Of a stretch of DNA of 64,000 nucleotides, positions 1-64,000 are shown piece by piece. Position 1 is the stretch's first letter. Each line of letters starts with the position of its first letter. Below the pieces are notes generated by a model, which worked only from the letters and a program-made list of their open reading frames with translations, was not told the origin of the DNA and ran no database searches. Position numbers and translations under genes: made by a program. The stretch is from Anaerostipes butyraticus (lineage in GTDB: Bacteria; Bacillota; Clostridia; Lachnospirales; Lachnospiraceae), in contig NZ_BLYI01000006.1 in assembly GCF_016586355.1 (NCBI RefSeq), forward strand, positions 186,001 to 250,000, written 5' to 3'.

Positions 1-1
1 T

Positions 2-895
2 ACGATAAGAGGGATATTGTCGAAATATCATCTGGAAATAGAAAAAATGCAGGAAATCCGTCTGAGAGTCCAGAAACCGGTTCTGATCCGGTATGAACAT
101 CAGGAATATTTTATTTCAGAAAGACGGGGACTGACGACGATACGGGAAGGTGCGCAGATTTTCACAAAGGAAGAGCTGAGACAGGCTATGGAATATATCA
201 GCGGATATTCGCTCTATGCATATGAAGAACAAATGAAACAAGGTTATCTTACAATACAGGGAGGCCACCGGGTCGGACTGGCTGGATCAGCAGTAATGGA
301 AAATGGGAAAATAAAGACAATGAAGCATATTTCCTGTCTGAATATCCGGATTGCTCATCAGATCAAGGGGTGCGCCGGTGAAATGTATCAGAAATGCCAG
401 TCGGAAGGAAGGCTCCTTCCAACGCTGATCGTCTCACCTCCGGGATGTGGAAAGACGACTCTGCTGAGGGATCTGATCCGCACGGTTTCTGAAAAAGGAC
501 AGACTGTGGGAGTTGTGGACGAGCGCAGTGAAATTGGAGCAGCATATCAGGGAATTCCCCAAAATGATCTGGGGATTCGTACAGATCTTCTGGATGGCTG
601 CAGCAAGAGTGAAGGAATGAATCTGCTGATCCGCTCGATGGCGCCTGAGATCATTGCTGTGGATGAGGTGGGAACCAGAGAAGATGTGGATGCATTATTT
701 TTTTGTGCTTTCCGGGGCTGTACTATACTGGCAACAGCACATGGAAGAAGCAGGGAATCCCTGATGAAGAATCCATATATGAAAGAGACCCTGAAAAAGA
801 AGATGTTCCAGAGATATGTGATTTTGGATCACAGGGAAGAACCGGGAAAGATAAAGAAAATTTTCGATGAAAACGGGGTGGAACTTTATGTTTAA
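2..895 (+). CDS. spoIIIAA: SpoIIIAA, stage III sporulation ATPase (5' end outside window)
   Basis: Secretion-type ATPase thought to power the SpoIIIA-SpoIIQ channel that links mother cell and forespore. The reading frame is open to the left edge of the window and has no convincing start with a ribosome site, so a few N-terminal residues are probably missing; the 297 residues present approach the usual length of about 305. A Walker A motif (PPGCGKTT, near base 440) is followed by a Walker B-like IIAVDEVG around base 655, as in the GspE/VirB11-like SpoIIIAA family. The stop overlaps the start of spoIIIAB, and seven further spoIIIA genes follow in order, which makes the assignment very secure. 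Confidence 0.96.
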   Translation, partial: TIRGILSKYHLEIEKMQEIRLRVQKPVLIRYEHQEYFISERRGLTTIREGAQIFTKEELRQAMEYISGYSLYAYEEQMKQGYLTIQGGHRVGLAGSAVMENGKIKTMKHISCLNIRIAHQIKGCAGEMYQKCQSEGRLLPTLIVSPPGCGKTTLLRDLIRTVSEKGQTVGVVDERSEIGAAYQGIPQNDLGIRTDLLDGCSKSEGMNLLIRSMAPEIIAVDEVGTREDVDALFFCAFRGCTILATAHGRSRESLMKNPYMKETLKKKMFQRYVILDHREEPGKIKKIFDENGVELYV

Positions 896-1406
896 GATCA
901 TAGGAATTTTGCTGGTCGTGACGGCAGGCATCAGCTTTGGGTTTTCAAAGGCAGGGAAGGAACAAAAAAAACTGGAACAGGGGATTGCCCTGAAGCGGAT
1001 GCTGTATCTGCTTCAGGGAGAAATCCGGTATGGATTTACGCCGCTGCCGGAAGCTGTCGCGGTAATCGCAGAGAAGACTGCGCCGGAATTCCGGCCGTTT
1101 TTAAATCAGATAGCGAAACGGCTGAAAAGTTATCGTGAGGAGTCGTTTTTTGCAGTATGGAAGGAAGCATTGGAGGAACAGTTAAAACCGCAGATCATTG
1201 AGCCGAAATTTCTGGAAATTCTTATGTCCATGGGAGAGACCATCGGATATCTGGATAAAGAAATGCAGGAAAAAACCATTGATTTTGCGATTGAGCAGAT
1301 TGAAGATGTTATTTTTCAGATGAAGGATCAGGTCATAAAAAACTGCAGGATGTACCGGTCTCTCGGACTTTCCTTCGGGCTGCTTGTCGTGATCATTTTA
1401 GTGTAA
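888..1406 (+). CDS. spoIIIAB: SpoIIIAB, stage III sporulation membrane protein
   Basis: Second gene of the spoIIIA operon, 172 residues. The protein has an N-terminal membrane segment (IIGILLVVTAGISFGFS), a helical soluble middle and a C-terminal hydrophobic segment (SLGLSFGLLVVIILV), the layout of SpoIIIAB, which resembles type II secretion/pilus inner-membrane GspF-like proteins. I chose the ATG at 888 because a GGGGTGG ribosome site lies just upstream; an in-frame ATG at 867 has none. The gene overlaps the spoIIIAA stop by 8 bases, suggesting translational coupling. Confidence 0.95.
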   Translation: MFKIIGILLVVTAGISFGFSKAGKEQKKLEQGIALKRMLYLLQGEIRYGFTPLPEAVAVIAEKTAPEFRPFLNQIAKRLKSYREESFFAVWKEALEEQLKPQIIEPKFLEILMSMGETIGYLDKEMQEKTIDFAIEQIEDVIFQMKDQVIKNCRMYRSLGLSFGLLVVIILV

Positions 1407-1416
1407 GGAGGAAGGA

Positions 1417-1614
1417 ATGGACGTAAATATCATTTTTCGAATTGCAGCGGTGGGCATCCTTGTAACGATTCTGGTTCAGCTTTTGAAACATTCCGGACGG
1501 GAGGAGCAGGCGTTTCTGCTGACGCTGGCGGGACTGATCCTGGTTCTGTCATGGGTGATTCCGTACATATATGATCTGTTCGAAAGTGTACAGACGCTTT
1601 TTACGATCTCTTGA
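1417..1614 (+). CDS. spoIIIAC: SpoIIIAC, small membrane protein
   Basis: A 65-residue protein with two predicted transmembrane helices joined by a short charged loop (KHSGREEQ), exactly the size and topology of SpoIIIAC. It forms part of the mother-cell channel complex. A strong AAGGAGGAA ribosome site precedes the ATG. It sits in the invariant spoIIIA order between AB and AD. Confidence 0.95.
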   Translation: MDVNIIFRIAAVGILVTILVQLLKHSGREEQAFLLTLAGLILVLSWVIPYIYDLFESVQTLFTIS

Positions 1615-1630
1615 AAATGGGGGTGGGTAT

Positions 1631-2011
1631 GTGATACAGGCAGCACTGTTTGGGATCATCGCCAGTCTGGCAGCAATGAAGATCAAATCCATCCGTCCGG
1701 AAATCGGACTGGCCATCGGGCTGGTATCCGGCATGATTCTGGCCGGATATGCACTGAATGAAATGCGGGAAGTGCTGGAAGTTTTTGAAACCATACGAAG
1801 TTATTCCGGGATTCCAAAGAGCTATTTTCAGATTCTGTTAAAACTGATCGGCATATCTTTTTTGTGTGAGATCACCTCCAATCTCTGCAGGGATGCAGGA
1901 CAGGAAACCATTGGGAAGCAGATTGAACTAATCGGGAAATTATCAATTCTTGCAGTCAGTGTGCCGATTTTTCAGGCGTTTCTGGAAACTGTGCAGGAAC
2001 TTTTGGGATAG
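1631..2011 (+). CDS. spoIIIAD: SpoIIIAD, stage III sporulation membrane protein
   Basis: About 126 residues with several hydrophobic helices and the family signature region IRPEIGLAIGLVSGMIL. I prefer the GTG at 1631, which follows a GGGGGTGGG ribosome site and gives the family's usual N-terminus (M/VIQAALFGIIASLAAM). An upstream in-frame ATG at 1571 would overlap spoIIIAC and add 20 uncharacteristic residues. SpoIIIAC and AD are related small membrane proteins of the channel basal platform. Confidence 0.94.
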   Translation: MIQAALFGIIASLAAMKIKSIRPEIGLAIGLVSGMILAGYALNEMREVLEVFETIRSYSGIPKSYFQILLKLIGISFLCEITSNLCRDAGQETIGKQIELIGKLSILAVSVPIFQAFLETVQELLG

Positions 2012-2017
2012 GAAAAT

Positions 2018-3139
2018 ATGAGAAAATGGTGTATATGTTTTATGATCTTTATGATCCTGGCATTTCCGAAGCCGGTTTCTGCCGCGGAAGAAGAACTTGA
2101 TTATGATTCGCTCAGTCAGGTGGAATCTGTTCTGGAAGAGCAGGATGAAGATTTTTCCTTTGCACAGATCGTAAAACTGCTGATGACAGGAAATGTCAAA
2201 GGAGCTTTGCAGTCTCTGTGGGAAAAATGTACTGGAAACTTTGTATCTTCGTTTGTCCTGCAGAAAGAATTCTTAAAACAAATGATGATTGCCGCAGTGA
2301 TCGCGGCGGTCTTTAAAAATCTGTCTGACGCTTTTCTCCAGGGGAATGCAGGAAGTGCGGGATTTTATGTGACCTATATGGTTTTTATCGCGCTTATGAC
2401 GGATTCTTTTTATTATCTGAATGAAACCGCTCAGGATTTGATTCAGCTGATCATGGATTATATCAAGGGAATGATCACGGCGTATTCGATTGCAGTGGTA
2501 TCAACTTCGGGGGTAACCACTTCTACAGCGGTTTATGAGTTTTATCTGATGGTCATTTATGGAATGTCCCTTCTTACGGATTATCTGATACTGCCGATGA
2601 TCCGAATTCTGTTTGTTCTAAAGATTGTAAACCACATTTCGGAAGAAGAGCATTTTTCCAGGCTGTGCAGTACACTGGAAAAAGCCGCAGGATGGCTGAT
2701 GAAAGGTTTTTTGTCTCTTGTCCTTGGGGTGCAAATGATCCAGTCTATGATTCTGCCGGCAGTGGATTCTCTGAAAAATACGGCATTGGAAAAAGGAATT
2801 TCATCCATACCCGGAATAGGAGGAGGGTTAAATACAGTTATGACAACGGTCATAGGTTCAGCTGTTGTGATCAAAAACAGCATCGGCGCAGCTGGAATCC
2901 TGATTCTTCTGGTGCTGGTTCTTCCGCCGCTGTTAAAAATCGGGACAGTTGTGCTGGCTTACATAGCGGCCGGAATCCTGCTTCAGCCGGTTTCTGACAA
3001 GCGGATTACCGGTGCCATAGACGCCGTGATCAAAAGCGGAAAACTCATGATGCAGATGATCATCACGATGACGGTATTGTTTATACTGTCTATTGCGCTG
3101 ATTGCTTTTTCGACAAACGTAAATTATTATGCGGGGTGA
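2018..3139 (+). CDS. spoIIIAE: SpoIIIAE, large channel membrane protein
   Basis: A 373-residue protein with an N-terminal signal-like segment (MRKWCICFMIFMILAFPKPV), an acidic stretch, then about seven hydrophobic helices, as in SpoIIIAE. It is the largest integral membrane part of the SpoIIIA complex and is distantly permease-like. The glycine-rich SIPGIGGGLNTV motif before the last helices is typical. It ends inside the start of spoIIIAF. Confidence 0.95.
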   Translation: MRKWCICFMIFMILAFPKPVSAAEEELDYDSLSQVESVLEEQDEDFSFAQIVKLLMTGNVKGALQSLWEKCTGNFVSSFVLQKEFLKQMMIAAVIAAVFKNLSDAFLQGNAGSAGFYVTYMVFIALMTDSFYYLNETAQDLIQLIMDYIKGMITAYSIAVVSTSGVTTSTAVYEFYLMVIYGMSLLTDYLILPMIRILFVLKIVNHISEEEHFSRLCSTLEKAAGWLMKGFLSLVLGVQMIQSMILPAVDSLKNTALEKGISSIPGIGGGLNTVMTTVIGSAVVIKNSIGAAGILILLVLVLPPLLKIGTVVLAYIAAGILLQPVSDKRITGAIDAVIKSGKLMMQMIITMTVLFILSIALIAFSTNVNYYAG

Positions 3140-3593
3140 TGCAATCTTGGAAATGATACGGGCAGTTATTTTTTTCCTGATCTTGTCAACGGTGGCCGGA
3201 CAGCTGGTCGAAGGAACGAAATTTAAGCCATATGTCAGTCTGGTAGCAGGATTCATGCTCTTGATCCTGATCATACGTCCGGTGATGGAATGGATGGGAA
3301 AAGACACAAAAATACAAGATGTGGTTTCACAGATTTCTCAGGAAACGGATGCCATATCGTTTGAAGATGATGCAAGGGAAGCCAGAGAAAAGCAGGTTCA
3401 GAAAGGGGTCAGGTCGATTCTGGAAGAGTATGGAATGAAAGCGCAGGAAATAAAGGCTGATGTAGATGAGAAAGGAGAAATCCAGGAAATCACCATAACG
3501 GCAGATGATGGAAAGAGTCAGGAGAGGAGAATAAAAACCCTGGTTTCCAGATTCTATAATGTGAAAGAAGCTAATATAAATATAAGTGAGTAG
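3129..3593 (+). CDS. spoIIIAF: SpoIIIAF, stage III sporulation protein
   Basis: Two N-terminal transmembrane helices (AVIFFLILSTVAGQLV; VSLVAGFMLLILIIRPV) followed by a charged alpha/beta domain of the ring-building motif type, as known for SpoIIIAF. The longest frame starts at 3129, overlapping spoIIIAE. A GGGGTGAT ribosome site at 3132-3139 would better serve the TTG at 3147, so the true protein may be six residues shorter than the 154 given. Confidence 0.93.
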   Translation: MRGDAILEMIRAVIFFLILSTVAGQLVEGTKFKPYVSLVAGFMLLILIIRPVMEWMGKDTKIQDVVSQISQETDAISFEDDAREAREKQVQKGVRSILEEYGMKAQEIKADVDEKGEIQEITITADDGKSQERRIKTLVSRFYNVKEANINISE

Positions 3594-3600
3594 AGGAAAT

Positions 3601-4143
3601 ATGATAGATAAGAAAAAACTGCAAAACATCATAGAAACCATTGGAATCAGGAAGCTGCTCCTGATCCTCGCCCTTGGGATCTGTCTGATGGTTTTCAGCG
3701 TTCCATCTCCGGAAAAGAGCCAAAAAGAAGACGCAGCGAAAGAGACACAGGACGAAGAGGATTCAACGGATGACTATGTAAGAAAACAGGAGGAGCGGCT
3801 GGTAAAAGCATTAAAACAGGTCGAGGGGGTCGGAAAGGTCAAAGTCATGATCACAGTCAAGTCTTCTTCGGAAGCAGTGGTCAATAAAGACAGTCCTTAT
3901 GAAGAAAGTACGGGAAAGGAAGAAAAGAGTGTGAAGGAAGATGAAGAAACTGTCCTGATTGAGGAAGACGGGAAAAAAGTTCCATACGTCATCAAGGAGC
4001 TGCAGCCGGAGGTGGAAGGAGTCGTTGTGGTTGCCCAGGGAGGAGGAAATGATATCGTTAACCAGAATATTGTTGATGCAGTATCTGTTTTGTTTCATAT
4101 TTCATCCTACAAAGTCAAAGTCTTAAAAATGGAGGATTCCTAA
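3601..4143 (+). CDS. spoIIIAG: SpoIIIAG, channel ring protein
   Basis: One N-terminal membrane helix (LLLILALGICLMVFSV) followed by a long acidic segment and a C-terminal ring-building domain (VVVVAQGGGNDIVNQNIVDAV), the layout of SpoIIIAG, which forms a large ring across the intermembrane space. The ATG at 3601 has an AGAGGAA ribosome site; an earlier in-frame start at 3586 lacks one. The gene abuts spoIIIAH without a gap. Confidence 0.95.
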   Translation: MIDKKKLQNIIETIGIRKLLLILALGICLMVFSVPSPEKSQKEDAAKETQDEEDSTDDYVRKQEERLVKALKQVEGVGKVKVMITVKSSSEAVVNKDSPYEESTGKEEKSVKEDEETVLIEEDGKKVPYVIKELQPEVEGVVVVAQGGGNDIVNQNIVDAVSVLFHISSYKVKVLKMEDS

Positions 4144-4710
4144 ATGAAGAAATTGTTTAGAAAAAATCAAATGATCATTACGACCCTGGCAATCATAATT
4201 GCAGTCGCAGGGTACGTAAATTACAGTGGAAAATTCGATTCGGCATCCGGCAGCAAGACAAAGACAGTATCTAATACGGCAAAGGAAACCGCAGGAGAAG
4301 TAACGGATGATATTACAGACGTTGGAGAGGCGGTCCTTACCAACGCGCAGGTCAGCAGCTATGTTGCAAAGGCAAAATTAGAAAGAGAACAAACCCACAG
4401 CAAAGCAAAGGATACTTTGGAAGAAATTATCAGCGATGATTCTGTCAAAGACAGTGTCAAACAGGATGCTGTTGATAAACTTTCAACCCTGGCAGAGCAG
4501 ATGGAAATGGAAACGGCTTCTGAAAATCTTCTGGGCGCAAAAGGGTTTTTAAATTCCATTGTCACGATCAGCAACGGAAATGTGGATGTCCTGGTAAATA
4601 AAAAAGATCTGTCAAAAGTGGAACGAAGCCAGATTGAAGATATCATTGTGAGAAAAACAGGCTGTCAGTTAGACAAAATTGTCATCACATCGATAAAAAC
4701 AGAAGATTAA
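4144..4710 (+). CDS. spoIIIAH: SpoIIIAH, channel ring protein pairing with SpoIIQ-like partner
   Basis: A 188-residue protein with an N-terminal membrane helix (MIITTLAIIIAVAGYVNY), a low-complexity linker and a C-terminal domain of the YscJ/FliF-like ring family (GAKGFLNSIVTISNG..., then VRKTGCQLDKIVI). It is known to span the intermembrane space and bind a forespore partner. A GGAGGATTCC ribosome site lies in the end of spoIIIAG. It is the last gene of the operon. Confidence 0.95.
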   Translation: MKKLFRKNQMIITTLAIIIAVAGYVNYSGKFDSASGSKTKTVSNTAKETAGEVTDDITDVGEAVLTNAQVSSYVAKAKLEREQTHSKAKDTLEEIISDDSVKDSVKQDAVDKLSTLAEQMEMETASENLLGAKGFLNSIVTISNGNVDVLVNKKDLSKVERSQIEDIIVRKTGCQLDKIVITSIKTED

Positions 4711-4734
4711 TATTTTTCCGGCAGTAAATAATAG

Positions 4735-4763
4735 TAGAAAAGCACTTTTCGATTTGATATAAT
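4735..4763 (+). promoter_or_regulatory. Sigma-A promoter of asp23-nusB
   Basis: A -35-like TAGAAA (4735-4740) and a 17-base spacer precede an extended -10, TGATATAAT (4755-4763). It separates the vegetative asp23 gene from the mother-cell-specific spoIIIA operon. Confidence 0.7.
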
Positions 4764-4799
4764 AGCATAGGAAGAGTGCGGAGATACAGGAGGCTTTTT

Positions 4800-5174
4800 A
4801 TGGAAAATAAGAACAGCTATAAGATAAAGGAAAAAGGAATTCACGGCGATGTGAAGATAGCGGATGATGTGATCGCGATCATTGCAGCACTGGCAGCGAC
4901 AGAAGTCAGCGGCGTGGCAAGAATGTACGGGAATATTACCAATGAACTTGTCAGCAAGCTGGGGATGAAGAAGCTGTCAAAAGGAGTCAGGGTCAAGATT
5001 GAAAAAGACGCGATCATTGTTGATCTGGCAATCGAGCTTGAATATGGAGTCAGTGTTCCGGAGATATCTTCCAAGGTCCAGGATCGGGTAAAAACCGCGA
5101 TCGAAAACATGACCGGGCTGAAGGTAAAAGAGGTCAATGTCCGGGTTGCCGGAGTGGCAGTGGATGACGAGTAG
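4800..5174 (+). CDS. Asp23/Gls24 family envelope stress protein
   Basis: A 124-residue Asp23/Gls24-family protein (DUF322), a small cytoplasmic or membrane-peripheral protein linked to cell-envelope stress and phospholipid homeostasis. The family pattern is clear: GDVKIADDVIAIIAALAATE near the N-terminus and the C-terminal VKEVNVRVAGV. I use the ATG at 4800, preceded by a perfect AGGAGG; an upstream in-frame GTG would overlap the promoter. The position between spoIIIAH and nusB is standard in Lachnospiraceae. Confidence 0.92.
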   Translation: MENKNSYKIKEKGIHGDVKIADDVIAIIAALAATEVSGVARMYGNITNELVSKLGMKKLSKGVRVKIEKDAIIVDLAIELEYGVSVPEISSKVQDRVKTAIENMTGLKVKEVNVRVAGVAVDDE

Positions 5175-5212
5175 AGCGTCCGGCCCTGCAGTATGATAAA
5201 GACAGTATTTTC

Positions 5213-5237
5213 AGACGGGACTGTATCAGTTCCGTCT
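5213..5237 (+). other. Hairpin between asp23 and nusB
   Basis: An 11-base stem (AGACGGGACTG / CAGTTCCGTCT, one G-T pair) with a 3-base loop, followed by only a weak T stretch. It may act as a partial terminator or mRNA processing/stability site that sets the nusB level relative to asp23. Confidence 0.55.
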
Positions 5238-5260
5238 TTGTATCGTAGAAAGGAAATCAA

Positions 5261-5674
5261 ATGAAAAGAAGTGAAGTAAGAGAGCATATTTTTAAGATTC
5301 TATTCTCGGTGGAATTTTGTGAAAGAGAAGAATTTGAGGAACAGGTCAGCCTGTATTTTCAGGAGAATGGCTATATCCGAAAGAAACAGCAGGAAGAAAT
5401 TGCGGGAAAAGTAACAGATCTGATCGCCCATCTGGACGAACTGGACAAAGAAATCTCTGATCATGCCAAAGCATGGAATCTGGCAAGGATCGGAAAAGCC
5501 GAGCTTTCCATTCTCCGTCTTGCCATCTATGAGATTTTAATGGATCCGGAAGTTCCAAGGAAAGTAGCGATCAATGAGGCAGTAGAATTGTCAAAGAAAT
5601 ACTGCAATGAAAAAGCGGCCGGCTTTATTAATGGAATTTTGGCAAAGATTGGACAGGAACAGGATGAAGAATAA
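5261..5674 (+). CDS. nusB: Transcription antitermination factor NusB
   Basis: A 137-residue all-helical RNA-binding protein that, with S10 (NusE), binds boxA RNA and prevents premature termination in rRNA operons. The start (RSEVREHIFKILFSVEF) and the C-terminal signature (PRKVAINEAVELSKKY, then KAAGFINGILAKI) are diagnostic. A GAAAGGAAA ribosome site precedes the ATG. Its end overlaps the xseA start, so the two are probably translationally coupled. Confidence 0.97.
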   Translation: MKRSEVREHIFKILFSVEFCEREEFEEQVSLYFQENGYIRKKQQEEIAGKVTDLIAHLDELDKEISDHAKAWNLARIGKAELSILRLAIYEILMDPEVPRKVAINEAVELSKKYCNEKAAGFINGILAKIGQEQDEE

Positions 5675-6881
5675 GGTTTTTTCTGTAACGCAGATCAATT
5701 CCTATATTAAGAGGATGTTTCAGAGTGATTACGCCCTGAGGCGGATTTCCATCAAAGGCCAGGTATCCAACTGTAAATATCATTCTTCCGGGCATATTTA
5801 TTTTTCCCTGAAGGATGAGGGAAGTCAGATTTCCTGTGTGATGTTTGCAAATGCCCGGTACCAGGGACTTAAGTTTGATATGGAAGACGGACAGGAGGTA
5901 ATCGTAAGCGGCAATATCAGCGTTTATGAGCGGAGCGGAAGTTATCAGCTGTACGCAGATGAAATCCGTCTGGATGGGATTGGAGAACTTTATATCGCAT
6001 ATGAACAGTTAAAGCAGAAACTGTATGAAGAAGGACTCTTTGACCATGAAAAGAAAAAGCCGATTCCCAAAGATCCAAAGAAGATCGGGATTGTGACGGC
6101 AAAGACCGGCGCGGCGATCCATGATATCATAAGCACCGCAAAACGGAGGAATCCGTTTGTTCAGCTGATTCTGTATCCGGCCAAGGTTCAGGGGGAAGGA
6201 GCAGCCGCAGCGATCGTTAAAGGAATAGAGACACTGGACCGGTATGGAGTTGACATCATTATCATCGGAAGGGGCGGCGGCTCCATCGAAGATCTGTGGG
6301 CATTTAATGAAGAAATCGTGGCAAGAGCCATTGCTGCCGCAGAGACTCCGATCATATCCGGCACCGGCCATGAAGTCGATACAACCATTGCAGATTATGC
6401 GGCAGATCTTCGTGCCGCAACGCCAACTGCGGCATGTGAACTGGCGGTTCCCGATATCCGGGAAGTGCTGGAAGGAATCCGCAGCCGTGCTCAGACTCTA
6501 AATACGTATTTGAGACAGGTTTTAAGGAGATATCAGCTGAAATTAAAGCAGTATCAGCTGGAAATTGGGAAATTTGATCCGAAATTTCAGCTTCAGGAAC
6601 AGAAAATGCGGCTGGCTGAACTGGAGGACAGGCTTTCTCTCCGCATGAAGAATCTTATGACAGAGTACCGGCACCGGCTGGAACTCTATACGGGAAGGCT
6701 GCATGGATTGTCACCAACAGCAAAACTGGTAAATGGATTTGGATATCTGGAGTGTGAAAATGGTGAACCGCTGGGGTCTTCCAGAAGCGTAAAGAAGGGG
6801 GACAAGATATCGGTTATCATTTCGGATGGTACATTAGAAACCAGAGTGGAAGAAGTGAAACCGCATCAAACAGAAGAATGA
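5664..6881 (+). CDS. xseA: Exodeoxyribonuclease VII large subunit
   Basis: A 405-residue catalytic large subunit of exonuclease VII, which degrades single-stranded DNA to short oligonucleotides. An N-terminal OB-fold domain (KGQVSNCKYHSSGHIYFSLK) is followed by the catalytic core with IGIVTAKTGAAIHDI, IIIGRGGGSIEDLWAFNEE and SGTGHEVDTTIADYAAD, then a long coiled-coil and a short C-terminal segment. The ATG at 5664 overlaps the nusB stop and gives the usual N-terminus. The small subunit gene, xseB, is not next to it but lies 7 kb away at 13889, past a sugar-utilisation insert. Confidence 0.97.
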   Translation: MKNKVFSVTQINSYIKRMFQSDYALRRISIKGQVSNCKYHSSGHIYFSLKDEGSQISCVMFANARYQGLKFDMEDGQEVIVSGNISVYERSGSYQLYADEIRLDGIGELYIAYEQLKQKLYEEGLFDHEKKKPIPKDPKKIGIVTAKTGAAIHDIISTAKRRNPFVQLILYPAKVQGEGAAAAIVKGIETLDRYGVDIIIIGRGGGSIEDLWAFNEEIVARAIAAAETPIISGTGHEVDTTIADYAADLRAATPTAACELAVPDIREVLEGIRSRAQTLNTYLRQVLRRYQLKLKQYQLEIGKFDPKFQLQEQKMRLAELEDRLSLRMKNLMTEYRHRLELYTGRLHGLSPTAKLVNGFGYLECENGEPLGSSRSVKKGDKISVIISDGTLETRVEEVKPHQTEE

Positions 6882-7627
6882 CAGGACGAAAGATAAAAAA
6901 ACTGATTCTGATGGCCGCCTTTGGAATCATACTCTGTATGACTCTGCAGGTAACCTGTCTGGCGAGGGCAGGAGGCGGAGGAAGTGGAAGCGGCGGCGGT
7001 TCCGGCGGAAGCGGAGGCTCCCACAGCAGCAGCCGGTCCTATGGCAGATCCAGAAGAAGCAGTCCGATCGGCGCTCTGATCAATAATGGGATCATTGTTT
7101 TTATGGTATGCGGAGGAAGCATTGCTTTTGCCTGGAAAGTAAGAAAAGCAGGCTGGGCCAGTAAAAAGCAGATCCGGGCGTTTGAAAAAACAGACGGCAA
7201 CTGGAACTACAAAGAAATGCAGGGTTATGTGCGCCAGGCTTATTTTGAGATCCAGGAATGCTGGAGGAGACAGGATGTAGATTATGCAAAGGATTATTTA
7301 AGCCGGGAGCTCCGGGAAAACTGGAGAACGAAGCTTGCCTGGATGGAAATGCGGGATGAGGAAGAAGTGCAGGAAGATGTCCGGCTGTTGAGCGCAAGAC
7401 CGGTGAAGGCAAAGAATCCTGAAGGAACCGAAGGAGATCACGTCTGGTATGTGATCCATGGAAAGATGAAAGATTATCGTATCAGAAAGTCAACAGGAGA
7501 ATTTCTGGAAGGCAATGAAAGAGCCGTGGCTTTTTATGAATACTGGAAGTTTGTCTATGAAGATGAGCGATGGAAACTGGATGAGATTAAACAAAAGAAC
7601 GAAATTAATCTGGAACATTTGCAGTAA
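6878..7627 (+). CDS. TIM44-like domain membrane protein
   Basis: A 249-residue protein of unknown role. A signal-like N-terminal hydrophobic segment is followed by a Gly/Ser-rich stretch (bases 6968-7060), a second membrane helix (GIIVFMVCGGSIAFAW) and a soluble C-terminal domain resembling the TIM44-like fold (VRQAYFEIQECWRRQD, later YVIHGKMKDYRI and FVYEDERWKLDEI). The start ATGA overlaps the xseA stop, implying coupling. TIM44-like proteins in bacteria are membrane-associated, but no function is established for this group; transport or surface assembly would be a guess. Confidence 0.72.
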   Translation: MTGRKIKKLILMAAFGIILCMTLQVTCLARAGGGGSGSGGGSGGSGGSHSSSRSYGRSRRSSPIGALINNGIIVFMVCGGSIAFAWKVRKAGWASKKQIRAFEKTDGNWNYKEMQGYVRQAYFEIQECWRRQDVDYAKDYLSRELRENWRTKLAWMEMRDEEEVQEDVRLLSARPVKAKNPEGTEGDHVWYVIHGKMKDYRIRKSTGEFLEGNERAVAFYEYWKFVYEDERWKLDEIKQKNEINLEHLQ

Positions 7628-7641
7628 CAGGAGATGAGAAG

Positions 7642-8007
7642 ATGACGGAAGAGGAATGGATGGAGCAGCTGTTTGAACGGCTTGGCAGATCAAAATTCCG
7701 CAGCCGTTTTCATTTGGGTGAAAAAGACAGGAAATATGTCAGGGAAAAGGGAATGAATCAGATTCGCTCCCATGCCTGGGATTTTGTTGAAAAGCGGCTG
7801 GCGCCGGCAGTGATTCCCAATGATGGAAAGCAGACGCCGATGAAAGGACATCCGGTTTTTCTTGCCCAGCATGCGACTGCCACCTGCTGCAGGGGATGTA
7901 TCAGGAAATGGCATAAGATTTCTCAGGGAAGAGAACTCACATTCCGCCAGAAAGAATATCTGGTCAGCGTTATAATGCGGTGGATTGAAAAAGAAATGAA
8001 AGAATGA
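7642..8007 (+). CDS. DUF4186 family protein
   Basis: A 121-residue soluble protein matching the DUF4186 pattern: an N-terminal FERLGRSKFRSRFHL, a central TPMKGHPVFLAQHATATCC and a C-terminal CCRGCIRKWHKI. The paired cysteines and histidines look like a metal or nucleic-acid site, but the function is unknown. It has an AGGAGATGAGA ribosome site, follows the TIM44-like gene by 14 bases and is closed by a strong terminator. Confidence 0.8.
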   Translation: MTEEEWMEQLFERLGRSKFRSRFHLGEKDRKYVREKGMNQIRSHAWDFVEKRLAPAVIPNDGKQTPMKGHPVFLAQHATATCCRGCIRKWHKISQGRELTFRQKEYLVSVIMRWIEKEMKE

Positions 8008-8023
8008 TTGTTGAAAAAACAGA

Positions 8024-8064
8024 GACACCTTTGCGGGGAAACCTGCAGAGGTGTTATTTTTTTT
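8024..8064 (+). terminator. Intrinsic terminator after the DUF4186 gene
   Basis: A 13-base stem, ACACCTTTGCGGG / CCTGCAGAGGTGT with G-T pairs and a GAAA-type loop, followed by a long T run. It ends the asp23-nusB-xseA transcription unit. Confidence 0.9.
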
Positions 8065-8134
8065 CAAAAAATTTCAGGAAAAACAGGCCAAAACAAGTTT
8101 TTCTGGGAAAAAGAGTCTGACTGTTTCGGCTGTA

Positions 8135-8163
8135 TTGAGACAAAAAGCCGGGCGGATTATGAT
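8135..8163 (+). promoter_or_regulatory. Promoter of the phospho-sugar operon
   Basis: TTGAGA (8135-8140), a 17-base spacer and TATGAT (8158-8163) lie upstream of the GH4 gene. A CGGCT...AGCCG inverted repeat straddles the -35 and could be an operator, but the arms are short. Confidence 0.65.
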
Positions 8164-8208
8164 GGACTCAGTTAAGAAAACAAGGAGAAAAACAAGGAGG
8201 AGAATAAG

Positions 8209-9597
8209 ATGAAAGAAGCAGTCAAAATCGTGACCATCGGCGGCGGAAGCAGCTACACACCAGAATTAATGGAAGGATTTATCAAACGTTATGAAGATCT
8301 TCCAATCCGGGAAATCTGGCTTGTGGATATTGAAGATGGAAAAGAAAAAGTAGAGATTGTCGGAGGACTTGCACAGAGAATGTGGGATGCTTCCCCATAT
8401 GATGTGAAAGTGTACACGACACTGGATCGAAGAGAAGCACTGAAGGACGCGGATTTTGTTACAACACAGTTTCGCGTGGGACTGCTGGATGCAAGAATCA
8501 AGGATGAAAGAATTCCTTCTCTTTACGGAATGCTCGGACAGGAAACCAATGGTGCCGGCGGAATGCTGAAGGCCTTTCGAACGATTCCTGTCATAGGAGA
8601 AATCATCCGCGACATGAGGGAACTGTGTCCGGACGCATGGCTGATCAATTTTACAAATCCAAGCGGTATGGTAACCGAAGCGGCCATCAAACATTTCGGA
8701 TGGAAAAAGACCATTGGATTATGCAACGTTCCGACGATTGCAATGATGGCAGAGCCAAAACTTGCAGGAAAAGATCCAAAAGACTTAAATTACCGTTTCG
8801 CGGGGATCAATCATTTCCACTGGCACAAAGTGTTTGACGAAAATGGAAAAGATCTGACGCCGGAATTGATCGAACATATCAATGAAAAGAATGGCGGTAC
8901 ACCGGCTAATATTTATCAGGCAGAGTTTCCGATGGAACTGCTTAGAAGCATGAATCTGCTTCCTTGCGGATATCACAGATATTATTATGTAAAACAGACG
9001 ATGCTGGATCATGCCCTGGAAGAATTCAGGGAAGGCGGAACCAGAGCGGAACAGATGAAGCAGACCGAAAAAGAATTATTTGAGCTTTATAAAAATACAG
9101 AGCTGCATACGAAGCCGGAACAGCTGTCAAAAAGAGGAGGAGCCTATTACAGTGACGCAGCCTGCGAATGCATCCGGGCAATTTACGCAAATCAGAAGAT
9201 CCATATGGTAGTAAGTACACAGAACAATGGCGCGATTTCCTGTCTGGATGATGACTCCATTGTTGAGGTATCATCCATCATATCCGCTGCAGGAGCACAG
9301 CCGATGGCTTTTGGAAAACTTCCGCCGGCAGAAAAAGGATGGCTTCAGATGATGAAAGCAATGGAAGAATGTACGATTCAGGCAGCTCTGACCGGAGATT
9401 ACGGCATGGCTCTGGAAGCATTTGTTTTGAATCCTCTGGTGGAAAACAACAAAGATACACAAAGGGTGTTAGACGAGCTGTTAGTGGCGCATGAAAAATA
9501 TCTGCCGCAGTTCTCAGAAAAAATACAGGAGCTGAAAGCAGCTGGTGTTCATACAGAAGACCCTGCAGTAGAAGATTTGATGAAACATGGAAGGTAA
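8209..9597 (+). CDS. GH4 6-phospho-beta-glucosidase (probable)
   Basis: A 462-residue NAD+/metal-dependent glycoside hydrolase family 4 enzyme, which cleaves phosphorylated disaccharides by an oxidation-elimination mechanism. The N-terminal Rossmann motif TIGGGSSYTPEL binds NAD+; INFTNPSG and GLCNVP supply substrate and metal ligands (Cys in CNVP), and GINHFHW is a family motif. CNVP is associated with phospho-beta-glucosidases, whereas phospho-alpha-glucosidases carry CDMP; that is family knowledge and does not prove the substrate. It is the first gene of an operon with galM-like and PTS genes, consistent with intracellular cleavage of a PTS-imported sugar. Confidence 0.9.
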   Translation: MKEAVKIVTIGGGSSYTPELMEGFIKRYEDLPIREIWLVDIEDGKEKVEIVGGLAQRMWDASPYDVKVYTTLDRREALKDADFVTTQFRVGLLDARIKDERIPSLYGMLGQETNGAGGMLKAFRTIPVIGEIIRDMRELCPDAWLINFTNPSGMVTEAAIKHFGWKKTIGLCNVPTIAMMAEPKLAGKDPKDLNYRFAGINHFHWHKVFDENGKDLTPELIEHINEKNGGTPANIYQAEFPMELLRSMNLLPCGYHRYYYVKQTMLDHALEEFREGGTRAEQMKQTEKELFELYKNTELHTKPEQLSKRGGAYYSDAACECIRAIYANQKIHMVVSTQNNGAISCLDDDSIVEVSSIISAAGAQPMAFGKLPPAEKGWLQMMKAMEECTIQAALTGDYGMALEAFVLNPLVENNKDTQRVLDELLVAHEKYLPQFSEKIQELKAAGVHTEDPAVEDLMKHGR

Positions 9598-9603
9598 AGA
9601 AAA

Positions 9604-10674
9604 ATGAGTGTCAAAATAGAGAAATTTGGAGAGCTTCCGGATGGAAGAACCGCCAGTCTTTACCATCTGAAAAATCATCGGGGATTTGAAGTCTGTGTCA
9701 CTGATTTTGGAGTGAACATCCAGTCGATTCTTGTCAGAAACTGCCGTGGTGAAAAGACGGATGTGGCGCTGGGATTTGATCACCTGGAAGATTATCTGGA
9801 AAACAACGGCATGTTTGGCGCTACGGTAGGAAGAAATGTAAACCGGATTTCCAATGCGGAATTTCAGATAGACGGCATAAAATACCATCTGGCAAAAAAC
9901 AGAGGAAAACACAATATCCACAGTGATAAAGAACACGGATTTCATAAAGTATTGTGGGACGCAGAAGTAATTGATGAAAACGCAGTCAGATTTTCATATA
10001 TCAGTCCGGATGGGGAACAGGGATTTCCGGGAGAACTGAAGGTTTCTGTGATCTATACGGTAACAGAAGCCAATGGACTGATTCTTTCTTATGAAGCAGT
10101 AAGCAGTAAAAAAACACTGATCAACCTGACGAATCATAATTATTTCAATCTTGGCGGACATGAAAGCGGAAATGTCGAAGATACGGAAGTAAGGATTCTG
10201 GCGGATCAATTTACACCGGTGGACGAAGAAACCATTCCTACCGGAGAAATCAGAAAAGTAGAAGGAACTCCAATGGATTTTCGGGAACGCAGGACCATTG
10301 GAAGAGACATTTTAAGCGAAGATGATCAGATTCGCTTCGGAAAAGGATATGATCATAATTTTGTGATCCGCAGCCCTCACTGCGGCATCCGGAAGGCAGC
10401 AGAAGCTTTCCACAGGCAGCAGGGAATTCTGATGGAAGTTTATTCAGATCTGCCGGGACTTCAGTTTTATACAGGAAATACGATCAGGGACGTAAAAGGG
10501 AAAGGAGATATTGTTTACAAAAAGAGAAGTGGATTTTGCATGGAGCCACAGTATTTTCCTAACAGCATAAATACAGAGACGTTTGAGGCGCCGGTATTTG
10601 AAGCGGGAGAAACATATCATGCAGCAGTTATATATCAGTTTGTATCAAGGGAGGAGAAAGAAAATGGCCAATAA
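9604..10674 (+). CDS. galM: Aldose 1-epimerase
   Basis: A 356-residue mutarotase that interconverts the alpha and beta anomers of aldoses. Family motifs are present: GATVGRNVNRI, GKHNIHSDKEHGFHK (His base region), NLTNHNYFNLGG (catalytic His) and GLQFYTGN, with a C-terminal CMEPQYFPNSIN carrying the catalytic Glu. It lies 6 bases after the GH4 gene and overlaps the PTS gene, so it probably equilibrates the sugar released inside the cell. Confidence 0.95.
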   Translation: MSVKIEKFGELPDGRTASLYHLKNHRGFEVCVTDFGVNIQSILVRNCRGEKTDVALGFDHLEDYLENNGMFGATVGRNVNRISNAEFQIDGIKYHLAKNRGKHNIHSDKEHGFHKVLWDAEVIDENAVRFSYISPDGEQGFPGELKVSVIYTVTEANGLILSYEAVSSKKTLINLTNHNYFNLGGHESGNVEDTEVRILADQFTPVDEETIPTGEIRKVEGTPMDFRERRTIGRDILSEDDQIRFGKGYDHNFVIRSPHCGIRKAAEAFHRQQGILMEVYSDLPGLQFYTGNTIRDVKGKGDIVYKKRSGFCMEPQYFPNSINTETFEAPVFEAGETYHAAVIYQFVSREEKENGQ

Positions 10675-12811
10675 AAAAGAAAAAGGATCCGTGTTTGCAG
10701 TCGTTCAGCAGATTGGAAAATCCTTCTTCCTGCCGGTTTCCGTACTGCCGATCGCAGGATTGCTTCTGGGATTAGGGTCATCGTTTACCAATGAAAAAAC
10801 GATTGCGGCATATCATCTGCAGGGAATCCTGGGAGAAGGAACCATATTAAACGGTCTGCTGACCATTATGTCACAGGTAGGAAATACGATTTTTGGAAAT
10901 CTTCCGCTGATCTTTGCTTTGGCAGTGGCGCTGGGAATGGCAAAAAATGAGAAAGCTGTGGCAGTATTATCTGCTGGCATATCATTCTTCGTTATGAATT
11001 CCACGATCAACGCGATGTTAAAACTGACAGGAAGCATCCTGCCGGATGGAAGTTATGCCCCGGATGTTCTGGAAGGTTCCATTACCAATGTCTGCGGAAT
11101 TGATTCCCTTCAGATGGGCGTATTTGCCGGTGTTGTTGTCGGTCTTGTGACAGCAGCGCTGCATAACCGGTTTTACAAACAGGAACTTCCGGCAGCTTTA
11201 TCTTTCTTCTCCGGAGTCAGATTTGTGCCGATCATCAGTGTAATCGCTCACATCGGAGTCGGAATCATCTGTTTCTTCATATGGCCGACCATCCAGAATG
11301 GAATTTTCGCGCTGGGAGATCTTGTTTTAAAATCAGGATATTTCGGAACCTTCATTTTCGGATTTTTAGAGAGGGCTCTGATCCCGTTTGGTCTTCACCA
11401 TGTATTTTATCTGCCGTTCTGGCAGACCGCTCTTGGAGGTACCGCGGTAATTGATGGCGTTACAGTATCGGGCGCCCAGAATATCTTTTTCGCTCAGCTG
11501 GCATCTCCGGATACGGTAAAATTCAGTGTAGAAGCATGCCGCTTTATGTCAGGAAAATATTCCTTTATGATGGCCGGACTTCCGGCAGCCGCTTACGCCA
11601 TGTATCGATGCGCGAAACCGGAAAACAGAAAAGTAGTGGGAGGACTGCTTTTCTCTGCCGGATTAACATCATTCTTAACAGGTATTACAGAGCCGATTGA
11701 ATTTACCTTTTTATTTATTGCCCCGGGATTATTTATCCTTCACTGCGGGTTTGCAGGATTGTCCTTCCTTTTGATGCATCTTCTGAAAATCTGTATCGGA
11801 ACCACATTCTCCTGCGGTCTTATTGATTTTACATTATATGGAATCCTGCAGGGACAGGAAAAAACAAACTGGATGATGATCCTTCCGGTATTTGTGGTAT
11901 ATGCGTTCTTGTACTTCTTTGTTTTCAAATTTATCATTGAAAAATTTGATCTGCCGACTCCTGGAAGGGAAGATAACGCAGAAGATATTAAACTGTATAC
12001 CAAGGCAGATTATCAGAAGAAAAAGGGAAAAGGAAAAGAAGATTTTGTATCTCCACTGATTCTGAGGGGACTGGGAGGCGTCTCCAATCTGACAGACATT
12101 GACTGCTGTGCTACGAGACTTAGGGTAACAGTGGAAGATGAGACAAAAGTAGAAGATGAATTTCTGACCCGGTCCGGATCCAAAGGAATCATTCGGAAAG
12201 GAAATGGAATCCAGATCATTTACGGACCACAGGTTTCCATCATTAAGAGCAATTTTGAAGAGTATGTTCAGGACTGCGCGCAAAGAGGAATCGAATTTGA
12301 AGAGATCGAAGAATCCGGCGCAGAACCTGAGAAAAAAGAGACGGCAGAGGTACACGGTCATGGGAAAATGGTGGCTCCGGCTGATGGAAATGTGAAACCG
12401 ATGGAAGAAGCCAGAGATGAAGCCTTTGCCTCCTGCGCCATGGGAAACGGCATTGTGATCGAGCCGGAGGATGGAACCATTGTATCACCGGCTGACGGTA
12501 TCATTACAACAATAATCGAACCATCGCTCCATGCTGTTGGAATCCAGACAGAGGATGGAATCAATATCCTGATCCACATTGGAATCGATACGGTAAAAAT
12601 GGACGGAGATGGATTCCGGAAGTGGGTTTCCACAGGACAGAAGGTAAAAGCAGGAGACCGTCTGATTACCATGGATCTCGATAAAGTAGAAAAAGCAGGA
12701 TATCTTACGGATGTTATGGTTGTTGTCTTAGAGGAAGGCGGACTTCCGGACATTGCTTATCAGACAGGAATGAAAGCAGAAAAAGGGATAACGACAATAG
12801 CAGAATACTAG
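10664..12811 (+). CDS. PTS sugar transporter IICBA, glucose family
   Basis: A 715-residue fused enzyme II in the order IIC-IIB-IIA. The IIC domain (roughly residues 10-410) has many transmembrane helices and the glucose-family segments SFFLPVSVLPIAGLLLG and GITEPIEFTFLF. IIB carries the phospho-cysteine motif DIDCCATRLR, and IIA the phospho-histidine motif ILIHIGIDTVKMDG. The ATG at 10664 has a GGGAGGAG ribosome site and overlaps the galM stop; an upstream in-frame start lacks support. Substrate is not determined by sequence; a glucose or beta-glucoside role fits the GH4 partner. Confidence 0.93.
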   Translation: MANKKEKGSVFAVVQQIGKSFFLPVSVLPIAGLLLGLGSSFTNEKTIAAYHLQGILGEGTILNGLLTIMSQVGNTIFGNLPLIFALAVALGMAKNEKAVAVLSAGISFFVMNSTINAMLKLTGSILPDGSYAPDVLEGSITNVCGIDSLQMGVFAGVVVGLVTAALHNRFYKQELPAALSFFSGVRFVPIISVIAHIGVGIICFFIWPTIQNGIFALGDLVLKSGYFGTFIFGFLERALIPFGLHHVFYLPFWQTALGGTAVIDGVTVSGAQNIFFAQLASPDTVKFSVEACRFMSGKYSFMMAGLPAAAYAMYRCAKPENRKVVGGLLFSAGLTSFLTGITEPIEFTFLFIAPGLFILHCGFAGLSFLLMHLLKICIGTTFSCGLIDFTLYGILQGQEKTNWMMILPVFVVYAFLYFFVFKFIIEKFDLPTPGREDNAEDIKLYTKADYQKKKGKGKEDFVSPLILRGLGGVSNLTDIDCCATRLRVTVEDETKVEDEFLTRSGSKGIIRKGNGIQIIYGPQVSIIKSNFEEYVQDCAQRGIEFEEIEESGAEPEKKETAEVHGHGKMVAPADGNVKPMEEARDEAFASCAMGNGIVIEPEDGTIVSPADGIITTIIEPSLHAVGIQTEDGINILIHIGIDTVKMDGDGFRKWVSTGQKVKAGDRLITMDLDKVEKAGYLTDVMVVVLEEGGLPDIAYQTGMKAEKGITTIAEY

Positions 12812-12818
12812 ATCATCA

Positions 12819-12855
12819 GAAAACAGGCATTTGCTGTGAGCAGATGTCTGTTTTC
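12819..12855 (+). other. Long hairpin after the PTS gene
   Basis: A 17-base stem, GAAAACAGGCATTTGCT / AGCAGATGTCTGTTTTC with G-T pairs and a GTG loop, lies 8 bases past the PTS stop. It has no T run after it, so it could be a 3' mRNA-stabilising structure or a weak terminator. Confidence 0.6.
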
Positions 12856-12869
12856 CTGCAGCAGACAGC

Positions 12870-12898
12870 TTGTGAGGAAATTTGTAATTTGTTATGAT
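12870..12898 (+). promoter_or_regulatory. Promoter of the RpiR-type regulator gene
   Basis: TTGTGA (12870-12875), a 17-base spacer and TATGAT (12893-12898). It gives the regulator its own start point, separate from the PTS operon. Confidence 0.65.
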
Positions 12899-12922
12899 AA
12901 AGAAAAAGAAAGGGATGAAACT

Positions 12923-13792
12923 ATGGATCTGGAACATAGAATCCGCATGGCAGAAGGGCTGACGCCTCTGGAAGCTGAGATTGGGAGTTTTATTCTGAGA
13001 AATCCCATGACAGCGGAAAATGCTTCGATTATAGAGCTCGCAGATGAAATCCATGTATCAAAATCAGCAGTATATCGTTTCTGCAGGAAAATCGGACTGA
13101 AGGGATTTAATGACCTTAAAGTGCTTCTGGCAAAGGAGCTGACAGAAAAAAAGGAAAACATTGAAATGATCGATGTGAATTATCCTTTTAACCGGGAAGA
13201 TGGACCGCAGGTGATTGCTGACAAGCTGTTAAAACTTTATGAGACGGCAGTGCGTGATACGAACCGCTGCATTGATGCCATGGAACTTCAGCGTGCCGCA
13301 AGGATGCTGCATCATGCCAGTGTGATCGATATTTATACTCATGCCCATAATCTGAATGCGGCAGAAAATTTTCAGGATAAGATGCTGACCATTGGAAGAA
13401 CGGTCAACTGCCCGAAATCTTTTTACAAACAGCGGTCAGCTGCTCTGGCTGCAGATCAGAGCCATGGCGCGATCGTGCTGTCATATTCCGGAAAAGCGAC
13501 TTATATTCCGCCGATTCTCAAAGCGCTGTATCAGAAGAAAATACCGGTCGTGCTGATTGGAAGATATGGAAGCAATCTGTATCCCCAGTATATCACCCAT
13601 GCCCTGTATATCAGCGGCAGAGAGAATTTAAGAGACAGGATTTCCCAGTTTTCATCTTATATTTCCATGCAGTATATGATGGATGTTCTCTTTGGATGTA
13701 TTTATAATATGGACAGGGAGAAGAATATTGAATACCTGAAAAATGCCATAGATTTTATGGATGACAGACAGGTAGAAGAGGAAGACCGGTAA
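12923..13792 (+). CDS. RpiR/MurR family regulator of the phospho-sugar operon
   Basis: A 289-residue regulator with an N-terminal RpiR-type helix-turn-helix (IIELADEIHVSKSAVYRFCRK, here in two overlapping parts: IIELADEIHVSKS and AVYRFCRKIGLKGFND) and a C-terminal SIS phosphosugar-binding domain (IDIYTHAHNLNAA, then GAIVLSYSGKATYIPPIL). Such proteins sense phosphorylated sugars. I chose the ATG at 12923, which has an AAAGGGATG ribosome site; an upstream in-frame start would lie in the hairpin. Its place directly behind GH4-galM-PTS argues that it regulates them. Confidence 0.9.
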   Translation: MDLEHRIRMAEGLTPLEAEIGSFILRNPMTAENASIIELADEIHVSKSAVYRFCRKIGLKGFNDLKVLLAKELTEKKENIEMIDVNYPFNREDGPQVIADKLLKLYETAVRDTNRCIDAMELQRAARMLHHASVIDIYTHAHNLNAAENFQDKMLTIGRTVNCPKSFYKQRSAALAADQSHGAIVLSYSGKATYIPPILKALYQKKIPVVLIGRYGSNLYPQYITHALYISGRENLRDRISQFSSYISMQYMMDVLFGCIYNMDREKNIEYLKNAIDFMDDRQVEEEDR

Positions 13793-13811
13793 AATTTCAT
13801 AAAAAAGCCAG

Positions 13812-13850
13812 AGACAGATTACAAGGAAAAAAGTTTGTATCTGTCTTTTT
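13812..13850 (+). terminator. Terminator of the RpiR gene, overlapping the xseB promoter
   Basis: AGACAGATTACAA pairs with TTTGTATCTGTCT (one bulge), then a T run at 13847-13850. The 3' arm coincides with the -35 region of the xseB promoter. Confidence 0.75.
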
Positions 13851-13862
13851 CTATGATATAAT
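13835..13862 (+). promoter_or_regulatory. Promoter of xseB-ispA-dxs block
   Basis: TTGTAT (13835-13840), a 16-base spacer and an extended -10, TGATATAAT (13854-13862). Confidence 0.7.
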
Positions 13863-13888
13863 ATACACAAAAAACAAGGAGTACAGAT

Positions 13889-14098
13889 ATGGCGAAGAAA
13901 GAATTTAGTATCGATCAGGGCTTTGAACAGCTGGACGATATTTTAAAAAAACTGGGGAGCGAGGATGTAAAGCTGTCAGATGCGGTGAAACTGTATTCTG
14001 AAGGTGTCAGTGTAGTAAAAGAGTGCAAAGATTCTCTGGATCAGGTAGAAAAAGAATTGATAATTTTAAATGAGAATGGGGAAGAAAATGAAGTTTAA
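13889..14098 (+). CDS. xseB: Exodeoxyribonuclease VII small subunit
   Basis: A 69-residue coiled-coil small subunit that binds XseA to make active exonuclease VII. The family pattern is seen: SIDQGFEQLDDILKKL, SDAVKLYSEGV and ELIILNENGEE. An AAGGAG ribosome site precedes the ATG. In related genomes xseB normally follows xseA directly; here the two are separated by about 7 kb. The stop overlaps the start of ispA. Confidence 0.94.
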   Translation: MAKKEFSIDQGFEQLDDILKKLGSEDVKLSDAVKLYSEGVSVVKECKDSLDQVEKELIILNENGEENEV

Positions 14099-14981
14099 AG
14101 ATGAGATGAAAGAACGGATCGGCCATATTGAGGCAGTCCTTGACTGGTATCTGCCCCGGCCGGAAGGACTGCAGAAAACAGTTCTTACGGCGATGAATAC
14201 CACAGTAAAATCAGGGGGAAAGCGTCTGCGTCCGATGCTGATGGAAGAGACGTATCATATGTTTGGAGGAGAAGGAGAAGTGATCGAGCCTTTTATGGCG
14301 GCGATTGAGATGATCCATACGTATTCACTGATTCATGATGATCTGCCGGCGCTGGATAATGATGATTACAGGAGAGGAAAGAAGACCTGTCATATTGTTT
14401 ACGGGGAAGATATGGCAATTCTGGCAGGAGATGCTCTTCTTAATTATGCTTACGAGACAGCTTCCAAGGCCTTTGACATGGCTAAGGGACAGGAAACAGA
14501 ACGAGTGATCCAGGCCATGAAGATTCTTGCGTCAAAACCGGGGATTTATGGGATGATCGGAGGCCAGACAGCCGATGTGGAGTTAGAAGGAACACCGCTT
14601 ACGATGGAGCAGATTCTTTTTATTCATAAGAATAAGACCTCTGCGCTGATCGAGGCATGTATGATGATCGGAGCCGTGCTTGCCGGTGCAGATGAAGATG
14701 AGGTCAAACGGATGGAACAGTGCGGAGAAGCCATCGGGCTGGCATTCCAGATTCAGGATGATATCCTGGATCTGGTGGGAGATGAAGAAGAGATCGGCAA
14801 GCCGGTCGGCAGTGATGAGAGGAATCATAAAGCAACATATGTAACTCTCAAAGGGCTGGAGCAGTCCAAAGAAGATGTCCGGGAAATTTCAATGAAAGCT
14901 ATCGATATCCTGAAAGACTATGACCAGGAAAATGGCTATCTTACAAGACTGACAGAATATCTGATCAGCAGGACAAAATAA
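14088..14981 (+). CDS. ispA: Polyprenyl (farnesyl) diphosphate synthase
   Basis: A 297-residue short-chain trans-prenyltransferase that condenses IPP with allylic diphosphates. The first aspartate-rich motif is in LIHDDLPALDNDD and the second in QIQDDILDLVGD; GGKRLRPML binds diphosphate, and GGQTAD is also typical. The ATG at 14088 has a GGGGAAG site within the end of xseB, so the genes are coupled. With dxs next, it supplies isoprenoid precursors for undecaprenyl phosphate and quinones. Confidence 0.95.
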   Translation: MKFKDEMKERIGHIEAVLDWYLPRPEGLQKTVLTAMNTTVKSGGKRLRPMLMEETYHMFGGEGEVIEPFMAAIEMIHTYSLIHDDLPALDNDDYRRGKKTCHIVYGEDMAILAGDALLNYAYETASKAFDMAKGQETERVIQAMKILASKPGIYGMIGGQTADVELEGTPLTMEQILFIHKNKTSALIEACMMIGAVLAGADEDEVKRMEQCGEAIGLAFQIQDDILDLVGDEEEIGKPVGSDERNHKATYVTLKGLEQSKEDVREISMKAIDILKDYDQENGYLTRLTEYLISRTK

Positions 14982-15019
14982 ATCAACCCGAAAGAATCCG
15001 GGTTTCAGGAGGAATCAGC

Positions 15020-16897
15020 ATGTTAGAAAAAATCAATCATCCTAACGACATTAAAAAGATCCGGCCGGAAGATTACAAACTTCTGGCAAAAGAAATCCGC
15101 CGCTTTCTTTTATATCATATCAGCAGGACAGGAGGGCATCTGGCGTCCAATCTCGGAATCGTAGAACTTACGATGGCGCTTCATCTTGTACTGGATTTTC
15201 CAAAAGACCAATTGATATTTGACGTAGGGCATCAGTCCTATGTCCATAAGATACTGACCGGAAGAAAGGCAGGATTTAAGACCCTGCGGCAGTTCCATGG
15301 CATGAGCGGTTTTCCAAAAAGAAAAGAAAGTCCCTGTGATGCGTTCCACAGCGGCCACAGCTCCATGTCGCTTTCTGCGGCTTTGGGATTTGCGGCAGCA
15401 AGAGATATCAATCACACAGACGAGACGATCGTGGCAGTGATCGGAGACGGCGCCCTGTCTGGAGGAATGGCTTATGAAGCTCTTAACAACATGGCCCGTC
15501 TGAGGGCAGAAAAGAAGAATCTTATTATCATCCTCAACGATAATAAGATGTCCATCGCGGAGAACGTAGGAGGAATGTCCGCATATTTAAATAAGGCACG
15601 GACTCAGAAAGGATATGTGGAGTTTAAAGGAAATGTAGAGCAGTCTTTATCGAAGATTCCGGGAGTTGGAGAACGGCTGATCCGGGTTTTGAAAAAGTCC
15701 AAAGATTCCATCAAGCAGCTGTTTATACCAGGCATGATGTTTGAAGATATGGGAATTACCTATGTAGGGCCGATTGATGGTCATAACATTCCGCAGATGC
15801 TGGAAATTTTTCAGCGGGCAAAGCAGCTGGATGAGCCGATCATTATCCATGTAGTAACGAAAAAAGGGAAGGGATATCTGCCTGCAGAGAAAAATCCGGC
15901 GAAATTTCATGGAGTCAATCCATTTGTTGTAAAGACCGGTGAGAGCAAAACGAAATCTTCCGGGCCGACTTATACAGATATTTTTGCCAAGACTCTGGCA
16001 GAAGCGGCAGAAGAAGACCCAAAGATTACGGCGGTAACAGCGGCTATGCCGGATGGAACCGGACTGCAGAAATTCGGAGAAGTATTTCCGGACCGCTTTT
16101 ATGATGTGGGAATTGAGGAAGAACACGCAGTCACATTTTGCGCAGGCATGGCGTCCAGAGGACTGAAGCCGGTGTTTGCGGTGTATTCTACCTTTTTGCA
16201 GAGGGGATTTGATCAGATCCTTCATGACACGGCAATCGGCAGTTATCCGGTGCTGTTTGCCCTGGACCGTTCCGGGCTGGTCGGCGCGGATGGAGAGACC
16301 CATCAGGGAATTTTTGATATCCCGTATCTGTCCATGATTCCCAATATGGCAGTTCTTGCGCCGGTCAATGGAAAAGAATTACGGGAGATGCTTCTTTATG
16401 TTCTGAAGGATCCCAAATGTCCAACGGCAGTTAAATATTCCAGAGGAGCTGCAGAGACGCTGTATGAAGACCAGGTGGAGAAGATTGTATGGGGGAAAGG
16501 GCAGGTCTTAAAGGAAGGAAAAGACGCCGTGATCCTAAGTGTCGGAAACATGCTTCCTGAGGCTGTCAAGGCAGCGGAGATCCTGGAAGAACAGGGATAT
16601 CGGATTGGTCTGGTGAATCCAAGATTTATCAAACCAATGGATACAGAACTGCTGGATCAGCTGGGAGAAGAATATTCTCTGATCGTAACGCTGGAAGAAG
16701 GAATTCTAAACGGCGGATACGGATCTATGGTCATGCAGTATCTGATGCAGAAAGGATATAAAGGAAGAATTCATAATATTGGCATCGAAGATCAGTTTGT
16801 GGAGCATGGCTCCATTTCAGAGCTGCGAAAGATGCTGAAGATAGACGGAGAAAATATTGCTGCTCGTATGAAGCAGTGGCTGGAGAATGAAATATGA
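15020..16897 (+). CDS. dxs: 1-deoxy-D-xylulose-5-phosphate synthase
   Basis: A 625-residue thiamine-diphosphate enzyme that joins pyruvate and glyceraldehyde 3-phosphate, the entry step of the MEP isoprenoid pathway. Motifs include GGHLASNLGIVELT, FDVGHQSYVHKILTGR, the thiamine-binding GDGALSGGMAYEALNN, FVEHGS, and the transketolase-like pyrimidine domain GIEEEHAVTFCAGMA with DRSGLVGADGETHQG. Length matches the family. A CAGGAGGA ribosome site precedes the start. It overlaps tlyA by four bases. Confidence 0.97.
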   Translation: MLEKINHPNDIKKIRPEDYKLLAKEIRRFLLYHISRTGGHLASNLGIVELTMALHLVLDFPKDQLIFDVGHQSYVHKILTGRKAGFKTLRQFHGMSGFPKRKESPCDAFHSGHSSMSLSAALGFAAARDINHTDETIVAVIGDGALSGGMAYEALNNMARLRAEKKNLIIILNDNKMSIAENVGGMSAYLNKARTQKGYVEFKGNVEQSLSKIPGVGERLIRVLKKSKDSIKQLFIPGMMFEDMGITYVGPIDGHNIPQMLEIFQRAKQLDEPIIIHVVTKKGKGYLPAEKNPAKFHGVNPFVVKTGESKTKSSGPTYTDIFAKTLAEAAEEDPKITAVTAAMPDGTGLQKFGEVFPDRFYDVGIEEEHAVTFCAGMASRGLKPVFAVYSTFLQRGFDQILHDTAIGSYPVLFALDRSGLVGADGETHQGIFDIPYLSMIPNMAVLAPVNGKELREMLLYVLKDPKCPTAVKYSRGAAETLYEDQVEKIVWGKGQVLKEGKDAVILSVGNMLPEAVKAAEILEEQGYRIGLVNPRFIKPMDTELLDQLGEEYSLIVTLEEGILNGGYGSMVMQYLMQKGYKGRIHNIGIEDQFVEHGSISELRKMLKIDGENIAARMKQWLENEI

Positions 16898-17700
16898 AGA
16901 AAAGATTAGATGTATTACTTGTAGAAAAAGGGCTGGCGGCATCCAGGGAAAAAGCAAAGGCAATCATTATGTCAGGTGTTGTCTTTGTGGACGGCCAGAG
17001 AGAAGATAAGGCCGGTTCTGCTTTTGATGAAACAAAAGAAATCATAATCAAAGGAAAAACATTAAAATATGTAAGCAGAGGCGGTCTGAAACTGGAAAAG
17101 GCCATGAAAAATTTTGATATATCACTGAATGGGAAGGTCTGCATGGATGTAGGCGCCTCCACCGGCGGTTTTACGGACTGTATGCTGCAGAACGGCGCTG
17201 TAAAAGTTTACTCAGTCGATGTGGGACACGGACAGCTGGACTGGAAATTAAGAAATGACGAAAGAGTTGTCTGTATGGAACGGACCAATATGCGCTATGT
17301 AACGGAAGACGATATTGAAGAACCGGCACAGTTTGTTTCTATTGACGTTTCTTTTATCTCTCTTACCAAAATCCTGCCGGCGGTTTACCGGGTCTTGGAA
17401 GAAGGCGGAGAAGTCGTGGCACTGATCAAGCCTCAGTTTGAAGCAGGAAGAGAAAAAGTAGGGAAAAAAGGCGTCGTAAGAGACAAAAAAGTCCATGAAG
17501 AAGTCATTGAAAAGATCTGCAGTTTTGCGGCCTCCAATGGATTTGAACTGCTGCATCTTGATTATTCCCCGATCAAAGGACCGGAAGGAAACATTGAGTA
17601 TCTGCTCCATATGAAGAAAACACCGACAATGGAAAACGGACACGATCTGGAAAAAGAGATTCCGAAAGTCGTAGAGGATTCCCATCAGGATTTGGCATAA
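16894..17700 (+). CDS. TlyA family RNA 2'-O-methyltransferase
   Basis: A 268-residue protein with an N-terminal S4 RNA-binding domain (KKRLDVLLVEKGLAASREKA) and a FtsJ/RrmJ-like SAM methyltransferase domain (CMDVGASTGGFTDCMLQ, then SVDVGHGQLDWKL and SIDVSFISLTKILP). TlyA proteins methylate ribose positions in 16S and/or 23S rRNA. It overlaps the dxs stop by four bases and sits in the conserved dxs-tlyA-nadK-argR-recN order. Confidence 0.94.
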   Translation: MKKRLDVLLVEKGLAASREKAKAIIMSGVVFVDGQREDKAGSAFDETKEIIIKGKTLKYVSRGGLKLEKAMKNFDISLNGKVCMDVGASTGGFTDCMLQNGAVKVYSVDVGHGQLDWKLRNDERVVCMERTNMRYVTEDDIEEPAQFVSIDVSFISLTKILPAVYRVLEEGGEVVALIKPQFEAGREKVGKKGVVRDKKVHEEVIEKICSFAASNGFELLHLDYSPIKGPEGNIEYLLHMKKTPTMENGHDLEKEIPKVVEDSHQDLA

Positions 17701-17712
17701 AGAAGGAACATT

Positions 17713-18573
17713 ATGAAAAATTTTCTAATATTGACGAACGAAAAGAAGGATCCTGGACTTCGGATCTCGAAGCACATCCAGGAATACATTGAAAAATCCG
17801 GAGGCACCAGCTACCGGATGTGTGATTTTACAAGAGATATCCAGGAAAACATCAATTGTATCACAGACCTGACAGAGTGCGTGATCGTTCTGGGAGGCGA
17901 CGGCACTATGCTTCATGCAGCAAGGCTGCTTGCGTCCCATGATCTTCCAATTGTAGGGGTGAATCTCGGAACGCTGGGATTTTTAACAGAAATTGAAGTT
18001 CCGAAATTGTTTGAAGGGCTTGACTGCCTGCTTAAGGATCAGTTTATCATTGAGGAAAGATCCATGCTGGAAGGAACTGTGTTTCATGAAGCCAGACCAA
18101 CATATCATCTTCTGGCTTTAAATGATATTGTGATCACAAGAAGCGGCTTTTCCAGAATCATTACCATGCGGATCATGGTAAATGGGAAGTTTCTGGATGA
18201 TTTTGCGGCAGACGGCGTGATTATTTCCACACCAACGGGATCTACCGGATATAATCTGTCCGCCGGAGGTCCGGTCGTGAATCCGAAAGCAAAGGTCATT
18301 CTGGTAACACCGATCTGTCCTCATTCACTTCATGCCAAAAGCATGGTCCTTTCAGAAGAAGATGAGATCGAGATCTATCTGGAAAATGTCAGGGAAAATC
18401 AGCTGGAAGAAGCATACGTTACTTTTGATGGACAGGTGGCGCAGAAACTGAATCCGGGAGATGTATTAAAGATTGGAAATTCCAGCAAGTCAGCCAGAAT
18501 CATCAAAGTAAACGGCGATAGTTTTTATGAGACTTTAAGAGTGAAAGTTGGGGGAAACTATGAAGAAAAATAG
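17713..18573 (+). CDS. nadK: NAD kinase
   Basis: A 286-residue ATP/polyphosphate-dependent NAD kinase that makes NADP+. The catalytic GGDGTMLHAAR motif, NLGTLGFLTE and the glycine-rich TPTGSTGYNLSAGGP are all present. The last bases overlap the argR start, implying coupling. Confidence 0.96.
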   Translation: MKNFLILTNEKKDPGLRISKHIQEYIEKSGGTSYRMCDFTRDIQENINCITDLTECVIVLGGDGTMLHAARLLASHDLPIVGVNLGTLGFLTEIEVPKLFEGLDCLLKDQFIIEERSMLEGTVFHEARPTYHLLALNDIVITRSGFSRIITMRIMVNGKFLDDFAADGVIISTPTGSTGYNLSAGGPVVNPKAKVILVTPICPHSLHAKSMVLSEEDEIEIYLENVRENQLEEAYVTFDGQVAQKLNPGDVLKIGNSSKSARIIKVNGDSFYETLRVKVGGNYEEK

Positions 18574-19018
18574 ACAGGAAGCAATTATCGAATTAATTCA
18601 GAAATATCCCATCGAGACCCAGGAAGAGCTGCTGTCAAGACTTCATGAGATGGGATTTCAGACAACTCAGGCAACCATATCCAGAGACATTCGGGAGCTG
18701 GAGCTTACCAAAGTGCCCATTTCCGATGGAAAACAGGCCTACAGCCTGCTGAGCAGACAGGATAAGGATAATCGAAAGTACAGACGGATTCTTTCAGAAG
18801 CGATCGTTTCCATGGAACTTGCAGAAAATATGCTGGTAATTAAGACAGTTTCCGGCATGGCGATGGCCTCAGCGGCGGTTCTGGACGCAATGGAGATTCA
18901 CGGAATGGTAGGGACCATTGCGGGAGACGACACGATCATGTGTGTTATGAAAGATAAAAATATTGGAAAAACCGTAATGACAGAGATTGAAAAGATGATG
19001 AAAAACGCAGAAAGATAA
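18560..19018 (+). CDS. argR: Arginine repressor family regulator
   Basis: A 152-residue ArgR/AhrC-type protein. The N-terminal winged helix (ETQEELLSRLHEMGFQTTQ and TISRDIRELELTKV) binds ARG boxes, and the C-terminal domain (GTIAGDDTIMCVMKD) carries the arginine-binding GDDT motif. I use the ATG at 18560 with a GGGGGAAAC ribosome site. The gene lies between nadK and recN as usual; these copies may control arginine metabolism genes elsewhere. Confidence 0.95.
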   Translation: MKKNRQEAIIELIQKYPIETQEELLSRLHEMGFQTTQATISRDIRELELTKVPISDGKQAYSLLSRQDKDNRKYRRILSEAIVSMELAENMLVIKTVSGMAMASAAVLDAMEIHGMVGTIAGDDTIMCVMKDKNIGKTVMTEIEKMMKNAER

Positions 19019-19032
19019 ACGGTGACAGACAT

Positions 19033-20715
19033 ATGCTACAAAACTTACATGTAAAAAATTTAGCTTTGATTGATGAAGTGGAGATCACATTCCACGAGCA
19101 TCTAAATATTCTCACCGGCGAGACCGGAGCAGGAAAATCGATCCTGATCGGATCCATCGAAAGTGCTTTGGGGAAAAAGGTATCGAAAGATATGATCCGG
19201 CCAGGAGAAAAAGAGGCAGTCATAGAGCTTCTGTTCTGGATCGATGATCCGGAACTGATCCGGGAAATCGAATCCTTTGATCTGACGGTGGAAGAAGGAC
19301 AGGTATTTATCAAGCGGGTAATCCATGAAAAAAGAAGCATCAATAAGATCAACGACAGCACTGTAACGCTGCAGACGCTGAGAGAAGTATCCCATCGTCT
19401 GTTCGATCTCCATGGTCAGCAGGAAAACCAGACCCTGCTGAAAGAGAAAAATCATCTGACGATGCTGGATCATTTTCTGGAGGAATCTGATCGTAAGAAC
19501 TTAAGAGAGTGTCAGAAAACTTATCAGGAATATACGAAGATTTCTCAGGAAATCGAAGAGCTGGCCATGGATGACCAGAAGAGACTGAGGGAAATCGGTT
19601 TTCTGGAGCATGAGATCAATGAAATCGAAGCGGCAGAACTGGTTTCCGGGGAAGATGAGGAACTGGAGCAGCAGTACCGGAAAATGCTCCACAGCAGGGA
19701 AATTGCCGCAGCATGCGGAGCAGCCAGCCGACTGACCGGATACGAAGAAGATACCGCCATCGGCAATCAGCTGACGGAAAGCATCCGGCAGATCCAGGAA
19801 GTCAGTCATCTGGATGAAAAAGTAGAGCAGTTCCACGAACAGCTGCTGCAGATTGAAGATCTTCTGGGGAGTCTTCATCAGGAAATGGCAGATTATATAG
19901 AAGATATGGAATTTGACCCTCAGACATTTGCAGAAACAGAAGAACGGCTGAATCTGATCAACAGTCTGAAAGATAAGTATGGAAGGACGATTGAAGATGT
20001 TGTGCAGTATGCAGAAACATCGGCAAAACGGCTGGAAGCACTGCAAAACGCAGAAGAGCAGATTCAGAAGCTGAAACAGCAGAGAGAAAAAATCCGGGAA
20101 CAGTATCATAAATCCGCGGTCCGTCTTTCTGCCGCACGCAAAAAAATCGCAAAAATGCTGGAGAAGGAGATTACAAAAGCATTGGAGGATCTCAATTTCC
20201 TGTCTGTTGCCTTCAAAGTTCAGGTAACAGAAGAAGAGACTATGACTTCAGATGGAATCAACCGAATCCGTTTCCTGATCTCAACCAATCCGGGGCTTCC
20301 GCTGCGGCCGGTGCAGGAAGTGGCCTCCGGAGGAGAACTTTCCAGAATTATGCTGGCGATGAAATCTGTCCTGGCAGAAGTTGATAAAGTGGAGACGCTG
20401 ATCTTTGATGAAATTGACACAGGAATCAGCGGAGAGACCGCTAACCGGGTAGCAAAGAAAATGGCAGTAATTTCCAGAAAGCATCAGGTTATCGCAATCA
20501 CTCATCTGCCGCAGATTGCAGCAATGGCAGACAGCCATTATTATATTGAAAAGAAGACTGATCAAAATAAGACAGCAACAGAGATCCGGCAGTTAAGCGA
20601 AAAAGAATCACTGGAAGAAATTTCCAGAATGATCAGTGGAAATGAGAGGACAGAAACATCGATGAAAAATGCAGAAGAAATGAAATCTTTAGCAAATGAC
20701 GCAAAATTATACTGA
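19033..20715 (+). CDS. recN: DNA repair protein RecN
   Basis: A 560-residue SMC-like ATPase for double-strand break repair. Walker A is GETGAGKSILIGSIE, followed by LFDLHGQQENQTLL, a central coiled coil, the ABC signature ASGGELSRIMLAMK and Walker B ETLIFDEIDTGISGETA. Full length for the family. A terminator follows directly. Confidence 0.97.
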   Translation: MLQNLHVKNLALIDEVEITFHEHLNILTGETGAGKSILIGSIESALGKKVSKDMIRPGEKEAVIELLFWIDDPELIREIESFDLTVEEGQVFIKRVIHEKRSINKINDSTVTLQTLREVSHRLFDLHGQQENQTLLKEKNHLTMLDHFLEESDRKNLRECQKTYQEYTKISQEIEELAMDDQKRLREIGFLEHEINEIEAAELVSGEDEELEQQYRKMLHSREIAAACGAASRLTGYEEDTAIGNQLTESIRQIQEVSHLDEKVEQFHEQLLQIEDLLGSLHQEMADYIEDMEFDPQTFAETEERLNLINSLKDKYGRTIEDVVQYAETSAKRLEALQNAEEQIQKLKQQREKIREQYHKSAVRLSAARKKIAKMLEKEITKALEDLNFLSVAFKVQVTEEETMTSDGINRIRFLISTNPGLPLRPVQEVASGGELSRIMLAMKSVLAEVDKVETLIFDEIDTGISGETANRVAKKMAVISRKHQVIAITHLPQIAAMADSHYYIEKKTDQNKTATEIRQLSEKESLEEISRMISGNERTETSMKNAEEMKSLANDAKLY

Positions 20716-20742
20716 TTTGATCCAAGAGAATAGACGCATAAT

Positions 20743-20781
20743 AAAAAGGATGTATCACAAAAGAAGGTACGTCCTTTTTTT
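20743..20781 (+). terminator. Terminator between recN and spoIVB
   Basis: AAAAAGGATGTATC pairs with GGTACGTCCTTTTTTT (two G-T pairs) around a 9-base loop and ends in seven Ts. It lies just upstream of the spoIVB ribosome site, so any spoIVB promoter must fire through it or lie inside it. Confidence 0.85.
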
Positions 20782-20794
20782 AGGAGGTAAATTT

Positions 20795-22012
20795 ATGAGG
20801 AAAATCTATTATCGAAGGATTTTGTTTGTGCTTCTGCTGTTGAATCTTCTGGCATTTGCCTCGCTGTATGTCAAGTACTGCAGAGATCAGCTGCCTTCTT
20901 CGATCCATATCGAACAGGGAGAAGAAACCTGTTTTCAATATGATGTGCCGGTTACAGCGACCATCAATCACCAGACCATAAAGCTGGATCAGCCTTTTGT
21001 ATTTAAGGAAGACTCTACGGGACAGTATGAAATGGACGCCAGTCTTTTTGGAAAGATTCCGTTAAAAAAGATAAAGGTAAGTGTTGTAAAGAGTCAGGAA
21101 GTCATTCCCAGCGGCAAAGTTGTCGGAATTTATGTGGAAACCGACGGACTTCTCGTGCTGGACACCGATACCTTTACAGGAATTGACGGGGCAAATCACA
21201 CTCCCAGCAGTCAGAAACTGTATCAGGGTGATTATATTTTAGCCATTAACGGTAAATCCATACCTTCTAAGGCTGATTTCATGAAAGCGGTCAACCAAAG
21301 CAGCGGGGAAGAAGTAACGTTGAAAGTAAAACGAAATGAAAAGGAAATTTCCATTAAAGTAAAACCGGTAATGTCAGCTACAGACCATCAATATAAGATT
21401 GGAGCCTGGGTCAGAGACAATACACAGGGAATCGGTACACTGACTTATACAAGTGGTGAAAATTTCGGGGGATTAGGCCATGGCATTTGTGATATGGATA
21501 CAGGGGATTTAATGAAAATCAAAGGCGGTTATCTGATGACTGCCAACGTGGACACGATCGCAAAAGGAAAATCAGGTTCGCCAGGGGAAATTGTTGGCAG
21601 TATCTATTATAAGGAAGAAAATTTAATAGGATCCATTGATAAGAACACAGAAGTCGGCATATACGGAAGCTGTAATCCATCCAGTCAGAAAAAATATAAA
21701 ATCGGCTACCGGCAGGACATCAAAGAAGGGAAAGCATACATTATTTCAGACATCAGCGGAGAGTCAAAGCAGTATGAAATCAAAATCCGAAAAGTCAGCC
21801 AGGACAGTACCAACACAACGAAAGGAATGGAAATCGAGATTACGGATAAAGAACTTCTGAAGTTAACCAATGGCATCGTCCAGGGCATGTCGGGAACGCC
21901 CATCGTTCAAAACGGAAGATTCATAGGCGCCATCACCCATGTCTTCGTCAGTGACCCTTCCAGGGGTTATGGAATTCTGGCAGAAACGATGCTTTATGAA
22001 ATGGAAAAATAA
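20795..22012 (+). CDS. spoIVB: SpoIVB peptidase
   Basis: A 405-residue forespore serine peptidase that crosses to the intermembrane space and triggers pro-sigma-K processing. It has an N-terminal membrane anchor (ILFVLLLLNLLAFASLYV), a PDZ domain (GDYILAINGKSIPSKADF) and the S55 peptidase domain with GGLGHGICD (catalytic His) and GMSGTPIVQNGRFIGAITHV (nucleophile Ser). The ATG at 20795 follows TAGGAGG. spo0A normally comes next in clostridia, but here it lies about 33 kb away. Confidence 0.96.
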   Translation: MRKIYYRRILFVLLLLNLLAFASLYVKYCRDQLPSSIHIEQGEETCFQYDVPVTATINHQTIKLDQPFVFKEDSTGQYEMDASLFGKIPLKKIKVSVVKSQEVIPSGKVVGIYVETDGLLVLDTDTFTGIDGANHTPSSQKLYQGDYILAINGKSIPSKADFMKAVNQSSGEEVTLKVKRNEKEISIKVKPVMSATDHQYKIGAWVRDNTQGIGTLTYTSGENFGGLGHGICDMDTGDLMKIKGGYLMTANVDTIAKGKSGSPGEIVGSIYYKEENLIGSIDKNTEVGIYGSCNPSSQKKYKIGYRQDIKEGKAYIISDISGESKQYEIKIRKVSQDSTNTTKGMEIEITDKELLKLTNGIVQGMSGTPIVQNGRFIGAITHVFVSDPSRGYGILAETMLYEMEK

Positions 22013-22067
22013 AGAGAACAATCTACCTGCAAATAAGAAATATTCATAGGTAGATTGTTCTTTTTTT
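22013..22067 (+). terminator. Strong terminator after spoIVB
   Basis: A perfect 14-base stem, AGAACAATCTACCT / AGGTAGATTGTTCT (22015-22028, 22048-22061), followed by seven Ts. In an inverted state of the neighbouring segment it would also face incoming leftward transcription. Confidence 0.93.
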
Positions 22068-22086
22068 CATACTTTTTCTGATGATA

Positions 22087-22112
22087 TAAGAATAGTCCGA
22101 AAGTATTACACT
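22087..22112 (+). repeat. Left inverted repeat of candidate invertible segment
   Basis: A 26-base sequence that begins TAAGAATA and ends GTATTACACT with 8 bases between. It matches the reverse complement of 24219-24244 at 22 of 26 positions: the first 8 and last 10 bases are identical and the differences fall only in the middle. Two outer arms with a variable centre is the usual shape of a tyrosine-recombinase crossover site. Confidence 0.7.
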
Positions 22113-22255
22113 ATTAGATTTCATAAAAACACTCCCCTGTAAATATAGCTTTTTAACGATCTGACGGCTTATTTTGACGGTAAATGAAAGGTCTAATCCC
22201 CCAGCTATGCTGGGGAGAATGGAGTAAGCAGGAGCGTGTAAGATATTAATAAAAA

Positions 22256-22316
22256 GCCTCCTATGCTAAAATGAGAATGGTGTCGCAAGCCAAACTCAAA
22301 AATTAGTATAGGAGGC
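22256..22316 (+). promoter_or_regulatory. tnpA leader hairpin hiding the ribosome site
   Basis: GCCTCCTATGCTAA (22256-22269) pairs with TTAGTATAGGAGGC (22303-22316) with one G-T pair. The 3' arm contains the AGGAGG ribosome site of tnpA, so the leader RNA should block translation, as known for IS200. Confidence 0.8.
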
Positions 22317-22324
22317 GGTCCAAA

Positions 22325-22753
22325 ATGGACAATAAGAGTTTATCACACGTACGGTGGAAATGCCAATACCATATAGTTTTTATTCCGAAATACAGGAAGA
22401 AAGTACTGTATGGAAAGTTGAAAGCAGATGTAAGAGATATAATTTCTACATTGTGCAGATATAAAGACGTAGAGATTATAGATGGCGCAGTATGTGAAGA
22501 TCATATACATTTAAGCGTAGCTATTCCGCCCAAGTATAGTATTTCAAAATTTATGGGGTACTTAAAAGGAAAGAGTACGCTAATGATATATGATAGACAT
22601 CCAGAATTGCAGAGCAAATGGGATAAAGCATTCTGGGCCAGAGGATATTACGTTTCAACAATTGGTAATATCACAGAAGATGCAATAAAGAAGTATATAA
22701 GAGAGCAGGCGGAAGAATCAAGGAAAGAAGATTCAAGTAGTACCGCTTTATAA
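22325..22753 (+). CDS. tnpA: IS200/IS605 family transposase TnpA
   Basis: A 142-residue Y1 HUH single-strand transposase. The HUH metal site is in CEDHIHLSVAIPP, and the catalytic tyrosine lies in the C-terminal helix region (ITEDAIKKYIREQ), preceded by KAFWARGYYVSTIG. Length and motifs match complete IS200-type enzymes, so the element may be active. Its ribosome site is buried in the leader hairpin. The last 6 bases overlap the recombinase frame on the opposite strand. Confidence 0.95.
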   Translation: MDNKSLSHVRWKCQYHIVFIPKYRKKVLYGKLKADVRDIISTLCRYKDVEIIDGAVCEDHIHLSVAIPPKYSISKFMGYLKGKSTLMIYDRHPELQSKWDKAFWARGYYVSTIGNITEDAIKKYIREQAEESRKEDSSSTAL

Positions 22754-23995
22754 GCGGACCAGTAACAACGCTTGCGATACCCGCCCTTTTGGGCGAGCAT
22801 GTAACCGGCCCTTATGAGGGCCAACCCAAACCACCACTTGAAGTGGTGGTTGTGACTTAGAAGCGGATGCCAGCCTCTCTATTTGTTCCCGTTTAGAATC
22901 CATTGACGGATGGACATATCTCTGAAGAGTGGTACTTACATTGGCATGTCCCAGAATTTCACTGAGCGCTTTTACATCAAAACCGTTCTCCACACATCTG
23001 GTAGCAAACGTATGCCGAAGGCAGTGAAACGTATAATCCCCCAGCCCTGCGTCCAGTAAAATCTGTTTATATTTTCTTAAATATATTCGCGGTTCCATGA
23101 AATGCTTTGTTCCGGTCAGAAAATATGCTTCCTTTTCCTTTCGGATCGGTTTTAAATGCTCCGTCAAAAAATCTGGCAGTGGGATCATACGGATGGAAGT
23201 ATCCGTCTTTGGTCGATCTATGATCACTTTTGTTTTTCGCCTGGAGTTTGAATTCAATTCAGGTATTCGGATGATCGTTTTTGTAACCTGCAGATTTCGT
23301 TCTTCAAAATTGATATCCTGCCACTGCAGGGCACAGATTTCTCCAATCCGCAGCCCGCTGTACAGCGCCAGAAGAATTCCTGCTGATACAGAATCACTGG
23401 CTGCAAATACAATTTCCTCCAGCTTATGTTGTTCCCGTCTGGACAGAACCTGGACTCTCTTTGAATGCAGAGATGGATAGAAAATATCTCCACTGTCAGC
23501 ACAGGGATATTTTTTACTGCGGGCAAATTTAAGCCCCATCAGTAAAATAGAGCGGATATCCGCTACAGTTTTTGGTGACAATCCTCCTCTGTGATCCATG
23601 CGGCCGCAGCGCAGCTTTTCTTTTAAATATGCATCAATACGCTCTGTTGTCAGAGTCATCATACGGCAGCTGCCTAACTCGGGTTTCAGATGTCTTTCAT
23701 ACAGGCACTTATATGTCGTGTAAGTAGATTCTTTCAGGGAATCCTTCCGGGTTTCCAGCCACTCCTGCATTACTTCATCCAATGTAATCTTCAAATAATT
23801 TCTTTGAAAATTTCGTGTCATGGTAGAAGTTTGAAGTTCTGCCAGAAGAGTATTCTTCTTATTTTTTGCTTCCTGATATGTTTTCCCATAAAGATAGCGG
23901 TAGCATGCTTTTCCTTCCGGGGTGTAATCGAAAATAATTCTCGCTTCCCATCTTCCGTCTTTTCTCTTGTAAATGTTTTCTCCTCGTCTTGCCAT
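22748..23995 (-). CDS. Tyrosine recombinase/integrase with IS-derived C-terminal tail
   Basis: A 415-residue phage/Tn916-type integrase with an N-terminal arm-binding domain (MARRGENIYKRKDGRWEARI), a SAM-like core-binding domain and an intact catalytic domain: Arg in YSGLRIGEICALQW, HCLRHTFATRC (H-x-x-R), ILGHANVSTTLQRYVH (nucleophile Tyr about residue 360). After RLASAS the frame runs into the right end of the IS200 element, so the last 35 or so residues are IS-encoded. The catalytic residues all precede the junction, so activity may survive. It has a GGAGGTAAAC ribosome site. Rather than a transposon integrase, it may act on the two flanking inverted sites. Confidence 0.92.
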   Translation of the reverse strand: MARRGENIYKRKDGRWEARIIFDYTPEGKACYRYLYGKTYQEAKNKKNTLLAELQTSTMTRNFQRNYLKITLDEVMQEWLETRKDSLKESTYTTYKCLYERHLKPELGSCRMMTLTTERIDAYLKEKLRCGRMDHRGGLSPKTVADIRSILLMGLKFARSKKYPCADSGDIFYPSLHSKRVQVLSRREQHKLEEIVFAASDSVSAGILLALYSGLRIGEICALQWQDINFEERNLQVTKTIIRIPELNSNSRRKTKVIIDRPKTDTSIRMIPLPDFLTEHLKPIRKEKEAYFLTGTKHFMEPRIYLRKYKQILLDAGLGDYTFHCLRHTFATRCVENGFDVKALSEILGHANVSTTLQRYVHPSMDSKREQIERLASASKSQPPLQVVVWVGPHKGRLHARPKGRVSQALLLVRL

Positions 23996-24145
23996 TGTTT
24001 ACCTCCTTTTTCTCTGCTGATATACTCGGTTTCAAGCGATTCTTCTGACCAGAATTTTGACTGCAAATCAAAAGAAAAAATAAAAAAATCAACCGCATTT
24101 CTTAAATTTTTTAAAAATTTTTTTGTAACAAAATTGTAAAATACG

Positions 24146-24173
24146 TTGACAAATCGCCTGATTTGTTTATAAT
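24146..24173 (+). promoter_or_regulatory. EPS operon promoter with internal palindrome
   Basis: A consensus TTGACA (24146-24151), a 16-base spacer and consensus TATAAT (24168-24173) face the EPS cluster. ACAAATC (24149-24155) and GATTTGT (24160-24166) form a perfect inverted repeat between the two boxes, a probable repressor site. AT-rich tracts lie upstream at 24097-24140. The promoter is inside the candidate invertible segment. Confidence 0.85.
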
Positions 24174-24185
24174 GTTTAGCAGAAT

Positions 24186-24228
24186 GTATTACATTTTACA
24201 GTTTTTTGTCAGACGCAAAGTGTAATAC
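24186..24228 (+). repeat. Short inverted repeat in EPS leader
   Basis: GTATTACATTTT (24186-24197) and AAAGTGTAATAC (24217-24228) are inverted copies with one mismatch, separated by 19 bases. The right copy is part of the 24219-24244 site. In RNA it could fold into a hairpin in the EPS leader; in DNA the left copy may be a decayed recombinase half-site. Confidence 0.55.
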
Positions 24229-24244
24229 TCTAAGAATATTCTTA
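24219..24244 (-). repeat. Right inverted repeat of candidate invertible segment
   Basis: Read on the minus strand it begins TAAGAATA and ends GTATTACACT, matching 22087-22112 at 22 of 26 bases. Its outer part, TAAGAATATTCTTA (24231-24244), is itself a perfect palindrome. It lies between the EPS promoter and the first EPS gene, so recombination with 22087-22112 would reverse the promoter. Confidence 0.7.
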
Positions 24245-24327
24245 CCCAAATCATACAAGATGATAAGGGATTCGATAAGAGAAATTTGTAAAAAAATGGG
24301 GAGTATAAAGAAAAGGGTGAAAGCGAA

Positions 24328-25752
24328 GTGGAAATGAACCATTCACAGATGCAAAATTTGATTCTGTACATATGGGATGTCATAGGAATTACCGCAGGGT
24401 ATTTTATGATGACCTACATACGTTTCTATTCAAGTGGGCATACAGACTGGATCGGTGATAACAGGGTGTATTATCGCTGGATTTTCGCAGTCTTTATGCT
24501 GACACTGGTCTATCTGATATTTTATCCCAACAAAGACTTTTTTAAGCGCAAATTTAAAGAGGAATTGATCCATAATCTTAAAACCAACGGGATGACAGGG
24601 GTTTTTATGGCAACAGTGGCATATTTGATCAAGGATGCCGATGATTATTCCAGGTTCATCTATTTGGGAACGATTGTCTTTAGTTTATGTTGGATGCAGA
24701 TTGTACACAGTATTTATAGAAGATATGTACTGGATAACCGTCAGAAAGTGCGGACGACACGCAAGATTCTGATTCTTTGCAGAAAGGATCGGGCAGAAGA
24801 GATTGTATTAAACATTATAAAGGAAAAAACATACGATCTCTGGGTCGAGGGGATTATTGTTATAGATGAGGATATGGTAGGACAGACGATTCACGGCGTG
24901 CCGGTTGTCGCCAACTGTCGTTCCATGTATTTGTATGCCGCAAGGACTGTTGTGGATGAAGTATTTATTCAGTCCAACAGTTTTGAGGAATATATGATGC
25001 AGGAAGTGATTTCCAAATTTGAAGAAATGGGAATCAAAGTGAACTTAAGCATTGATCTTCTGAATTTAAGCATGGAGAAGCAGAGACGTCTGGGAAAAGT
25101 TGGAAGCTATTATACGATTGCTTTTACAGACAAAGAAGTTCCGCTTCGTATGCTGTTTGGCAAAAGACTGCTGGACATTGCAGGAGGAATTATCGGAGTC
25201 ATTCTGACAGGATTTCTGACGGTTATTCTTGGACCTCTGATTAAACTGGAATCTCCAGGACCGGTCTTCTTTTCGCAAAAACGAGTAGGAAGGAACGGAA
25301 GAATTTTTAAGATTTATAAATTCCGTTCCATGTACACAGATGCAGAAGAACGGAAAAAAGAATTAATGGCTCAGAATGAGATGAATGGGCTGATGTTCAA
25401 GATAAAGGATGACCCTAGAATCACGAAAATCGGAAAATTTATCAGAAAAACAAGTCTGGATGAATTTCCTCAGTTTTGGAATGTGCTCAAAGGTGATATG
25501 AGTCTGGTTGGAACAAGGCCGCCGACAGTGGATGAATTCCAGCAGTATGATCTGCATCATAAGAAACGGCTTGGCATGACGCCGGGACTTACCGGAGTAT
25601 GGCAGGTCAGCGGCCGCAGTGACATTACAGATTTTGAAGAAGTCGTCAATATGGATGTTGAATACATAGAAAACTGGAGCCTGAAACGGGATATTGGAAT
25701 CCTGTTTAAAACCGTTCAGGTTGTATTAAGCAGCGAAAGCGGTGCGAGATAG
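24328..25752 (+). CDS. Polyprenyl-phosphate sugar-1-phosphate transferase (EPS priming enzyme)
   Basis: A 474-residue initiating transferase that loads the first sugar phosphate onto undecaprenyl phosphate. About four N-terminal membrane helices, a Rossmann-like CoA-binding-type middle domain (KILILCRKDRAEEIV) and a membrane-anchored bacterial sugar transferase domain with KIYKFRSMYTDAEER, TSLDEFPQFWNVLKGDMS, GTRPPTVDEF and GLTGVWQVSGRSD. The start is GTG 24328 or ATG 24334, both served by AAGGGTGA. It is the first gene of the EPS cluster, 155 bases beyond its promoter. The sugar is not predictable; galactose or glucose is typical. Confidence 0.93.
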   Translation: MEMNHSQMQNLILYIWDVIGITAGYFMMTYIRFYSSGHTDWIGDNRVYYRWIFAVFMLTLVYLIFYPNKDFFKRKFKEELIHNLKTNGMTGVFMATVAYLIKDADDYSRFIYLGTIVFSLCWMQIVHSIYRRYVLDNRQKVRTTRKILILCRKDRAEEIVLNIIKEKTYDLWVEGIIVIDEDMVGQTIHGVPVVANCRSMYLYAARTVVDEVFIQSNSFEEYMMQEVISKFEEMGIKVNLSIDLLNLSMEKQRRLGKVGSYYTIAFTDKEVPLRMLFGKRLLDIAGGIIGVILTGFLTVILGPLIKLESPGPVFFSQKRVGRNGRIFKIYKFRSMYTDAEERKKELMAQNEMNGLMFKIKDDPRITKIGKFIRKTSLDEFPQFWNVLKGDMSLVGTRPPTVDEFQQYDLHHKKRLGMTPGLTGVWQVSGRSDITDFEEVVNMDVEYIENWSLKRDIGILFKTVQVVLSSESGAR

Positions 25753-25906
25753 CTTTATGAATAAAGGTGAGAATCTAGGGGACTTGGTCTGAACCTTTTT
25801 ACTGTGTACATATATGGTACAGAGCAGCAAAAACTTCGGGACAGGTGTTCCGAGGAGGTTGAGAATGGTTTGTGATGAAAGATAAGTGGGTTTAGGAGAA
25901 TGAATT

Positions 25907-27163
25907 ATGAGAGAGTTTAAAGATTTGAGAATCGCAGTAGCGGGAACAGGCTATGTCGGTCTGTCGATTGCAGTACTTTTGTCTATGCATCATGATGTTT
26001 GCGCAGTTGATATTGTGCCTGAAAAGGTGGATATGATAAATTGTCGGATTTCCCCAATTGAAGATGAATATATAAAGAAATATTTTGCAAAAAAGGAGCT
26101 TCGTCTGAATGCAACGCTTGATGCTGAGACGGCATATCGTGATGCAGACATTGTTGTGATTGCGGCTCCAACAAATTATGATTCACGGACACAGCGTTTT
26201 GATACATCAGCAGTCGAATCAGTCATCAGACTTGTGACGCAGTATAATCCGGAAGCTGTCATGGTTATTAAATCTACGATTCCGGTCGGATATACAAAGT
26301 CTGTGCGTGAGAAGACCGGCAACTGCAATATTATTTTTAGTCCGGAGTTTTTGAGAGAATCAAAAGCGTTGTATGATAATTTGTATCCGAGTCGTATTAT
26401 CGTAGGTGCAGATATGGAAGATAAGCGTCAGGTGGAAGCTGCGAATATTTTTGCAAGGCTGCTTCAGGAAGGTGCCGTCAAGAAAGACATCGACACTTTA
26501 TTCATGGGATTAACAGAAGCGGAAGCGGTGAAACTGTTTGCAAATACGTACCTGGCACTGAGAGTCGCCTATTTCAATGAGCTTGATACGTATGCAGAAA
26601 GCAAAGGATTGAATACACAGCAGATTATTGAAGGTGTTTGCCTTGATCCTCGCATTGGCAATCATTACAACAATCCAAGTTTTGGGTATGGAGGCTATTG
26701 CCTTCCAAAAGATACCAAACAGCTTCTTGCAAATTATTCAGATGTCCCGGAAAAGCTGATCGAGGCCATTGTTGAGAGCAACCGGACAAGAAAGGATTTT
26801 ATTGCAGACAGAGTATTGAAACTTGCCGGATACTACGATTATTACAGTAGCGGTGAATACAATGCAGACAAAGAAAAAGAATGTGTGATTGGTGTATATC
26901 GGCTCACAATGAAATCAAACAGCGACAATTTCCGTCAGAGTAGTATTCAGGGCGTGATGAAAAGAGTAAAAGCCAAGGGGGCCCGGGTAGTTATTTATGA
27001 GCCGACGATTGAGAATGGCAGTACATTTTTTGGCAGTAGGGTTGTGAATGATCTCGAAGCATTCAAGAAAATGAGTCAGGCAATTATTGCCAACAGGTAT
27101 GATGCCTGCCTGGATGACGTTCGGAGCAAAGTATATACGCGGGACATTTTTCAACGAGATTAA
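25907..27163 (+). CDS. UDP-glucose 6-dehydrogenase family protein
   Basis: A 418-residue nucleotide-sugar dehydrogenase that oxidises a UDP-sugar twice with NAD+ to the uronic acid. The N-terminal Rossmann motif is [21 protein letters not shown] replaces the usual TP-x-D region, [21 protein letters not shown] is the central helix and [14 protein letters not shown] carries the catalytic Cys. It probably supplies UDP-glucuronate, making the EPS acidic. The 154-base gap before it holds two short hairpins and a GAGGAGG-type sequence but no clear gene or promoter. Confidence 0.93.
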
Positions 27164-27181
27164 CGGCAGGAGGATAAAAAC

Positions 27182-27649
27182 ATGGCAGATCAGCTGAAAA
27201 TATGTTTTGCTGCATCATCAGGTGGTCATTATGAACAGCTGATGATGTTGAAACCATTGATGAAAAAGTACTCAGGATTTGTGCTGACGGAAAAGACGTT
27301 ATACAATGCTGAAATAGAAGGCGAGAAAACATATTATCTGAGTCAGGTAAACCGCAGAGAAAAATCTTTTCTTCCAAGAATGATTATAAACTGTATAAAG
27401 TCTTTAGGAATATATCTGAAAGAAAGACCGGATGTTGTCATTTGTACCGGCGTACTGGCAACGATACCAATGTGCTTAATCGCGAAAGTGTTTGGAAAAA
27501 AACTGATTTATATTGAATCTTTTGCAAAGGTCACTTCACCGACGGAGACTGGAAAGCTTCTGTATAAGTATTCCGACAGATTTTATGTGCAGTGGGAACA
27601 GATGAAAGAGATATATCCAGATGCTGTATATCTTGGCGGGATATATTAA
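27182..27649 (+). CDS. PssD/Cps14F-like glycosyltransferase subunit (Alg14-like)
   Basis: A 155-residue membrane-anchor subunit of a two-part UDP-sugar glycosyltransferase. The N-terminal AASSGGHYEQLMML and the central DVVICTGVLATIPM with KLIYIESFAKVTSPT match the Alg14/PssD family. It pairs with the next gene, which carries the Alg13-like catalytic half. In streptococcal capsules this pair adds galactose or glucose to lipid-linked glucose or glucuronate. Confidence 0.92.
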   Translation: MADQLKICFAASSGGHYEQLMMLKPLMKKYSGFVLTEKTLYNAEIEGEKTYYLSQVNRREKSFLPRMIINCIKSLGIYLKERPDVVICTGVLATIPMCLIAKVFGKKLIYIESFAKVTSPTETGKLLYKYSDRFYVQWEQMKEIYPDAVYLGGIY

Positions 27650-27671
27650 TATTGAAGGAGAACAGATATAG

Positions 27672-28148
27672 ATGATTTTTATAACGTTAGGGTCTCAGAA
27701 GTTTCAGTTTAACAGGCTGCTTCGTGCAGTAGACCGGCTTACTGCATCCGGCGACATCGATGATGAAATTTTTGCACAGATTGGATACAGTGACTACAGA
27801 CCTGAGAATTACAGATTTAAAGAGTTCTTGGACCGCCAGGAATTTTCTGATATGACAGACCGGGCGGGTATTGTAATTACACACGGTGGTACGGGGGCAA
27901 TCATAGGAGCACTGAAAAAGAAAAAGAAAGTTATAGCAGTACCGCGCAGAGCGGAAAATAAAGAACATGTAGATGATCATCAGCGGCAGCTTGTAAAAGA
28001 GTTTGGAGATTTGAATCTTATCTATGAATGTGATGACTGTAATCAACTGGGAGAGGCACTGAAAAAAGTCCAAAATATGCAGTTTGACTCATATCAAAGC
28101 AATACGGAAGCATACATTGCCAGCATTGAAGATTTTTTGAAGCAATGA
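27672..28148 (+). CDS. PssE/Cps14G-like glycosyltransferase subunit (Alg13-like)
   Basis: A 158-residue protein with the Alg13/PssE start MIFITLGSQKFQFNRLL and the nucleotide-binding GIVITHGGTGAIIGALKK followed by VIAVPRRAENKEHVDDHQRQ. It is the donor-binding half that works with the preceding Alg14-like membrane subunit. Only 22 bases separate the two. Confidence 0.93.
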   Translation: MIFITLGSQKFQFNRLLRAVDRLTASGDIDDEIFAQIGYSDYRPENYRFKEFLDRQEFSDMTDRAGIVITHGGTGAIIGALKKKKKVIAVPRRAENKEHVDDHQRQLVKEFGDLNLIYECDDCNQLGEALKKVQNMQFDSYQSNTEAYIASIEDFLKQ

Positions 28149-28161
28149 AACAGGTGATTTC

Positions 28162-28944
28162 ATGAATAAAGTCGAAAAATATATAGATTATGTAACAACC
28201 AAAATAAGACAGTTTCTGAAACAGAGAACATTTGTCAGCAAAAAGCAAAATGTAAGTTTAAAATATATGCTGGAGAAAAACAGGTCTTCCCGTATACTGA
28301 TCGTAGTCTTTAGCGCATGCACTCGAAAAGGAGTCAAAGCCAGATATAACTATGTCCGCACGCTGAAAGATGTGAAAGAAAATAAACTGTTTATTTTGGA
28401 TGATTTTAGTGCTGATCACAGAGGAGCATATTATCTTGGACAAAATGGCGGTAATGAAATTGAGTTGGCATGTCAGGAGTTGATCATGCAGAAAGCAGAA
28501 GAATTGAGAGCAAAAAAGATTATTTTATGCGGAAGTTCCAAAGGTGGATGGGCAGCCTTGAATCTGATGACAGATATCAAAGATGCGGATGCCATAGTAG
28601 GTGCGCCGCAGTATTATCTTGCAAATTATCTTCTGGCTCCGCCTCTGAAGATATGTCGGGAATTTATCATGCCGGATGTCACAGAACAGAAAATTAAAGG
28701 ATTAAATGAGTATTTAAGAAATAAACTGAAGAAGAAAGCAGGAGACAAACATAAGATTTATCTTCATTATTCGGATTCAGAACATACATATAATGAACAT
28801 GTTCGGTTTCTGATCGAGGATTTGGAAAGTTTTGGATATGATGTAGCGTTTGACTGCAGGCATTATACAGAACATTGGGATGTAAGCAGATATTTCCCTG
28901 ACTATTTGCTCGATTCGTTGACCGGATGCTGTAAAGGAGAATAA
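28162..28944 (+). CDS. Alpha/beta hydrolase-like protein (Asp2-type) in EPS cluster
   Basis: A 260-residue protein with a likely serine nucleophile in ILCGSSKGGWAALNLM and a candidate C-terminal histidine in YTEHWDVSRYFP; an acid could be in HYSDSEHTYNEH. The arrangement resembles the Asp2-like alpha/beta hydrolases of accessory secretion and polysaccharide loci, some of which move acetyl groups. No signal peptide is evident, so it probably acts in the cytoplasm on a glycan or lipid-linked intermediate. The exact reaction is unknown; it may deacylate or O-acetylate the repeat unit. Confidence 0.7.
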   Translation: MNKVEKYIDYVTTKIRQFLKQRTFVSKKQNVSLKYMLEKNRSSRILIVVFSACTRKGVKARYNYVRTLKDVKENKLFILDDFSADHRGAYYLGQNGGNEIELACQELIMQKAEELRAKKIILCGSSKGGWAALNLMTDIKDADAIVGAPQYYLANYLLAPPLKICREFIMPDVTEQKIKGLNEYLRNKLKKKAGDKHKIYLHYSDSEHTYNEHVRFLIEDLESFGYDVAFDCRHYTEHWDVSRYFPDYLLDSLTGCCKGE

Positions 28945-28948
28945 AATA

Positions 28949-29797
28949 ATGAAAAGCAAAGTATCTGTATATTATGCGAAAGTTCCTAATATGGGAGATT
29001 TGCTGAACAGAGATATTATAGAAAAATGTTTTGGATATGATGTTGAACGAAGAACATATCTTACAGGAAAGGTCAGTGGTATTGGAAGCGGCCTGGGGAA
29101 TTATACATATGAAGAGGGAAAATGGAAAAATATGCTGAAGTTTATTTCCGGGATCTTTTTCCCGGAAGCATATATCTGGGGAACGGGTTTTGTACGGTAC
29201 AAAGATGCTGATACAAAATTTTACAAGAAGAATATGCATTTTTGTGCAGTTCGAGGAGAATTGAGCAGGAAACGGATAGAAAAAATGCTTGGACATGACC
29301 TTGATATTCCGACAGGAGATGCGGGGATTCTATCCTCTTTTCTGTTGGATCAGATGCCGGAAAAAAAATATAAAGTTGGAATAATTGCTCATTATAAAGA
29401 ACAAGATGAACCGGCTTTTCAGACATTATGTGATAAGTTCCAGGGTTCAAAGTTTATTGATGTTCGTAATGAGCCGGAAGAAGTCACCCAGCAGATTGCA
29501 GAATGTGAGGTTATTCTTTCCAGCAGCCTGCATGGACTTATTATCGCAGACAGTTTAAGAATTCCTAACAGACATATTGTAGTTACTGATAATTTACTCG
29601 GCGATGGATTTAAATTTGATGACTATTATTCTGCATATGGTCTTGAGCACAGCTTTACAGATCTTAATATTGAAAAGATTGATTCACTGGAAGAAGTATG
29701 TGATCAGTACCGTATTACAGATGAGATGGCAGAAACGAAGAAAAAGTTGATGCTGAAAAGTTTTCCGTTTCCGCCCCTGTCTGGCAGTGTTCAGTAA
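28949..29797 (+). CDS. Polysaccharide pyruvyl transferase family protein
   Basis: A 282-residue member of the pyruvyl transferase family, which adds ketal-linked pyruvate from PEP to sugars. Signs are the N-terminal YYAKVPNMGDLLNRDII, the central IWGTGFVRYKD and CAVRGELSRKRIE, GDAGILSS, and the C-terminal ECEVILSSSLHGLIIADSL with its SLHG motif. With the uronate pathway it suggests a strongly anionic polymer. Confidence 0.88.
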   Translation: MKSKVSVYYAKVPNMGDLLNRDIIEKCFGYDVERRTYLTGKVSGIGSGLGNYTYEEGKWKNMLKFISGIFFPEAYIWGTGFVRYKDADTKFYKKNMHFCAVRGELSRKRIEKMLGHDLDIPTGDAGILSSFLLDQMPEKKYKVGIIAHYKEQDEPAFQTLCDKFQGSKFIDVRNEPEEVTQQIAECEVILSSSLHGLIIADSLRIPNRHIVVTDNLLGDGFKFDDYYSAYGLEHSFTDLNIEKIDSLEEVCDQYRITDEMAETKKKLMLKSFPFPPLSGSVQ

Positions 29798-29843
29798 CAG
29801 GATGTTAAGATGACTTGAAACAAAAGCAGGAAGGGTTTTACAG

Positions 29844-31088
29844 ATGAAATATTTAGTTTTACTTAATCGAAGATTTCCATTCAGATACGGGGAAGCGTTC
29901 CTGGAAAATGAAATTGATGAGATATCAGAGAAGTTTGACCGCATTATTATTTACCCAAGTGATGCTCGTATCGGTGATAAGCAAAACAGAAAGATATCAT
30001 CGCAAAATGTGACGGTAAGAACAATTGAAAAAAGTTCACTGAAGTTAAGAAAAATTAAATATTTATGTAGTGCGCTGAGATATATCAGTAAATCCAGACA
30101 GCCGAAGCTGCTGCATAAGCTGTTGGACGGATATTTTTTGGCTGCGGCATATGACCAGATGGGTAAAATCAGAAAGGATCTGGGAAATTTTCCTGTCCGT
30201 TCAGGAGATACAGTTTATTTTTACAGCTACTGGCTTTATATCAATGCCAAAGTGGCATGTCTTCTGAAGGAATATTATGAGAAAAAGGGAATCCATACAG
30301 TTGTGTTTTCCAGGGCACATCGATTTGATATATATGAGGAGAAAAGAAGATTTGCTTATCTGCCTGAAAGAATAAATCTTCTTGGACATCTGGATCATGT
30401 TTTTGCATGCTCCGACAATGGGTCTGATTATCTGAAGAAGCATTATCCGAAATCTAACAGAAAGATATCCACATCATACCTTGGTACATACGATCACGGT
30501 CTGGGAACTGTGGAGTCCAGAAAGAAGTTCCACATCATATCTTGTTCCAGAATGAGTAGTGTCAAAAGGGTAGATCTTATTATAGAAGCATTAAAGCTGT
30601 TGAAGAATGAGAATCTTTCCCTGGTATGGACACATCTTGGCGGCGGAGAGTTGTATGATGTGATTACAGAGAAGGCAAAAGAGCTGGACTGGATGGAAGT
30701 ACACCTTGATGGTGCTGTTCCCAACAAAGAAGTATATGATCATTACAGAGACTGTCCGGAACATCTCTTCGTAAATGTAAGTTCTTCTGAGGGATTACCC
30801 GTATCTATTATGGAGGCCATTAGTTTTGGTATTCCGGTAATTGCTACAGATGTCGGAGGAACAGCAGAAATTGTTCTCGACGGCGTGAATGGGAGACTGC
30901 TGGATGCAGACTTCCAGCCGGAAAAACTGGCAGAGCAGATAAAGTATTTTGTTTCATTAACTGATGAGGAATATCGTAAATATCGAATGAATGCGAGGGG
31001 AACATGGGAGAAATATTTCCAGGCTCCGGTGAACTATAAAAACTTTGTTCATGATATCCATACATTATATAAGGAAGGAAAAGAATAG
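29844..31088 (+). CDS. Glycosyltransferase, GT4 type
   Basis: A 414-residue GT-B retaining glycosyltransferase. The C-terminal donor-binding domain shows ISCSRMSSVKRVDLIIEAL, WTHLGGGELYD and the E-x7-E motif region SSSEGLPVSIMEAISFGIP. The N-terminal acceptor domain begins LLNRRFPFRYGEAFLENEI. Donor and acceptor sugars are not predictable. The preceding 46 bases carry a CAGGAAGGG ribosome site. Confidence 0.9.
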   Translation: MKYLVLLNRRFPFRYGEAFLENEIDEISEKFDRIIIYPSDARIGDKQNRKISSQNVTVRTIEKSSLKLRKIKYLCSALRYISKSRQPKLLHKLLDGYFLAAAYDQMGKIRKDLGNFPVRSGDTVYFYSYWLYINAKVACLLKEYYEKKGIHTVVFSRAHRFDIYEEKRRFAYLPERINLLGHLDHVFACSDNGSDYLKKHYPKSNRKISTSYLGTYDHGLGTVESRKKFHIISCSRMSSVKRVDLIIEALKLLKNENLSLVWTHLGGGELYDVITEKAKELDWMEVHLDGAVPNKEVYDHYRDCPEHLFVNVSSSEGLPVSIMEAISFGIPVIATDVGGTAEIVLDGVNGRLLDADFQPEKLAEQIKYFVSLTDEEYRKYRMNARGTWEKYFQAPVNYKNFVHDIHTLYKEGKE

Positions 31089-32183
31089 ATGCAGGGGTGT
31101 AGTACAAAAAGAATTAAAATCTCGGTTATTGTGCCTGTATATAAAGTGGAAAAGTATATAGACAGATGCGTGAAATCTCTTCTCCAGCAGAGCCTGAAGG
31201 AAATACAGATTATACTTGTTGATGACGGATCACCGGACCGTTGTGGAGACATCTGTGATCGGTATGCAGAGAAGGATCAGCGTATCAAAGTGGTTCATAA
31301 GGAAAACGCAGGGCTTGGTTTCGCACGCAATACGGGAATGGAATATGCAGACGGAGAATATATAGCATTTGTTGATTCTGATGATTACATCAGTGCAGAC
31401 ATGTTGGAACGATTGTATCGCTTTGCTTCCGAGGAGAATTTGGATGCAGTATTCTGCGGTTTTACTGTAGTAACCAGAGACAATAAACATATGGATCGCC
31501 AGGAAGTGTGTAAGATTACTTACTTTAATAACAGGAAAGAACGGGAGAAATATCTGTTGGGAATGATTGGTGCGGAACCGGAGTATCCGAAAGATGCCCG
31601 TTTTACTATGTCTGTATGGAGAGGGATTTATAAAAAAGAAGTAATCGATGCCGGTCAATGTATGTTTCCATCCGAACGGAAAGTAGTTTCAGAGGATATT
31701 ATTTTTCATATTCAGTTTCTGCATTATGCAGAACGAATAGCCGTTCTGCCTGAATGTTACTATTACTACTGTGAAAATCAAAGTTCTCTGACACATACCT
31801 ACCGGGCAGATCGATTTGAAAAAGTTTTAAATCTGATTGCACTGATTGACCAGATGATGAAAGAGTATGGATTTCAGGATCCTGAAAATATGAGCAAAGA
31901 CAGGCTTCTTCTTGCAAGATCAAGAAGCGCCATCCGGCAGATCTGTTATCATCAGTATATGCTTGGAAAGAAAAAAGCAGATAAGGAAATCTATAAGATA
32001 ATGACCTCACCGCAGCTTCGCCGCTGTATTGGTGAATATAGGTGTGCAAAACTTCCGTTTGTACAGAAATGCTTTTTCTATGCGGTCAAATGGAAGAGTG
32101 TGAAAGGATCTAAACTGTTAATCAGGATAAATGATATAAGAAAAAGAAAGGGACGATTAGTTAGCAGGCATTTGAGGAAATAG
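31089..32183 (+). CDS. Glycosyltransferase, GT2 type
   Basis: A 364-residue GT-A family 2 enzyme. The start ISVIVPVYKVEKYIDRCV, IILVDDGSPDRCGDIC (nucleotide site), GLGFARNTGME and the metal-binding FVDSDDYIS are classical. The C-terminal 120 residues are helical and basic, probably membrane-associated. It starts immediately after the preceding gene's stop. Confidence 0.93.
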   Translation: MQGCSTKRIKISVIVPVYKVEKYIDRCVKSLLQQSLKEIQIILVDDGSPDRCGDICDRYAEKDQRIKVVHKENAGLGFARNTGMEYADGEYIAFVDSDDYISADMLERLYRFASEENLDAVFCGFTVVTRDNKHMDRQEVCKITYFNNRKEREKYLLGMIGAEPEYPKDARFTMSVWRGIYKKEVIDAGQCMFPSERKVVSEDIIFHIQFLHYAERIAVLPECYYYYCENQSSLTHTYRADRFEKVLNLIALIDQMMKEYGFQDPENMSKDRLLLARSRSAIRQICYHQYMLGKKKADKEIYKIMTSPQLRRCIGEYRCAKLPFVQKCFFYAVKWKSVKGSKLLIRINDIRKRKGRLVSRHLRK

Positions 32184-32185
32184 TT

Positions 32186-33433
32186 ATGAAAATATCAGGA
32201 AAACAAATGTTATATTTTGAATTGATATGTATTTTTACAGTTCCATTCTGTACTTCTGTTTTTGGGCTTCCCAGGCCTCTTCTGTACATAATGGATCTTA
32301 TTAACATTTTCCTGCTTTTGCTGTGTCTGGGATATTTCGGACTGCGTAGGCAGTCGGTCATACAGATATTAATAATTGCCGTATTAATTACAGTAGTTGG
32401 TCTGGCTGGATATATGTCCTGGGGAACATCTTTTGCTCAGTATATCTGGGGAATGAGGACGACCTTAAGATTTTTTATTTTTCTGATTAACTGTTATTAC
32501 ATATTTGATATGGAAGATATTTGTAAAATTTGGAATGTTTTGTATAAATTATTATTTGTTAATGTTATATTTGCTACATATCAGTACTTTGGAAGGGGAA
32601 TCTCAGGAGATATGCTGGGCGGCACTTTTGGAACATTAATGGGAGCCAGTGGATATCTGGTTGCTTTGCTTTCACTGGTCTTAACTTATGTTACTTCATT
32701 ATATGTATATAAAAAGATTAAAATATGGAAAGTATCATTGACATATGCAGGAGTTTTGTATATTTCTATTCTTGCCGAACTCAAAGTCATCTATCTGCTA
32801 CTGGTTTTAATTATTGTGGTGTCTGCCATTATTTCAAAACCAGATCCAAGAACCATTCTGATTGTGGCAGCAGCAGTGATACTGCTGATTGTGGCACTGA
32901 GAGCTCTTGCAGTTCTAAATCCAGTCTCTTTCGGGTATATGTCAAGCTGGGAAGACCTGATCTTTTATCTAAATAACAGTTATACATCAGAAGGAGGATT
33001 CAGTCGGATGGACAGCATCCCGAGGATTAATGAATTATTTTTCAAAGGGTCTTTTTCGAAGGAAATGTTTGGATATGGTCTTGGTCAGTGTGACAATTCG
33101 AATATTGAGGTGTTGAATTCTATATTTTACGAGAGATATGGGCATTACAATTATAGATTATTCTTCTATGCAATGACCTATCTGGAGATGGGTATTGCAG
33201 GACTGTTTATATACTTAATGTTCTATATAGGAATACTAATAAATACAGTGAGATGTAGTTTCGCAGAATATAAAGAGTATAAGCTTATGTCAATATTAAA
33301 TATTTTGATCATTTTTATTATGTTTGTTTATAATTATACGTTAAGATCAGATCCTGGATATATCTGGATGTTGGCATGTGCGGTTCCTTTGGTCTGTAGC
33401 AAGGTGAAACGAACAGAGACGACAACGAAGTAA
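32186..33433 (+). CDS. O-antigen/EPS polymerase-like membrane protein (Wzy candidate)
   Basis: A 415-residue protein with ten or more transmembrane helices and a large external loop (about residues 245-310, with SEGGFSRMDSIPRINELFF and GYGLGQCDNSNIE). Topology, size and place between glycosyltransferases and flippase fit a Wzy polymerase, whose primary sequence is poorly conserved. The assignment rests on topology and context rather than a signature. Confidence 0.75.
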   Translation: MKISGKQMLYFELICIFTVPFCTSVFGLPRPLLYIMDLINIFLLLLCLGYFGLRRQSVIQILIIAVLITVVGLAGYMSWGTSFAQYIWGMRTTLRFFIFLINCYYIFDMEDICKIWNVLYKLLFVNVIFATYQYFGRGISGDMLGGTFGTLMGASGYLVALLSLVLTYVTSLYVYKKIKIWKVSLTYAGVLYISILAELKVIYLLLVLIIVVSAIISKPDPRTILIVAAAVILLIVALRALAVLNPVSFGYMSSWEDLIFYLNNSYTSEGGFSRMDSIPRINELFFKGSFSKEMFGYGLGQCDNSNIEVLNSIFYERYGHYNYRLFFYAMTYLEMGIAGLFIYLMFYIGILINTVRCSFAEYKEYKLMSILNILIIFIMFVYNYTLRSDPGYIWMLACAVPLVCSKVKRTETTTK

Positions 33434-33450
33434 ATGGAGGTGAGTGGTAA

Positions 33451-34005
33451 ATGCAGGATTATAAAGGATGGATTACGATTGAAAAGCAGAAATACATCGA
33501 TCAGATGGGTGGGAAGAAACAGTTTTTATTAAGAAGAATAAAATTGCATCCGGACTATTATTCTTGGAAATATATCAAGAGCCTCAGAAAAGCTGGTTAT
33601 TATTACGACAGAAGAAAGAAGAATATATTTTATATGATGCGCTATCTTTTGGCATGCAGAAGAAAAAACAGACTTGGGAGAAAACTGGGAATTGAAATGG
33701 GAGAGAAATGTGCAGATTTAGGGTTGATGATTTATCATACGCAGGGCATTGTTGTTAATGGGAATGCGAGACTTGGAAAAAACTGCAAATTACATGGAAA
33801 CAACACAATTGGGAACAGCGGAAAAGATAATGCAGTTCCGAGGATTGGAGATAACGTTGATATAGGAGCCGGTGCAAAAGTAATCGGCGATGTACAGATT
33901 GAAGAAAATGTGACAATTGGGGCAGGAGCAGTTGTTGTAGATTCGTGTCTGGAAAAAGGAGCCATTCTTGTCGGTGTTCCTGCGAGACCGCTGAAAAGAA
34001 AGTAA
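33451..34005 (+). CDS. Serine acetyltransferase-like hexapeptide transferase
   Basis: A 184-residue left-handed beta-helix acyltransferase. The C-terminal repeats NARLGKNCKLHGNNTIGN, IGDNVDIGAGAKVIGDVQI and NVTIGAGAVVVDS are hexapeptide turns, and YHTQGIVVN carries the catalytic histidine region of CysE-type enzymes. In an EPS locus it most likely acetylates a sugar rather than serine. Confidence 0.87.
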   Translation: MQDYKGWITIEKQKYIDQMGGKKQFLLRRIKLHPDYYSWKYIKSLRKAGYYYDRRKKNIFYMMRYLLACRRKNRLGRKLGIEMGEKCADLGLMIYHTQGIVVNGNARLGKNCKLHGNNTIGNSGKDNAVPRIGDNVDIGAGAKVIGDVQIEENVTIGAGAVVVDSCLEKGAILVGVPARPLKRK

Positions 34006-34038
34006 AAAACTGCAGGACTGTTGGGATGGGAGGACAAC

Positions 34039-34767
34039 ATGATACCGAAAAAGATTCATTATATATGGATAGGAAAAGGACCGAAAGGGAAAATAGCGGA
34101 AATCTGTATTAATTCCTGGAGACGCGTGATGCCGGATTATGAGATCATAGAGTGGAATGAAGATACATTAGATTTGCCAACGCTCTGTAAGAAGAACAGG
34201 TTTTTGAAAAAATGCTGTGAATTAAAGTTATGGGCATTTGTGTCGGATTATATTCGTTTGCATGTGTTGTATCAGGAAGGCGGCATTTATATGGATACAG
34301 ACGTAGAGGCAGTAAAGGTATTCGATGATTTTTTATCTGATTCTGTCTTTATGGGATATGAAGCAGGTGACTATATTGGAACGGCCGTGATCGGAGCAGA
34401 AAAAGGGAATAATCTGATGCAGAGGCTGCTGAGATTCTATGATGAGGAAATCTGGAATGTCCGCTTTATTAATAATCCGATTATTTTTAAATATGTAATA
34501 GATCGGGAGCCAGACTATTTTCAGCATTGCAAAATATATCCTATCAATTATTTTTCACCATATAATGCTCAAAAATCCTATGATTGTATCGTCGATACAG
34601 AAGAAACATATGCCATTCACTGGTATACACAAAACTGGAATATGAGCAGAAAAGGGTATGTTTTTATGCATACGAAGCATGTCAAAAATCCTTTGAAAAA
34701 AGGTGCTTTGATTATTAGAAAAAATATAGGATACACAAAAAAACAATGGAAGAAAAAATACTCGTGA
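34039..34767 (+). CDS. Glycosyltransferase, GT32/capsule type with DXD motif
   Basis: A 242-residue enzyme with the GT32-like start IPKKIHYIWIGKGPKG, the region SDYIRLHVLYQEGGIYMDTD containing the DXD metal motif, and AIHWYTQNWNM near the end. I use the ATG at 34039, preceded by GGGAGGAC; an upstream in-frame TTG is less likely. Family members transfer hexoses or galactose in capsule synthesis. Confidence 0.88.
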   Translation: MIPKKIHYIWIGKGPKGKIAEICINSWRRVMPDYEIIEWNEDTLDLPTLCKKNRFLKKCCELKLWAFVSDYIRLHVLYQEGGIYMDTDVEAVKVFDDFLSDSVFMGYEAGDYIGTAVIGAEKGNNLMQRLLRFYDEEIWNVRFINNPIIFKYVIDREPDYFQHCKIYPINYFSPYNAQKSYDCIVDTEETYAIHWYTQNWNMSRKGYVFMHTKHVKNPLKKGALIIRKNIGYTKKQWKKKYS

Positions 34768-34792
34768 ATGACAGATGAGGTGTGTGAACGGA

Positions 34793-36214
34793 ATGGGAAA
34801 ATATAAATATCTGATAAAGAATATAGGGCTTCTTACATTAAGCAGTTTTGGAACAAAACTTCTGACATTCTTTTTGGTTCCGCTTTATACCAGTGTCTTA
34901 AGTACATCAGAATATGGTACGTTTGATCTAACCTATACAACAGTGAGTTTGCTGATTCCGATTCTAACAATGAGTATTGTGGAATCAACATTACGTTTTT
35001 CACTGGACAAAAATGCGGATCAGCAGGAAATATTCAGTATATCGTTAAGGATCGTTATACGAAGCAGCATTATTTTCATTGCATGTATTGTCCTAAATTA
35101 TTATTTGGAACTGTTTCCTTTTATCAATGATAATATTGTATTTTTTTGCATGTATTATATTGTCATGCTTTCTCAGCAGCTGCTTCAGGCATTCGCAAGA
35201 GGGATTGACCATGTTGCGGATATAGCAGTTTCAGGTGTTCTTAATTCTGCAGTGATGATCACACTGAATATCGTATTTTTATTATATTTTCGCCTGGGAC
35301 TGACAGGATATTTTCTGGCATATATTATCGGGTTGCTGACCACAAGCATCTATTTGAGTGTAAGAATAAAAATATGGAAGTATATACGGTTCTCCAAACT
35401 AAGAAAGTCAAAAGAGAAAGAAATGTTGTCTTACAGCAAACCACTGGTAGTAAACTCAATCAGCTGGTGGATTAATAATGCTTCTGACCGATATGTTGTA
35501 ACGTGGATTTGTGGTCTTGCTGCAAATGGTGTATATTCTGTCGGCTATAAGATTCCTTCTATCTTGTCTGTTTTTCAGACGATTTTTAATACCGCCTGGC
35601 AATTATCTACAGTTCGGGCATACGACAGGGAAGATGCCGATGGATTTTTTAAGAATATATATAGTCTTTATAATCTGGTGATGGTTTTTGGGTGTTCGTT
35701 AATGATTGTGTTGACTCGTCTGTTGGCACGGTTTTTATATGCAAAGGATTTCTTTGGGGCATGGCGCTATGTTCCGTTTTTAATGATGGCAGTTGTATTT
35801 GGAGCTTTGATCGGAGTTTTCAGTGGTGTTTTTCAGGCGGTCAAGGATTCGAAAAGTCAGGGAAAGATAACAGTTGTCGGTGCATTGATTAACTTGGTTC
35901 TGAACATCATTCTTACTTTGTGGATTGGTGCAATCGGAGCAGCGATTGCTACTGCCGTTGCATATTTTATCATGTGGCTTTTGAATTTGTATTATATTAG
36001 AAAATATATTGTTATTAAGATACGGCTGAAGCGTGACATTTTATCATATGTGCTGCTATTTCTTCAGACAGTATTAATGCTGTGGTTTGCAGATTCCATA
36101 CCGCTTTATTTGGTACAGCTTATAATATGTGGAATCATATTGTTGTTATATTCAGAAGAAGTCAAGACAATCTTACAGCGATTTGTGTTAATTATTACAG
36201 GAAAGCGCGAATAA
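34793..36214 (+). CDS. Oligosaccharide flippase (Wzx-type)
   Basis: A 473-residue MATE/MOP-superfamily flippase with 12-14 predicted helices. The N-terminal NIGLLTLSSFGTKLLTFFLV and PLYTSVLSTSEYGTFDLTYT are typical of polysaccharide exporters that flip undecaprenyl-linked repeat units. The ATG at 34793 has a GAGGTG ribosome site; an in-frame ATG at 34775 is possible. Confidence 0.9.
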   Translation: MGKYKYLIKNIGLLTLSSFGTKLLTFFLVPLYTSVLSTSEYGTFDLTYTTVSLLIPILTMSIVESTLRFSLDKNADQQEIFSISLRIVIRSSIIFIACIVLNYYLELFPFINDNIVFFCMYYIVMLSQQLLQAFARGIDHVADIAVSGVLNSAVMITLNIVFLLYFRLGLTGYFLAYIIGLLTTSIYLSVRIKIWKYIRFSKLRKSKEKEMLSYSKPLVVNSISWWINNASDRYVVTWICGLAANGVYSVGYKIPSILSVFQTIFNTAWQLSTVRAYDREDADGFFKNIYSLYNLVMVFGCSLMIVLTRLLARFLYAKDFFGAWRYVPFLMMAVVFGALIGVFSGVFQAVKDSKSQGKITVVGALINLVLNIILTLWIGAIGAAIATAVAYFIMWLLNLYYIRKYIVIKIRLKRDILSYVLLFLQTVLMLWFADSIPLYLVQLIICGIILLLYSEEVKTILQRFVLIITGKRE

Positions 36215-36304
36215 ATATTATTTACAATAGATAGTACATAAGTGGAGTTTGAGTAAAGATAGTATTGAATGGGGAGGCATTATGAGAGATGAGGAAAAAC
36301 TAAT

Positions 36305-36847
36305 ATGAACAGCTATCCGAAAGCACCGTTATTATTCAGGTTTATAATGCTCAGGATGTAGTTTATGATTTGTTGGAGAATATCAGAAATCAGACATTTA
36401 CAAATATTGAAGTCATTATGGTTAATGGTGGGTCAACAGATAACAGCGGAGAAATCTGCAAAGAGTTTGCAGAAAAAGACAGTAGATTTATTTACCTGTA
36501 TCAGGAAAACAGCGGTGTTTCTGATGCAAGAAATTATGGGGGTTCTATTGTCACAGGATATTTATTATATTGCGTTTCTGGATGTGGATGACAGAATGCC
36601 GCTGAATCGTTTTGAAATCATGATAAAGATCATGGAAGATGACAAAACAATTGACCTTGTGCTCAGTTGCTATGTTGTTAAAGTGAAAAACGGAAAGTTT
36701 CTTTATTCTTTATGGCAGTCTGAAGCAAGTGGAAAACAGTCTGAAGAAAAACTGATTATGGATTTTGCCAGATCAATGATCAGTTTTTATTATGGAGGTA
36801 TCTGGAATAAGTTGACCCGTTGTATTAGTGCGATTTGTGTTGATTAA
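36305..36847 (+). pseudogene. Decayed GT2 glycosyltransferase
   Basis: A broken family 2 glycosyltransferase spread over three frames. MNSYPK at 36305 leads, after a one-base loss near 36322, into STVIIQVYNAQDVVYDLLEN and VNGGSTDNSGEICK (frame of 36322). A second lesion near 36545 moves to YIAFLDVDDRMPLNRFE, which stays open to 36847. The donor motif is also eroded: VNGGS replaces the usual VDDGS. The C-terminus is short compared with the 300-plus residues of intact members. The gene is inactive unless these are sequence errors. Confidence 0.85.
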
Positions 36848-36992
36848 AAACATATAAAGGCCCATAGTATCTCCTGAAATAAAAAATTATTACCATATAA
36901 ATACTTGAAGGATAAAGAAAAATTATTCTTTTCAATTATTAAGAATAGAATATAAATAATTTTTGAAATGTGAAAATAACATATAATGAGGG

Positions 36993-38561
36993 ATGAACGT
37001 GAGGATAATTTTTAATGATTTGTTTTTTTCGGTATATCAATATCTGGGTTTTGGAATAATATTTGCTGTTATTACAATGTTAGCTTTACCCAATCTTGAA
37101 AGAGAAGGAATTGCAATATCACTAAAAAAATTATGGAATAAATTAAAATCAGATAACAGACAAATATGGAAATTTATATTTTTTGTTTATTTTTTTATGG
37201 TTTTGTCAAGAACTTTGATTTGTAGAAATATTTGGAAGTCACCATGGGAAAATGTAATTGGGGAATGGGGATTATATACTTCGTCAGGCGAAGTTAATGC
37301 AGAAGGGATTTTAAATATTTTATTATTTTTTCCATTAACCCTTTTTTGGTGGTTGGGATTTAATTTTTTGAAGAGAAATGAAAGTGAAAACAAAGTGATA
37401 CGTATTACTTTGAAATATTCGTTTTTGTTTTCAATAATAATCGAACTTTTACAACTATTTTTACGATTAGGGACTTTTCAACTATCAGATATAGCGCAAA
37501 ATACTTTTGGCGGATTATTAGGAGCAATCTTATATATTGTTTTATGTAAATTTAAAAATATAAAAGATAACAATTATTTATTAAGGGAGAAACAAATGAA
37601 TACTACACTACTTATCATGGCTGCCGGTATCGGTTCTCGTTTCGGCGGCGGTATCAAACAATTAGAGCCGGTTGGCTTAAATGATGAAATTATCATGGAT
37701 TATTCCATTCACGATGCCATTGAGGCAGGTTTCAATAAGATTGTCTTTGTTATCCGCAGGGATATCGAAGCAGATTTCAGAGAACGGATCGGCAGTCGTG
37801 TGGAAGAACTCTGTCAGTCTTTAAATGTGGAAACAGCTTACGCTTTTCAGGATCTGACTTCCATTCCGGAAGGCTTTCAGGTTCCGGAAGGACGTACAAA
37901 ACCCTGGGGAACAGGACAGGCTGTTCTGGCGGCAAAAGATCTGATTCACGAGCCTTTTGCGGTCATCAACGCTGATGATTATTATGGGAAAGAGGCATTC
38001 CGCCAGCTGCATGACTGGCTGGTGCTGGATCATGAGGAAACAGCCCTTGCCATGGCAGGTTTCATTCTGAAGAATACACTCTCAGATAATGGCGGAGTGA
38101 CCAGAGGGGTATGCAGTGTAGAGAAAGGGCATACCCATCTCCTGGATGTGGCAGAGACCGGAAACATTGTAAAAACAGTGGATCCTGCATCAGGAGAAAC
38201 AGGAGCCGAAGCCGATGGTGTGAAACTGGATCCTGAATCTTTTGTTTCCATGAATTTCTGGGGATTCCCGGCAAAGGAAAATGAAGATCCGGCATTTTTG
38301 ACTGTGCTGGAGCAGGAATTTAAGACGTTTTTCCAGGAGGATGTTCCGGAAAATCCACTGAAAGCAGAGTATCTGCTGCCGACACTGATTGGCGGATTGT
38401 TAAGAGAACAGAAGTGTATGGTTAAAGTCTTAAAGACCAATGATACCTGGTTTGGGGTTACTTATAAAGAGGATAAAGCAGACGTGGCAGAAAGTTTTAA
38501 GAAGCTGATTGCCGACGGTGTTTATCCGAAAGATCTGTATTCAGATTTAATAAGAAGCTGA
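36993..38561 (+). CDS. VanZ-like domain read in frame into a nucleotidyltransferase
   Basis: One uninterrupted frame of 522 residues. Residues 1 to about 190 form a VanZ-like membrane domain with four to five helices (ILLFFPLTLFWWLGF, then LQLFLRLGTFQLSDIAQNT and GGLLGAILYIVL) encoded by very AT-rich DNA. From residue 202 a complete soluble nucleotidyltransferase begins, encoded by GC-richer DNA. No stop codon separates the two. A good ribosome site and ATG at 37583-37598 suggest that the second part is also, or mainly, made separately. The start could be ATG 36993 or GTG 36999. Confidence 0.75.
   Translation: MNVRIIFNDLFFSVYQYLGFGIIFAVITMLALPNLEREGIAISLKKLWNKLKSDNRQIWKFIFFVYFFMVLSRTLICRNIWKSPWENVIGEWGLYTSSGEVNAEGILNILLFFPLTLFWWLGFNFLKRNESENKVIRITLKYSFLFSIIIELLQLFLRLGTFQLSDIAQNTFGGLLGAILYIVLCKFKNIKDNNYLLREKQMNTTLLIMAAGIGSRFGGGIKQLEPVGLNDEIIMDYSIHDAIEAGFNKIVFVIRRDIEADFRERIGSRVEELCQSLNVETAYAFQDLTSIPEGFQVPEGRTKPWGTGQAVLAAKDLIHEPFAVINADDYYGKEAFRQLHDWLVLDHEETALAMAGFILKNTLSDNGGVTRGVCSVEKGHTHLLDVAETGNIVKTVDPASGETGAEADGVKLDPESFVSMNFWGFPAKENEDPAFLTVLEQEFKTFFQEDVPENPLKAEYLLPTLIGGLLREQKCMVKVLKTNDTWFGVTYKEDKADVAESFKKLIADGVYPKDLYSDLIRS
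37596..38561 (+). CDS. Sugar-phosphate nucleotidyltransferase (internal start of the fused frame)
   Basis: A 321-residue NTP-transferase fold enzyme. The N-terminal LLIMAAGIGSRFGGGIKQLE is the nucleotide-binding signature, with FVIRRDIEADF, PWGTGQAVLAA and FAVINADDYYGKEAF (catalytic Asp region) following. It resembles UTP/dTTP:sugar-1-phosphate uridylyl- or thymidylyltransferases. AAGGGAG lies six bases before the ATG. It is probably the ancestral, independently translated gene, now lacking a stop codon between it and the VanZ-like segment upstream. Confidence 0.85.
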   Translation: MNTTLLIMAAGIGSRFGGGIKQLEPVGLNDEIIMDYSIHDAIEAGFNKIVFVIRRDIEADFRERIGSRVEELCQSLNVETAYAFQDLTSIPEGFQVPEGRTKPWGTGQAVLAAKDLIHEPFAVINADDYYGKEAFRQLHDWLVLDHEETALAMAGFILKNTLSDNGGVTRGVCSVEKGHTHLLDVAETGNIVKTVDPASGETGAEADGVKLDPESFVSMNFWGFPAKENEDPAFLTVLEQEFKTFFQEDVPENPLKAEYLLPTLIGGLLREQKCMVKVLKTNDTWFGVTYKEDKADVAESFKKLIADGVYPKDLYSDLIRS

Positions 38562-38642
38562 TATCACAAGAAATATAGAAGCAGAATCAGCAGGAAGGGA
38601 GAAAAATAACAGAATAAAGGGTTAGAGAAGGAAGGGCATACT

Positions 38643-39356
38643 ATGAAACTGACAGATATACATACACATATTTTATATGGGGTGGATGATGGAGCACAGA
38701 CATTAAGCGATTCCATGGATATGATTTCAGAGGAATGGAAACAGGGAGTGCAGGATATTTTTCTGACGCCTCATTATGGTCATAAATATGGATATGTAGA
38801 TCGAAGGGTTCTGGAACAGAGATTTCAGAAGATACAGCAAGAAGCTTCAAAACATTTTCCGGAAATCAATTTGTATCTTGGAAGTGAATTATACTATCAG
38901 AGCAATACGATACAGCATTTGAGAGAAGGGAAAGCACTGACCATGGCAGGCAGTAAGTATGTGCTGGTGGAATTTGGAACCGGGGATTCCTATTTTGATA
39001 TTTTTCAGGCAGTCCACGACATGGTCTATGCCGGATACCTTCCGATTATTGCGCATATTGAGCGGTATGATTCCATTCGAAATTGTATGAAGGCGGTCAG
39101 GGAGCTGATGAAATCAGGCGCCTGTCTTCAGATTAATGCGCAGAGCATTTTGGAAAGATTTCCATATCGTAAAACATTGTTTTGCAGGAAACTGCTGAAA
39201 GAAGGTCTGGTATATTTTATCGGCAGTGACTGCCACGACATGGAGACAAGGAGTCCGAATCTGGAACGGGCATACAGAATGCTGAATAAAAAAGAGGGAC
39301 AGCAAAATAAATTTGGGTTTTACGCAAAGAAGGTTATAGAAGGAAGTTACATATAA
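38643..39356 (+). CDS. CpsB/CapC-type tyrosine phosphatase (PHP domain)
   Basis: A 237-residue manganese-dependent PHP phosphatase that dephosphorylates the BY-kinase CpsD. The N-terminal DIHTHILYGVDDGAQTL gives the H-x-H site, FLTPHYGHKYGY and PIIAHIERYDS further ligands, and GSDCHDMETRSP the C-terminal metal site. It opens the CpsB-C-D regulatory set. Confidence 0.93.
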   Translation: MKLTDIHTHILYGVDDGAQTLSDSMDMISEEWKQGVQDIFLTPHYGHKYGYVDRRVLEQRFQKIQQEASKHFPEINLYLGSELYYQSNTIQHLREGKALTMAGSKYVLVEFGTGDSYFDIFQAVHDMVYAGYLPIIAHIERYDSIRNCMKAVRELMKSGACLQINAQSILERFPYRKTLFCRKLLKEGLVYFIGSDCHDMETRSPNLERAYRMLNKKEGQQNKFGFYAKKVIEGSYI

Positions 39357-39368
39357 GGAGAAAGAGAC

Positions 39369-40094
39369 ATGTATGAATTGGAAAACGATGAGATCGAAAT
39401 TGATTTGGGAGAATTATTCAGAATTTTAAAAAGCAAGATTCTGATCATTCTGCTCACCGTGGTTATATTTGCCGGAGCAGCCGGTGTGATCACAAAATTT
39501 GCGATTACACCAGTGTATTCTTCTTCTGTGCAGCTGTATGTTGCGTCAAGTGATGGAATCTCCAGTCTGCGGGATTTGACGAAAGAAACCCAGCTGACCC
39601 AGGATTATATGGCGATTGTAAAGACAAGAACTGTTTTGGATCAGGTCATTGACAGTATGGATCTGAAAATGGATGATCAGCAGCTGAGTGGAAAGGTTGC
39701 TGTTGAGAATCCGGCAGATACCAGAATTCTGAAAATTACGGTTACAGATGAAGACCCGAAAGAAGCAAAAGAAATCGCACAGGAGATTGCGAAGATCACA
39801 GCGAGTACAGTTTCTTCCAAAATGGATACGAAAAAACCGGCGATCATAGAAAATGCTTATCTTGCAGATGCGCCGGACAGCCCTAGCCTGAAGAAAAACA
39901 CAGCTATTGGCGCTCTGATCGGGCTGGTATTATCTGGCGGGTACATAACGCTTCGTTTCATTTTTGATGATACGATTCGAAAAGAAGAGGATATTGAAAA
40001 ATATTTGAAGATTAACACCCTTGCAAAACTGCCGTTGGCCAGGGGAGATGAAAAACGCAGGAAGAAAGTCAGAAAGGTGAAAGAAGCGATATGA
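39369..40094 (+). CDS. Chain-length determinant/kinase adaptor (Wzz/CpsC type)
   Basis: A 241-residue membrane protein with two helices (ILIILLTVVIFAGAAGVI near residue 25 and TAIGALIGLVLSGGYITLRF near 185) flanking an extracytoplasmic domain, the Wzz/CpsC design. It activates the next gene's kinase and helps set EPS chain length. Its stop overlaps the kinase start by four bases. Confidence 0.93.
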   Translation: MYELENDEIEIDLGELFRILKSKILIILLTVVIFAGAAGVITKFAITPVYSSSVQLYVASSDGISSLRDLTKETQLTQDYMAIVKTRTVLDQVIDSMDLKMDDQQLSGKVAVENPADTRILKITVTDEDPKEAKEIAQEIAKITASTVSSKMDTKKPAIIENAYLADAPDSPSLKKNTAIGALIGLVLSGGYITLRFIFDDTIRKEEDIEKYLKINTLAKLPLARGDEKRRKKVRKVKEAI

Positions 40095-40795
40095 AAAAAG
40101 TAAAAATGAACATCCCGGACCAGGGAGATTATCAGTTAAAAGAAGGATTAAACCAGTTAAAAACCAATGTGGCATTTTGCGGGGAAGGAATTAAAGTCAT
40201 TTCCATAACAAGCAGTGTCATGAATGAAGGAAAAAGCTCCGTTGCTTTCAGCCTCGCAAAAACACTGGCAGCAGATGGAAAGAAAACATTACTGCTGGAT
40301 GCGGACCTGAGAAAATCGACTCTGGTTGCAAAGTATCACATAGAAGGAATCGAGAAAGGGTTTTCTCATTATCTGACCGGACAGGCCGGGAAAGAAGATA
40401 TTATTTATGCAACAGAATATGATGACTTTTATCTGACCGTTGCCGGTCCGCTTGTGCCGGATCCGATCCGGCTGTTAAACTCTGATCTGTTTGGTACATT
40501 TATGGAGCAGATAAAGGAGAAGTTTGATTATGTGATCGTCGATACCCCTCCGCTGGGGCTGGTTGTGGATGCTGTTATTATCGGACAGCACACAGATGGA
40601 ACGATCGTTGTCATTGAACAGGGAGTGATTAAGCGGAAAATCCTGCAGGATGTGGTAAAACAGTTGAGAACAGGAAATGTTCAGATTCTAGGAGCTGTTT
40701 TAAATAAGGTAGACCAGGTATCCGGCGGATATTATAAATACAGCTATTACAGTGAGGGATATTCCCATGGAAAACATAAGAAAAAACAAAAATAA
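40091..40795 (+). CDS. Bacterial tyrosine kinase (CpsD type)
   Basis: A 234-residue BY-kinase. Walker A is SSVMNEGKSSVAFSLAK, Walker A' is LLLDADLRKS and Walker B is YVIVDTPPLGLV. The C-terminal tail YYKYSYYSEGY is the tyrosine cluster that is autophosphorylated. It forms a module with CpsB and CpsC that controls EPS polymerisation. Confidence 0.95.
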   Translation: MKKVKMNIPDQGDYQLKEGLNQLKTNVAFCGEGIKVISITSSVMNEGKSSVAFSLAKTLAADGKKTLLLDADLRKSTLVAKYHIEGIEKGFSHYLTGQAGKEDIIYATEYDDFYLTVAGPLVPDPIRLLNSDLFGTFMEQIKEKFDYVIVDTPPLGLVVDAVIIGQHTDGTIVVIEQGVIKRKILQDVVKQLRTGNVQILGAVLNKVDQVSGGYYKYSYYSEGYSHGKHKKKQK

Positions 40796-41792
40796 GATTT
40801 TAATTCTTTTGATCATCCTGGCATGTGTGGTTTTTGTGAAATTGATCTTTTTTACGGAAACGAAAGAGACAGGACAAAAGGAAGGCGGACAAGAAGATGC
40901 ACCCGCTGAACAATACTCTGAAATCACGGAAGGAGCAGACACTTTCGTGATTTTTGGTGTAGATTCCCGGTCTGATGATGTCGGAAAAGGAACCCGGTCG
41001 GATTCTATTATGGTGGTAAATGTGAATCATGAGACAAAAGAGATCAAAGTAGCTTCTATATATCGTGATACATATGTGGACATTGACGGACACGGTCTGA
41101 ATAAAATAACTCATGCCCATGCCTATGGCGGACCTGTATTTGCAATGGATACCATAAACCGTAATTTTGATCTTGAGATTGGCAAATATATTACCGTAAA
41201 CTTTGGAAATGCAGCTGAAGTGATTGATGACATCGGGGGAATCGAGCTGGATATCACTTCTTCGGAGCTAAAATATATCAATGGTTATATTGATGAGATG
41301 AATCAGGATAATGGTACCAGCTCTGCACATCTGACAGCGGCAGGAACACAGAAAGTAGACGGAACGCAGGCAGTTGCCTATACACGGATCCGATATACAG
41401 CAGGCGGAGATTATAAGCGTGCCGAACGCCAGAGAACGGTTCTCTTTCAGATGTTTGAGGCCGCCAAGAAGCAGAGTACTACGAAACTGCTGCAGATTAT
41501 GGACAAGATGATGGATCAGATTGGAACCAACTATTCATCCGGGGAAGTAACTGAGATTCTGTCTTATCTTGCCAAATATAATATGGAAGAAACAAAAGGC
41601 TTTCCGAACAGGTTATGGGGCGGAACCATAGACGGTACATGGTATGCAGTGCCGGTGACGCTGGAAAGTAACGCGAAAGCACTTCATAGTTATCTATATG
41701 GAGATGAAGACTATGAACCGTCTGATAAAGTAAAAGAAATCAGCAGTGAGATTGAAAAAGTCGCCTCCACGCCAAATGAAGAATTGGAATAA
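40767..41792 (+). CDS. LytR-CpsA-Psr (LCP) family phosphotransferase
   Basis: A 341-residue membrane-anchored enzyme that ligates undecaprenyl-linked polymers to peptidoglycan. N-terminal helix ILILLIILACVVFVKLIFF; LCP motifs FVIFGVDSRSDD, RSDSIMVVNVN, KVASIYRDTYVDI, LNKITHAHAYGG and AYTRIRYTAGGDYKRAERQR (arginines contacting pyrophosphate). The ATG at 40767 lies inside the kinase gene and has a nearby AGGG. It is the last gene before a strong terminator, closing the EPS cluster and suggesting that the EPS is wall-linked. Confidence 0.92.
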   Translation: MENIRKNKNKILILLIILACVVFVKLIFFTETKETGQKEGGQEDAPAEQYSEITEGADTFVIFGVDSRSDDVGKGTRSDSIMVVNVNHETKEIKVASIYRDTYVDIDGHGLNKITHAHAYGGPVFAMDTINRNFDLEIGKYITVNFGNAAEVIDDIGGIELDITSSELKYINGYIDEMNQDNGTSSAHLTAAGTQKVDGTQAVAYTRIRYTAGGDYKRAERQRTVLFQMFEAAKKQSTTKLLQIMDKMMDQIGTNYSSGEVTEILSYLAKYNMEETKGFPNRLWGGTIDGTWYAVPVTLESNAKALHSYLYGDEDYEPSDKVKEISSEIEKVASTPNEELE

Positions 41793-41802
41793 ACAAAAAA
41801 TG

Positions 41803-41834
41803 TCGTCAGTCGATTACCGGCTGGCGATTTTTTT
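41803..41834 (+). terminator. Terminator of the EPS cluster
   Basis: TCGTCAGTCG pairs with CGGCTGGCGA (two G-T pairs) around ATTAC, followed by seven Ts. Confidence 0.9.
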
Positions 41835-41949
41835 ATAATCTGGAATTGTAAAAAACAAATTTTCCAAATCAGAAGATATGATAAAACCATCAAGAACAGC
41901 GGAACAGTAAAAGCTGAAAATAGAGGATAAGAATAAGGAGGAATTCGAT

Positions 41950-42960
41950 ATGTTAAGGAAAGACTTATTAAAAAGAGGATGGCTGTTTAGAGGAATGAGG
42001 ATTGGGATTGCAGCAGCGACGATGGTAATCAGCATGACAGCAATGCAGGGAACAGCATCGGCGGATATGAAAAATGGAAGCTTTGTTTCCATTTCAGGTG
42101 GAAAAGTTGATAGTATCACAGTGAATGGTGTAACCGTAGACGCCTTGTATGAGCCGTATGATTATGGAACCAATACGGATACAACCTATTCCTGCGCAGC
42201 GTTTGTAAAACGTTTCTATAGTCAGGTGTACGGCAGAAATGTATACAATCTCAATTCCACCACATCAGTTCCTTTGGTGGATCAGGGAAGTTTTTATGAA
42301 ACAAACAGTCCGAAAGTGGGGGATATCCTGAGGGACAATCAAAGCGTACACTGGGCAATTGTAAAAGAAGTCGATGGGAATACAGCAACGGTAATTCAGC
42401 AGAATGCATGGGATGGATCTTATACAAAAGCCTGGGTGGGAGCCAAAGTGGATTTAAATGACAGCCGTTATTCTTTCTTCCGCTGGAGCGGAAATACCGG
42501 CAGCAGTTCAGAAACAGCCAGAACCCACAACTTTTCTTTCAATTATCACAGCCTGGAGCGGTATGACACCAATGCGGTCATCCATACGAAAGTGAACAAT
42601 CCGGAGAGACTTCAGGTAAACACAGTAGGATGCTATATTTACGATGCAGATGGAAACCTGATCAAACGTCATCAGGAAAACTGTTCCAGAAATGAAAGCA
42701 GATTTAATATCTGGTATGATTTCAATGGAGAATTAGGTGTGACATTAAAACCTGGTACTGCTTACAGCTATCGGTTCTATGTGATTTATGACGGAAAAGA
42801 ATATCAGGGAGCAAAGGAAACGTTTACAACCACTGGCACAGCGCCTGCGGCAGAGACTCAGAGCACAGAAGCAGAGAAGGAAGATCAGGGAAACAGCGGC
42901 GGATTCTGGAGTAATATGTGCCGGAGAACAAAAACATGGTGGAGTGGATTGTTTCGTTAA
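41950..42960 (+). CDS. Secreted CHAP/NlpC-like cysteine peptidase or amidase
   Basis: A 336-residue exported protein. The signal peptide is basic then hydrophobic (GIAAATMVISMTAMQG, cleaved around ASA-D). The catalytic domain has Cys in YSCAAFVKRFYSQVY, His in NQSVHWAIVKEVDG and a polar third residue in VIQQNAWDGS, the C-H-N/D pattern of CHAP amidases. Residues 195-290 form a beta-rich domain, perhaps for binding. It ends in an unusual aromatic/basic tail, FWSNMCRRTKTWWSGLFR. An AGGAGGAAT ribosome site precedes the ATG. It may trim peptidoglycan at EPS export or attachment sites. Confidence 0.75.
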   Translation: MLRKDLLKRGWLFRGMRIGIAAATMVISMTAMQGTASADMKNGSFVSISGGKVDSITVNGVTVDALYEPYDYGTNTDTTYSCAAFVKRFYSQVYGRNVYNLNSTTSVPLVDQGSFYETNSPKVGDILRDNQSVHWAIVKEVDGNTATVIQQNAWDGSYTKAWVGAKVDLNDSRYSFFRWSGNTGSSSETARTHNFSFNYHSLERYDTNAVIHTKVNNPERLQVNTVGCYIYDADGNLIKRHQENCSRNESRFNIWYDFNGELGVTLKPGTAYSYRFYVIYDGKEYQGAKETFTTTGTAPAAETQSTEAEKEDQGNSGGFWSNMCRRTKTWWSGLFR

Positions 42961-43039
42961 TGACAGGGAGTTTTTTTCCTCCCTTCTATGATGTATAATA
43001 ACAGAGAAGTTATATGCGTCAAAGAAAGGAGGAGACGGA

Positions 43040-44752
43040 ATGAGTAAAAGGAAAATCCCGGTTGGAATTGAAAAATTTAAAGAAATACGGTCAGAAAATT
43101 TTTATTACGTCGATAAAACCAGTTTCATCCGGGAATTATTAAATTCCTGGGGAAAAGTAAATTTGTTTACCCGTCCCCGCCGTTTTGGAAAATCACTGAA
43201 TATGGATATGCTGTGTTCATTTTTCGAGATTGGTGCAGACCCTGCGCTGTTTGAGGGACTGCAGATTACAAAGGAGAAAGAATTATGTGACAAATATATG
43301 GGACAATATCCTGTTATTTCGATCAGCTTGAAAGACGTGGATGGAGATTCTTATCAGATGTCCTATGATCTTTTGTGCAGTGTGCTGTATAATGAGGCAA
43401 TCCGGCTGCAGTGGCTGCTGGATAGTGACAGATTGACAAAGTACGACAAAGCATCTCTCTTGAAACTTCTGAATCAGGAATTTGACCGGCCTGTGGATCT
43501 TTGCCAGAGTATTCAAGTATTGTCCAGATTACTATATAAGCATTATAACAAAAAAGTTATCATCTTGATTGATGAATATGATGTTCCATTGAACAAGGCT
43601 TACCAGGATCATTATTATGAACCGATGATTTCGCTGATCAGATCAATGTTCAGCATGGCATTAAAAACCAATGAGGCATTGTACTTTGCCGTCCTGACAG
43701 GATGTCTTCGTATATCCAAAGAAAGTATTTTTACAGGATTAAATAACTTCAAAGTACATGGAATATCAGATGTACAGTATGCGCAGTACTTTGGATTTAC
43801 AGATACTGAGGTGAGAAAATTACTGTCATACTATGGAATGTCATACTGCTTTGAAGAAGTAAAAGAATGGTATAATGGATATCATTTTGGCCGGGAAAGT
43901 ATATACTGTCCATGGGATGTTTTAAATTATATTTCAGATCATTTGACAGACTCTGAGGCAGAACCGGTTCTTTACTGGGCAAACAGCAGTGGAAATGAAA
44001 CTGTCAGAGAAATCATAGAACATTCGAATGGAACGGTAAAGGCAGAATTGGAACTGCTGGTATCAGGGGAACAGATACAAAAAGAGATCATCCCGGAAAT
44101 GACATATCAGGATTTATTGTCAGGAGACAAAGGGGAGCGGATAAAATATCTTTGGAGTCTTTTGTATAATACAGGATATCTGACAGATGGGGAAAAGCCG
44201 GCTGGCGGAAGACATACTTTAAAGATTCCAAATCGTGAGGTCAGGCTTATTTTTGAACAGCAGATTTTGACCTGGTTTTCGAAGAAAATAAAAAGTGATG
44301 CCGGAAAACTTCAATCTTTTTGCAAAGCGGCAGAGGATGGAGACGCAGAGAAAATGCAGCAGATATTCGGAGAATATTTAAGAAAATCCATTAGTGTTCG
44401 TGACAGTGCTGTAAGAAAGGGACGCAAAGAATCTTTTTATCATGGTATGCTGGTTGGAATCCTTGGAAGCGAAGATACTTGGATTGTGCTGTCCAATCCG
44501 GAATCTGGTGAAGGTTACAGCGATATACTTGTTGAAATACCGGAAAAAAGCATTGGATGTGTAATAGAAGTGAAGTATGCGGAAAATAGAAATCTTGATA
44601 AGGCATGCAGAGAAGCAATCAGACAGGTCAGGGACAAGCAATATATGACACGACTGCAGGATGATGGTATGGAAACAATTCACATATACGGAATCGCATG
44701 TTATCTCAAAAAGTGCAGAATACAGCATGAGAAATATGAAGAACAATCCTGA
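43040..44752 (+). CDS. AAA-ATPase/PD-(D/E)XK nuclease-like protein
   Basis: A 570-residue member of the widespread AAA-ATPase-like family with a C-terminal PD-(D/E)XK-type domain. The N-terminus reads IPVGIEKFKEIRSENFYYVD; the P-loop is LFTRPRRFGKSLNMDM, and Walker B is VIILIDEYDVPLNKA. The C-terminal domain has YSDILVEIPEK and CVIEVKYAE, the D...E-x-K nuclease core. Such proteins occur in many copies in gut Clostridia and Bacteroides with no settled role. A TATAAT box at 42994-42999 precedes it. Confidence 0.9.
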   Translation: MSKRKIPVGIEKFKEIRSENFYYVDKTSFIRELLNSWGKVNLFTRPRRFGKSLNMDMLCSFFEIGADPALFEGLQITKEKELCDKYMGQYPVISISLKDVDGDSYQMSYDLLCSVLYNEAIRLQWLLDSDRLTKYDKASLLKLLNQEFDRPVDLCQSIQVLSRLLYKHYNKKVIILIDEYDVPLNKAYQDHYYEPMISLIRSMFSMALKTNEALYFAVLTGCLRISKESIFTGLNNFKVHGISDVQYAQYFGFTDTEVRKLLSYYGMSYCFEEVKEWYNGYHFGRESIYCPWDVLNYISDHLTDSEAEPVLYWANSSGNETVREIIEHSNGTVKAELELLVSGEQIQKEIIPEMTYQDLLSGDKGERIKYLWSLLYNTGYLTDGEKPAGGRHTLKIPNREVRLIFEQQILTWFSKKIKSDAGKLQSFCKAAEDGDAEKMQQIFGEYLRKSISVRDSAVRKGRKESFYHGMLVGILGSEDTWIVLSNPESGEGYSDILVEIPEKSIGCVIEVKYAENRNLDKACREAIRQVRDKQYMTRLQDDGMETIHIYGIACYLKKCRIQHEKYEEQS

Positions 44753-44838
44753 AGATATCTGGAGATAGAAAGCAGTACGGTTTTGAATTCAGAAATAAAG
44801 ACAGGTCATTGAATGCCGGGAAAGGAGAGACATCAGAG

Positions 44839-45543
44839 ATGAATTCATTTACCATAGACGAGAAGAAGGTCACGATTTATCAGGCGAATACAGCGGATGT
44901 CCCTGTGATTTATCTTAATACTGTCATGGAAGAAGGAAACGATAAGATATATGAAATATTGAAGCAGCAGGAATGTCCGGAAGTTACACTGATAACAATC
45001 AGCGGTCTTGACTGGAATCATGATATGACGCCATGGGATGCGCCTCCGATTTCCAAAAACGCCGAGCCATGTACCGGCGGAGCAGATGAATATCTGAATT
45101 TCATGACAAAAACCATTGTTCCTGAAGCAGAGAGAAGAATAACAGGTAAAATTTCATGGAGGGGACTGGCGGGATACTCACTGGCAGGGCTTTTTGCCGT
45201 GTATGCGCTGTATCAGACGGATCTTTTCTCCAGGGCGGCAAGTATATCCGGATCTCTGTGGTTCCCGGGAATTATAGATTATGTATTCTCTCATGAAATG
45301 GCAAAAGAACCGGAATGTATATATTTTTCTGTGGGAAGCAAAGAAAGCAGGACACGCAATCCGTATATGAAAACGGTGCGTAAAAATACGGAACAGATAG
45401 AAAGATTTTACCGGGAGAAAGGAATTCAGACAGTATTTCAGTTAAATCCGGGAAATCATTTTCAGAATGCCGCTGAGAGAACCTCGGCGGGGATTGGGTG
45501 GCTTTTAACGCAGCAGAAACAGGAAAGCAGGCAGAAGTATTAA
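44839..45543 (+). CDS. Alpha/beta hydrolase, esterase (IroE/Fes-like)
   Basis: A 234-residue esterase-type hydrolase. The nucleophile elbow is RGLAGYSLAGLFAVYAL, and a C-terminal NPGNHFQNA supplies a candidate histidine. YFSVGSKESRTRNPYMK resembles the acid loop of enterochelin-esterase-like enzymes. The ATG at 44839 follows AAAGGAGAG. The substrate is unknown; nearby genes give no hint of siderophore metabolism. Confidence 0.8.
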   Translation: MNSFTIDEKKVTIYQANTADVPVIYLNTVMEEGNDKIYEILKQQECPEVTLITISGLDWNHDMTPWDAPPISKNAEPCTGGADEYLNFMTKTIVPEAERRITGKISWRGLAGYSLAGLFAVYALYQTDLFSRAASISGSLWFPGIIDYVFSHEMAKEPECIYFSVGSKESRTRNPYMKTVRKNTEQIERFYREKGIQTVFQLNPGNHFQNAAERTSAGIGWLLTQQKQESRQKY

Positions 45544-45648
45544 GTTTTAACTTTACACTGTTTAAGAAGAATCTAATTCCCGATTCCTTCGATAAATGAT
45601 AATATTTTAACGAAGTTAGTTGTTATCGTTTAGAAGAAAGAGGAATGA

Positions 45649-46408
45649 ATGATGGAGAAAAAAGTAGTTATTATAACCGGAGGAAGCGCCGGAATCGGAT
45701 ATGCGGCCGCAAAATTATTTCTGGAGAAAGACTGCCGGGTGGTAATTTTAAGTACCAATGAGGAAAAAGGCCTTCGTGCGCAGGAAAGACTTTCTGAATT
45801 CGGGGAAGTGACCTGGAAACACTGCTGCGTGCAGGATTATGAAGAGTGCAGAAAAGTGGTAGATGAAACGATGGATACATATGGCCGTATTGATGTATTA
45901 GTCAATAATGCCGGAGTTGTAAGCAGGAGAGAAAGTTTTTTCAAAGCAGATATGGAAGATATCCGGAGAACGATGGATATTAATGTCATGGGGACGATTC
46001 ATATGATACATGCCGTGAGTAAATATATGGCGGATCAGCAGAAAGGTACGATCGTAAATATTGGCTCTATCTGCGGAACTATGGCAAACTCCGAATCCGT
46101 AGGATATCATGCTTCCAAAGGAGCGGTAGAAATGGTAACGAAGAGTCTGGCCAGAGAATTGTCAGGCTATGGAATCAGAGTGGTATGCGTATCACCAGGC
46201 TGGGTCAGAACGGAGATGATTGATGATACGGTAGCTAAAATTGGAGCTTCCCTTCATATGAAAGGCCGGATTGTAGAGCCGGAAGAGATTGCCGGCGTCG
46301 TTTTATCTGATGACTCTCGATGAGGCGTCTGCGGTAAATGGAACGACGGTAATGGCAGATGACGGATATTCTGCGTTCAAAGGAATTGACGGGGGACAGC
46401 GTTTATAA
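45649..46408 (+). pseudogene. Short-chain dehydrogenase/reductase with C-terminal frameshift
   Basis: An SDR with intact cofactor and catalytic parts: VVIITGGSAGIGYAAAKLF (NAD(P) site), VNNAGVVSRR, IVNIGSICGTMANSES and YHASKGAVEMV (Tyr-x3-Lys). After EPEEIAGVVLS the frame meets a stop at 46323. The expected SDR ending (MTLDEASAVNGTTVMADDGY, then SAFKGIDGG) continues in another frame to 46408. A two-base loss near 46309 explains this. The truncated product of 224 residues lacks the substrate/tetramer end and is probably inactive or unstable. Confidence 0.85.
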
Positions 46409-46421
46409 CCTCAATAATGGA

Positions 46422-46452
46422 AGGGCAGATTCGACGGGTCTGCCCTGTTTTA
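46422..46452 (+). terminator. Terminator between convergent SDR and LysR pseudogenes
   Basis: AGGGCAGA / TCTGCCCT (8-base stem, 9-base loop) followed by GTTTTAATT. Confidence 0.75.
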
Positions 46453-46458
46453 ATTCAT

Positions 46459-47310
46459 CTAAAAATAAGATAAAAAATGAGTGACGGCCGGAGACGGATT
46501 TTTCCTGCAGACCGCGCCGACAGGTCCGGCAGGCAGATCAGAAGGGACTACGGTAAGAAAGGACTGGTACTGGCTGCTCCAGCGGGAGTGAATCGCGAAA
46601 ATATCATCTGTCAGCAGGACTTTGGAGCGGATGGACATATCGTATTCGCTGTCCAGCACCTGTATGCGGCTGGAGACGGCAGACAGCTGCTGGTGGAAAG
46701 GATATTTCATATAATAATAATTTCCGCATAAGATAGAACCATCTGTCAGATCATCGGCTTTAAGAAGGCTGCGGTCCGCAAGCGGATGTTCCGGCCTCAT
46801 GCAGAAACTATAGGTGTCTTCAAATAGTTTGGTGAAGATCAGATCCCCCAGACATTCTTTCCGTGGTTCTGCGAGAATCGAACAGTCAGCCTTTCCGCCT
46901 GCGATTTTAGCAATATGCTCGTTGTACGGCATCGGAAGAAATGTAACGGCAGTGTTTGGAAAATCTTGTAAGAAGGTTTCATATGCTTTCAGGATAAATG
47001 GCGGAAATTGTTCCGGAGGATATGCGATTGTGAGAGAATCATTTTCTGTCCGGCTGATTTCACGTCCCCGGGCACAGGCGTCTTCATAAGTCTGCAGGAT
47101 TTCTCTGGAAGCGTCATAAAAGATCCCGCCTGCAGGCGTCAGGGAAATTCCCTGGTGTGTGCGGTAAAATAATGGGAACCCGATATTTTTTTCCAGTAAA
47201 TTGATCTACTGCACCAGAGCCGGAGTGGAAATAAAAGCGGCCTGTGCCCCTTTGGAAAAACTTCCGGAATCGGCTGCCAGAAGAAAAGAATGTAATTGAC
47301 GGTCGTTCAT
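46459..47310 (-). pseudogene. LysR-family regulator with an in-frame stop
   Basis: On the minus strand a single frame of 284 codons encodes a complete LysR protein: MNDRQLHSFLLAADSGSFSK starts the helix-turn-helix, and the effector domain follows to 46459 (DCSILAEPRKECLGDLIF, RPEHPLADRSLL). The only defect is a TAG codon at 47206-47208, where the family has a Gln in the ALVQQINLLE recognition segment; a CAG to TAG change would do it. The N-terminal 34-residue fragment cannot bind DNA, so the gene is a nonsense pseudogene unless the stop is suppressed. It faces the broken SDR gene, its probable former target. Confidence 0.85.
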
Positions 47311-47350
47311 GTGTAAATACCTCCATGTCTGCATTATATCATATTATCTC

Positions 47351-47381
47351 TTGACCTGTACGCTGCGTACAGGTTTATATT
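47351..47381 (+). promoter_or_regulatory. MerR-type promoter with palindromic operator
   Basis: TTGACC (47351-47356), a 19-base spacer and TATATT (47376-47381). The spacer is filled by a perfect palindrome, CCTGTACGC-T-GCGTACAGG (47355-47373). The over-long spacer and centred dyad are the hallmark of promoters activated by MerR proteins through DNA distortion; here the regulator's own gene follows. Confidence 0.9.
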
Positions 47382-47404
47382 AAAACTGTAAGGAGGTTCA
47401 GGAT

Positions 47405-48301
47405 ATGAGATTAAATGAAGTTGTGAGAAAAGTAGATCTCAGCAAACGAGCAGTAAAATATTATGAAGAAAAAGGTCTGCTGAAAGTTAAGAAAGACAGC
47501 AATGGATACCGTAACTATACCCCGGAAGATGTTAAGATACTGGAGAAGATTTCTTTGTACCGGAAACTTGGAATCGGAATCAGAGAGATAAAAATATTGT
47601 TGGAAGAAGGGGATGACAGACTGCTTGATCAGATCAGCAGCGAAAAGGAACAGGAAATCCGGAAGCTGACCGTTCAATGGGAAGAATTAAAGAAATATAT
47701 TCAGACAAAAGAAATAGAAAGTGTCTGCAGCGTAATTGATTATAAGACCATAGGAGAAAAACTGAAAGATATGTTTCCGGGGTTCTATGGGTACTATTTC
47801 CTGCATCATTTTCTTCCGTATTTGCAGATTCCAATGGAAACAAAGGAGCAGAAAGAAGCATATGATCGTATTGTGGATTTTTTAGACAATGCTGATATTA
47901 AAATTCCGTTTTTTATGAAAGTGAGTTCTTATATCATGTACCGTTTTTTGCCGAAACCATCGCTGGATACCATGATAAAAAAGATGGACGATCAGATCAA
48001 AGATTATTTGAATCCCACAGAGGAATCATATGAGAAGTTGAAAAAACAGACAAAGCAGAATGTGAAAATGAAAAACAGCTTTTTCTTTCGATATCATCCG
48101 GCATTCATATCCCAGCGCCGCTTTATGAAACGGCTCCAGGATTGTGGATATAATGATATTTTTCTTCCGGCCATGATGGAATTATCCCCAAAGTATAAGG
48201 AATACAGGGAGGCGCTGATGCAGATCAATGACAGAATCTGCAGAGACCTGAATCTGTATTATGATTCAGATTTTCAGTTAAGGATGAAAAAAGGCAGTTA
48301 A
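47405..48301 (+). CDS. MerR family regulator with large C-terminal domain
   Basis: A 298-residue regulator. The N-terminal winged helix is typical (EVVRKVDLSKRAVKYYEEKG, then GYRNYTPEDVKILEKISLYR), followed by the dimer helix and a helical C-terminal domain of about 180 residues with many aromatic residues (MFPGFYGYYFLHHFLPYLQI) that I do not recognise; it may bind a hydrophobic or peptide ligand. An AAGGAGG ribosome site precedes the ATG. Its promoter has a MerR operator, so it almost certainly activates itself. Confidence 0.9.
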   Translation: MRLNEVVRKVDLSKRAVKYYEEKGLLKVKKDSNGYRNYTPEDVKILEKISLYRKLGIGIREIKILLEEGDDRLLDQISSEKEQEIRKLTVQWEELKKYIQTKEIESVCSVIDYKTIGEKLKDMFPGFYGYYFLHHFLPYLQIPMETKEQKEAYDRIVDFLDNADIKIPFFMKVSSYIMYRFLPKPSLDTMIKKMDDQIKDYLNPTEESYEKLKKQTKQNVKMKNSFFFRYHPAFISQRRFMKRLQDCGYNDIFLPAMMELSPKYKEYREALMQINDRICRDLNLYYDSDFQLRMKKGS

Positions 48302-48344
48302 GACAAGTGATCTTCGCCTTTTCAAATCAGATTTTATGTCAGGG

Positions 48345-48373
48345 TTGTTTTTTTCGACAAAAATCGGTATGAT
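48345..48373 (+). promoter_or_regulatory. Promoter of the ABC-permease-like gene with possible 0A box
   Basis: TTGTTT (48345-48350), a 17-base spacer and TATGAT (48368-48373). A TGTCGAA heptamer (minus strand, 48353-48359), matching the Spo0A box core, sits in the spacer; chance occurrence is possible. Confidence 0.5.
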
Positions 48374-48410
48374 ATGACATAAACAATAGGATTTTGGAAA
48401 GGATATTATA

Positions 48411-49763
48411 ATGAACGAAACATTTTATCAATTGATGTGGTTTTTTGTACTGTATTCGTTTCTGGGCTGGCTGTTTGCCACGGCGGCAGCGGCAGTAAGA
48501 ACGAAGAAGTTCGTTGATGTTGGTTTTTTGTATGGACCTTATTGCCCTTCGTACGGAGTCAGTGCCGTAGTATTTACGATTTTTCTGTCAGAATTAAGAG
48601 AAAGCGTTTTTTTCCTGTTTCTCGGAGGAGCGATTCTGTCCTTTGTCATGACATTTTTCACAGGATTTTTACTGGAAAAGATTTTCCATCATAAATGGTG
48701 GGATTATTCCAGGAGAAAATATCATTTCAGCGGATATGTCAATCTTCCTTATACAGCCCTTTGGGGCGCCTTGGCGGTTCTGATGATCCGGGTGGTTAAT
48801 CCTATATTGAAAGATGCGACTTTACTGATTCCGAAAACGATCGGAGGGATCCTGCTGATCATTCTTGGAGTGGTTCTTATCATTGATCTGGCGGGTACAG
48901 TAACAGGAATCCTTAAGATCAAGTCCCATATCCGTAAATTGTCACTGGTATATCAGGTGTCAGAGAATCTTCAGAAGACAGCGGATATGATGGGAGAAGG
49001 CGTTACAAAATGGATATTGAAGCATCTTGAAAAGGCCTATCCTCTGCTGGATGTCAGGACAATTCTGAAGGCAAAACTGGAGAGAGAGAAGGAAATCAAA
49101 AAGGCAGAAGCAGAAGCGGATGTTTTTGCGGCGGGATGCGGCTTTTACAAGCTGGTCTGCATCTTTTTCCTGGGAGCCTTTCTTGGAGATGTGATAGAGA
49201 CGATCTTCTGTTATATGAAGTACGGCGTTATTATGAGCCGCAGCAGTGTTGTGTTCGGACCATTCAGCATTGTATGGGGATTTGGCTGCGTGCTTCTGAC
49301 AGCAATTCTCTATCAGTACCGAAACCGAAGTGACCGTTTTATTTTTATTTACGGAACGCTGCTGGGAGGAGCTTATGAGTATATCTGCAGTGTCCTCTCC
49401 GAGATGGTTTTTGGGACTGTGTTCTGGGATTACAGTAAAATTCCATTTAATCTGGGCGGCAGAATTAACCTTCTGTATTGCTTTTTCTGGGGATTCGCTT
49501 CTGTAATCTGGATGAAAGGTCTTTATCCGTTTTTTTCAAAATGGATTGAGAAGCTGCCGAAAAAAGCGGGGAAAATCCTTGCGTGGGGATTCCTTATTTT
49601 CATGACGCTTGACATGGCGCTGTCAGGACTTGCCATGTCAAGATATTCGGAAAGACACATCCAGGGGAAAAAAGCGGAAAACCGGATGGAACGATTTTTG
49701 GATGACCATTTTCCTGATAAACGGATCAAAGAGATTTATCCTCATGTAAAAATTGTAAAATAG
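48411..49763 (+). CDS. Putative ABC-transporter permease-like membrane protein (CmpB family)
   Basis: A 450-residue membrane protein with two related halves, each with about four helices: YSFLGWLFATAAAAVRTKKF and WWDYSRRKYHFSGYVNLPYT in the first, VFWDYSKIPFNLGGRINLLY and FFWGFASVIWMKG in the second. The repeated W-DYS...N-G-(Y/R)-x-N-L motif marks the ABC_trans_CmpB family common in Lachnospiraceae, of unknown substrate. No ATPase gene is nearby. It ends one base from the convergent LysR gene. Confidence 0.85.
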   Translation: MNETFYQLMWFFVLYSFLGWLFATAAAAVRTKKFVDVGFLYGPYCPSYGVSAVVFTIFLSELRESVFFLFLGGAILSFVMTFFTGFLLEKIFHHKWWDYSRRKYHFSGYVNLPYTALWGALAVLMIRVVNPILKDATLLIPKTIGGILLIILGVVLIIDLAGTVTGILKIKSHIRKLSLVYQVSENLQKTADMMGEGVTKWILKHLEKAYPLLDVRTILKAKLEREKEIKKAEAEADVFAAGCGFYKLVCIFFLGAFLGDVIETIFCYMKYGVIMSRSSVVFGPFSIVWGFGCVLLTAILYQYRNRSDRFIFIYGTLLGGAYEYICSVLSEMVFGTVFWDYSKIPFNLGGRINLLYCFFWGFASVIWMKGLYPFFSKWIEKLPKKAGKILAWGFLIFMTLDMALSGLAMSRYSERHIQGKKAENRMERFLDDHFPDKRIKEIYPHVKIVK

Positions 49764-49764
49764 A

Positions 49765-50655
49765 TCATGAAAAGTCCTGGCATTTTACATACTGAATAAA
49801 ATCCTGAAAGGCAGATTTCAGGGGATTATCTTTCCGATATACAATATAAAAAGACCGATGGATGCCGGATTCCAGAGGGAGGGTCAGTATGACTCCCTGG
49901 GCTTCCAGATCTTTTACCGCATATTTGGAAAGAATGGAAATCCCCATGCCGTTTTGGATCATTCGCTTAGTGGATTCCAGATCATTGGTTCGCGCGATGA
50001 CATTTAAGTTTTCGGGAGAAAGATGAATGGAATCCAGATACAGGTCAGCAGCTTTTCTTGTTCCGGAACCCTGTTCTCTTAAGATAACAGGTTCTTTCAG
50101 GATTTCCTGTATGGGAGGATTCTGGTTTAACAAATGAAAATAGTACTGGTTCGCCGGTAGGGCAAGAACCAGATCATCTTTACAAAATGGCAGGAAGACG
50201 CACTTTGGTGTGTCTTCTTTTTTTCCGATGAAACCAAGTTCCAGAGATCCGTCCAGTATTTTTTCCAGGATTTCCCCGCTGTCACCCTGCTGGATATCGA
50301 AAAAGGTATGAGGATGAGAATCGTGGAAGCCCCGAAGAAGTCTGGGAAGAAGATATCCGGAAGGAATTGTGGAAGCTCCGATGCGCAGTATGGTTTCAGA
50401 AGGGGCATTTAGGGCTTCCAGGGCGGCCTCTCTCATTTCCAGTATGGAGTTTGCATATCTCAGGAAGGTACAGCCGTCCGGAGACAGCTCCACAGATTTT
50501 GTGGAGCGGATAAACAGTGGCTTTTGAAGTTCTGATTCCAGATTTTTAATATGAGAGCTTACCGTAGACTGAGACAAAAACAGGTGTTTTGCGGCTTTTG
50601 AGAAACTTTTTGTCTCAGCGACAGCAAGAAAAATTTCTAAATGACGAAATTCCAT
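49765..50655 (-). CDS. LysR-family regulator of the adjacent reductase/selenium cluster
   Basis: A 296-residue LysR-type activator. The N-terminal helix-turn-helix is MEFRHLEIFLAVAETKSFSK with AAKHLFLSQSTVSSHIKNLE; the C-terminal effector domain includes LELGFIGKKEDT and NGMGISILSKYAVKD. Upstream in-frame starts exist, but the ATG at 50655 has AAAGGAG at good spacing. It diverges from the activase gene across a shared operator, which strongly suggests that it controls that operon. Confidence 0.9.
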   Translation of the reverse strand: MEFRHLEIFLAVAETKSFSKAAKHLFLSQSTVSSHIKNLESELQKPLFIRSTKSVELSPDGCTFLRYANSILEMREAALEALNAPSETILRIGASTIPSGYLLPRLLRGFHDSHPHTFFDIQQGDSGEILEKILDGSLELGFIGKKEDTPKCVFLPFCKDDLVLALPANQYYFHLLNQNPPIQEILKEPVILREQGSGTRKAADLYLDSIHLSPENLNVIARTNDLESTKRMIQNGMGISILSKYAVKDLEAQGVILTLPLESGIHRSFYIVYRKDNPLKSAFQDFIQYVKCQDFS

Positions 50656-50689
50656 AACAGAAAATCTCCTTTGCATATGGTTTTCTTTT

Positions 50690-50718
50690 ATTGTAATCCT
50701 ATTTATCGATTTTATCAA
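50690..50718 (-). promoter_or_regulatory. Promoter of the LysR gene
   Basis: On the minus strand TTGATA (50718-50713), a 17-base spacer and TACAAT (50695-50690). The LysR operator arms overlap it, implying autorepression. Confidence 0.7.
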
Positions 50719-50735
50719 TTAATAGAATCGATAAA
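50702..50735. promoter_or_regulatory. LysR operator, long inverted repeat
   Basis: Perfect 10-base arms TTTATCGATT (50702-50711) and AATCGATAAA (50726-50735) separated by 14 bases; a further half-site CGATAAA lies at 50746-50752, nearer the rightward promoter. This recognition/activation layout is typical of LysR proteins. Confidence 0.75.
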
Positions 50736-50768
50736 ACGAATAACACGATAAAAGGAAGATGAAAGACA

Positions 50769-50777
50769 TGGTATAAT
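50769..50777 (+). promoter_or_regulatory. Extended -10 of the activase operon
   Basis: TGGTATAAT with no recognisable -35 box, as expected for a promoter that needs an activator such as the divergent LysR protein. Confidence 0.6.
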
Positions 50778-50825
50778 GGTTTTAAAAAGAAATATATCAG
50801 TGAGTGCTGAAAAGAAAGGCAGAAT

Positions 50826-51599
50826 ATGAATTATATCGGAATAGATATCGGATCAACCTGTGCAAAAACAGCGGTTTTAGATGAAAATGCGGAGATTTTG
50901 TATACATTTGTTCTTCCTACAGGGTGGAGCAGTTTCGAGACAGTCACCAGGATTGAGGAAGCGCTTATGTGTCAGGGAATAGACTTAAAACAATCGCTGT
51001 GTGTCTCGACCGGGTACGGGAGAGAAGCTGTTGAAGCAGCACAGAAGAAAGTAACGGAAATTACCTGTCATGCAAAGGGAGCGGCAGTTCTGTTTGGAGA
51101 AGAGCCAATGAATCTGATTGATATTGGCGGTCAGGATACCAAAGTAATTTCCTGTACAAAAGGCAGAGTGGAAGAATTTTTTATGAATGACAAATGTTCG
51201 GCTGGAACCGGGAAATTCATTGAGATCATGGCAAACAGACTGGAACTGCCTATTGATCAGATGGATTCGGCCGCCAGAAACCGGACGGAGGAACTAAAAA
51301 TAAGTTCCATGTGCACTGTGTTTGCGGAGTCTGAGATTGTTGCGCTGATCGGAAAAGGAACCTCAAAAGAAAACATTGCCTGGGGTGTTCTGGATTCTGT
51401 TGTCAGAAAAGTGAAGCAGGAATATGCAAAACTTGGAGATGGTGACCGTCCGGTGTTTCTTACCGGAGGGCTTTGTGAAAATCAATATTTAATAGAACTT
51501 TTATCTGCACAGCTGGGCAGGGAGGTCCGTTCTCACGCCCTGGCAAGATATGCAGGCGCGGTTGGAGCAGCGGCGGCAGCCCTTAAAATGGAAAAGTAA
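50826..51599 (+). CDS. 2-hydroxyacyl-CoA dehydratase-type activase (BadF/YjiL family)
   Basis: A 257-residue ATP-dependent activase of the ASKHA fold. It starts [20 protein letters not shown] (phosphate 1 site), has [23 protein letters not shown] (phosphate 2), and the [4Fe-4S] cysteines in [16 protein letters not shown] and [13 protein letters not shown]. It would inject one energised electron into its partner reductase, encoded by the next gene 11 bases away. This is the E. coli YjiL arrangement. Confidence 0.92.
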
Positions 51600-51610
51600 A
51601 GGAGAAAAAG

Positions 51611-52768
51611 ATGGAAGAAATAAAACTGCCCAAAGATTTTGTTACATATCCAGAGGCAAGGAAGAAGGCTTTTTTAAGTCTCAAAAAGTTAAAAGAAGAA
51701 GGACGCAGAATTGTGGGAGTATTTTGTACTTATACGCCATGGGAACTGATTGAGGCAGCTGATGCAGTCGCAGTCGTATTATGCGGAATTGGAGAAGAGA
51801 ATATCCCGGCAGCGGAAAAGAGACTGCCGAAAAATCTGTGTCCTTTGATTAAAGCAAGTTATGGTTCCGCGGCAACGGACCGCTGTCCGTTTTTCTATTT
51901 TTCGGATATGGTGCTGGCAGAAACAACCTGTGATGGAAAGAAGAAAATGTATGAGCTGATGGGAGAGCTGAAACACTGTCATATTATGCAGCTGCCTCCG
52001 GGAGCAGGAGGAAAAGGCGCGCTGGAGTTTTGGAAGGCGGAAGTGGAAAGTGTAAAAGAAGATCTGGAAGATTTTTATGGGATCAAGATTACAGAAGAAA
52101 AACTTCGTGCGGCAATCCGTTTAAGAAACCGGGAAAGAAAAGCAATTCTTGATTTTTATGAAGTTGGACGTCTGAAGCCGACGCCGATTTCCGGATACGA
52201 ACTGAATACGGTCGTTACATCCAATGATTATGCCTTTGATATAGAAGAAAAGATCAAGTATCTGGAGCAAAGAACCAGGGAATTAACAGATCTTTATGAA
52301 AAGGAATATAAAGGGAAAAAATCGAGACCGAGGATTCTGATCACGGGATGTCCAACGCATGGAGTGATTGACAAAGTAATCAGACGGATTGAGGAATTAG
52401 GCGCAGATGTTGTCGGCTTTGAGAACTGCTGTGGTCCGAGAGAAAAGAAGGATCCAATCGATGAAGAAAAAGACCCGATTACCGCAATTGCAGAAAAATA
52501 TCTGCGGGTAAACTGTTCTGTGATGAGTCCTAATCCGGGCCGTTTTAAAGCCATGGGAGAACAGATTGATGAATATCAGGCGGACGGAGTGATTGAAGTG
52601 CTGCTGCAGGCCTGCCATACGTTTGCCATCGAATCGGACGCGGTAAAACGTTTTGTCACAGAGGAGAAAGATATTCCATATCTGGCAATTACAACAGATT
52701 ATTCTATGACGGACCAGGGGCAGATTGATACCAGGATCGGAGCATTTATTGAACTGCTGGACAGCTGA
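51611..52768 (+). CDS. Double-cubane-cluster type 2-hydroxyacyl-CoA dehydratase family reductase (YjiM-like)
   Basis: A 385-residue single-subunit member of the HgdB/YjiM family. Conserved cysteines occur in [67 protein letters not shown] and [10 protein letters not shown], the type of set that holds a double-cubane [8Fe-9S] cluster in DCCP. Unlike true dehydratases it has no second subunit gene. The physiological substrate is unknown. It is followed 43 bases later by selD, which is unusual. Confidence 0.87.
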
Positions 52769-52811
52769 TCGATCGGCTTTATGACTGGAAACGAAAGAAA
52801 GAAGGAGAAGT

Positions 52812-53846
52812 ATGGGAGAGAAGATTGTTTTTTGCAAAGGCGGCGGATGCACGGCAAAACTTGGAGCAGGCATTTTAAACAGAGTTCTGGAAAAACTGCC
52901 GAAGGGTCCGAAAGATGAAAATCTTTTGATTGGCTATGACAGCAGAGATGATGCGGCGGTTTATAAAGTGTCGGATGATACTGCTTTTGTTCAGACATTG
53001 GATTTTTTTCCTCCGATGGTAGATGATCCGTATACTTTTGGCCAGATTGCGGCTGCCAATGCCCTGAGTGATATTTATGCCATGGGCGGTGAAGTGAAAA
53101 CAGCGCTGAATATTGTATGTTTTCCCGAGACTATGGATCTTAATATTCTGGGAGAAATTATGAGAGGCGGATCAGAGAAAGTCATAGAAGCGGGCGGAAC
53201 TCTGGCAGGAGGCCATTCCATTCAGGATTCAGATGTAAAATATGGTTTGTCAGTGACCGGGCTGGTTCATCCGGATCGGATTTATTCCAACAACGGAGGA
53301 TATCCTGGAGATGTGCTGATTCTGACGAAGAAATTAGGTGTGGGAATTGTCTGTACGGCCAGCCGGGTGCAGGAAGCAAAAGAAGAAGATATGAAGGAAG
53401 CAGTCAGCTCCATGATCCAGCTGAATAAATATGCTTCTGAAATCTGCAGAAAATATGAGATTCATGCATGTACAGATGTAACCGGTTTCAGTTTTCTGGG
53501 GCATCTGCATGAAATGCTGGATGGACGTTTGTCTGCGGAAGTGATTGCAGAACAGATTCCGGTGATTTCCGGCGCGGCTGATTATGCCAATGAATTTCTG
53601 CTGACGGCGGCAGGACAGCGCAATCGCAATCATGTAGGACCATATGTGGAGTTTGAACATGTTCCGTTCGCCATGGAAGAAGTGCTGTTTGATCCTCAGA
53701 CTTCGGGAGGACTTCTGATCGCTGCGGCGCCGGATCAGGCGGAGAGACTTCTGGTGGAACTGAGAGAAGCCGGACTTCCGGCATCGGCAGTGGGAACATT
53801 AACAGAGAAAAAGGAAAAAGAAATTTATGTCCGCGGTCAGCGGTAG
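52812..53846 (+). CDS. selD: Selenide, water dikinase
   Basis: A 344-residue PurM-superfamily enzyme that makes selenophosphate from selenide and ATP. The catalytic N-terminal motif is [10 protein letters not shown], with Cys (not selenocysteine) and Lys three residues later. [26 protein letters not shown] and [18 protein letters not shown] carry the metal/ATP ligands, and [11 protein letters not shown] lies near the end. No selA, selB or selC is seen in the window, so it may serve the cofactor-selenium or tRNA-selenouridine route rather than selenoproteins. Confidence 0.95.
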
Positions 53847-53858
53847 AAAGGAAAGATT

Positions 53859-54479
53859 ATGATAAAGGTAAATGCCATTGGAGATGCATGTCCGATCCCT
53901 GTAGTGAAAACAAAAAATGCAATTAAAGAGTTAAACGGTCCTGGAACGGTGGAAGTTCTGGTAGACAATGAGATTGCGGTTCAGAATCTTACGAAAATGG
54001 CCGTTCAGAAAGGATACGAGATTCAGTCTCAAAAGCTGGAAGAACAGAAATATCAGGTAATCATGACAGTGGGAGAAGGCGGAGAAGGTATGGAAAAGCA
54101 GGAAGATACCGCAGAAGAAACCGTGTGCATTCCAGACAGCCGAAACCATAAAATTGTTGTGATTTCTTCTGGCAGGATGGGAGAAGGGAACGATGAACTG
54201 GGAGAAGTTTTAATGAAGGGATTCATTTATGCTTTAACTCAGCAGGATGAACTGCCGGAGACTATTTTGTTTTACAATGGAGGAGCGCCTTTTACCTGTG
54301 AGGGCTCTCCGGCTCTGGAAGATCTGAAGCAGCTGGAAGCTCAGGGAGTGGAAATCCTGACCTGTGGAACCTGTCTGAATTATTATGGGCTGTCAGAGAA
54401 ATTAAAGATCGGCGATGTGACCAATATGTATGTGATTACCGAAAAGATGATGCAGGCGGATTCCATCATCAAACCGTAA
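53859..54479 (+). CDS. yedF: Selenium-metabolism protein YedF
   Basis: A 206-residue two-domain protein. Residues 1-70 are a TusA-like domain with the CPxP motif (GDACPIPVVKTKNAI); residues 95-200 are a DsrE/F-like domain with EILTCGTCLNYYGLSEKL. YedF is found beside selD in genomes that use selenium and is thought to carry or deliver reduced selenium. It starts 12 bases after selD. Confidence 0.92.
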   Translation: MIKVNAIGDACPIPVVKTKNAIKELNGPGTVEVLVDNEIAVQNLTKMAVQKGYEIQSQKLEEQKYQVIMTVGEGGEGMEKQEDTAEETVCIPDSRNHKIVVISSGRMGEGNDELGEVLMKGFIYALTQQDELPETILFYNGGAPFTCEGSPALEDLKQLEAQGVEILTCGTCLNYYGLSEKLKIGDVTNMYVITEKMMQADSIIKP

Positions 54480-54491
54480 GGAAGGAAGAAC

Positions 54492-54728
54492 ATGCGGAAG
54501 AAAAGAGAACAGCTGATCATTACATTTTCCACTACAACAGAGGCCATGAGGATGGAAAAATTCTGTCAGGGACAGGATCTCCCGGGAAGAATCATTCCCC
54601 TGCCGTCAGAGATTTCTGCAGGATGCGGTCTGGCGTGGAAAACAGATCCGGATCAGAAACCGGTTTTTTTAGAAAAATTACGACAGGCAGGAATCGAGTG
54701 GGATTCCATGATTGTTTTAAAGATTTAA
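54492..54728 (+). CDS. DUF3343 protein, putative Se/S carrier
   Basis: A 78-residue small protein with the DUF3343 pattern: LIITFSTTTEAMRMEKFC and IIPLPSEISAGCGLAWK, with the conserved Cys in SAGCGLAW. Members sit with selD and yedF in selenium-cofactor loci and are proposed to carry selenium or sulfur. A GGAAGGAAG ribosome site precedes it. A terminator follows at 54778. Confidence 0.88.
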   Translation: MRKKREQLIITFSTTTEAMRMEKFCQGQDLPGRIIPLPSEISAGCGLAWKTDPDQKPVFLEKLRQAGIEWDSMIVLKI

Positions 54729-54777
54729 AGTCGGATTCACAGGGGGTTTTTCAAAATTAGGAAATGTACGTCGGATA

Positions 54778-54813
54778 TCTCCAGCTTTTACGAAGGCTGG
54801 GGGTATTTTTTTC
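54778..54813 (+). terminator. Terminator of the reductase/selenium operon
   Basis: CTCCAGCTTT pairs with AAGGCTGGGG (G-T pairs allowed) around a 4-base loop, then TATTTTTTT. Confidence 0.85.
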
Positions 54814-54817
54814 GACA
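54811..54817 (-). promoter_or_regulatory. Possible Spo0A (0A) box upstream of spo0A
   Basis: TGTCGAA on the minus strand, core of the 0A box, about 75 bases upstream of the spo0A promoter. It partly overlaps the end of the terminator. Autoregulation of spo0A is known in other spore-formers. Confidence 0.45.
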
Positions 54818-54889
54818 TTTTTCAAGGATTTTAGGTAAAAATATGTTGATTTTAATATATTATGAAGAAAAATTGCGATTGATAACGGC

Positions 54890-54919
54890 TTGTATGTAAA
54901 CTCCGGTAAAATATATAAT
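54890..54919 (+). promoter_or_regulatory. Promoter of spo0A
   Basis: TTGTAT (54890-54895), an 18-base spacer and TATAAT (54914-54919). I could not recognise a convincing sigma-H promoter in the 140 bases between the terminator and the gene. Confidence 0.55.
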
Positions 54920-54955
54920 ATTCTTGTAAATAAAAACAGAATTGGAGGACTGAAT

Positions 54956-55753
54956 ATGAGCAAGATTAATGTGGCGATTGCAGATGATAATCAGAGGATC
55001 ATTGAAATGATGACCCAGCTGCTGGAACAGGAAGACGACATTGAAGTCGTGGCAAGTGCAGATAATGGCGAAGCTGCTGTGGAAGTTATCAAGGAAAATC
55101 ACCCGGATGTCGTGCTTTTGGATATCATCATGCCAAAACTGGATGGAATTGGCGTGCTGGAACGTCTGAAAGAAGAAGACATGGAAAAGAAACCGGCGGT
55201 TATCATGCTGTCCGCCATGGGGCAGGAGAATGTATGTGAGGAGGCGATCGAACTTGGAGCGTCTTATTTCATTTTAAAGCCGTTTGACTCCAACACGGTC
55301 ATCCGGAAGATCAAGCAGGTAAAAGCAGGAAGTGAATCTGCGAAACCATTTGTTGCATGGAAGGATCCATCTGGTAAAATTACAAGGAACCAGCTGGAAA
55401 TTATTGTGACGAATATGATTCATGAAATCGGAGTGCCTGCTCACATTAAGGGGTATCAGTATTTAAGGGATTCCATTATGATGGCCGTATATGATATGGA
55501 TATTTTAAATTCGATTACAAAACAGCTGTATCCGGCAATTGCGGAAAAATTTCATACCACATCCAGCCGCGTGGAGCGGGCGATTCGTCATGCCATTGAA
55601 GTGGCATGGGGCAGAGGAAAGATGGATACAATTGACGCCCTGTTTGGCTATACGGTTCATGCCGGAAAAGGAAAACCGACAAATTCAGAATTTATTGCTT
55701 TGATTGCAGACAAGATAAGGCTGGAGTATGGGTATGATATGATACAATCATGA
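54956..55753 (+). CDS. spo0A: Spo0A, master regulator of sporulation
   Basis: A 265-residue response regulator. The receiver domain has the complete set: acidic pocket VAIADDNQ (D10, D11), phospho-acceptor D56 in [13 protein letters not shown], Ser in VIMLSAMG and Lys in FILKPFD. The effector domain has the Spo0A signatures [32 protein letters not shown] and [15 protein letters not shown]. The ATG at 54956 follows TTGGAGGAC. The gene is normally next to spoIVB; here a 33-kb block lies between them. Confidence 0.97.
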
Positions 55754-55814
55754 GAAAAAGATGCTTCAGATAGGGTGGCTAGGTAAAGATTATGCATGAG
55801 GAGGATAAGGAAAT

Positions 55815-56624
55815 ATGGACAAGAAACTAAAAGTATTGATTGCGGATGCGAATCAGACGGAATCGGAAAAACTGGCAGAAACGCTTGCGGATGAATTAGA
55901 AATCGCATCGGTTGTAAACGATGGCGTAAGAGCAGTGGAAGATATTATGAAACATCATCCTGATGTCGTTGTCATTGATACGATGCTGCCTATGATTGAT
56001 GGACTTGGAGTCATTGAAAAATGCAGAGAAAAGCTAAGTGACAAAGATATGCCTTCCTTTATCGTTACAACTTTTATAGGAACGCAGAAATTAATTGAAT
56101 GCATCAATCATATGGAAGTTGATTACTGTATTATGAAGCCATTTCAGCCGGATATCCTGCTTCACAGGATCGAACAGATTACAAGGATGAAATACATGAA
56201 TCAGCAGATTCAGTATCAGCAGAGAAGAGAAATCAGAGACAGCAGGAATTTTGATACTGCGAAGTACGATATCAGACAGGATGTGACAAAGATCATAAGA
56301 GATCTTGGAATACCGGCTCATATAAAAGGGTATCAATACATAAGAGAAGGAATTATCATGGCAATCGAAGATGTGAATATGATGAATTATATTACAAAAT
56401 TATTGTATCCTACGATTGCAAAGAAATATAAGACGACGTCCAGCAGTGTAGAAAGAGCCATAAGGCACGCCATTGAGGTGGCATGGAACAGGGGAAAAGT
56501 AGAGCTGCTGGAAGAAATGTTCGGGTATACGATCAGTGCCGGAAAAGGAAAACCAACGAATTCAGAATTTATCGCACTGATTGCAGATAAAATGAGATTG
56601 GATTACAGAATGAATGCTTCATAA
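55815..56624 (+). CDS. Second Spo0A-like response regulator (tandem paralogue)
   Basis: A 269-residue Spo0A paralogue 61 bases after spo0A, with its own GAGGAGGAT ribosome site and probably the same transcript. The phospho-acceptor D55 ([13 protein letters not shown]), Thr (FIVTTFIG) and Lys (YCIMKPFQ) remain, but the acidic pair reads IADANQ, so one metal-pocket Asp is Ala. The DNA-binding domain is intact ([43 protein letters not shown]) except TSSSVERA where Spo0A has TSSRVERA. The linker is longer and Gln/Arg-rich ([18 protein letters not shown]). It may modulate or antagonise Spo0A. Confidence 0.93.
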
Positions 56625-56659
56625 AGAAGGACTTGAAGGATGATTTCAGATTAACAGAT

Positions 56660-56704
56660 GCCCTCAGGCAGAACGTAAAACTATCTGTCTGAGGGTAATT
56701 TTAT
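56660..56704 (+). terminator. Terminator after the spo0A pair
   Basis: CCCTCAGGCAGA pairs with TCTGTCTGAGGG (one G-T pair) around an 11-base loop, followed by TAATTTTAT. Confidence 0.85.
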
Positions 56705-56715
56705 GACAAAAAATG

Positions 56716-56732
56716 AATGAATAATATTCATT
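56716..56732. promoter_or_regulatory. Palindromic operator of the TetR/MATE pair
   Basis: AATGAATA-A-TATTCATT, a perfect 8-1-8 palindrome touching the -35 of the tetR promoter. The half-site TATTCATT recurs twice, 16 bases apart (57435-57442 and 57451-57458), just before the MATE gene. Confidence 0.75.
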
Positions 56733-56760
56733 GACAAAATCAGACTGCATGTGGTATACT
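56731..56760 (+). promoter_or_regulatory. Promoter of tetR
   Basis: Consensus TTGACA (56731-56736), an 18-base spacer and TATACT (56755-56760). The operator palindrome overlaps the first two bases of the -35. Confidence 0.85.
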
Positions 56761-56800
56761 CGGTTACGAAAAGAAAACAGAAAAGAGGTGAGCCGGAATC

Positions 56801-57373
56801 ATGACAAGAGTAACCAAGGCGCCGGAGGAACGACGTCAGGAGATTATTGATACCGCGATGAAAGTGTTTTATGAAAAGGGCTATGAAAAGACATCGATTT
56901 CTGATATCGCAAGAGAAATGCATGTGGCACAGGGGCTCTGCTATCGGTATTTTTCTTCCAAGGAAGAATTATTTGATGTCGCCATTGACCAGTATGCCCA
57001 AAAGCAGGTGGATCATATCTGCGGCATTTTGCATGAGAAAATGTCACTGGATGAGCTGATCAGAAATATGCCCACATTCCTGGAAACAGAAAATAATGAC
57101 AGTTATGCACAAAAAGTATGTCATAAAAAGGGGAATGTAAAGTTTCATTATCAGCTGTCTTTAAAGGTCTGCGCAAAACTGCAGCCAGTTGTAAAAAAAT
57201 TGCTGCTGGCTGCAGAAGAAGAGGGAGCTGTTCATATACAGGATCCAGAGACAATGGCATCCTTTTGTGTATATGGTCAGCTGGGTGTGCTGCTGAATCA
57301 GGAAATTTCCCCGGAAGAAAGAGCGGAACGCATCCGCAGTTTTTTACTTGAACTTATAAAAAAATTTTCATAA
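56801..57373 (+). CDS. TetR family regulator
   Basis: A 190-residue TetR-type repressor. The N-terminal helix-turn-helix reads RRQEIIDTAMKVFYEKGYEK and TSISDIAREMHVAQGLCYRY, then FFSSKEELFDVAID; the C-terminal domain is an all-helical ligand pocket. GAGGTGAG serves the ATG. It lies directly before a MATE exporter, with matching half-sites in front of both genes, so it probably represses itself and the exporter. Confidence 0.9.
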   Translation: MTRVTKAPEERRQEIIDTAMKVFYEKGYEKTSISDIAREMHVAQGLCYRYFSSKEELFDVAIDQYAQKQVDHICGILHEKMSLDELIRNMPTFLETENNDSYAQKVCHKKGNVKFHYQLSLKVCAKLQPVVKKLLLAAEEEGAVHIQDPETMASFCVYGQLGVLLNQEISPEERAERIRSFLLELIKKFS

Positions 57374-57475
57374 ACGAACACAAAGATTCCTGCTTTGGGC
57401 TGGCAGGAATTTATTTTAAACTGAAAGTGACTGATATTCATTCATTAATTTATTCATTAGAGGAGGTACTGTACG

Positions 57476-58804
57476 ATGGAAATTGATTTTATCACAGGAA
57501 GTACAAAGAAGTGTCTGGCGGCAATGGTTCTGCCAATGATGGCAGCTATGTTTCTGAATATGGCGTATAATCTGGTGGATAGTCTCTGGATTGGAAATCT
57601 GCTGGGAGAAACGGCTTATGCCGCATTAACGAATGCGACGCCGGTTATTCTGATTCTAAGTTCTGTTGCAATGGGAACGGCCAATGGTGTGGCTATTTTA
57701 TTGTCTCAGGCAGTTGGAGCCAACAGGAAAGAGAGGGTGGACAGGCTGATTATGACGTCGTTTATTGCTGCGGTTGTATTTTCTGCCGGAGTGACGATCC
57801 TGCTGGAGGCGGCATTAAAACCGATTTTAATTTTGCTTCATACGCCGGGAGAAGTTATGCAGATGGCATATCAGTATCTGGCAATTTATATACTCGGGTA
57901 TCTGGCGGTATATTTATACTGTTATTTTACGGCAGTTTTAAGAAGTTTTGGAAATAGTGTCTTTCAGGTAATCGCAATGCTGATCTGTACTTTGCTCAAT
58001 GCAGGGCTGGATCCCTTGTTTATTCATTTTTTTGGATTTAATGGTGCCGCGGCGGCTACAGTGTTATCTCAGATTTTATGTCTCATTTTTATGATGATAT
58101 ATTTATATCGGAAACGGCTTTTTCATTTCAGGCTATCCTGCTTTGATAAACAGCTGATTCCTTCTTTTATCAAAAAAGGCATTCCTTCTGCTTTTCAGCA
58201 GAGTATACCGGCAGTCAGCACCAGTTTTCTTACTTCCCTGGTAACGGGATACGGCATTTCAGCTCTTGCCGCCTATGGAATCACAGGGAAGCTGGAAACC
58301 ATTTTATTTTATCCTGCAATGGCTTTGAATATGGCGCTGACAAGCATCGTTGGACAGTGTACTGGAGGAAGAAGATATGACCGGGCAAAAGACTACATAA
58401 AGATTTCTCTGCTGTATGGAATAATCGTGCTGGCTTTGTTATCTGTACTGGTTATCTGCTTTTCCAGCCCATTGTCACACTTATTTGTAAACAGCGATGC
58501 GGCGGCACACATTGTCAGTGTTTATTTTGAAATTGTCAGCATAGGATATGTTTTAAATACTGTAACCAACTGTTTTCTTGGCAGCCTGAATGGAATGGGA
58601 AGACCCGCGAAGAGTATGTTCTGTATGGTAATGTATTATATGATCATAAGAATGCCGCTGGCGTGGATTTTATCAAATCGAGGCTTTGGAATCAATGGAA
58701 TCTGGACTGCGGTTCTGATCAGTCATATTATGGCAGCTGTGGTAGCAGCAGCGACAGCAAATCATGAACTGCGGAAACAGGAAAATAAAGGATCAGGTGT
58801 GTGA
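57476..58804 (+). CDS. MATE family efflux transporter
   Basis: A 442-residue sodium- or proton-coupled exporter of the MATE family, with twelve predicted helices. The start (KKCLAAMVLPMMAAMFLNMA, then YNLVDSLWIGNLLGETAYAA) and the repeat at the second half (FQQSIPAVSTSFLTSLV) are typical of the DinF/NorM group. GAGGAGGT precedes the ATG. Probably multidrug or metabolite export, controlled by the preceding TetR protein. Confidence 0.92.
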   Translation: MEIDFITGSTKKCLAAMVLPMMAAMFLNMAYNLVDSLWIGNLLGETAYAALTNATPVILILSSVAMGTANGVAILLSQAVGANRKERVDRLIMTSFIAAVVFSAGVTILLEAALKPILILLHTPGEVMQMAYQYLAIYILGYLAVYLYCYFTAVLRSFGNSVFQVIAMLICTLLNAGLDPLFIHFFGFNGAAAATVLSQILCLIFMMIYLYRKRLFHFRLSCFDKQLIPSFIKKGIPSAFQQSIPAVSTSFLTSLVTGYGISALAAYGITGKLETILFYPAMALNMALTSIVGQCTGGRRYDRAKDYIKISLLYGIIVLALLSVLVICFSSPLSHLFVNSDAAAHIVSVYFEIVSIGYVLNTVTNCFLGSLNGMGRPAKSMFCMVMYYMIIRMPLAWILSNRGFGINGIWTAVLISHIMAAVVAAATANHELRKQENKGSGV

Positions 58805-58819
58805 AAATACACCTGATCC
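58790..58819. terminator. Bidirectional hairpin between MATE and rqcH-like genes
   Basis: A perfect 11-base stem GGATCAGGTGT / ACACCTGATCC with an 8-base loop containing the MATE stop codon. It has T-rich sequence on both sides and separates two convergent genes. Confidence 0.75.
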
Positions 58820-58822
58820 TGA

Positions 58823-60571
58823 TTATTTCTCCTTGATTTCCTGGATGCCTGAAATATCCGGCACACACATCATAGAGTAATTGGTATGATAGATGACAAA
58901 TCCCGGTTTAGCTTTTGGCGGCTTTTTCAGCTCTTTTCGCTGGATATAGTCGATTTCTACTTTAGGAGCCTGTCTTCCCTGAGAATAATAAGCAGCGAGT
59001 CTGCCAGCTTCTTCAAAGGTTGCATCCGGAAGGGTTTCTGCCTGCTCTTTCCGAACGATTACATGGGATCCCGGCATTTGTTTGGCATGGAACCACCAGT
59101 CGCCTCCATTGGCGAATTTAAAAGTCAGTTCATCGTTCTGGTAATTATTTTTTCCAACATACATATGAAAGCCATCGGAAGAAACAAAATGCAGGGGTTT
59201 TGATTTTTTCGGCTTTTTCGCTCCTTTATGTCCGCGGCTTTTAATATATCCGTAATCGGTCAGCTCCTGCTTGATCTGATTCAGATCTTTTTCATCTTCG
59301 GACAATGAAAGAGATGTGGCGATGGACTCCAGATGATCCAGGTCTGCTTTTGTTTCCACAACAAGACTGGAAAGCGCTTCATAGGTCCGCTTCAGCTTGT
59401 TGTACCGGGCAAAATATTTCTGCGCATTTTCCAGAGGCGTTTTGTTAGAATCCAGCGGAATCGTAATTTCCTGATCTGTATAGTAATTCATGCAGGTCAG
59501 AGATTTCGCATTTGGTTCCAGCTGATATCCATATGCCTGGATCAGTTCGCCGTATACTTTATACTTTTCTCTTTTTTCTGTATCCTTCAGCTGCTTTTTC
59601 TGAAGATCATATTTTTTGCTGGTTCTTTCCTGAGCGGTCTGGATGATTTTTCTCAGATCAGCGGATTTTTGCTTCATCCGCGTATATTTTTCTTTTTCAG
59701 AAAAGTACTCGATCAGGACGTCGAAGATGGAATCAAAGACTTTTTCCTGAGCATCAGCATAAGAAGTCAGAGTAATACAGGAAAATTCTTTTGGTTCGTC
59801 TTTATAATATATGATATTAGGATGATAGTCCTCATCTTCAATGGCGGTTCTCAGTTTTAGCAGCTGTCCATAAAGACCGCCTGCGCCTTCTTCTGTTAAA
59901 GAATCCGTGGAATCATTTCCATCCAGTCCTGCCCGATAACAGACTTCATTGGCGATTAATGGACTCATGCCGGTGATTGAAGTATAAAGGGCTTTTGTAA
60001 GACTAAGCGGCTTTTTGATGATTTCATTGGCAAACAGTTCGGGAGTCAGCATGAAAATAGAATGTTTTCCCTTGGATGGCGGTGCGCAGTAGGTGCGGCC
60101 GGGAAGAACCTCGCGGACAGAGCTGATGTTGGCTGAAATATGCTTGATGCTGTCCAGGATCATACCTTCAGAATCTGTAAAAATGATATTGCTGTGTTTG
60201 CCCATAAGTTCAACGATAAGATGCTTCTGACAGACGTCGCCAAGTTCATCCAGATGTTCGACGGTAATGTCGATGATTCGTTCAAAATCCGGCTGGCAGA
60301 TGGAAACGATCCGTCCGTTGCTTAAATGTTTTCGTAAAAGCATACAGAAATTTGGAGCCTGCATAGGATTTGTTTTGGTTTCTGTTGTCAGGTAGATCAA
60401 CGGAAGAGATGCGCTTGCAGAGATATGCAGGCGCATCGTGTTTCGTTCCTTTTTGATCACGAGAGTGATTTCATCGGTTTCCGGCTGGTAAATCTTATAA
60501 ATTCTGCCGCCGGCGATTTTTTGTTTTAGTTCGGTTACAATATTTGAAATGACAAATCCGTCAAATGCCAT
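58823..60571 (-). CDS. rqcH: NFACT protein RqcH (FbpA-like)
   Basis: A 582-residue NFACT-family protein that, in the bacterial ribosome quality control pathway, binds stalled 50S subunits and adds C-terminal alanine tails. The N-terminal NFACT-N region begins MAFDGFVISNIVTELKQKI and contains MLLRKHLSNGRI; a central coiled coil and the NFACT-R domain (DGFHMYVGKNNYQNDELTFK, then WWFHAKQMPGSHVI) follow. Older names call it fibronectin-binding protein. It starts just downstream of the CNNM gene on the same strand. Confidence 0.92.
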   Translation of the reverse strand: MAFDGFVISNIVTELKQKIAGGRIYKIYQPETDEITLVIKKERNTMRLHISASASLPLIYLTTETKTNPMQAPNFCMLLRKHLSNGRIVSICQPDFERIIDITVEHLDELGDVCQKHLIVELMGKHSNIIFTDSEGMILDSIKHISANISSVREVLPGRTYCAPPSKGKHSIFMLTPELFANEIIKKPLSLTKALYTSITGMSPLIANEVCYRAGLDGNDSTDSLTEEGAGGLYGQLLKLRTAIEDEDYHPNIIYYKDEPKEFSCITLTSYADAQEKVFDSIFDVLIEYFSEKEKYTRMKQKSADLRKIIQTAQERTSKKYDLQKKQLKDTEKREKYKVYGELIQAYGYQLEPNAKSLTCMNYYTDQEITIPLDSNKTPLENAQKYFARYNKLKRTYEALSSLVVETKADLDHLESIATSLSLSEDEKDLNQIKQELTDYGYIKSRGHKGAKKPKKSKPLHFVSSDGFHMYVGKNNYQNDELTFKFANGGDWWFHAKQMPGSHVIVRKEQAETLPDATFEEAGRLAAYYSQGRQAPKVEIDYIQRKELKKPPKAKPGFVIYHTNYSMMCVPDISGIQEIKEK

Positions 60572-60593
60572 AGTATCTGCCTCCTGTAGGAAA

Positions 60594-61916
60594 TCAGGAG
60601 TCTTCTTCCTCCTGATGTATGATAGGGTTTTTAGTTACGGTTGTATCACGGATAATATGATTTTCTACTTTATGCACATGAATGTCCAGATTTTTATAAG
60701 CACACTGGAATTGCTCTCCATCCCGGGGGATCATTTCGATAATGCTGCAGATGAATCCATTAAAAGTGTCGTACATATCGGTTGGGAGTTCCACCTGAAC
60801 GCTTTCCTGAACATCATCCAGTTCTGCATCACCAGAGATGTTCCAGCAGTTTTCTGAAACCGGCTGAATTTTTTCTTTTGGTGTGGTTTCATTGGCGTCA
60901 TACATATCGCCGACCAGTTCTTCAATCAGATCCTGTACTGTAATGATTCCGGACATTCCGCCGTGTTCATCCAGAAGAACTGCAAAGTATGTGCGTTTGC
61001 TTTTCATATTCTGGAACAGGATATCGGCTTTCATGTCTTCCGGAATAAAGTAAACCGGATGAATGGCCTGTTTTCTCAGAGAGTCTTTTGTGCGGACCTC
61101 CATACGGAAATAGTCTCTGGTATCCAGGATGCCGACAATCTGATCTTTGTTTTCTTTAAAGATCGGATAATAGGTGTGACGGGTAGACTGGATGATCTTA
61201 TCCCAGGTTTCCAGGCTGTCATCCACATCCAGAGCATCCACTTCCAAACGATGGGTACAGATCTGCTGGGCAGAAATATCATCAAATTCAAACACATTCT
61301 GAATCATTTCGTTTTCATAGGATTCCAGGATTCCCTGCTGATTTCCTTCCATCAGCATCATTCTGATTTCTTCTTCTGTCAGAGTGTCTTCATTATCATT
61401 CGGATTAATGCCCAGCAGACGTAAAAGTCCATTGGTAGAAACAGTCAGCAGGGCAACCAGAGGGAAAAAGAACTTGGAAACTCCATAGAGAAGACCGGAT
61501 AAAGCCAGAGACAGAGACTCTGTTTTTTTCATGGCAATTCGTTTTGGAACCAGTTCCCCGAAAACAATATTAAAATAAGATAAAATGATCGTAATCAGGA
61601 TCATGGAAACGGATCGCAAAATACTTTCAGAAACCGGGATGCCGGTTTTCATCAGAAGATTTGCCAGTGGACCGGAGAAATTATCTGCGGCAAAAGCACT
61701 GTTTAAGAATCCGGATAATGTAATGGCAACCTGAATGGTGGCAAGGAACCTGGAAGGCTGGTCGGTCAGCCGGCAAAGTTTCACGGCCCTTTTGTCTCCG
61801 TCTTCTGCCATTTTTTTCAGTTTTGAGTTATTCATGGAAATAACAGCGATTTCCGCACTGGCGAAGACCGCGTTTAGAAAAATCAAAATAATTAGTAAAA
61901 TTGCTGATTGTATCAT
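60594..61916 (-). CDS. CNNM/CorC-type (hemolysin family) ion transporter
   Basis: A 440-residue protein with an N-terminal DUF21/CNNM membrane domain of about four helices (MIQSAILLIILIFLNAVFAS then AEIAVISMNNSKLKKMAEDG), a pair of CBS domains (VGILDTRDYF; FAVLLDEHGGMSGIITVQDL) and a C-terminal CorC/HlyC domain. Family members move magnesium or cobalt. The gene has a 220-base leader with a candidate attenuator, which suggests ion-responsive control. Confidence 0.9.
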   Translation of the reverse strand: MIQSAILLIILIFLNAVFASAEIAVISMNNSKLKKMAEDGDKRAVKLCRLTDQPSRFLATIQVAITLSGFLNSAFAADNFSGPLANLLMKTGIPVSESILRSVSMILITIILSYFNIVFGELVPKRIAMKKTESLSLALSGLLYGVSKFFFPLVALLTVSTNGLLRLLGINPNDNEDTLTEEEIRMMLMEGNQQGILESYENEMIQNVFEFDDISAQQICTHRLEVDALDVDDSLETWDKIIQSTRHTYYPIFKENKDQIVGILDTRDYFRMEVRTKDSLRKQAIHPVYFIPEDMKADILFQNMKSKRTYFAVLLDEHGGMSGIITVQDLIEELVGDMYDANETTPKEKIQPVSENCWNISGDAELDDVQESVQVELPTDMYDTFNGFICSIIEMIPRDGEQFQCAYKNLDIHVHKVENHIIRDTTVTKNPIIHQEEEDS

Positions 61917-61959
61917 AAATGTATGTATCCTTTCAAAATGAGAAAATTTTTAAAATCAA

Positions 61960-62136
61960 TGTAAAAAACAACACAAAAAGGCATGACCTGTGTTTTTCTA
62001 AACAAAGCCATACCGCAGTCTATCTTCTGAATCTGGAATGAATCTTAAAACGCTTTAATGGAATATAAGCTTTCGTCGAGGCATCTTCCACTTTGGTCTG
62101 CACATCCTTTCAAATAAGTTACTGTTATTTCAGTTA
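61960..62136 (-). ncRNA. Candidate riboswitch/attenuator leader of the CNNM gene
   Basis: The predicted transcript begins near 62136 and runs about 120 bases before the terminator at 61966-62014. On the minus strand it contains GGATGTGCAGACC, TGCCTCGACGAAAGC and TAGACTGCGGTATGG, the last overlapping the terminator's 5' arm. It does not match what I know of the M-box, yybP/ykoY or other common classes. The rightward aminopeptidase gene also lies beyond this region, and I see no clear promoter for it here. Confidence 0.5.
61966..62014 (-). terminator. Intrinsic terminator within the CNNM leader
   Basis: On the minus strand GGTATGGCTTTGTTT pairs with AAACACAGGTCATGCC (internal mismatch), followed by TTTTTGTGTTG and then TTTTTT. 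It lies 50 bases before the gene's start and downstream of its promoter, so it should act as an attenuator. Confidence 0.7.
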
Positions 62137-62142
62137 TCTATA

Positions 62143-62171
62143 AAAATAGCACAGTTGAAGTAAAAAGTCAA
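62143..62171 (-). promoter_or_regulatory. Promoter of the CNNM gene
   Basis: On the minus strand TTGACT (62171-62166), a 17-base spacer and TATTTT (62148-62143). Confidence 0.65.
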
Positions 62172-62246
62172 TTGCCGGCGCGGTTGCCATTTTCCATTTT
62201 ATGTAGTAGGATTGCAGTAGCAATAATGAAAAGGAAGTGTGTGATT

Positions 62247-63119
62247 ATGGAAACAATTGGAAGAAACAGTGCCTGCTGGTGTGGAAGCGGAAAAAAATAT
62301 AAGAAGTGTCACTATCAGTTCGATGAGAGATTAAAGGAAATGGCACAGGAAGGACATCTGATTCCTTCTCATGATATGATAAAAAACAAAGAACAGATTG
62401 ACGGAATCAGAGAAAGCGGCAAAATCAACATTGCAGTTTTGGATTATGTGGCAGAGCATATCGGACCGGGTGTGACAACGCAGCAGATTGATGACTGGGT
62501 GTATGAACAGACGACGTCCAGGGGAGCCATACCGGCTCCGCTGAATTATGAAGGATTCCCGAAAAGTGTGTGTACATCTGTCAATGATCAGGTTTGCCAT
62601 GGAATCCCGTCAGAAGACGTTGTACTTCAGGAAGGCGACATCGTAAATATCGATGTTTCTACAATCTATCACGGATATTTTTCTGATTCTTCCAGGATGT
62701 TCTGTATTGGAGAAGTATCACCTGAGAAGAAAAAACTGGTGGACGTGACAAAGGAATGTGTTCAGGCAGGTCTGGATGCGGTAAAGCCATGGGGGCTTAT
62801 GGGAGATATGGGGCATGCTGTTCATGAACACGCTCTTGCCAATGGATATACCGTTGTAAGGGAAATCGGCGGTCATGGCGTCGGCATTGAATTTCATGAG
62901 GATCCATATGTCAGTTATGTTTCACAGCCGGAAACAGGAATGGTTATGGCACCGGGCATGATATTTACCATTGAGCCTATGGTCAATATGGGAAGCGATA
63001 AAATATTTGTAAATGATGAAGACGGATGGACAGTATATACAGACGACGGAAAACCATCTGCTCAGTGGGAAGTACAGGTGCTTGTAACAGAAGACGGATA
63101 TGAAATCCTTGCTTATTAG
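62247..63119 (+). CDS. map: Type I methionine aminopeptidase with SEC-C zinc motif
   Basis: A 290-residue methionine aminopeptidase that removes N-terminal Met. An N-terminal SEC-C motif (SACWCGSGKKYKKCH) binds zinc and probably the ribosome. The pita-bread catalytic domain carries the metal ligands in VNIDVSTIYHGYFSDSSRMF (two Asp), GHGVGIEFHE (His), FTIEPMVNMG (Glu) and QWEVQVLVTEDG (Glu). I use the ATG at 62247 with AAGGAAG upstream; in-frame starts further upstream add residues with no family match. Confidence 0.94.
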   Translation: METIGRNSACWCGSGKKYKKCHYQFDERLKEMAQEGHLIPSHDMIKNKEQIDGIRESGKINIAVLDYVAEHIGPGVTTQQIDDWVYEQTTSRGAIPAPLNYEGFPKSVCTSVNDQVCHGIPSEDVVLQEGDIVNIDVSTIYHGYFSDSSRMFCIGEVSPEKKKLVDVTKECVQAGLDAVKPWGLMGDMGHAVHEHALANGYTVVREIGGHGVGIEFHEDPYVSYVSQPETGMVMAPGMIFTIEPMVNMGSDKIFVNDEDGWTVYTDDGKPSAQWEVQVLVTEDGYEILAY

Positions 63120-63142
63120 AGACTGAAGAAAGAGGTAGAGGC

Positions 63143-63817
63143 GTGGATCGGATTTTAATTGTAGAAGATGACGGCCATATTAATGAACTGCTGTATGAAG
63201 CTCTGACCAAAGAAGGATATGACTGTGAGCAGGCATTTTCCGGAACCGAGGCAGAGCGTCTTTTTCAGGAAAATGAGTATGCTCTTGTGATGCTGGATCT
63301 GATGCTCCCGGGAATGCCGGGAGAAAAAGTCCTTTCTTCTCTTCGGAAGAACAAAAAGACACCGGTCATTGTTCTTACAGCGAAGGATCAGCTGGATGAC
63401 AAAGTAGATCTTCTAAAGAGCGGCGCGGATGATTATATTACAAAACCGTTTAATATTGAAGAAGTGCTTGCCAGGGTTTTGGTGCAGATGCGCCGCAGAA
63501 ATCAAGAAGATACATCGGAGACGCTTTCCTGCAAGGAAATGACGCTTCACAGAGATACGTTTCAGATAGAAATTCAGGGGCAGGAGCTTCCCAGGGTTAC
63601 AAAACAGGAATTTGCGATTTTGGAGCTTCTGCTTCGAAATCCTAAAAAAGTATTCAGTAAAGAAGAGATTTTTGAATATGCCTGGGATGAAGTTTATATG
63701 GGTGAGACAAAGACGCTGGATGTACATATCAGCAATATCAGAAAGAAGATAAAGCAGGTGACAGATGAAGGGTATATTGAGACGGTCTGGGGTATCGGAT
63801 ATCGTCTGCAGCGGTAA
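63143..63817 (+). CDS. OmpR/PhoB family response regulator
   Basis: A 224-residue response regulator. The receiver has RILIVEDDGHINELL (acidic pair), ALVMLDLMLPGMPGE (phospho-acceptor Asp), VIVLTAKD and YITKPFN (Lys). The DNA-binding winged helix is QEFAILELLLRNPKKVFSKE then IFEYAWDEVY and LDVHISNIRKKI. A GTG start follows GAGGTAGAGG. The paired histidine kinase is not in view; an ABC ATPase gene follows, as in peptide- or antibiotic-sensing modules. Confidence 0.94.
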   Translation: MDRILIVEDDGHINELLYEALTKEGYDCEQAFSGTEAERLFQENEYALVMLDLMLPGMPGEKVLSSLRKNKKTPVIVLTAKDQLDDKVDLLKSGADDYITKPFNIEEVLARVLVQMRRRNQEDTSETLSCKEMTLHRDTFQIEIQGQELPRVTKQEFAILELLLRNPKKVFSKEEIFEYAWDEVYMGETKTLDVHISNIRKKIKQVTDEGYIETVWGIGYRLQR

Positions 63818-63819
63818 TC

Positions 63820-63836
63820 TTTACTCTTTTTTTACT
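63820..63836 (+). promoter_or_regulatory. Tandem direct repeats upstream of the ABC gene
   Basis: TTTACT at 63820-63825 and again at 63831-63836, 11 bases apart, the helical-turn spacing of OmpR-type sites. A weak promoter (TTGCGA, 19 bases, TAAGAT at 63868-63873) follows. Confidence 0.4.
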
Positions 63837-63903
63837 TTTTATTTGCGATTGATTAGGATTCTCATCGTAAGATAAAAGCAAATAAGAAAAGGAGTGAGAG
63901 AAA

Positions 63904-64000
63904 ATGGAAAAATTGCTGCAGACGTATGGTCTGACAAAACAATTTGGAAAACATAAAGCGGTAAACCATGTAGATATCCATGTGAACCGCGGATCGATCT
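63904..64000 (+). CDS. ABC transporter ATP-binding protein (3' end outside window)
   Basis: The first 32 residues of an ABC ATPase: the ATG at 63904 follows AGGAGTGAGAG and gives LLQTYGLTKQFGKHKAVNHV, the start of BcrA-type antibiotic/lantibiotic export ATPases. The window ends before the Walker A motif, so family and completeness cannot be checked. Its place behind an OmpR-type regulator suggests an inducible peptide-resistance module. Confidence 0.8.
   Translation, partial: MEKLLQTYGLTKQFGKHKAVNHVDIHVNRGSI

Follow-up and report, generated by a model that had tools for sequence, protein, structure and literature searches.

Surface polysaccharide shapes the encounters of gut Clostridia with phages, mucus and the immune system, yet most of what is understood about phase variation comes from Bacteroides and from pathogens. 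Among the closest described systems, Hin, which acts on the H segment of Salmonella, and Gin, Cin and Pin are serine recombinases, and the Hin segment carries an outward promoter. The fim switch of E. coli (FimB/FimE) and RecV of C. difficile use tyrosine recombinases to invert regulatory segments in front of surface genes, the recombinases sitting outside the small invertible segments. Gut invertons, among them those of the Bacteroides capsules, likewise include invertible promoters for surface polysaccharides, which are served by recombinases encoded close by or by a master invertase. The hin gene lies within the segment that it inverts, RecV acts on several loci, and Mpi is an example of a master invertase (PMC5903667). 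Inverton group 139 is linked to tyrosine-type invertase group 35 in Clostridia, and two examples of group 139 quoted there measure about 255 bp, which leaves no room for a recombinase gene (PMC11892184).

The locus that concerns us lies in the window, by which we mean the whole 64,000-nucleotide (64-kb) stretch of Anaerostipes butyraticus DNA that was analyzed. It carries a putative cassette built like Hin, with the recombinase inside its own inverting segment together with an outward promoter, but with a tyrosine recombinase and a 7-bp spacer in place of a serine enzyme; its presumed effect on an exopolysaccharide (EPS) cluster resembles that of fim or of the Bacteroides capsule switches. It differs from fim and RecV in that the recombinase is internal, and from the Bacteroides systems both in this respect and in having 7-bp spacers that are mostly private to each locus. 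With groups 139 and 35 it shares, by description, a clostridial host and a tyrosine recombinase group tied to related inverted repeats. The closest solved catalytic domain by sequence is that of Tn1549/Tn916-type integrases, which move elements, whereas here the sites stand in inverted orientation and the segment does not leave its locus. Among the matches listed in a search of open-licence titles and abstracts we found no description of an invertible promoter in Lachnospiraceae that encloses its own tyrosine recombinase, a weak absence, and the passages searched gave no size limit of PhaseFinder that would explain why such cassettes had been overlooked.

The order in the window is spoIVB, an IS200-type insertion, a tyrosine recombinase gene on the minus strand, the promoter and the EPS cluster. 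The features are as follows, L028 being the corresponding locus of a sister species.

20696-22012, spoIVB (PF05580)
22011..22066, plus strand, terminator-like hairpin after spoIVB, a 19-pair stem running into a U run
22094..22120, plus strand, left recombination site: AGTCCGAAAG, spacer TATTACA (22104-22110), CTATTAGATT
22104..24227, no strand, invertible segment, 2124 bp including both spacers, reversed relative to L028
22186..22858, plus strand, IS200/IS605-type insertion at the 3' end of the recombinase gene (PF01797, NF033573), its ends fixed to a few bases against L028
22325-22753, IS200 transposase ORF (PF01797, NF033573)
22748..23995, minus strand, tyrosine recombinase, a 415-aa ORF (PF00589, PF14659), native over about 22883-23995 as aligned to L028
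23996..24210, no strand, stretch from the recombinase start to the right site
24146..24173, plus strand, consensus promoter (TTGACA-16-TATAAT) reading out of the segment and, in this assembly, toward the EPS cluster
24211..24237, minus strand, right recombination site, inverted: ATTCTTAGAG, spacer TATTACA (24221-24227), CTTTGCGTCT
24328-25752, sugar transferase, first gene of the EPS cluster (PF02397)
24328..41792, plus strand, exopolysaccharide cluster, the presumed target (Pfam/NCBIfam for the first gene, further ORFs named by eye)

The ORFs named by eye in the cluster include a UDP-sugar dehydrogenase, glycosyltransferases and Wzx-, CpsB-, Wzz-, BY-kinase- and LCP-like proteins. Inside the segment the ORF list and Pfam gave recognized ORFs for the recombinase and the IS200 transposase only, and no RNA family reached its gathering score over 21900-24700. 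A ribosome-site-like AGGGGAGTG and ATGAAATCTAATAGTGTAATAC.. run across the site both in the window (about 22104-22145, minus strand) and in L028 (about 6185-6225), and each flip would give a short ORF a different end.

The preliminary description of this DNA had proposed a recombinase-driven switch and had named, as a check, a relative carrying the segment in the flipped orientation. Such a relative was found. A search of contigs for the recombinase returned nine loci, the best of which, L028 from Candidatus Anaerostipes avistercoris, encodes a recombinase that is 84% identical. The gene order is that of the window (spoIVB, recombinase, sugar transferase), with the recombinase on the plus strand and the consensus promoter conserved in the opposite direction, aimed at spoIVB; the flanks at the junctions are unchanged and the intervening segment is reversed. 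On the left, the two species are identical through ..GTCCGAAAGTATTACACT, after which the window continues into the 3' end of the recombinase gene and L028 into the promoter end; the right junction is the mirror image. This places the crossover within the shared AGTATTACACT. The inversion is the evidence that decides for the switch reading, which is supported with details corrected below. Identity between the window and L028 is about 80% over the recombinase and the EPS gene and 91% over spoIVB. Over the first 300 bp of the cassette at its promoter end (window 23930-24220) it reaches 98-100%, which argues for dense function there or for recent exchange. Both orientations at one locus are represented by one pair, between two species with one assembly each, L028 being a MAG. 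No second flipped pair was evident in genus searches around G434 (match in 3 of 41 genomes) or G431 (3 of 6), which gave the query itself, relatives 46-50% identical and two broken copies.

We consider it highly probable that the 2.1 kb between the two TATTACA spacers form an inversion cassette, complete in itself, that switches EPS ON and OFF. In the mechanism that we propose, the internally coded tyrosine recombinase would bind two loxP-like sites in opposite orientation, and strand exchange in the identical spacer would turn the segment round. The strong promoter beside the recombinase start would then aim in one orientation at the EPS operon (the ON state, found in this assembly) and in the other at the spoIVB hairpin terminator (the OFF state, found in L028), and cells would thereby vary in exopolysaccharide. 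Comparison shows the segment both ways round in two sister species, with the break inside the shared core, and the same build elsewhere in the family. We infer that the recombinase of the cassette would perform the inversion, that flipping may be ongoing in this strain and that EPS expression would follow orientation.

Homologs were sought in 145 relatives (18 matching at E <= 1e-60) and in 397 family genomes (76 matching). Eighty-two loci with flanks were examined, namely the window, L028, L029, L059-L077 and L109-L168; of the 98 places listed in the family search, 25 were left out of the repeat examination. A score cut of at least 16 within 700 bp passed 52 of the 82 loci unaided. Adding by hand the window (whose left site lies beyond 700 bp owing to IS200), L028 (score 12), L066 (14.5) and L074 brought the set to 56, and dropping the doubtful L112 and L141 left 54 of 82 in which the recombinase lies inside its own inverted repeats, with the remaining 28 not so counted. 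A recombinase within the segment, at first presented as a distinctive form, is not peculiar to this strain, being how 54 of the 82 homologous loci are built. The best match between left and right flanks averaged 20.2 in inverted and 12.3 in direct orientation (82 loci, the window site being beyond reach). Inverted comparisons scored at least 16 at 52 of 82 loci and direct ones at 8 of 82, the latter count owing in part to near-palindromic sites, which also match in direct orientation. When the flanks were set to 450 bp, 50 of 82 loci surpassed the 99th percentile of a control of 984 mismatched flank pairs, and only one exceeded the maximum of this control, which was drawn from loci sharing the motif. 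On a protein tree of the 82, the repeat-flanked trait changes 16 times, as compared with a mean of 23.4 and a minimum of 17 in 300 sets of shuffled labels, and it therefore tracks descent only loosely.

The recombinase matches PF00589 (E 7e-27), and Pfam and NCBIfam gave tyrosine recombinase/integrase families only, with no serine recombinase domain at E <= 0.001. As had been claimed from the letters alone, all of the catalytic residues are in place: R216, K263, H324, R327, H350 and Y360, which we take to be the R-K-H-R-H-Y catalytic set, are present and are invariant in all 82 aligned homologs. IS200, described at the outset as a passenger inside the inverting segment, is missing from L028, and the genome holds one full-length copy and two partial matches at 67-68%; it is a late insertion into the recombinase tail, a passenger and not a design feature. 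It has replaced the final native residues of the recombinase with about 36 residues read from IS200, and the switch may be locked in this strain because of that altered tail. It is possible, although we think it unlikely, that a once-working switch has been locked by IS200 in the recombinase C-terminus, leaving EPS fixed in the ON state. The replaced tail, and the lack of the insertion in L028, speak for such a lock. On the other side, 19 native residues remain past the catalytic tyrosine, where the 55 other tails that were read have 14-42 and many natural homologs stop after 14-22, and other recombinases might act in trans, though the five other matches in the genome are only 26-35% identical over the matched part. 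IS200 is perhaps a brake on the cassette.

The effect of orientation on EPS depends in our proposal on the promoter, whose position and direction toward the EPS cluster had been noted at the outset and are borne out by a match to 12 of 12 consensus positions. The same plan is visible across the family. Over the 56 loci the median distance from site to recombinase start is 237.5 bp; on the other side, counted from the last homologous residue, it is 98.5 bp. The best promoter in the larger gap has an exact TTGACA in 29 of 53 cases outward and 1 of 53 inward; mean best scores are 10.8 outward, 9.1 inward and 8.9 in mononucleotide shuffles, and the outward promoter often stands 30-50 bp before the site. 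After a flip, the promoter of the window would meet the spoIVB hairpin (-25.1 kcal/mol, z -7.2), which is also strong on the minus strand (-23.4, z -6.1). Silencing of the EPS operon upon inversion is plausible on these grounds. In L028 there is no clear terminator between the recombinase and EPS (z -0.95), and the OFF state may leak because the recombinase points at EPS there.

Neighboring genes were taken from ORF calls of at least 80 aa at the 56 loci. At 22 of 56 a gene pointing away from the cassette is present on the recombinase 3' side alone, and at 6 of 56 on the promoter side alone; away-reading genes are found on both sides in 20 and on neither in 6, and in two one side is without a neighbor. 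These counts, and the want of a strong terminator between recombinase and EPS in L028, would fit a real inversion with the opposite main effect, in which the L028 orientation co-transcribes the recombinase with EPS and the promoter serves something else. We judge this improbable: the outward promoter is a good consensus across the family and faces a terminator-like hairpin once flipped, and a surplus of OFF orientations in assemblies would also be expected of costly surface structures.

Pfam was run on 65 away-reading neighbors, with the 25 most frequent of 107 families considered, and on selected ones. The neighbors take in genes for EPS, pili, sortase, secretion and large secreted proteins. 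Among the families were sugar transferases, epimerases, glycosyltransferases, CpsB, LytR-CpsA-Psr, TadZ, a SpaA/FctA pilus protein, a sortase, cohesin/dockerin and large repeat-bearing proteins. FtsK/SpoIIIE, PP2C and FHA neighbors suggest type VII secretion by context, as judged by eye; HTH proteins, a helicase, a restriction-like protein and TnpB-like proteins were also seen. Our impression is of an enrichment for surface genes. L074 and L075 have a polysaccharide gene set on either side of the cassette, each pointing away from it, as if it chose between them.

The family sites follow a loxP-like plan of a 10-bp half-site (consensus TTTCGTAGAG), a 7-bp spacer and an inverted half-site. Among spacer lengths of 5-9 bp, 7 bp gave the best fit, 2073.5 as compared with at most 1459.5 for 5, 6, 8 and 9. 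L074 does not follow the 10-7-10 model. The two spacers of a locus are identical in 55 of the 56 loci, and 50 different spacers occur among the 55; because loci were picked for repeats, equality within a locus is partly by construction, which is not true of the fixed length or the common half-site. The sites of the window and of L028 score 24.3 in the family model, which gives at least 40 in 33 of 56 loci, and one half of each window site is closer to the consensus than its other half. L075 has an inverted repeat of 166 bp.

Could such an arrangement instead be a small Tn916-like integrative element that was inserted once in each orientation? The closest solved structures by sequence are of an Int protein (6emy, 6emz and 6en0, presumably Tn1549 Int), as this would have it. 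Yet in 54 of 82 loci the gene stands between inverted sites, both orientations are found within one and the same pair of flanks, whose outer half-sites do not change, and no ORF for excision or transfer was seen between the cassette ends in the segment ORF list, by eye, or with Pfam. We regard an integrative element as very unlikely and inversion in place as the better account.

The site plan also changes how the repeats of the window are to be read. Two 26-base sequences in opposite orientation (22087-22112, plus; 24219-24244, minus) had been reported to agree at 22 of 26 positions, and coordinates and alignment uphold this; the match is real, but its register shifts to 22094-22120 and 24211-24237. 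The 8-base center in which breakpoints had been expected is a half-site and not the spacer, and the crossover falls instead in the identical AGTATTACACT core, which includes the 7-bp spacer TATTACA. The outer TAAGAATA was considered as part of the site and rejected, being mostly outside the core and, on the right side, not kept in L028.

The repeat alone is weak evidence, because inverted pairs of exact 11-mers at spacings of 200-2500 bp are plentiful, 76 overlapping ones occurring in 64 kb. The 18 bases treated as fixed in the preliminary description have two exact matches in the window, against 0.06 expected in shuffles with up to three mismatches, the pattern having been picked post hoc. 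In the 3.17 Mb of the genome the 11-mer AGTATTACACT is present at the two sites only, with one copy in each direction, and an exact search of the whole genome for this core found no other site for the same recombinase. At the level of sequence, what sets the pair above chance is the flipped ortholog, the genome-wide uniqueness of the 11-mer and the family of repeat-flanked homologs. A chance repeat near an unrelated recombinase, with the L028 order owed to some other rearrangement or to misassembly, can draw on the 76 inverted 11-bp pairs and on the 1.7% of 984 mismatched flank pairs that equal the window score (the window having had a longer left flank), but is scarcely credible given breakpoints in the repeat itself, an 11-mer unique to the sites and a family-wide plan with one spacer length.

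Of nine other genus members with a spoIVB match, six have spoIVB and spo0A adjacent and are without the cassette and EPS cluster together: spo0A begins within about 0.2 kb after spoIVB in G003, G004, G006, G008 and G009, and G002 is placed with them by a match cut at a contig end. About 4.4 kb separates the two genes in G005, they are on different contigs in G007 and G010, and a match to spoIVB was lacking in G001 at the threshold applied. The window has spo0A at 54956, and about 33 kb (22013-54955) of switch, EPS cluster and further genes splits the pair. Among the 11 genus genomes, none was seen with spoIVB joined to EPS genes without the cassette.

We lean, if only slightly, toward a broader proposal, that Lachnospiraceae have a standard autonomous phase-variation cartridge, a recombinase and an outward promoter between sites with shared half-sites and private 7-bp spacers, several of which in one genome would switch surface operons independently. 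Independence would follow because the half-sites are shared but the spacers are private to each locus, and a cassette with outward-reading genes to both sides of it, as in 20 of 56, may select between two programs. With recombinase, promoter and sites in one unit, such cassettes would be easily recognized in genomes and their presence would predict phase-variable surface operons in Lachnospiraceae; that private spacers insulate switches with common half-sites is a testable rule, and the cassettes may supply orthogonal inversion tools. G179 (L149, L152, L153 and L156) has four cassettes with near-equal half-sites and four different 7-bp spacers. A contig end lies less than 1.5 kb from the recombinase in 9 of 60 loci (L109, L114, L117, L123, L127, L131, L136, L137 and L159), a raw count, as expected if mixed orientations break assembly.

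Finally, TnpB/Cas12f1-like proteins of 439-455 aa adjoin the cassettes of L067, L069, L146, L151, L154, L155 and L168, and PF07282 was found in 7 of the 65 scanned neighbors; the neighbor in L142 is TnpB-like by N-terminal resemblance only. Aligned to Cas12f, whose catalytic positions we presume to be as commonly given, these neighbors have Val, Ala or Pro at the position of the RuvC Glu and Lys at that of the last Asp, and S/A-x-G stands, by eye, where the first Asp motif would be. In looking nuclease-dead they resemble TldR regulators, and if that is true could, as a further part of the cartridge proposal, join DNA inversion to RNA-guided regulation.
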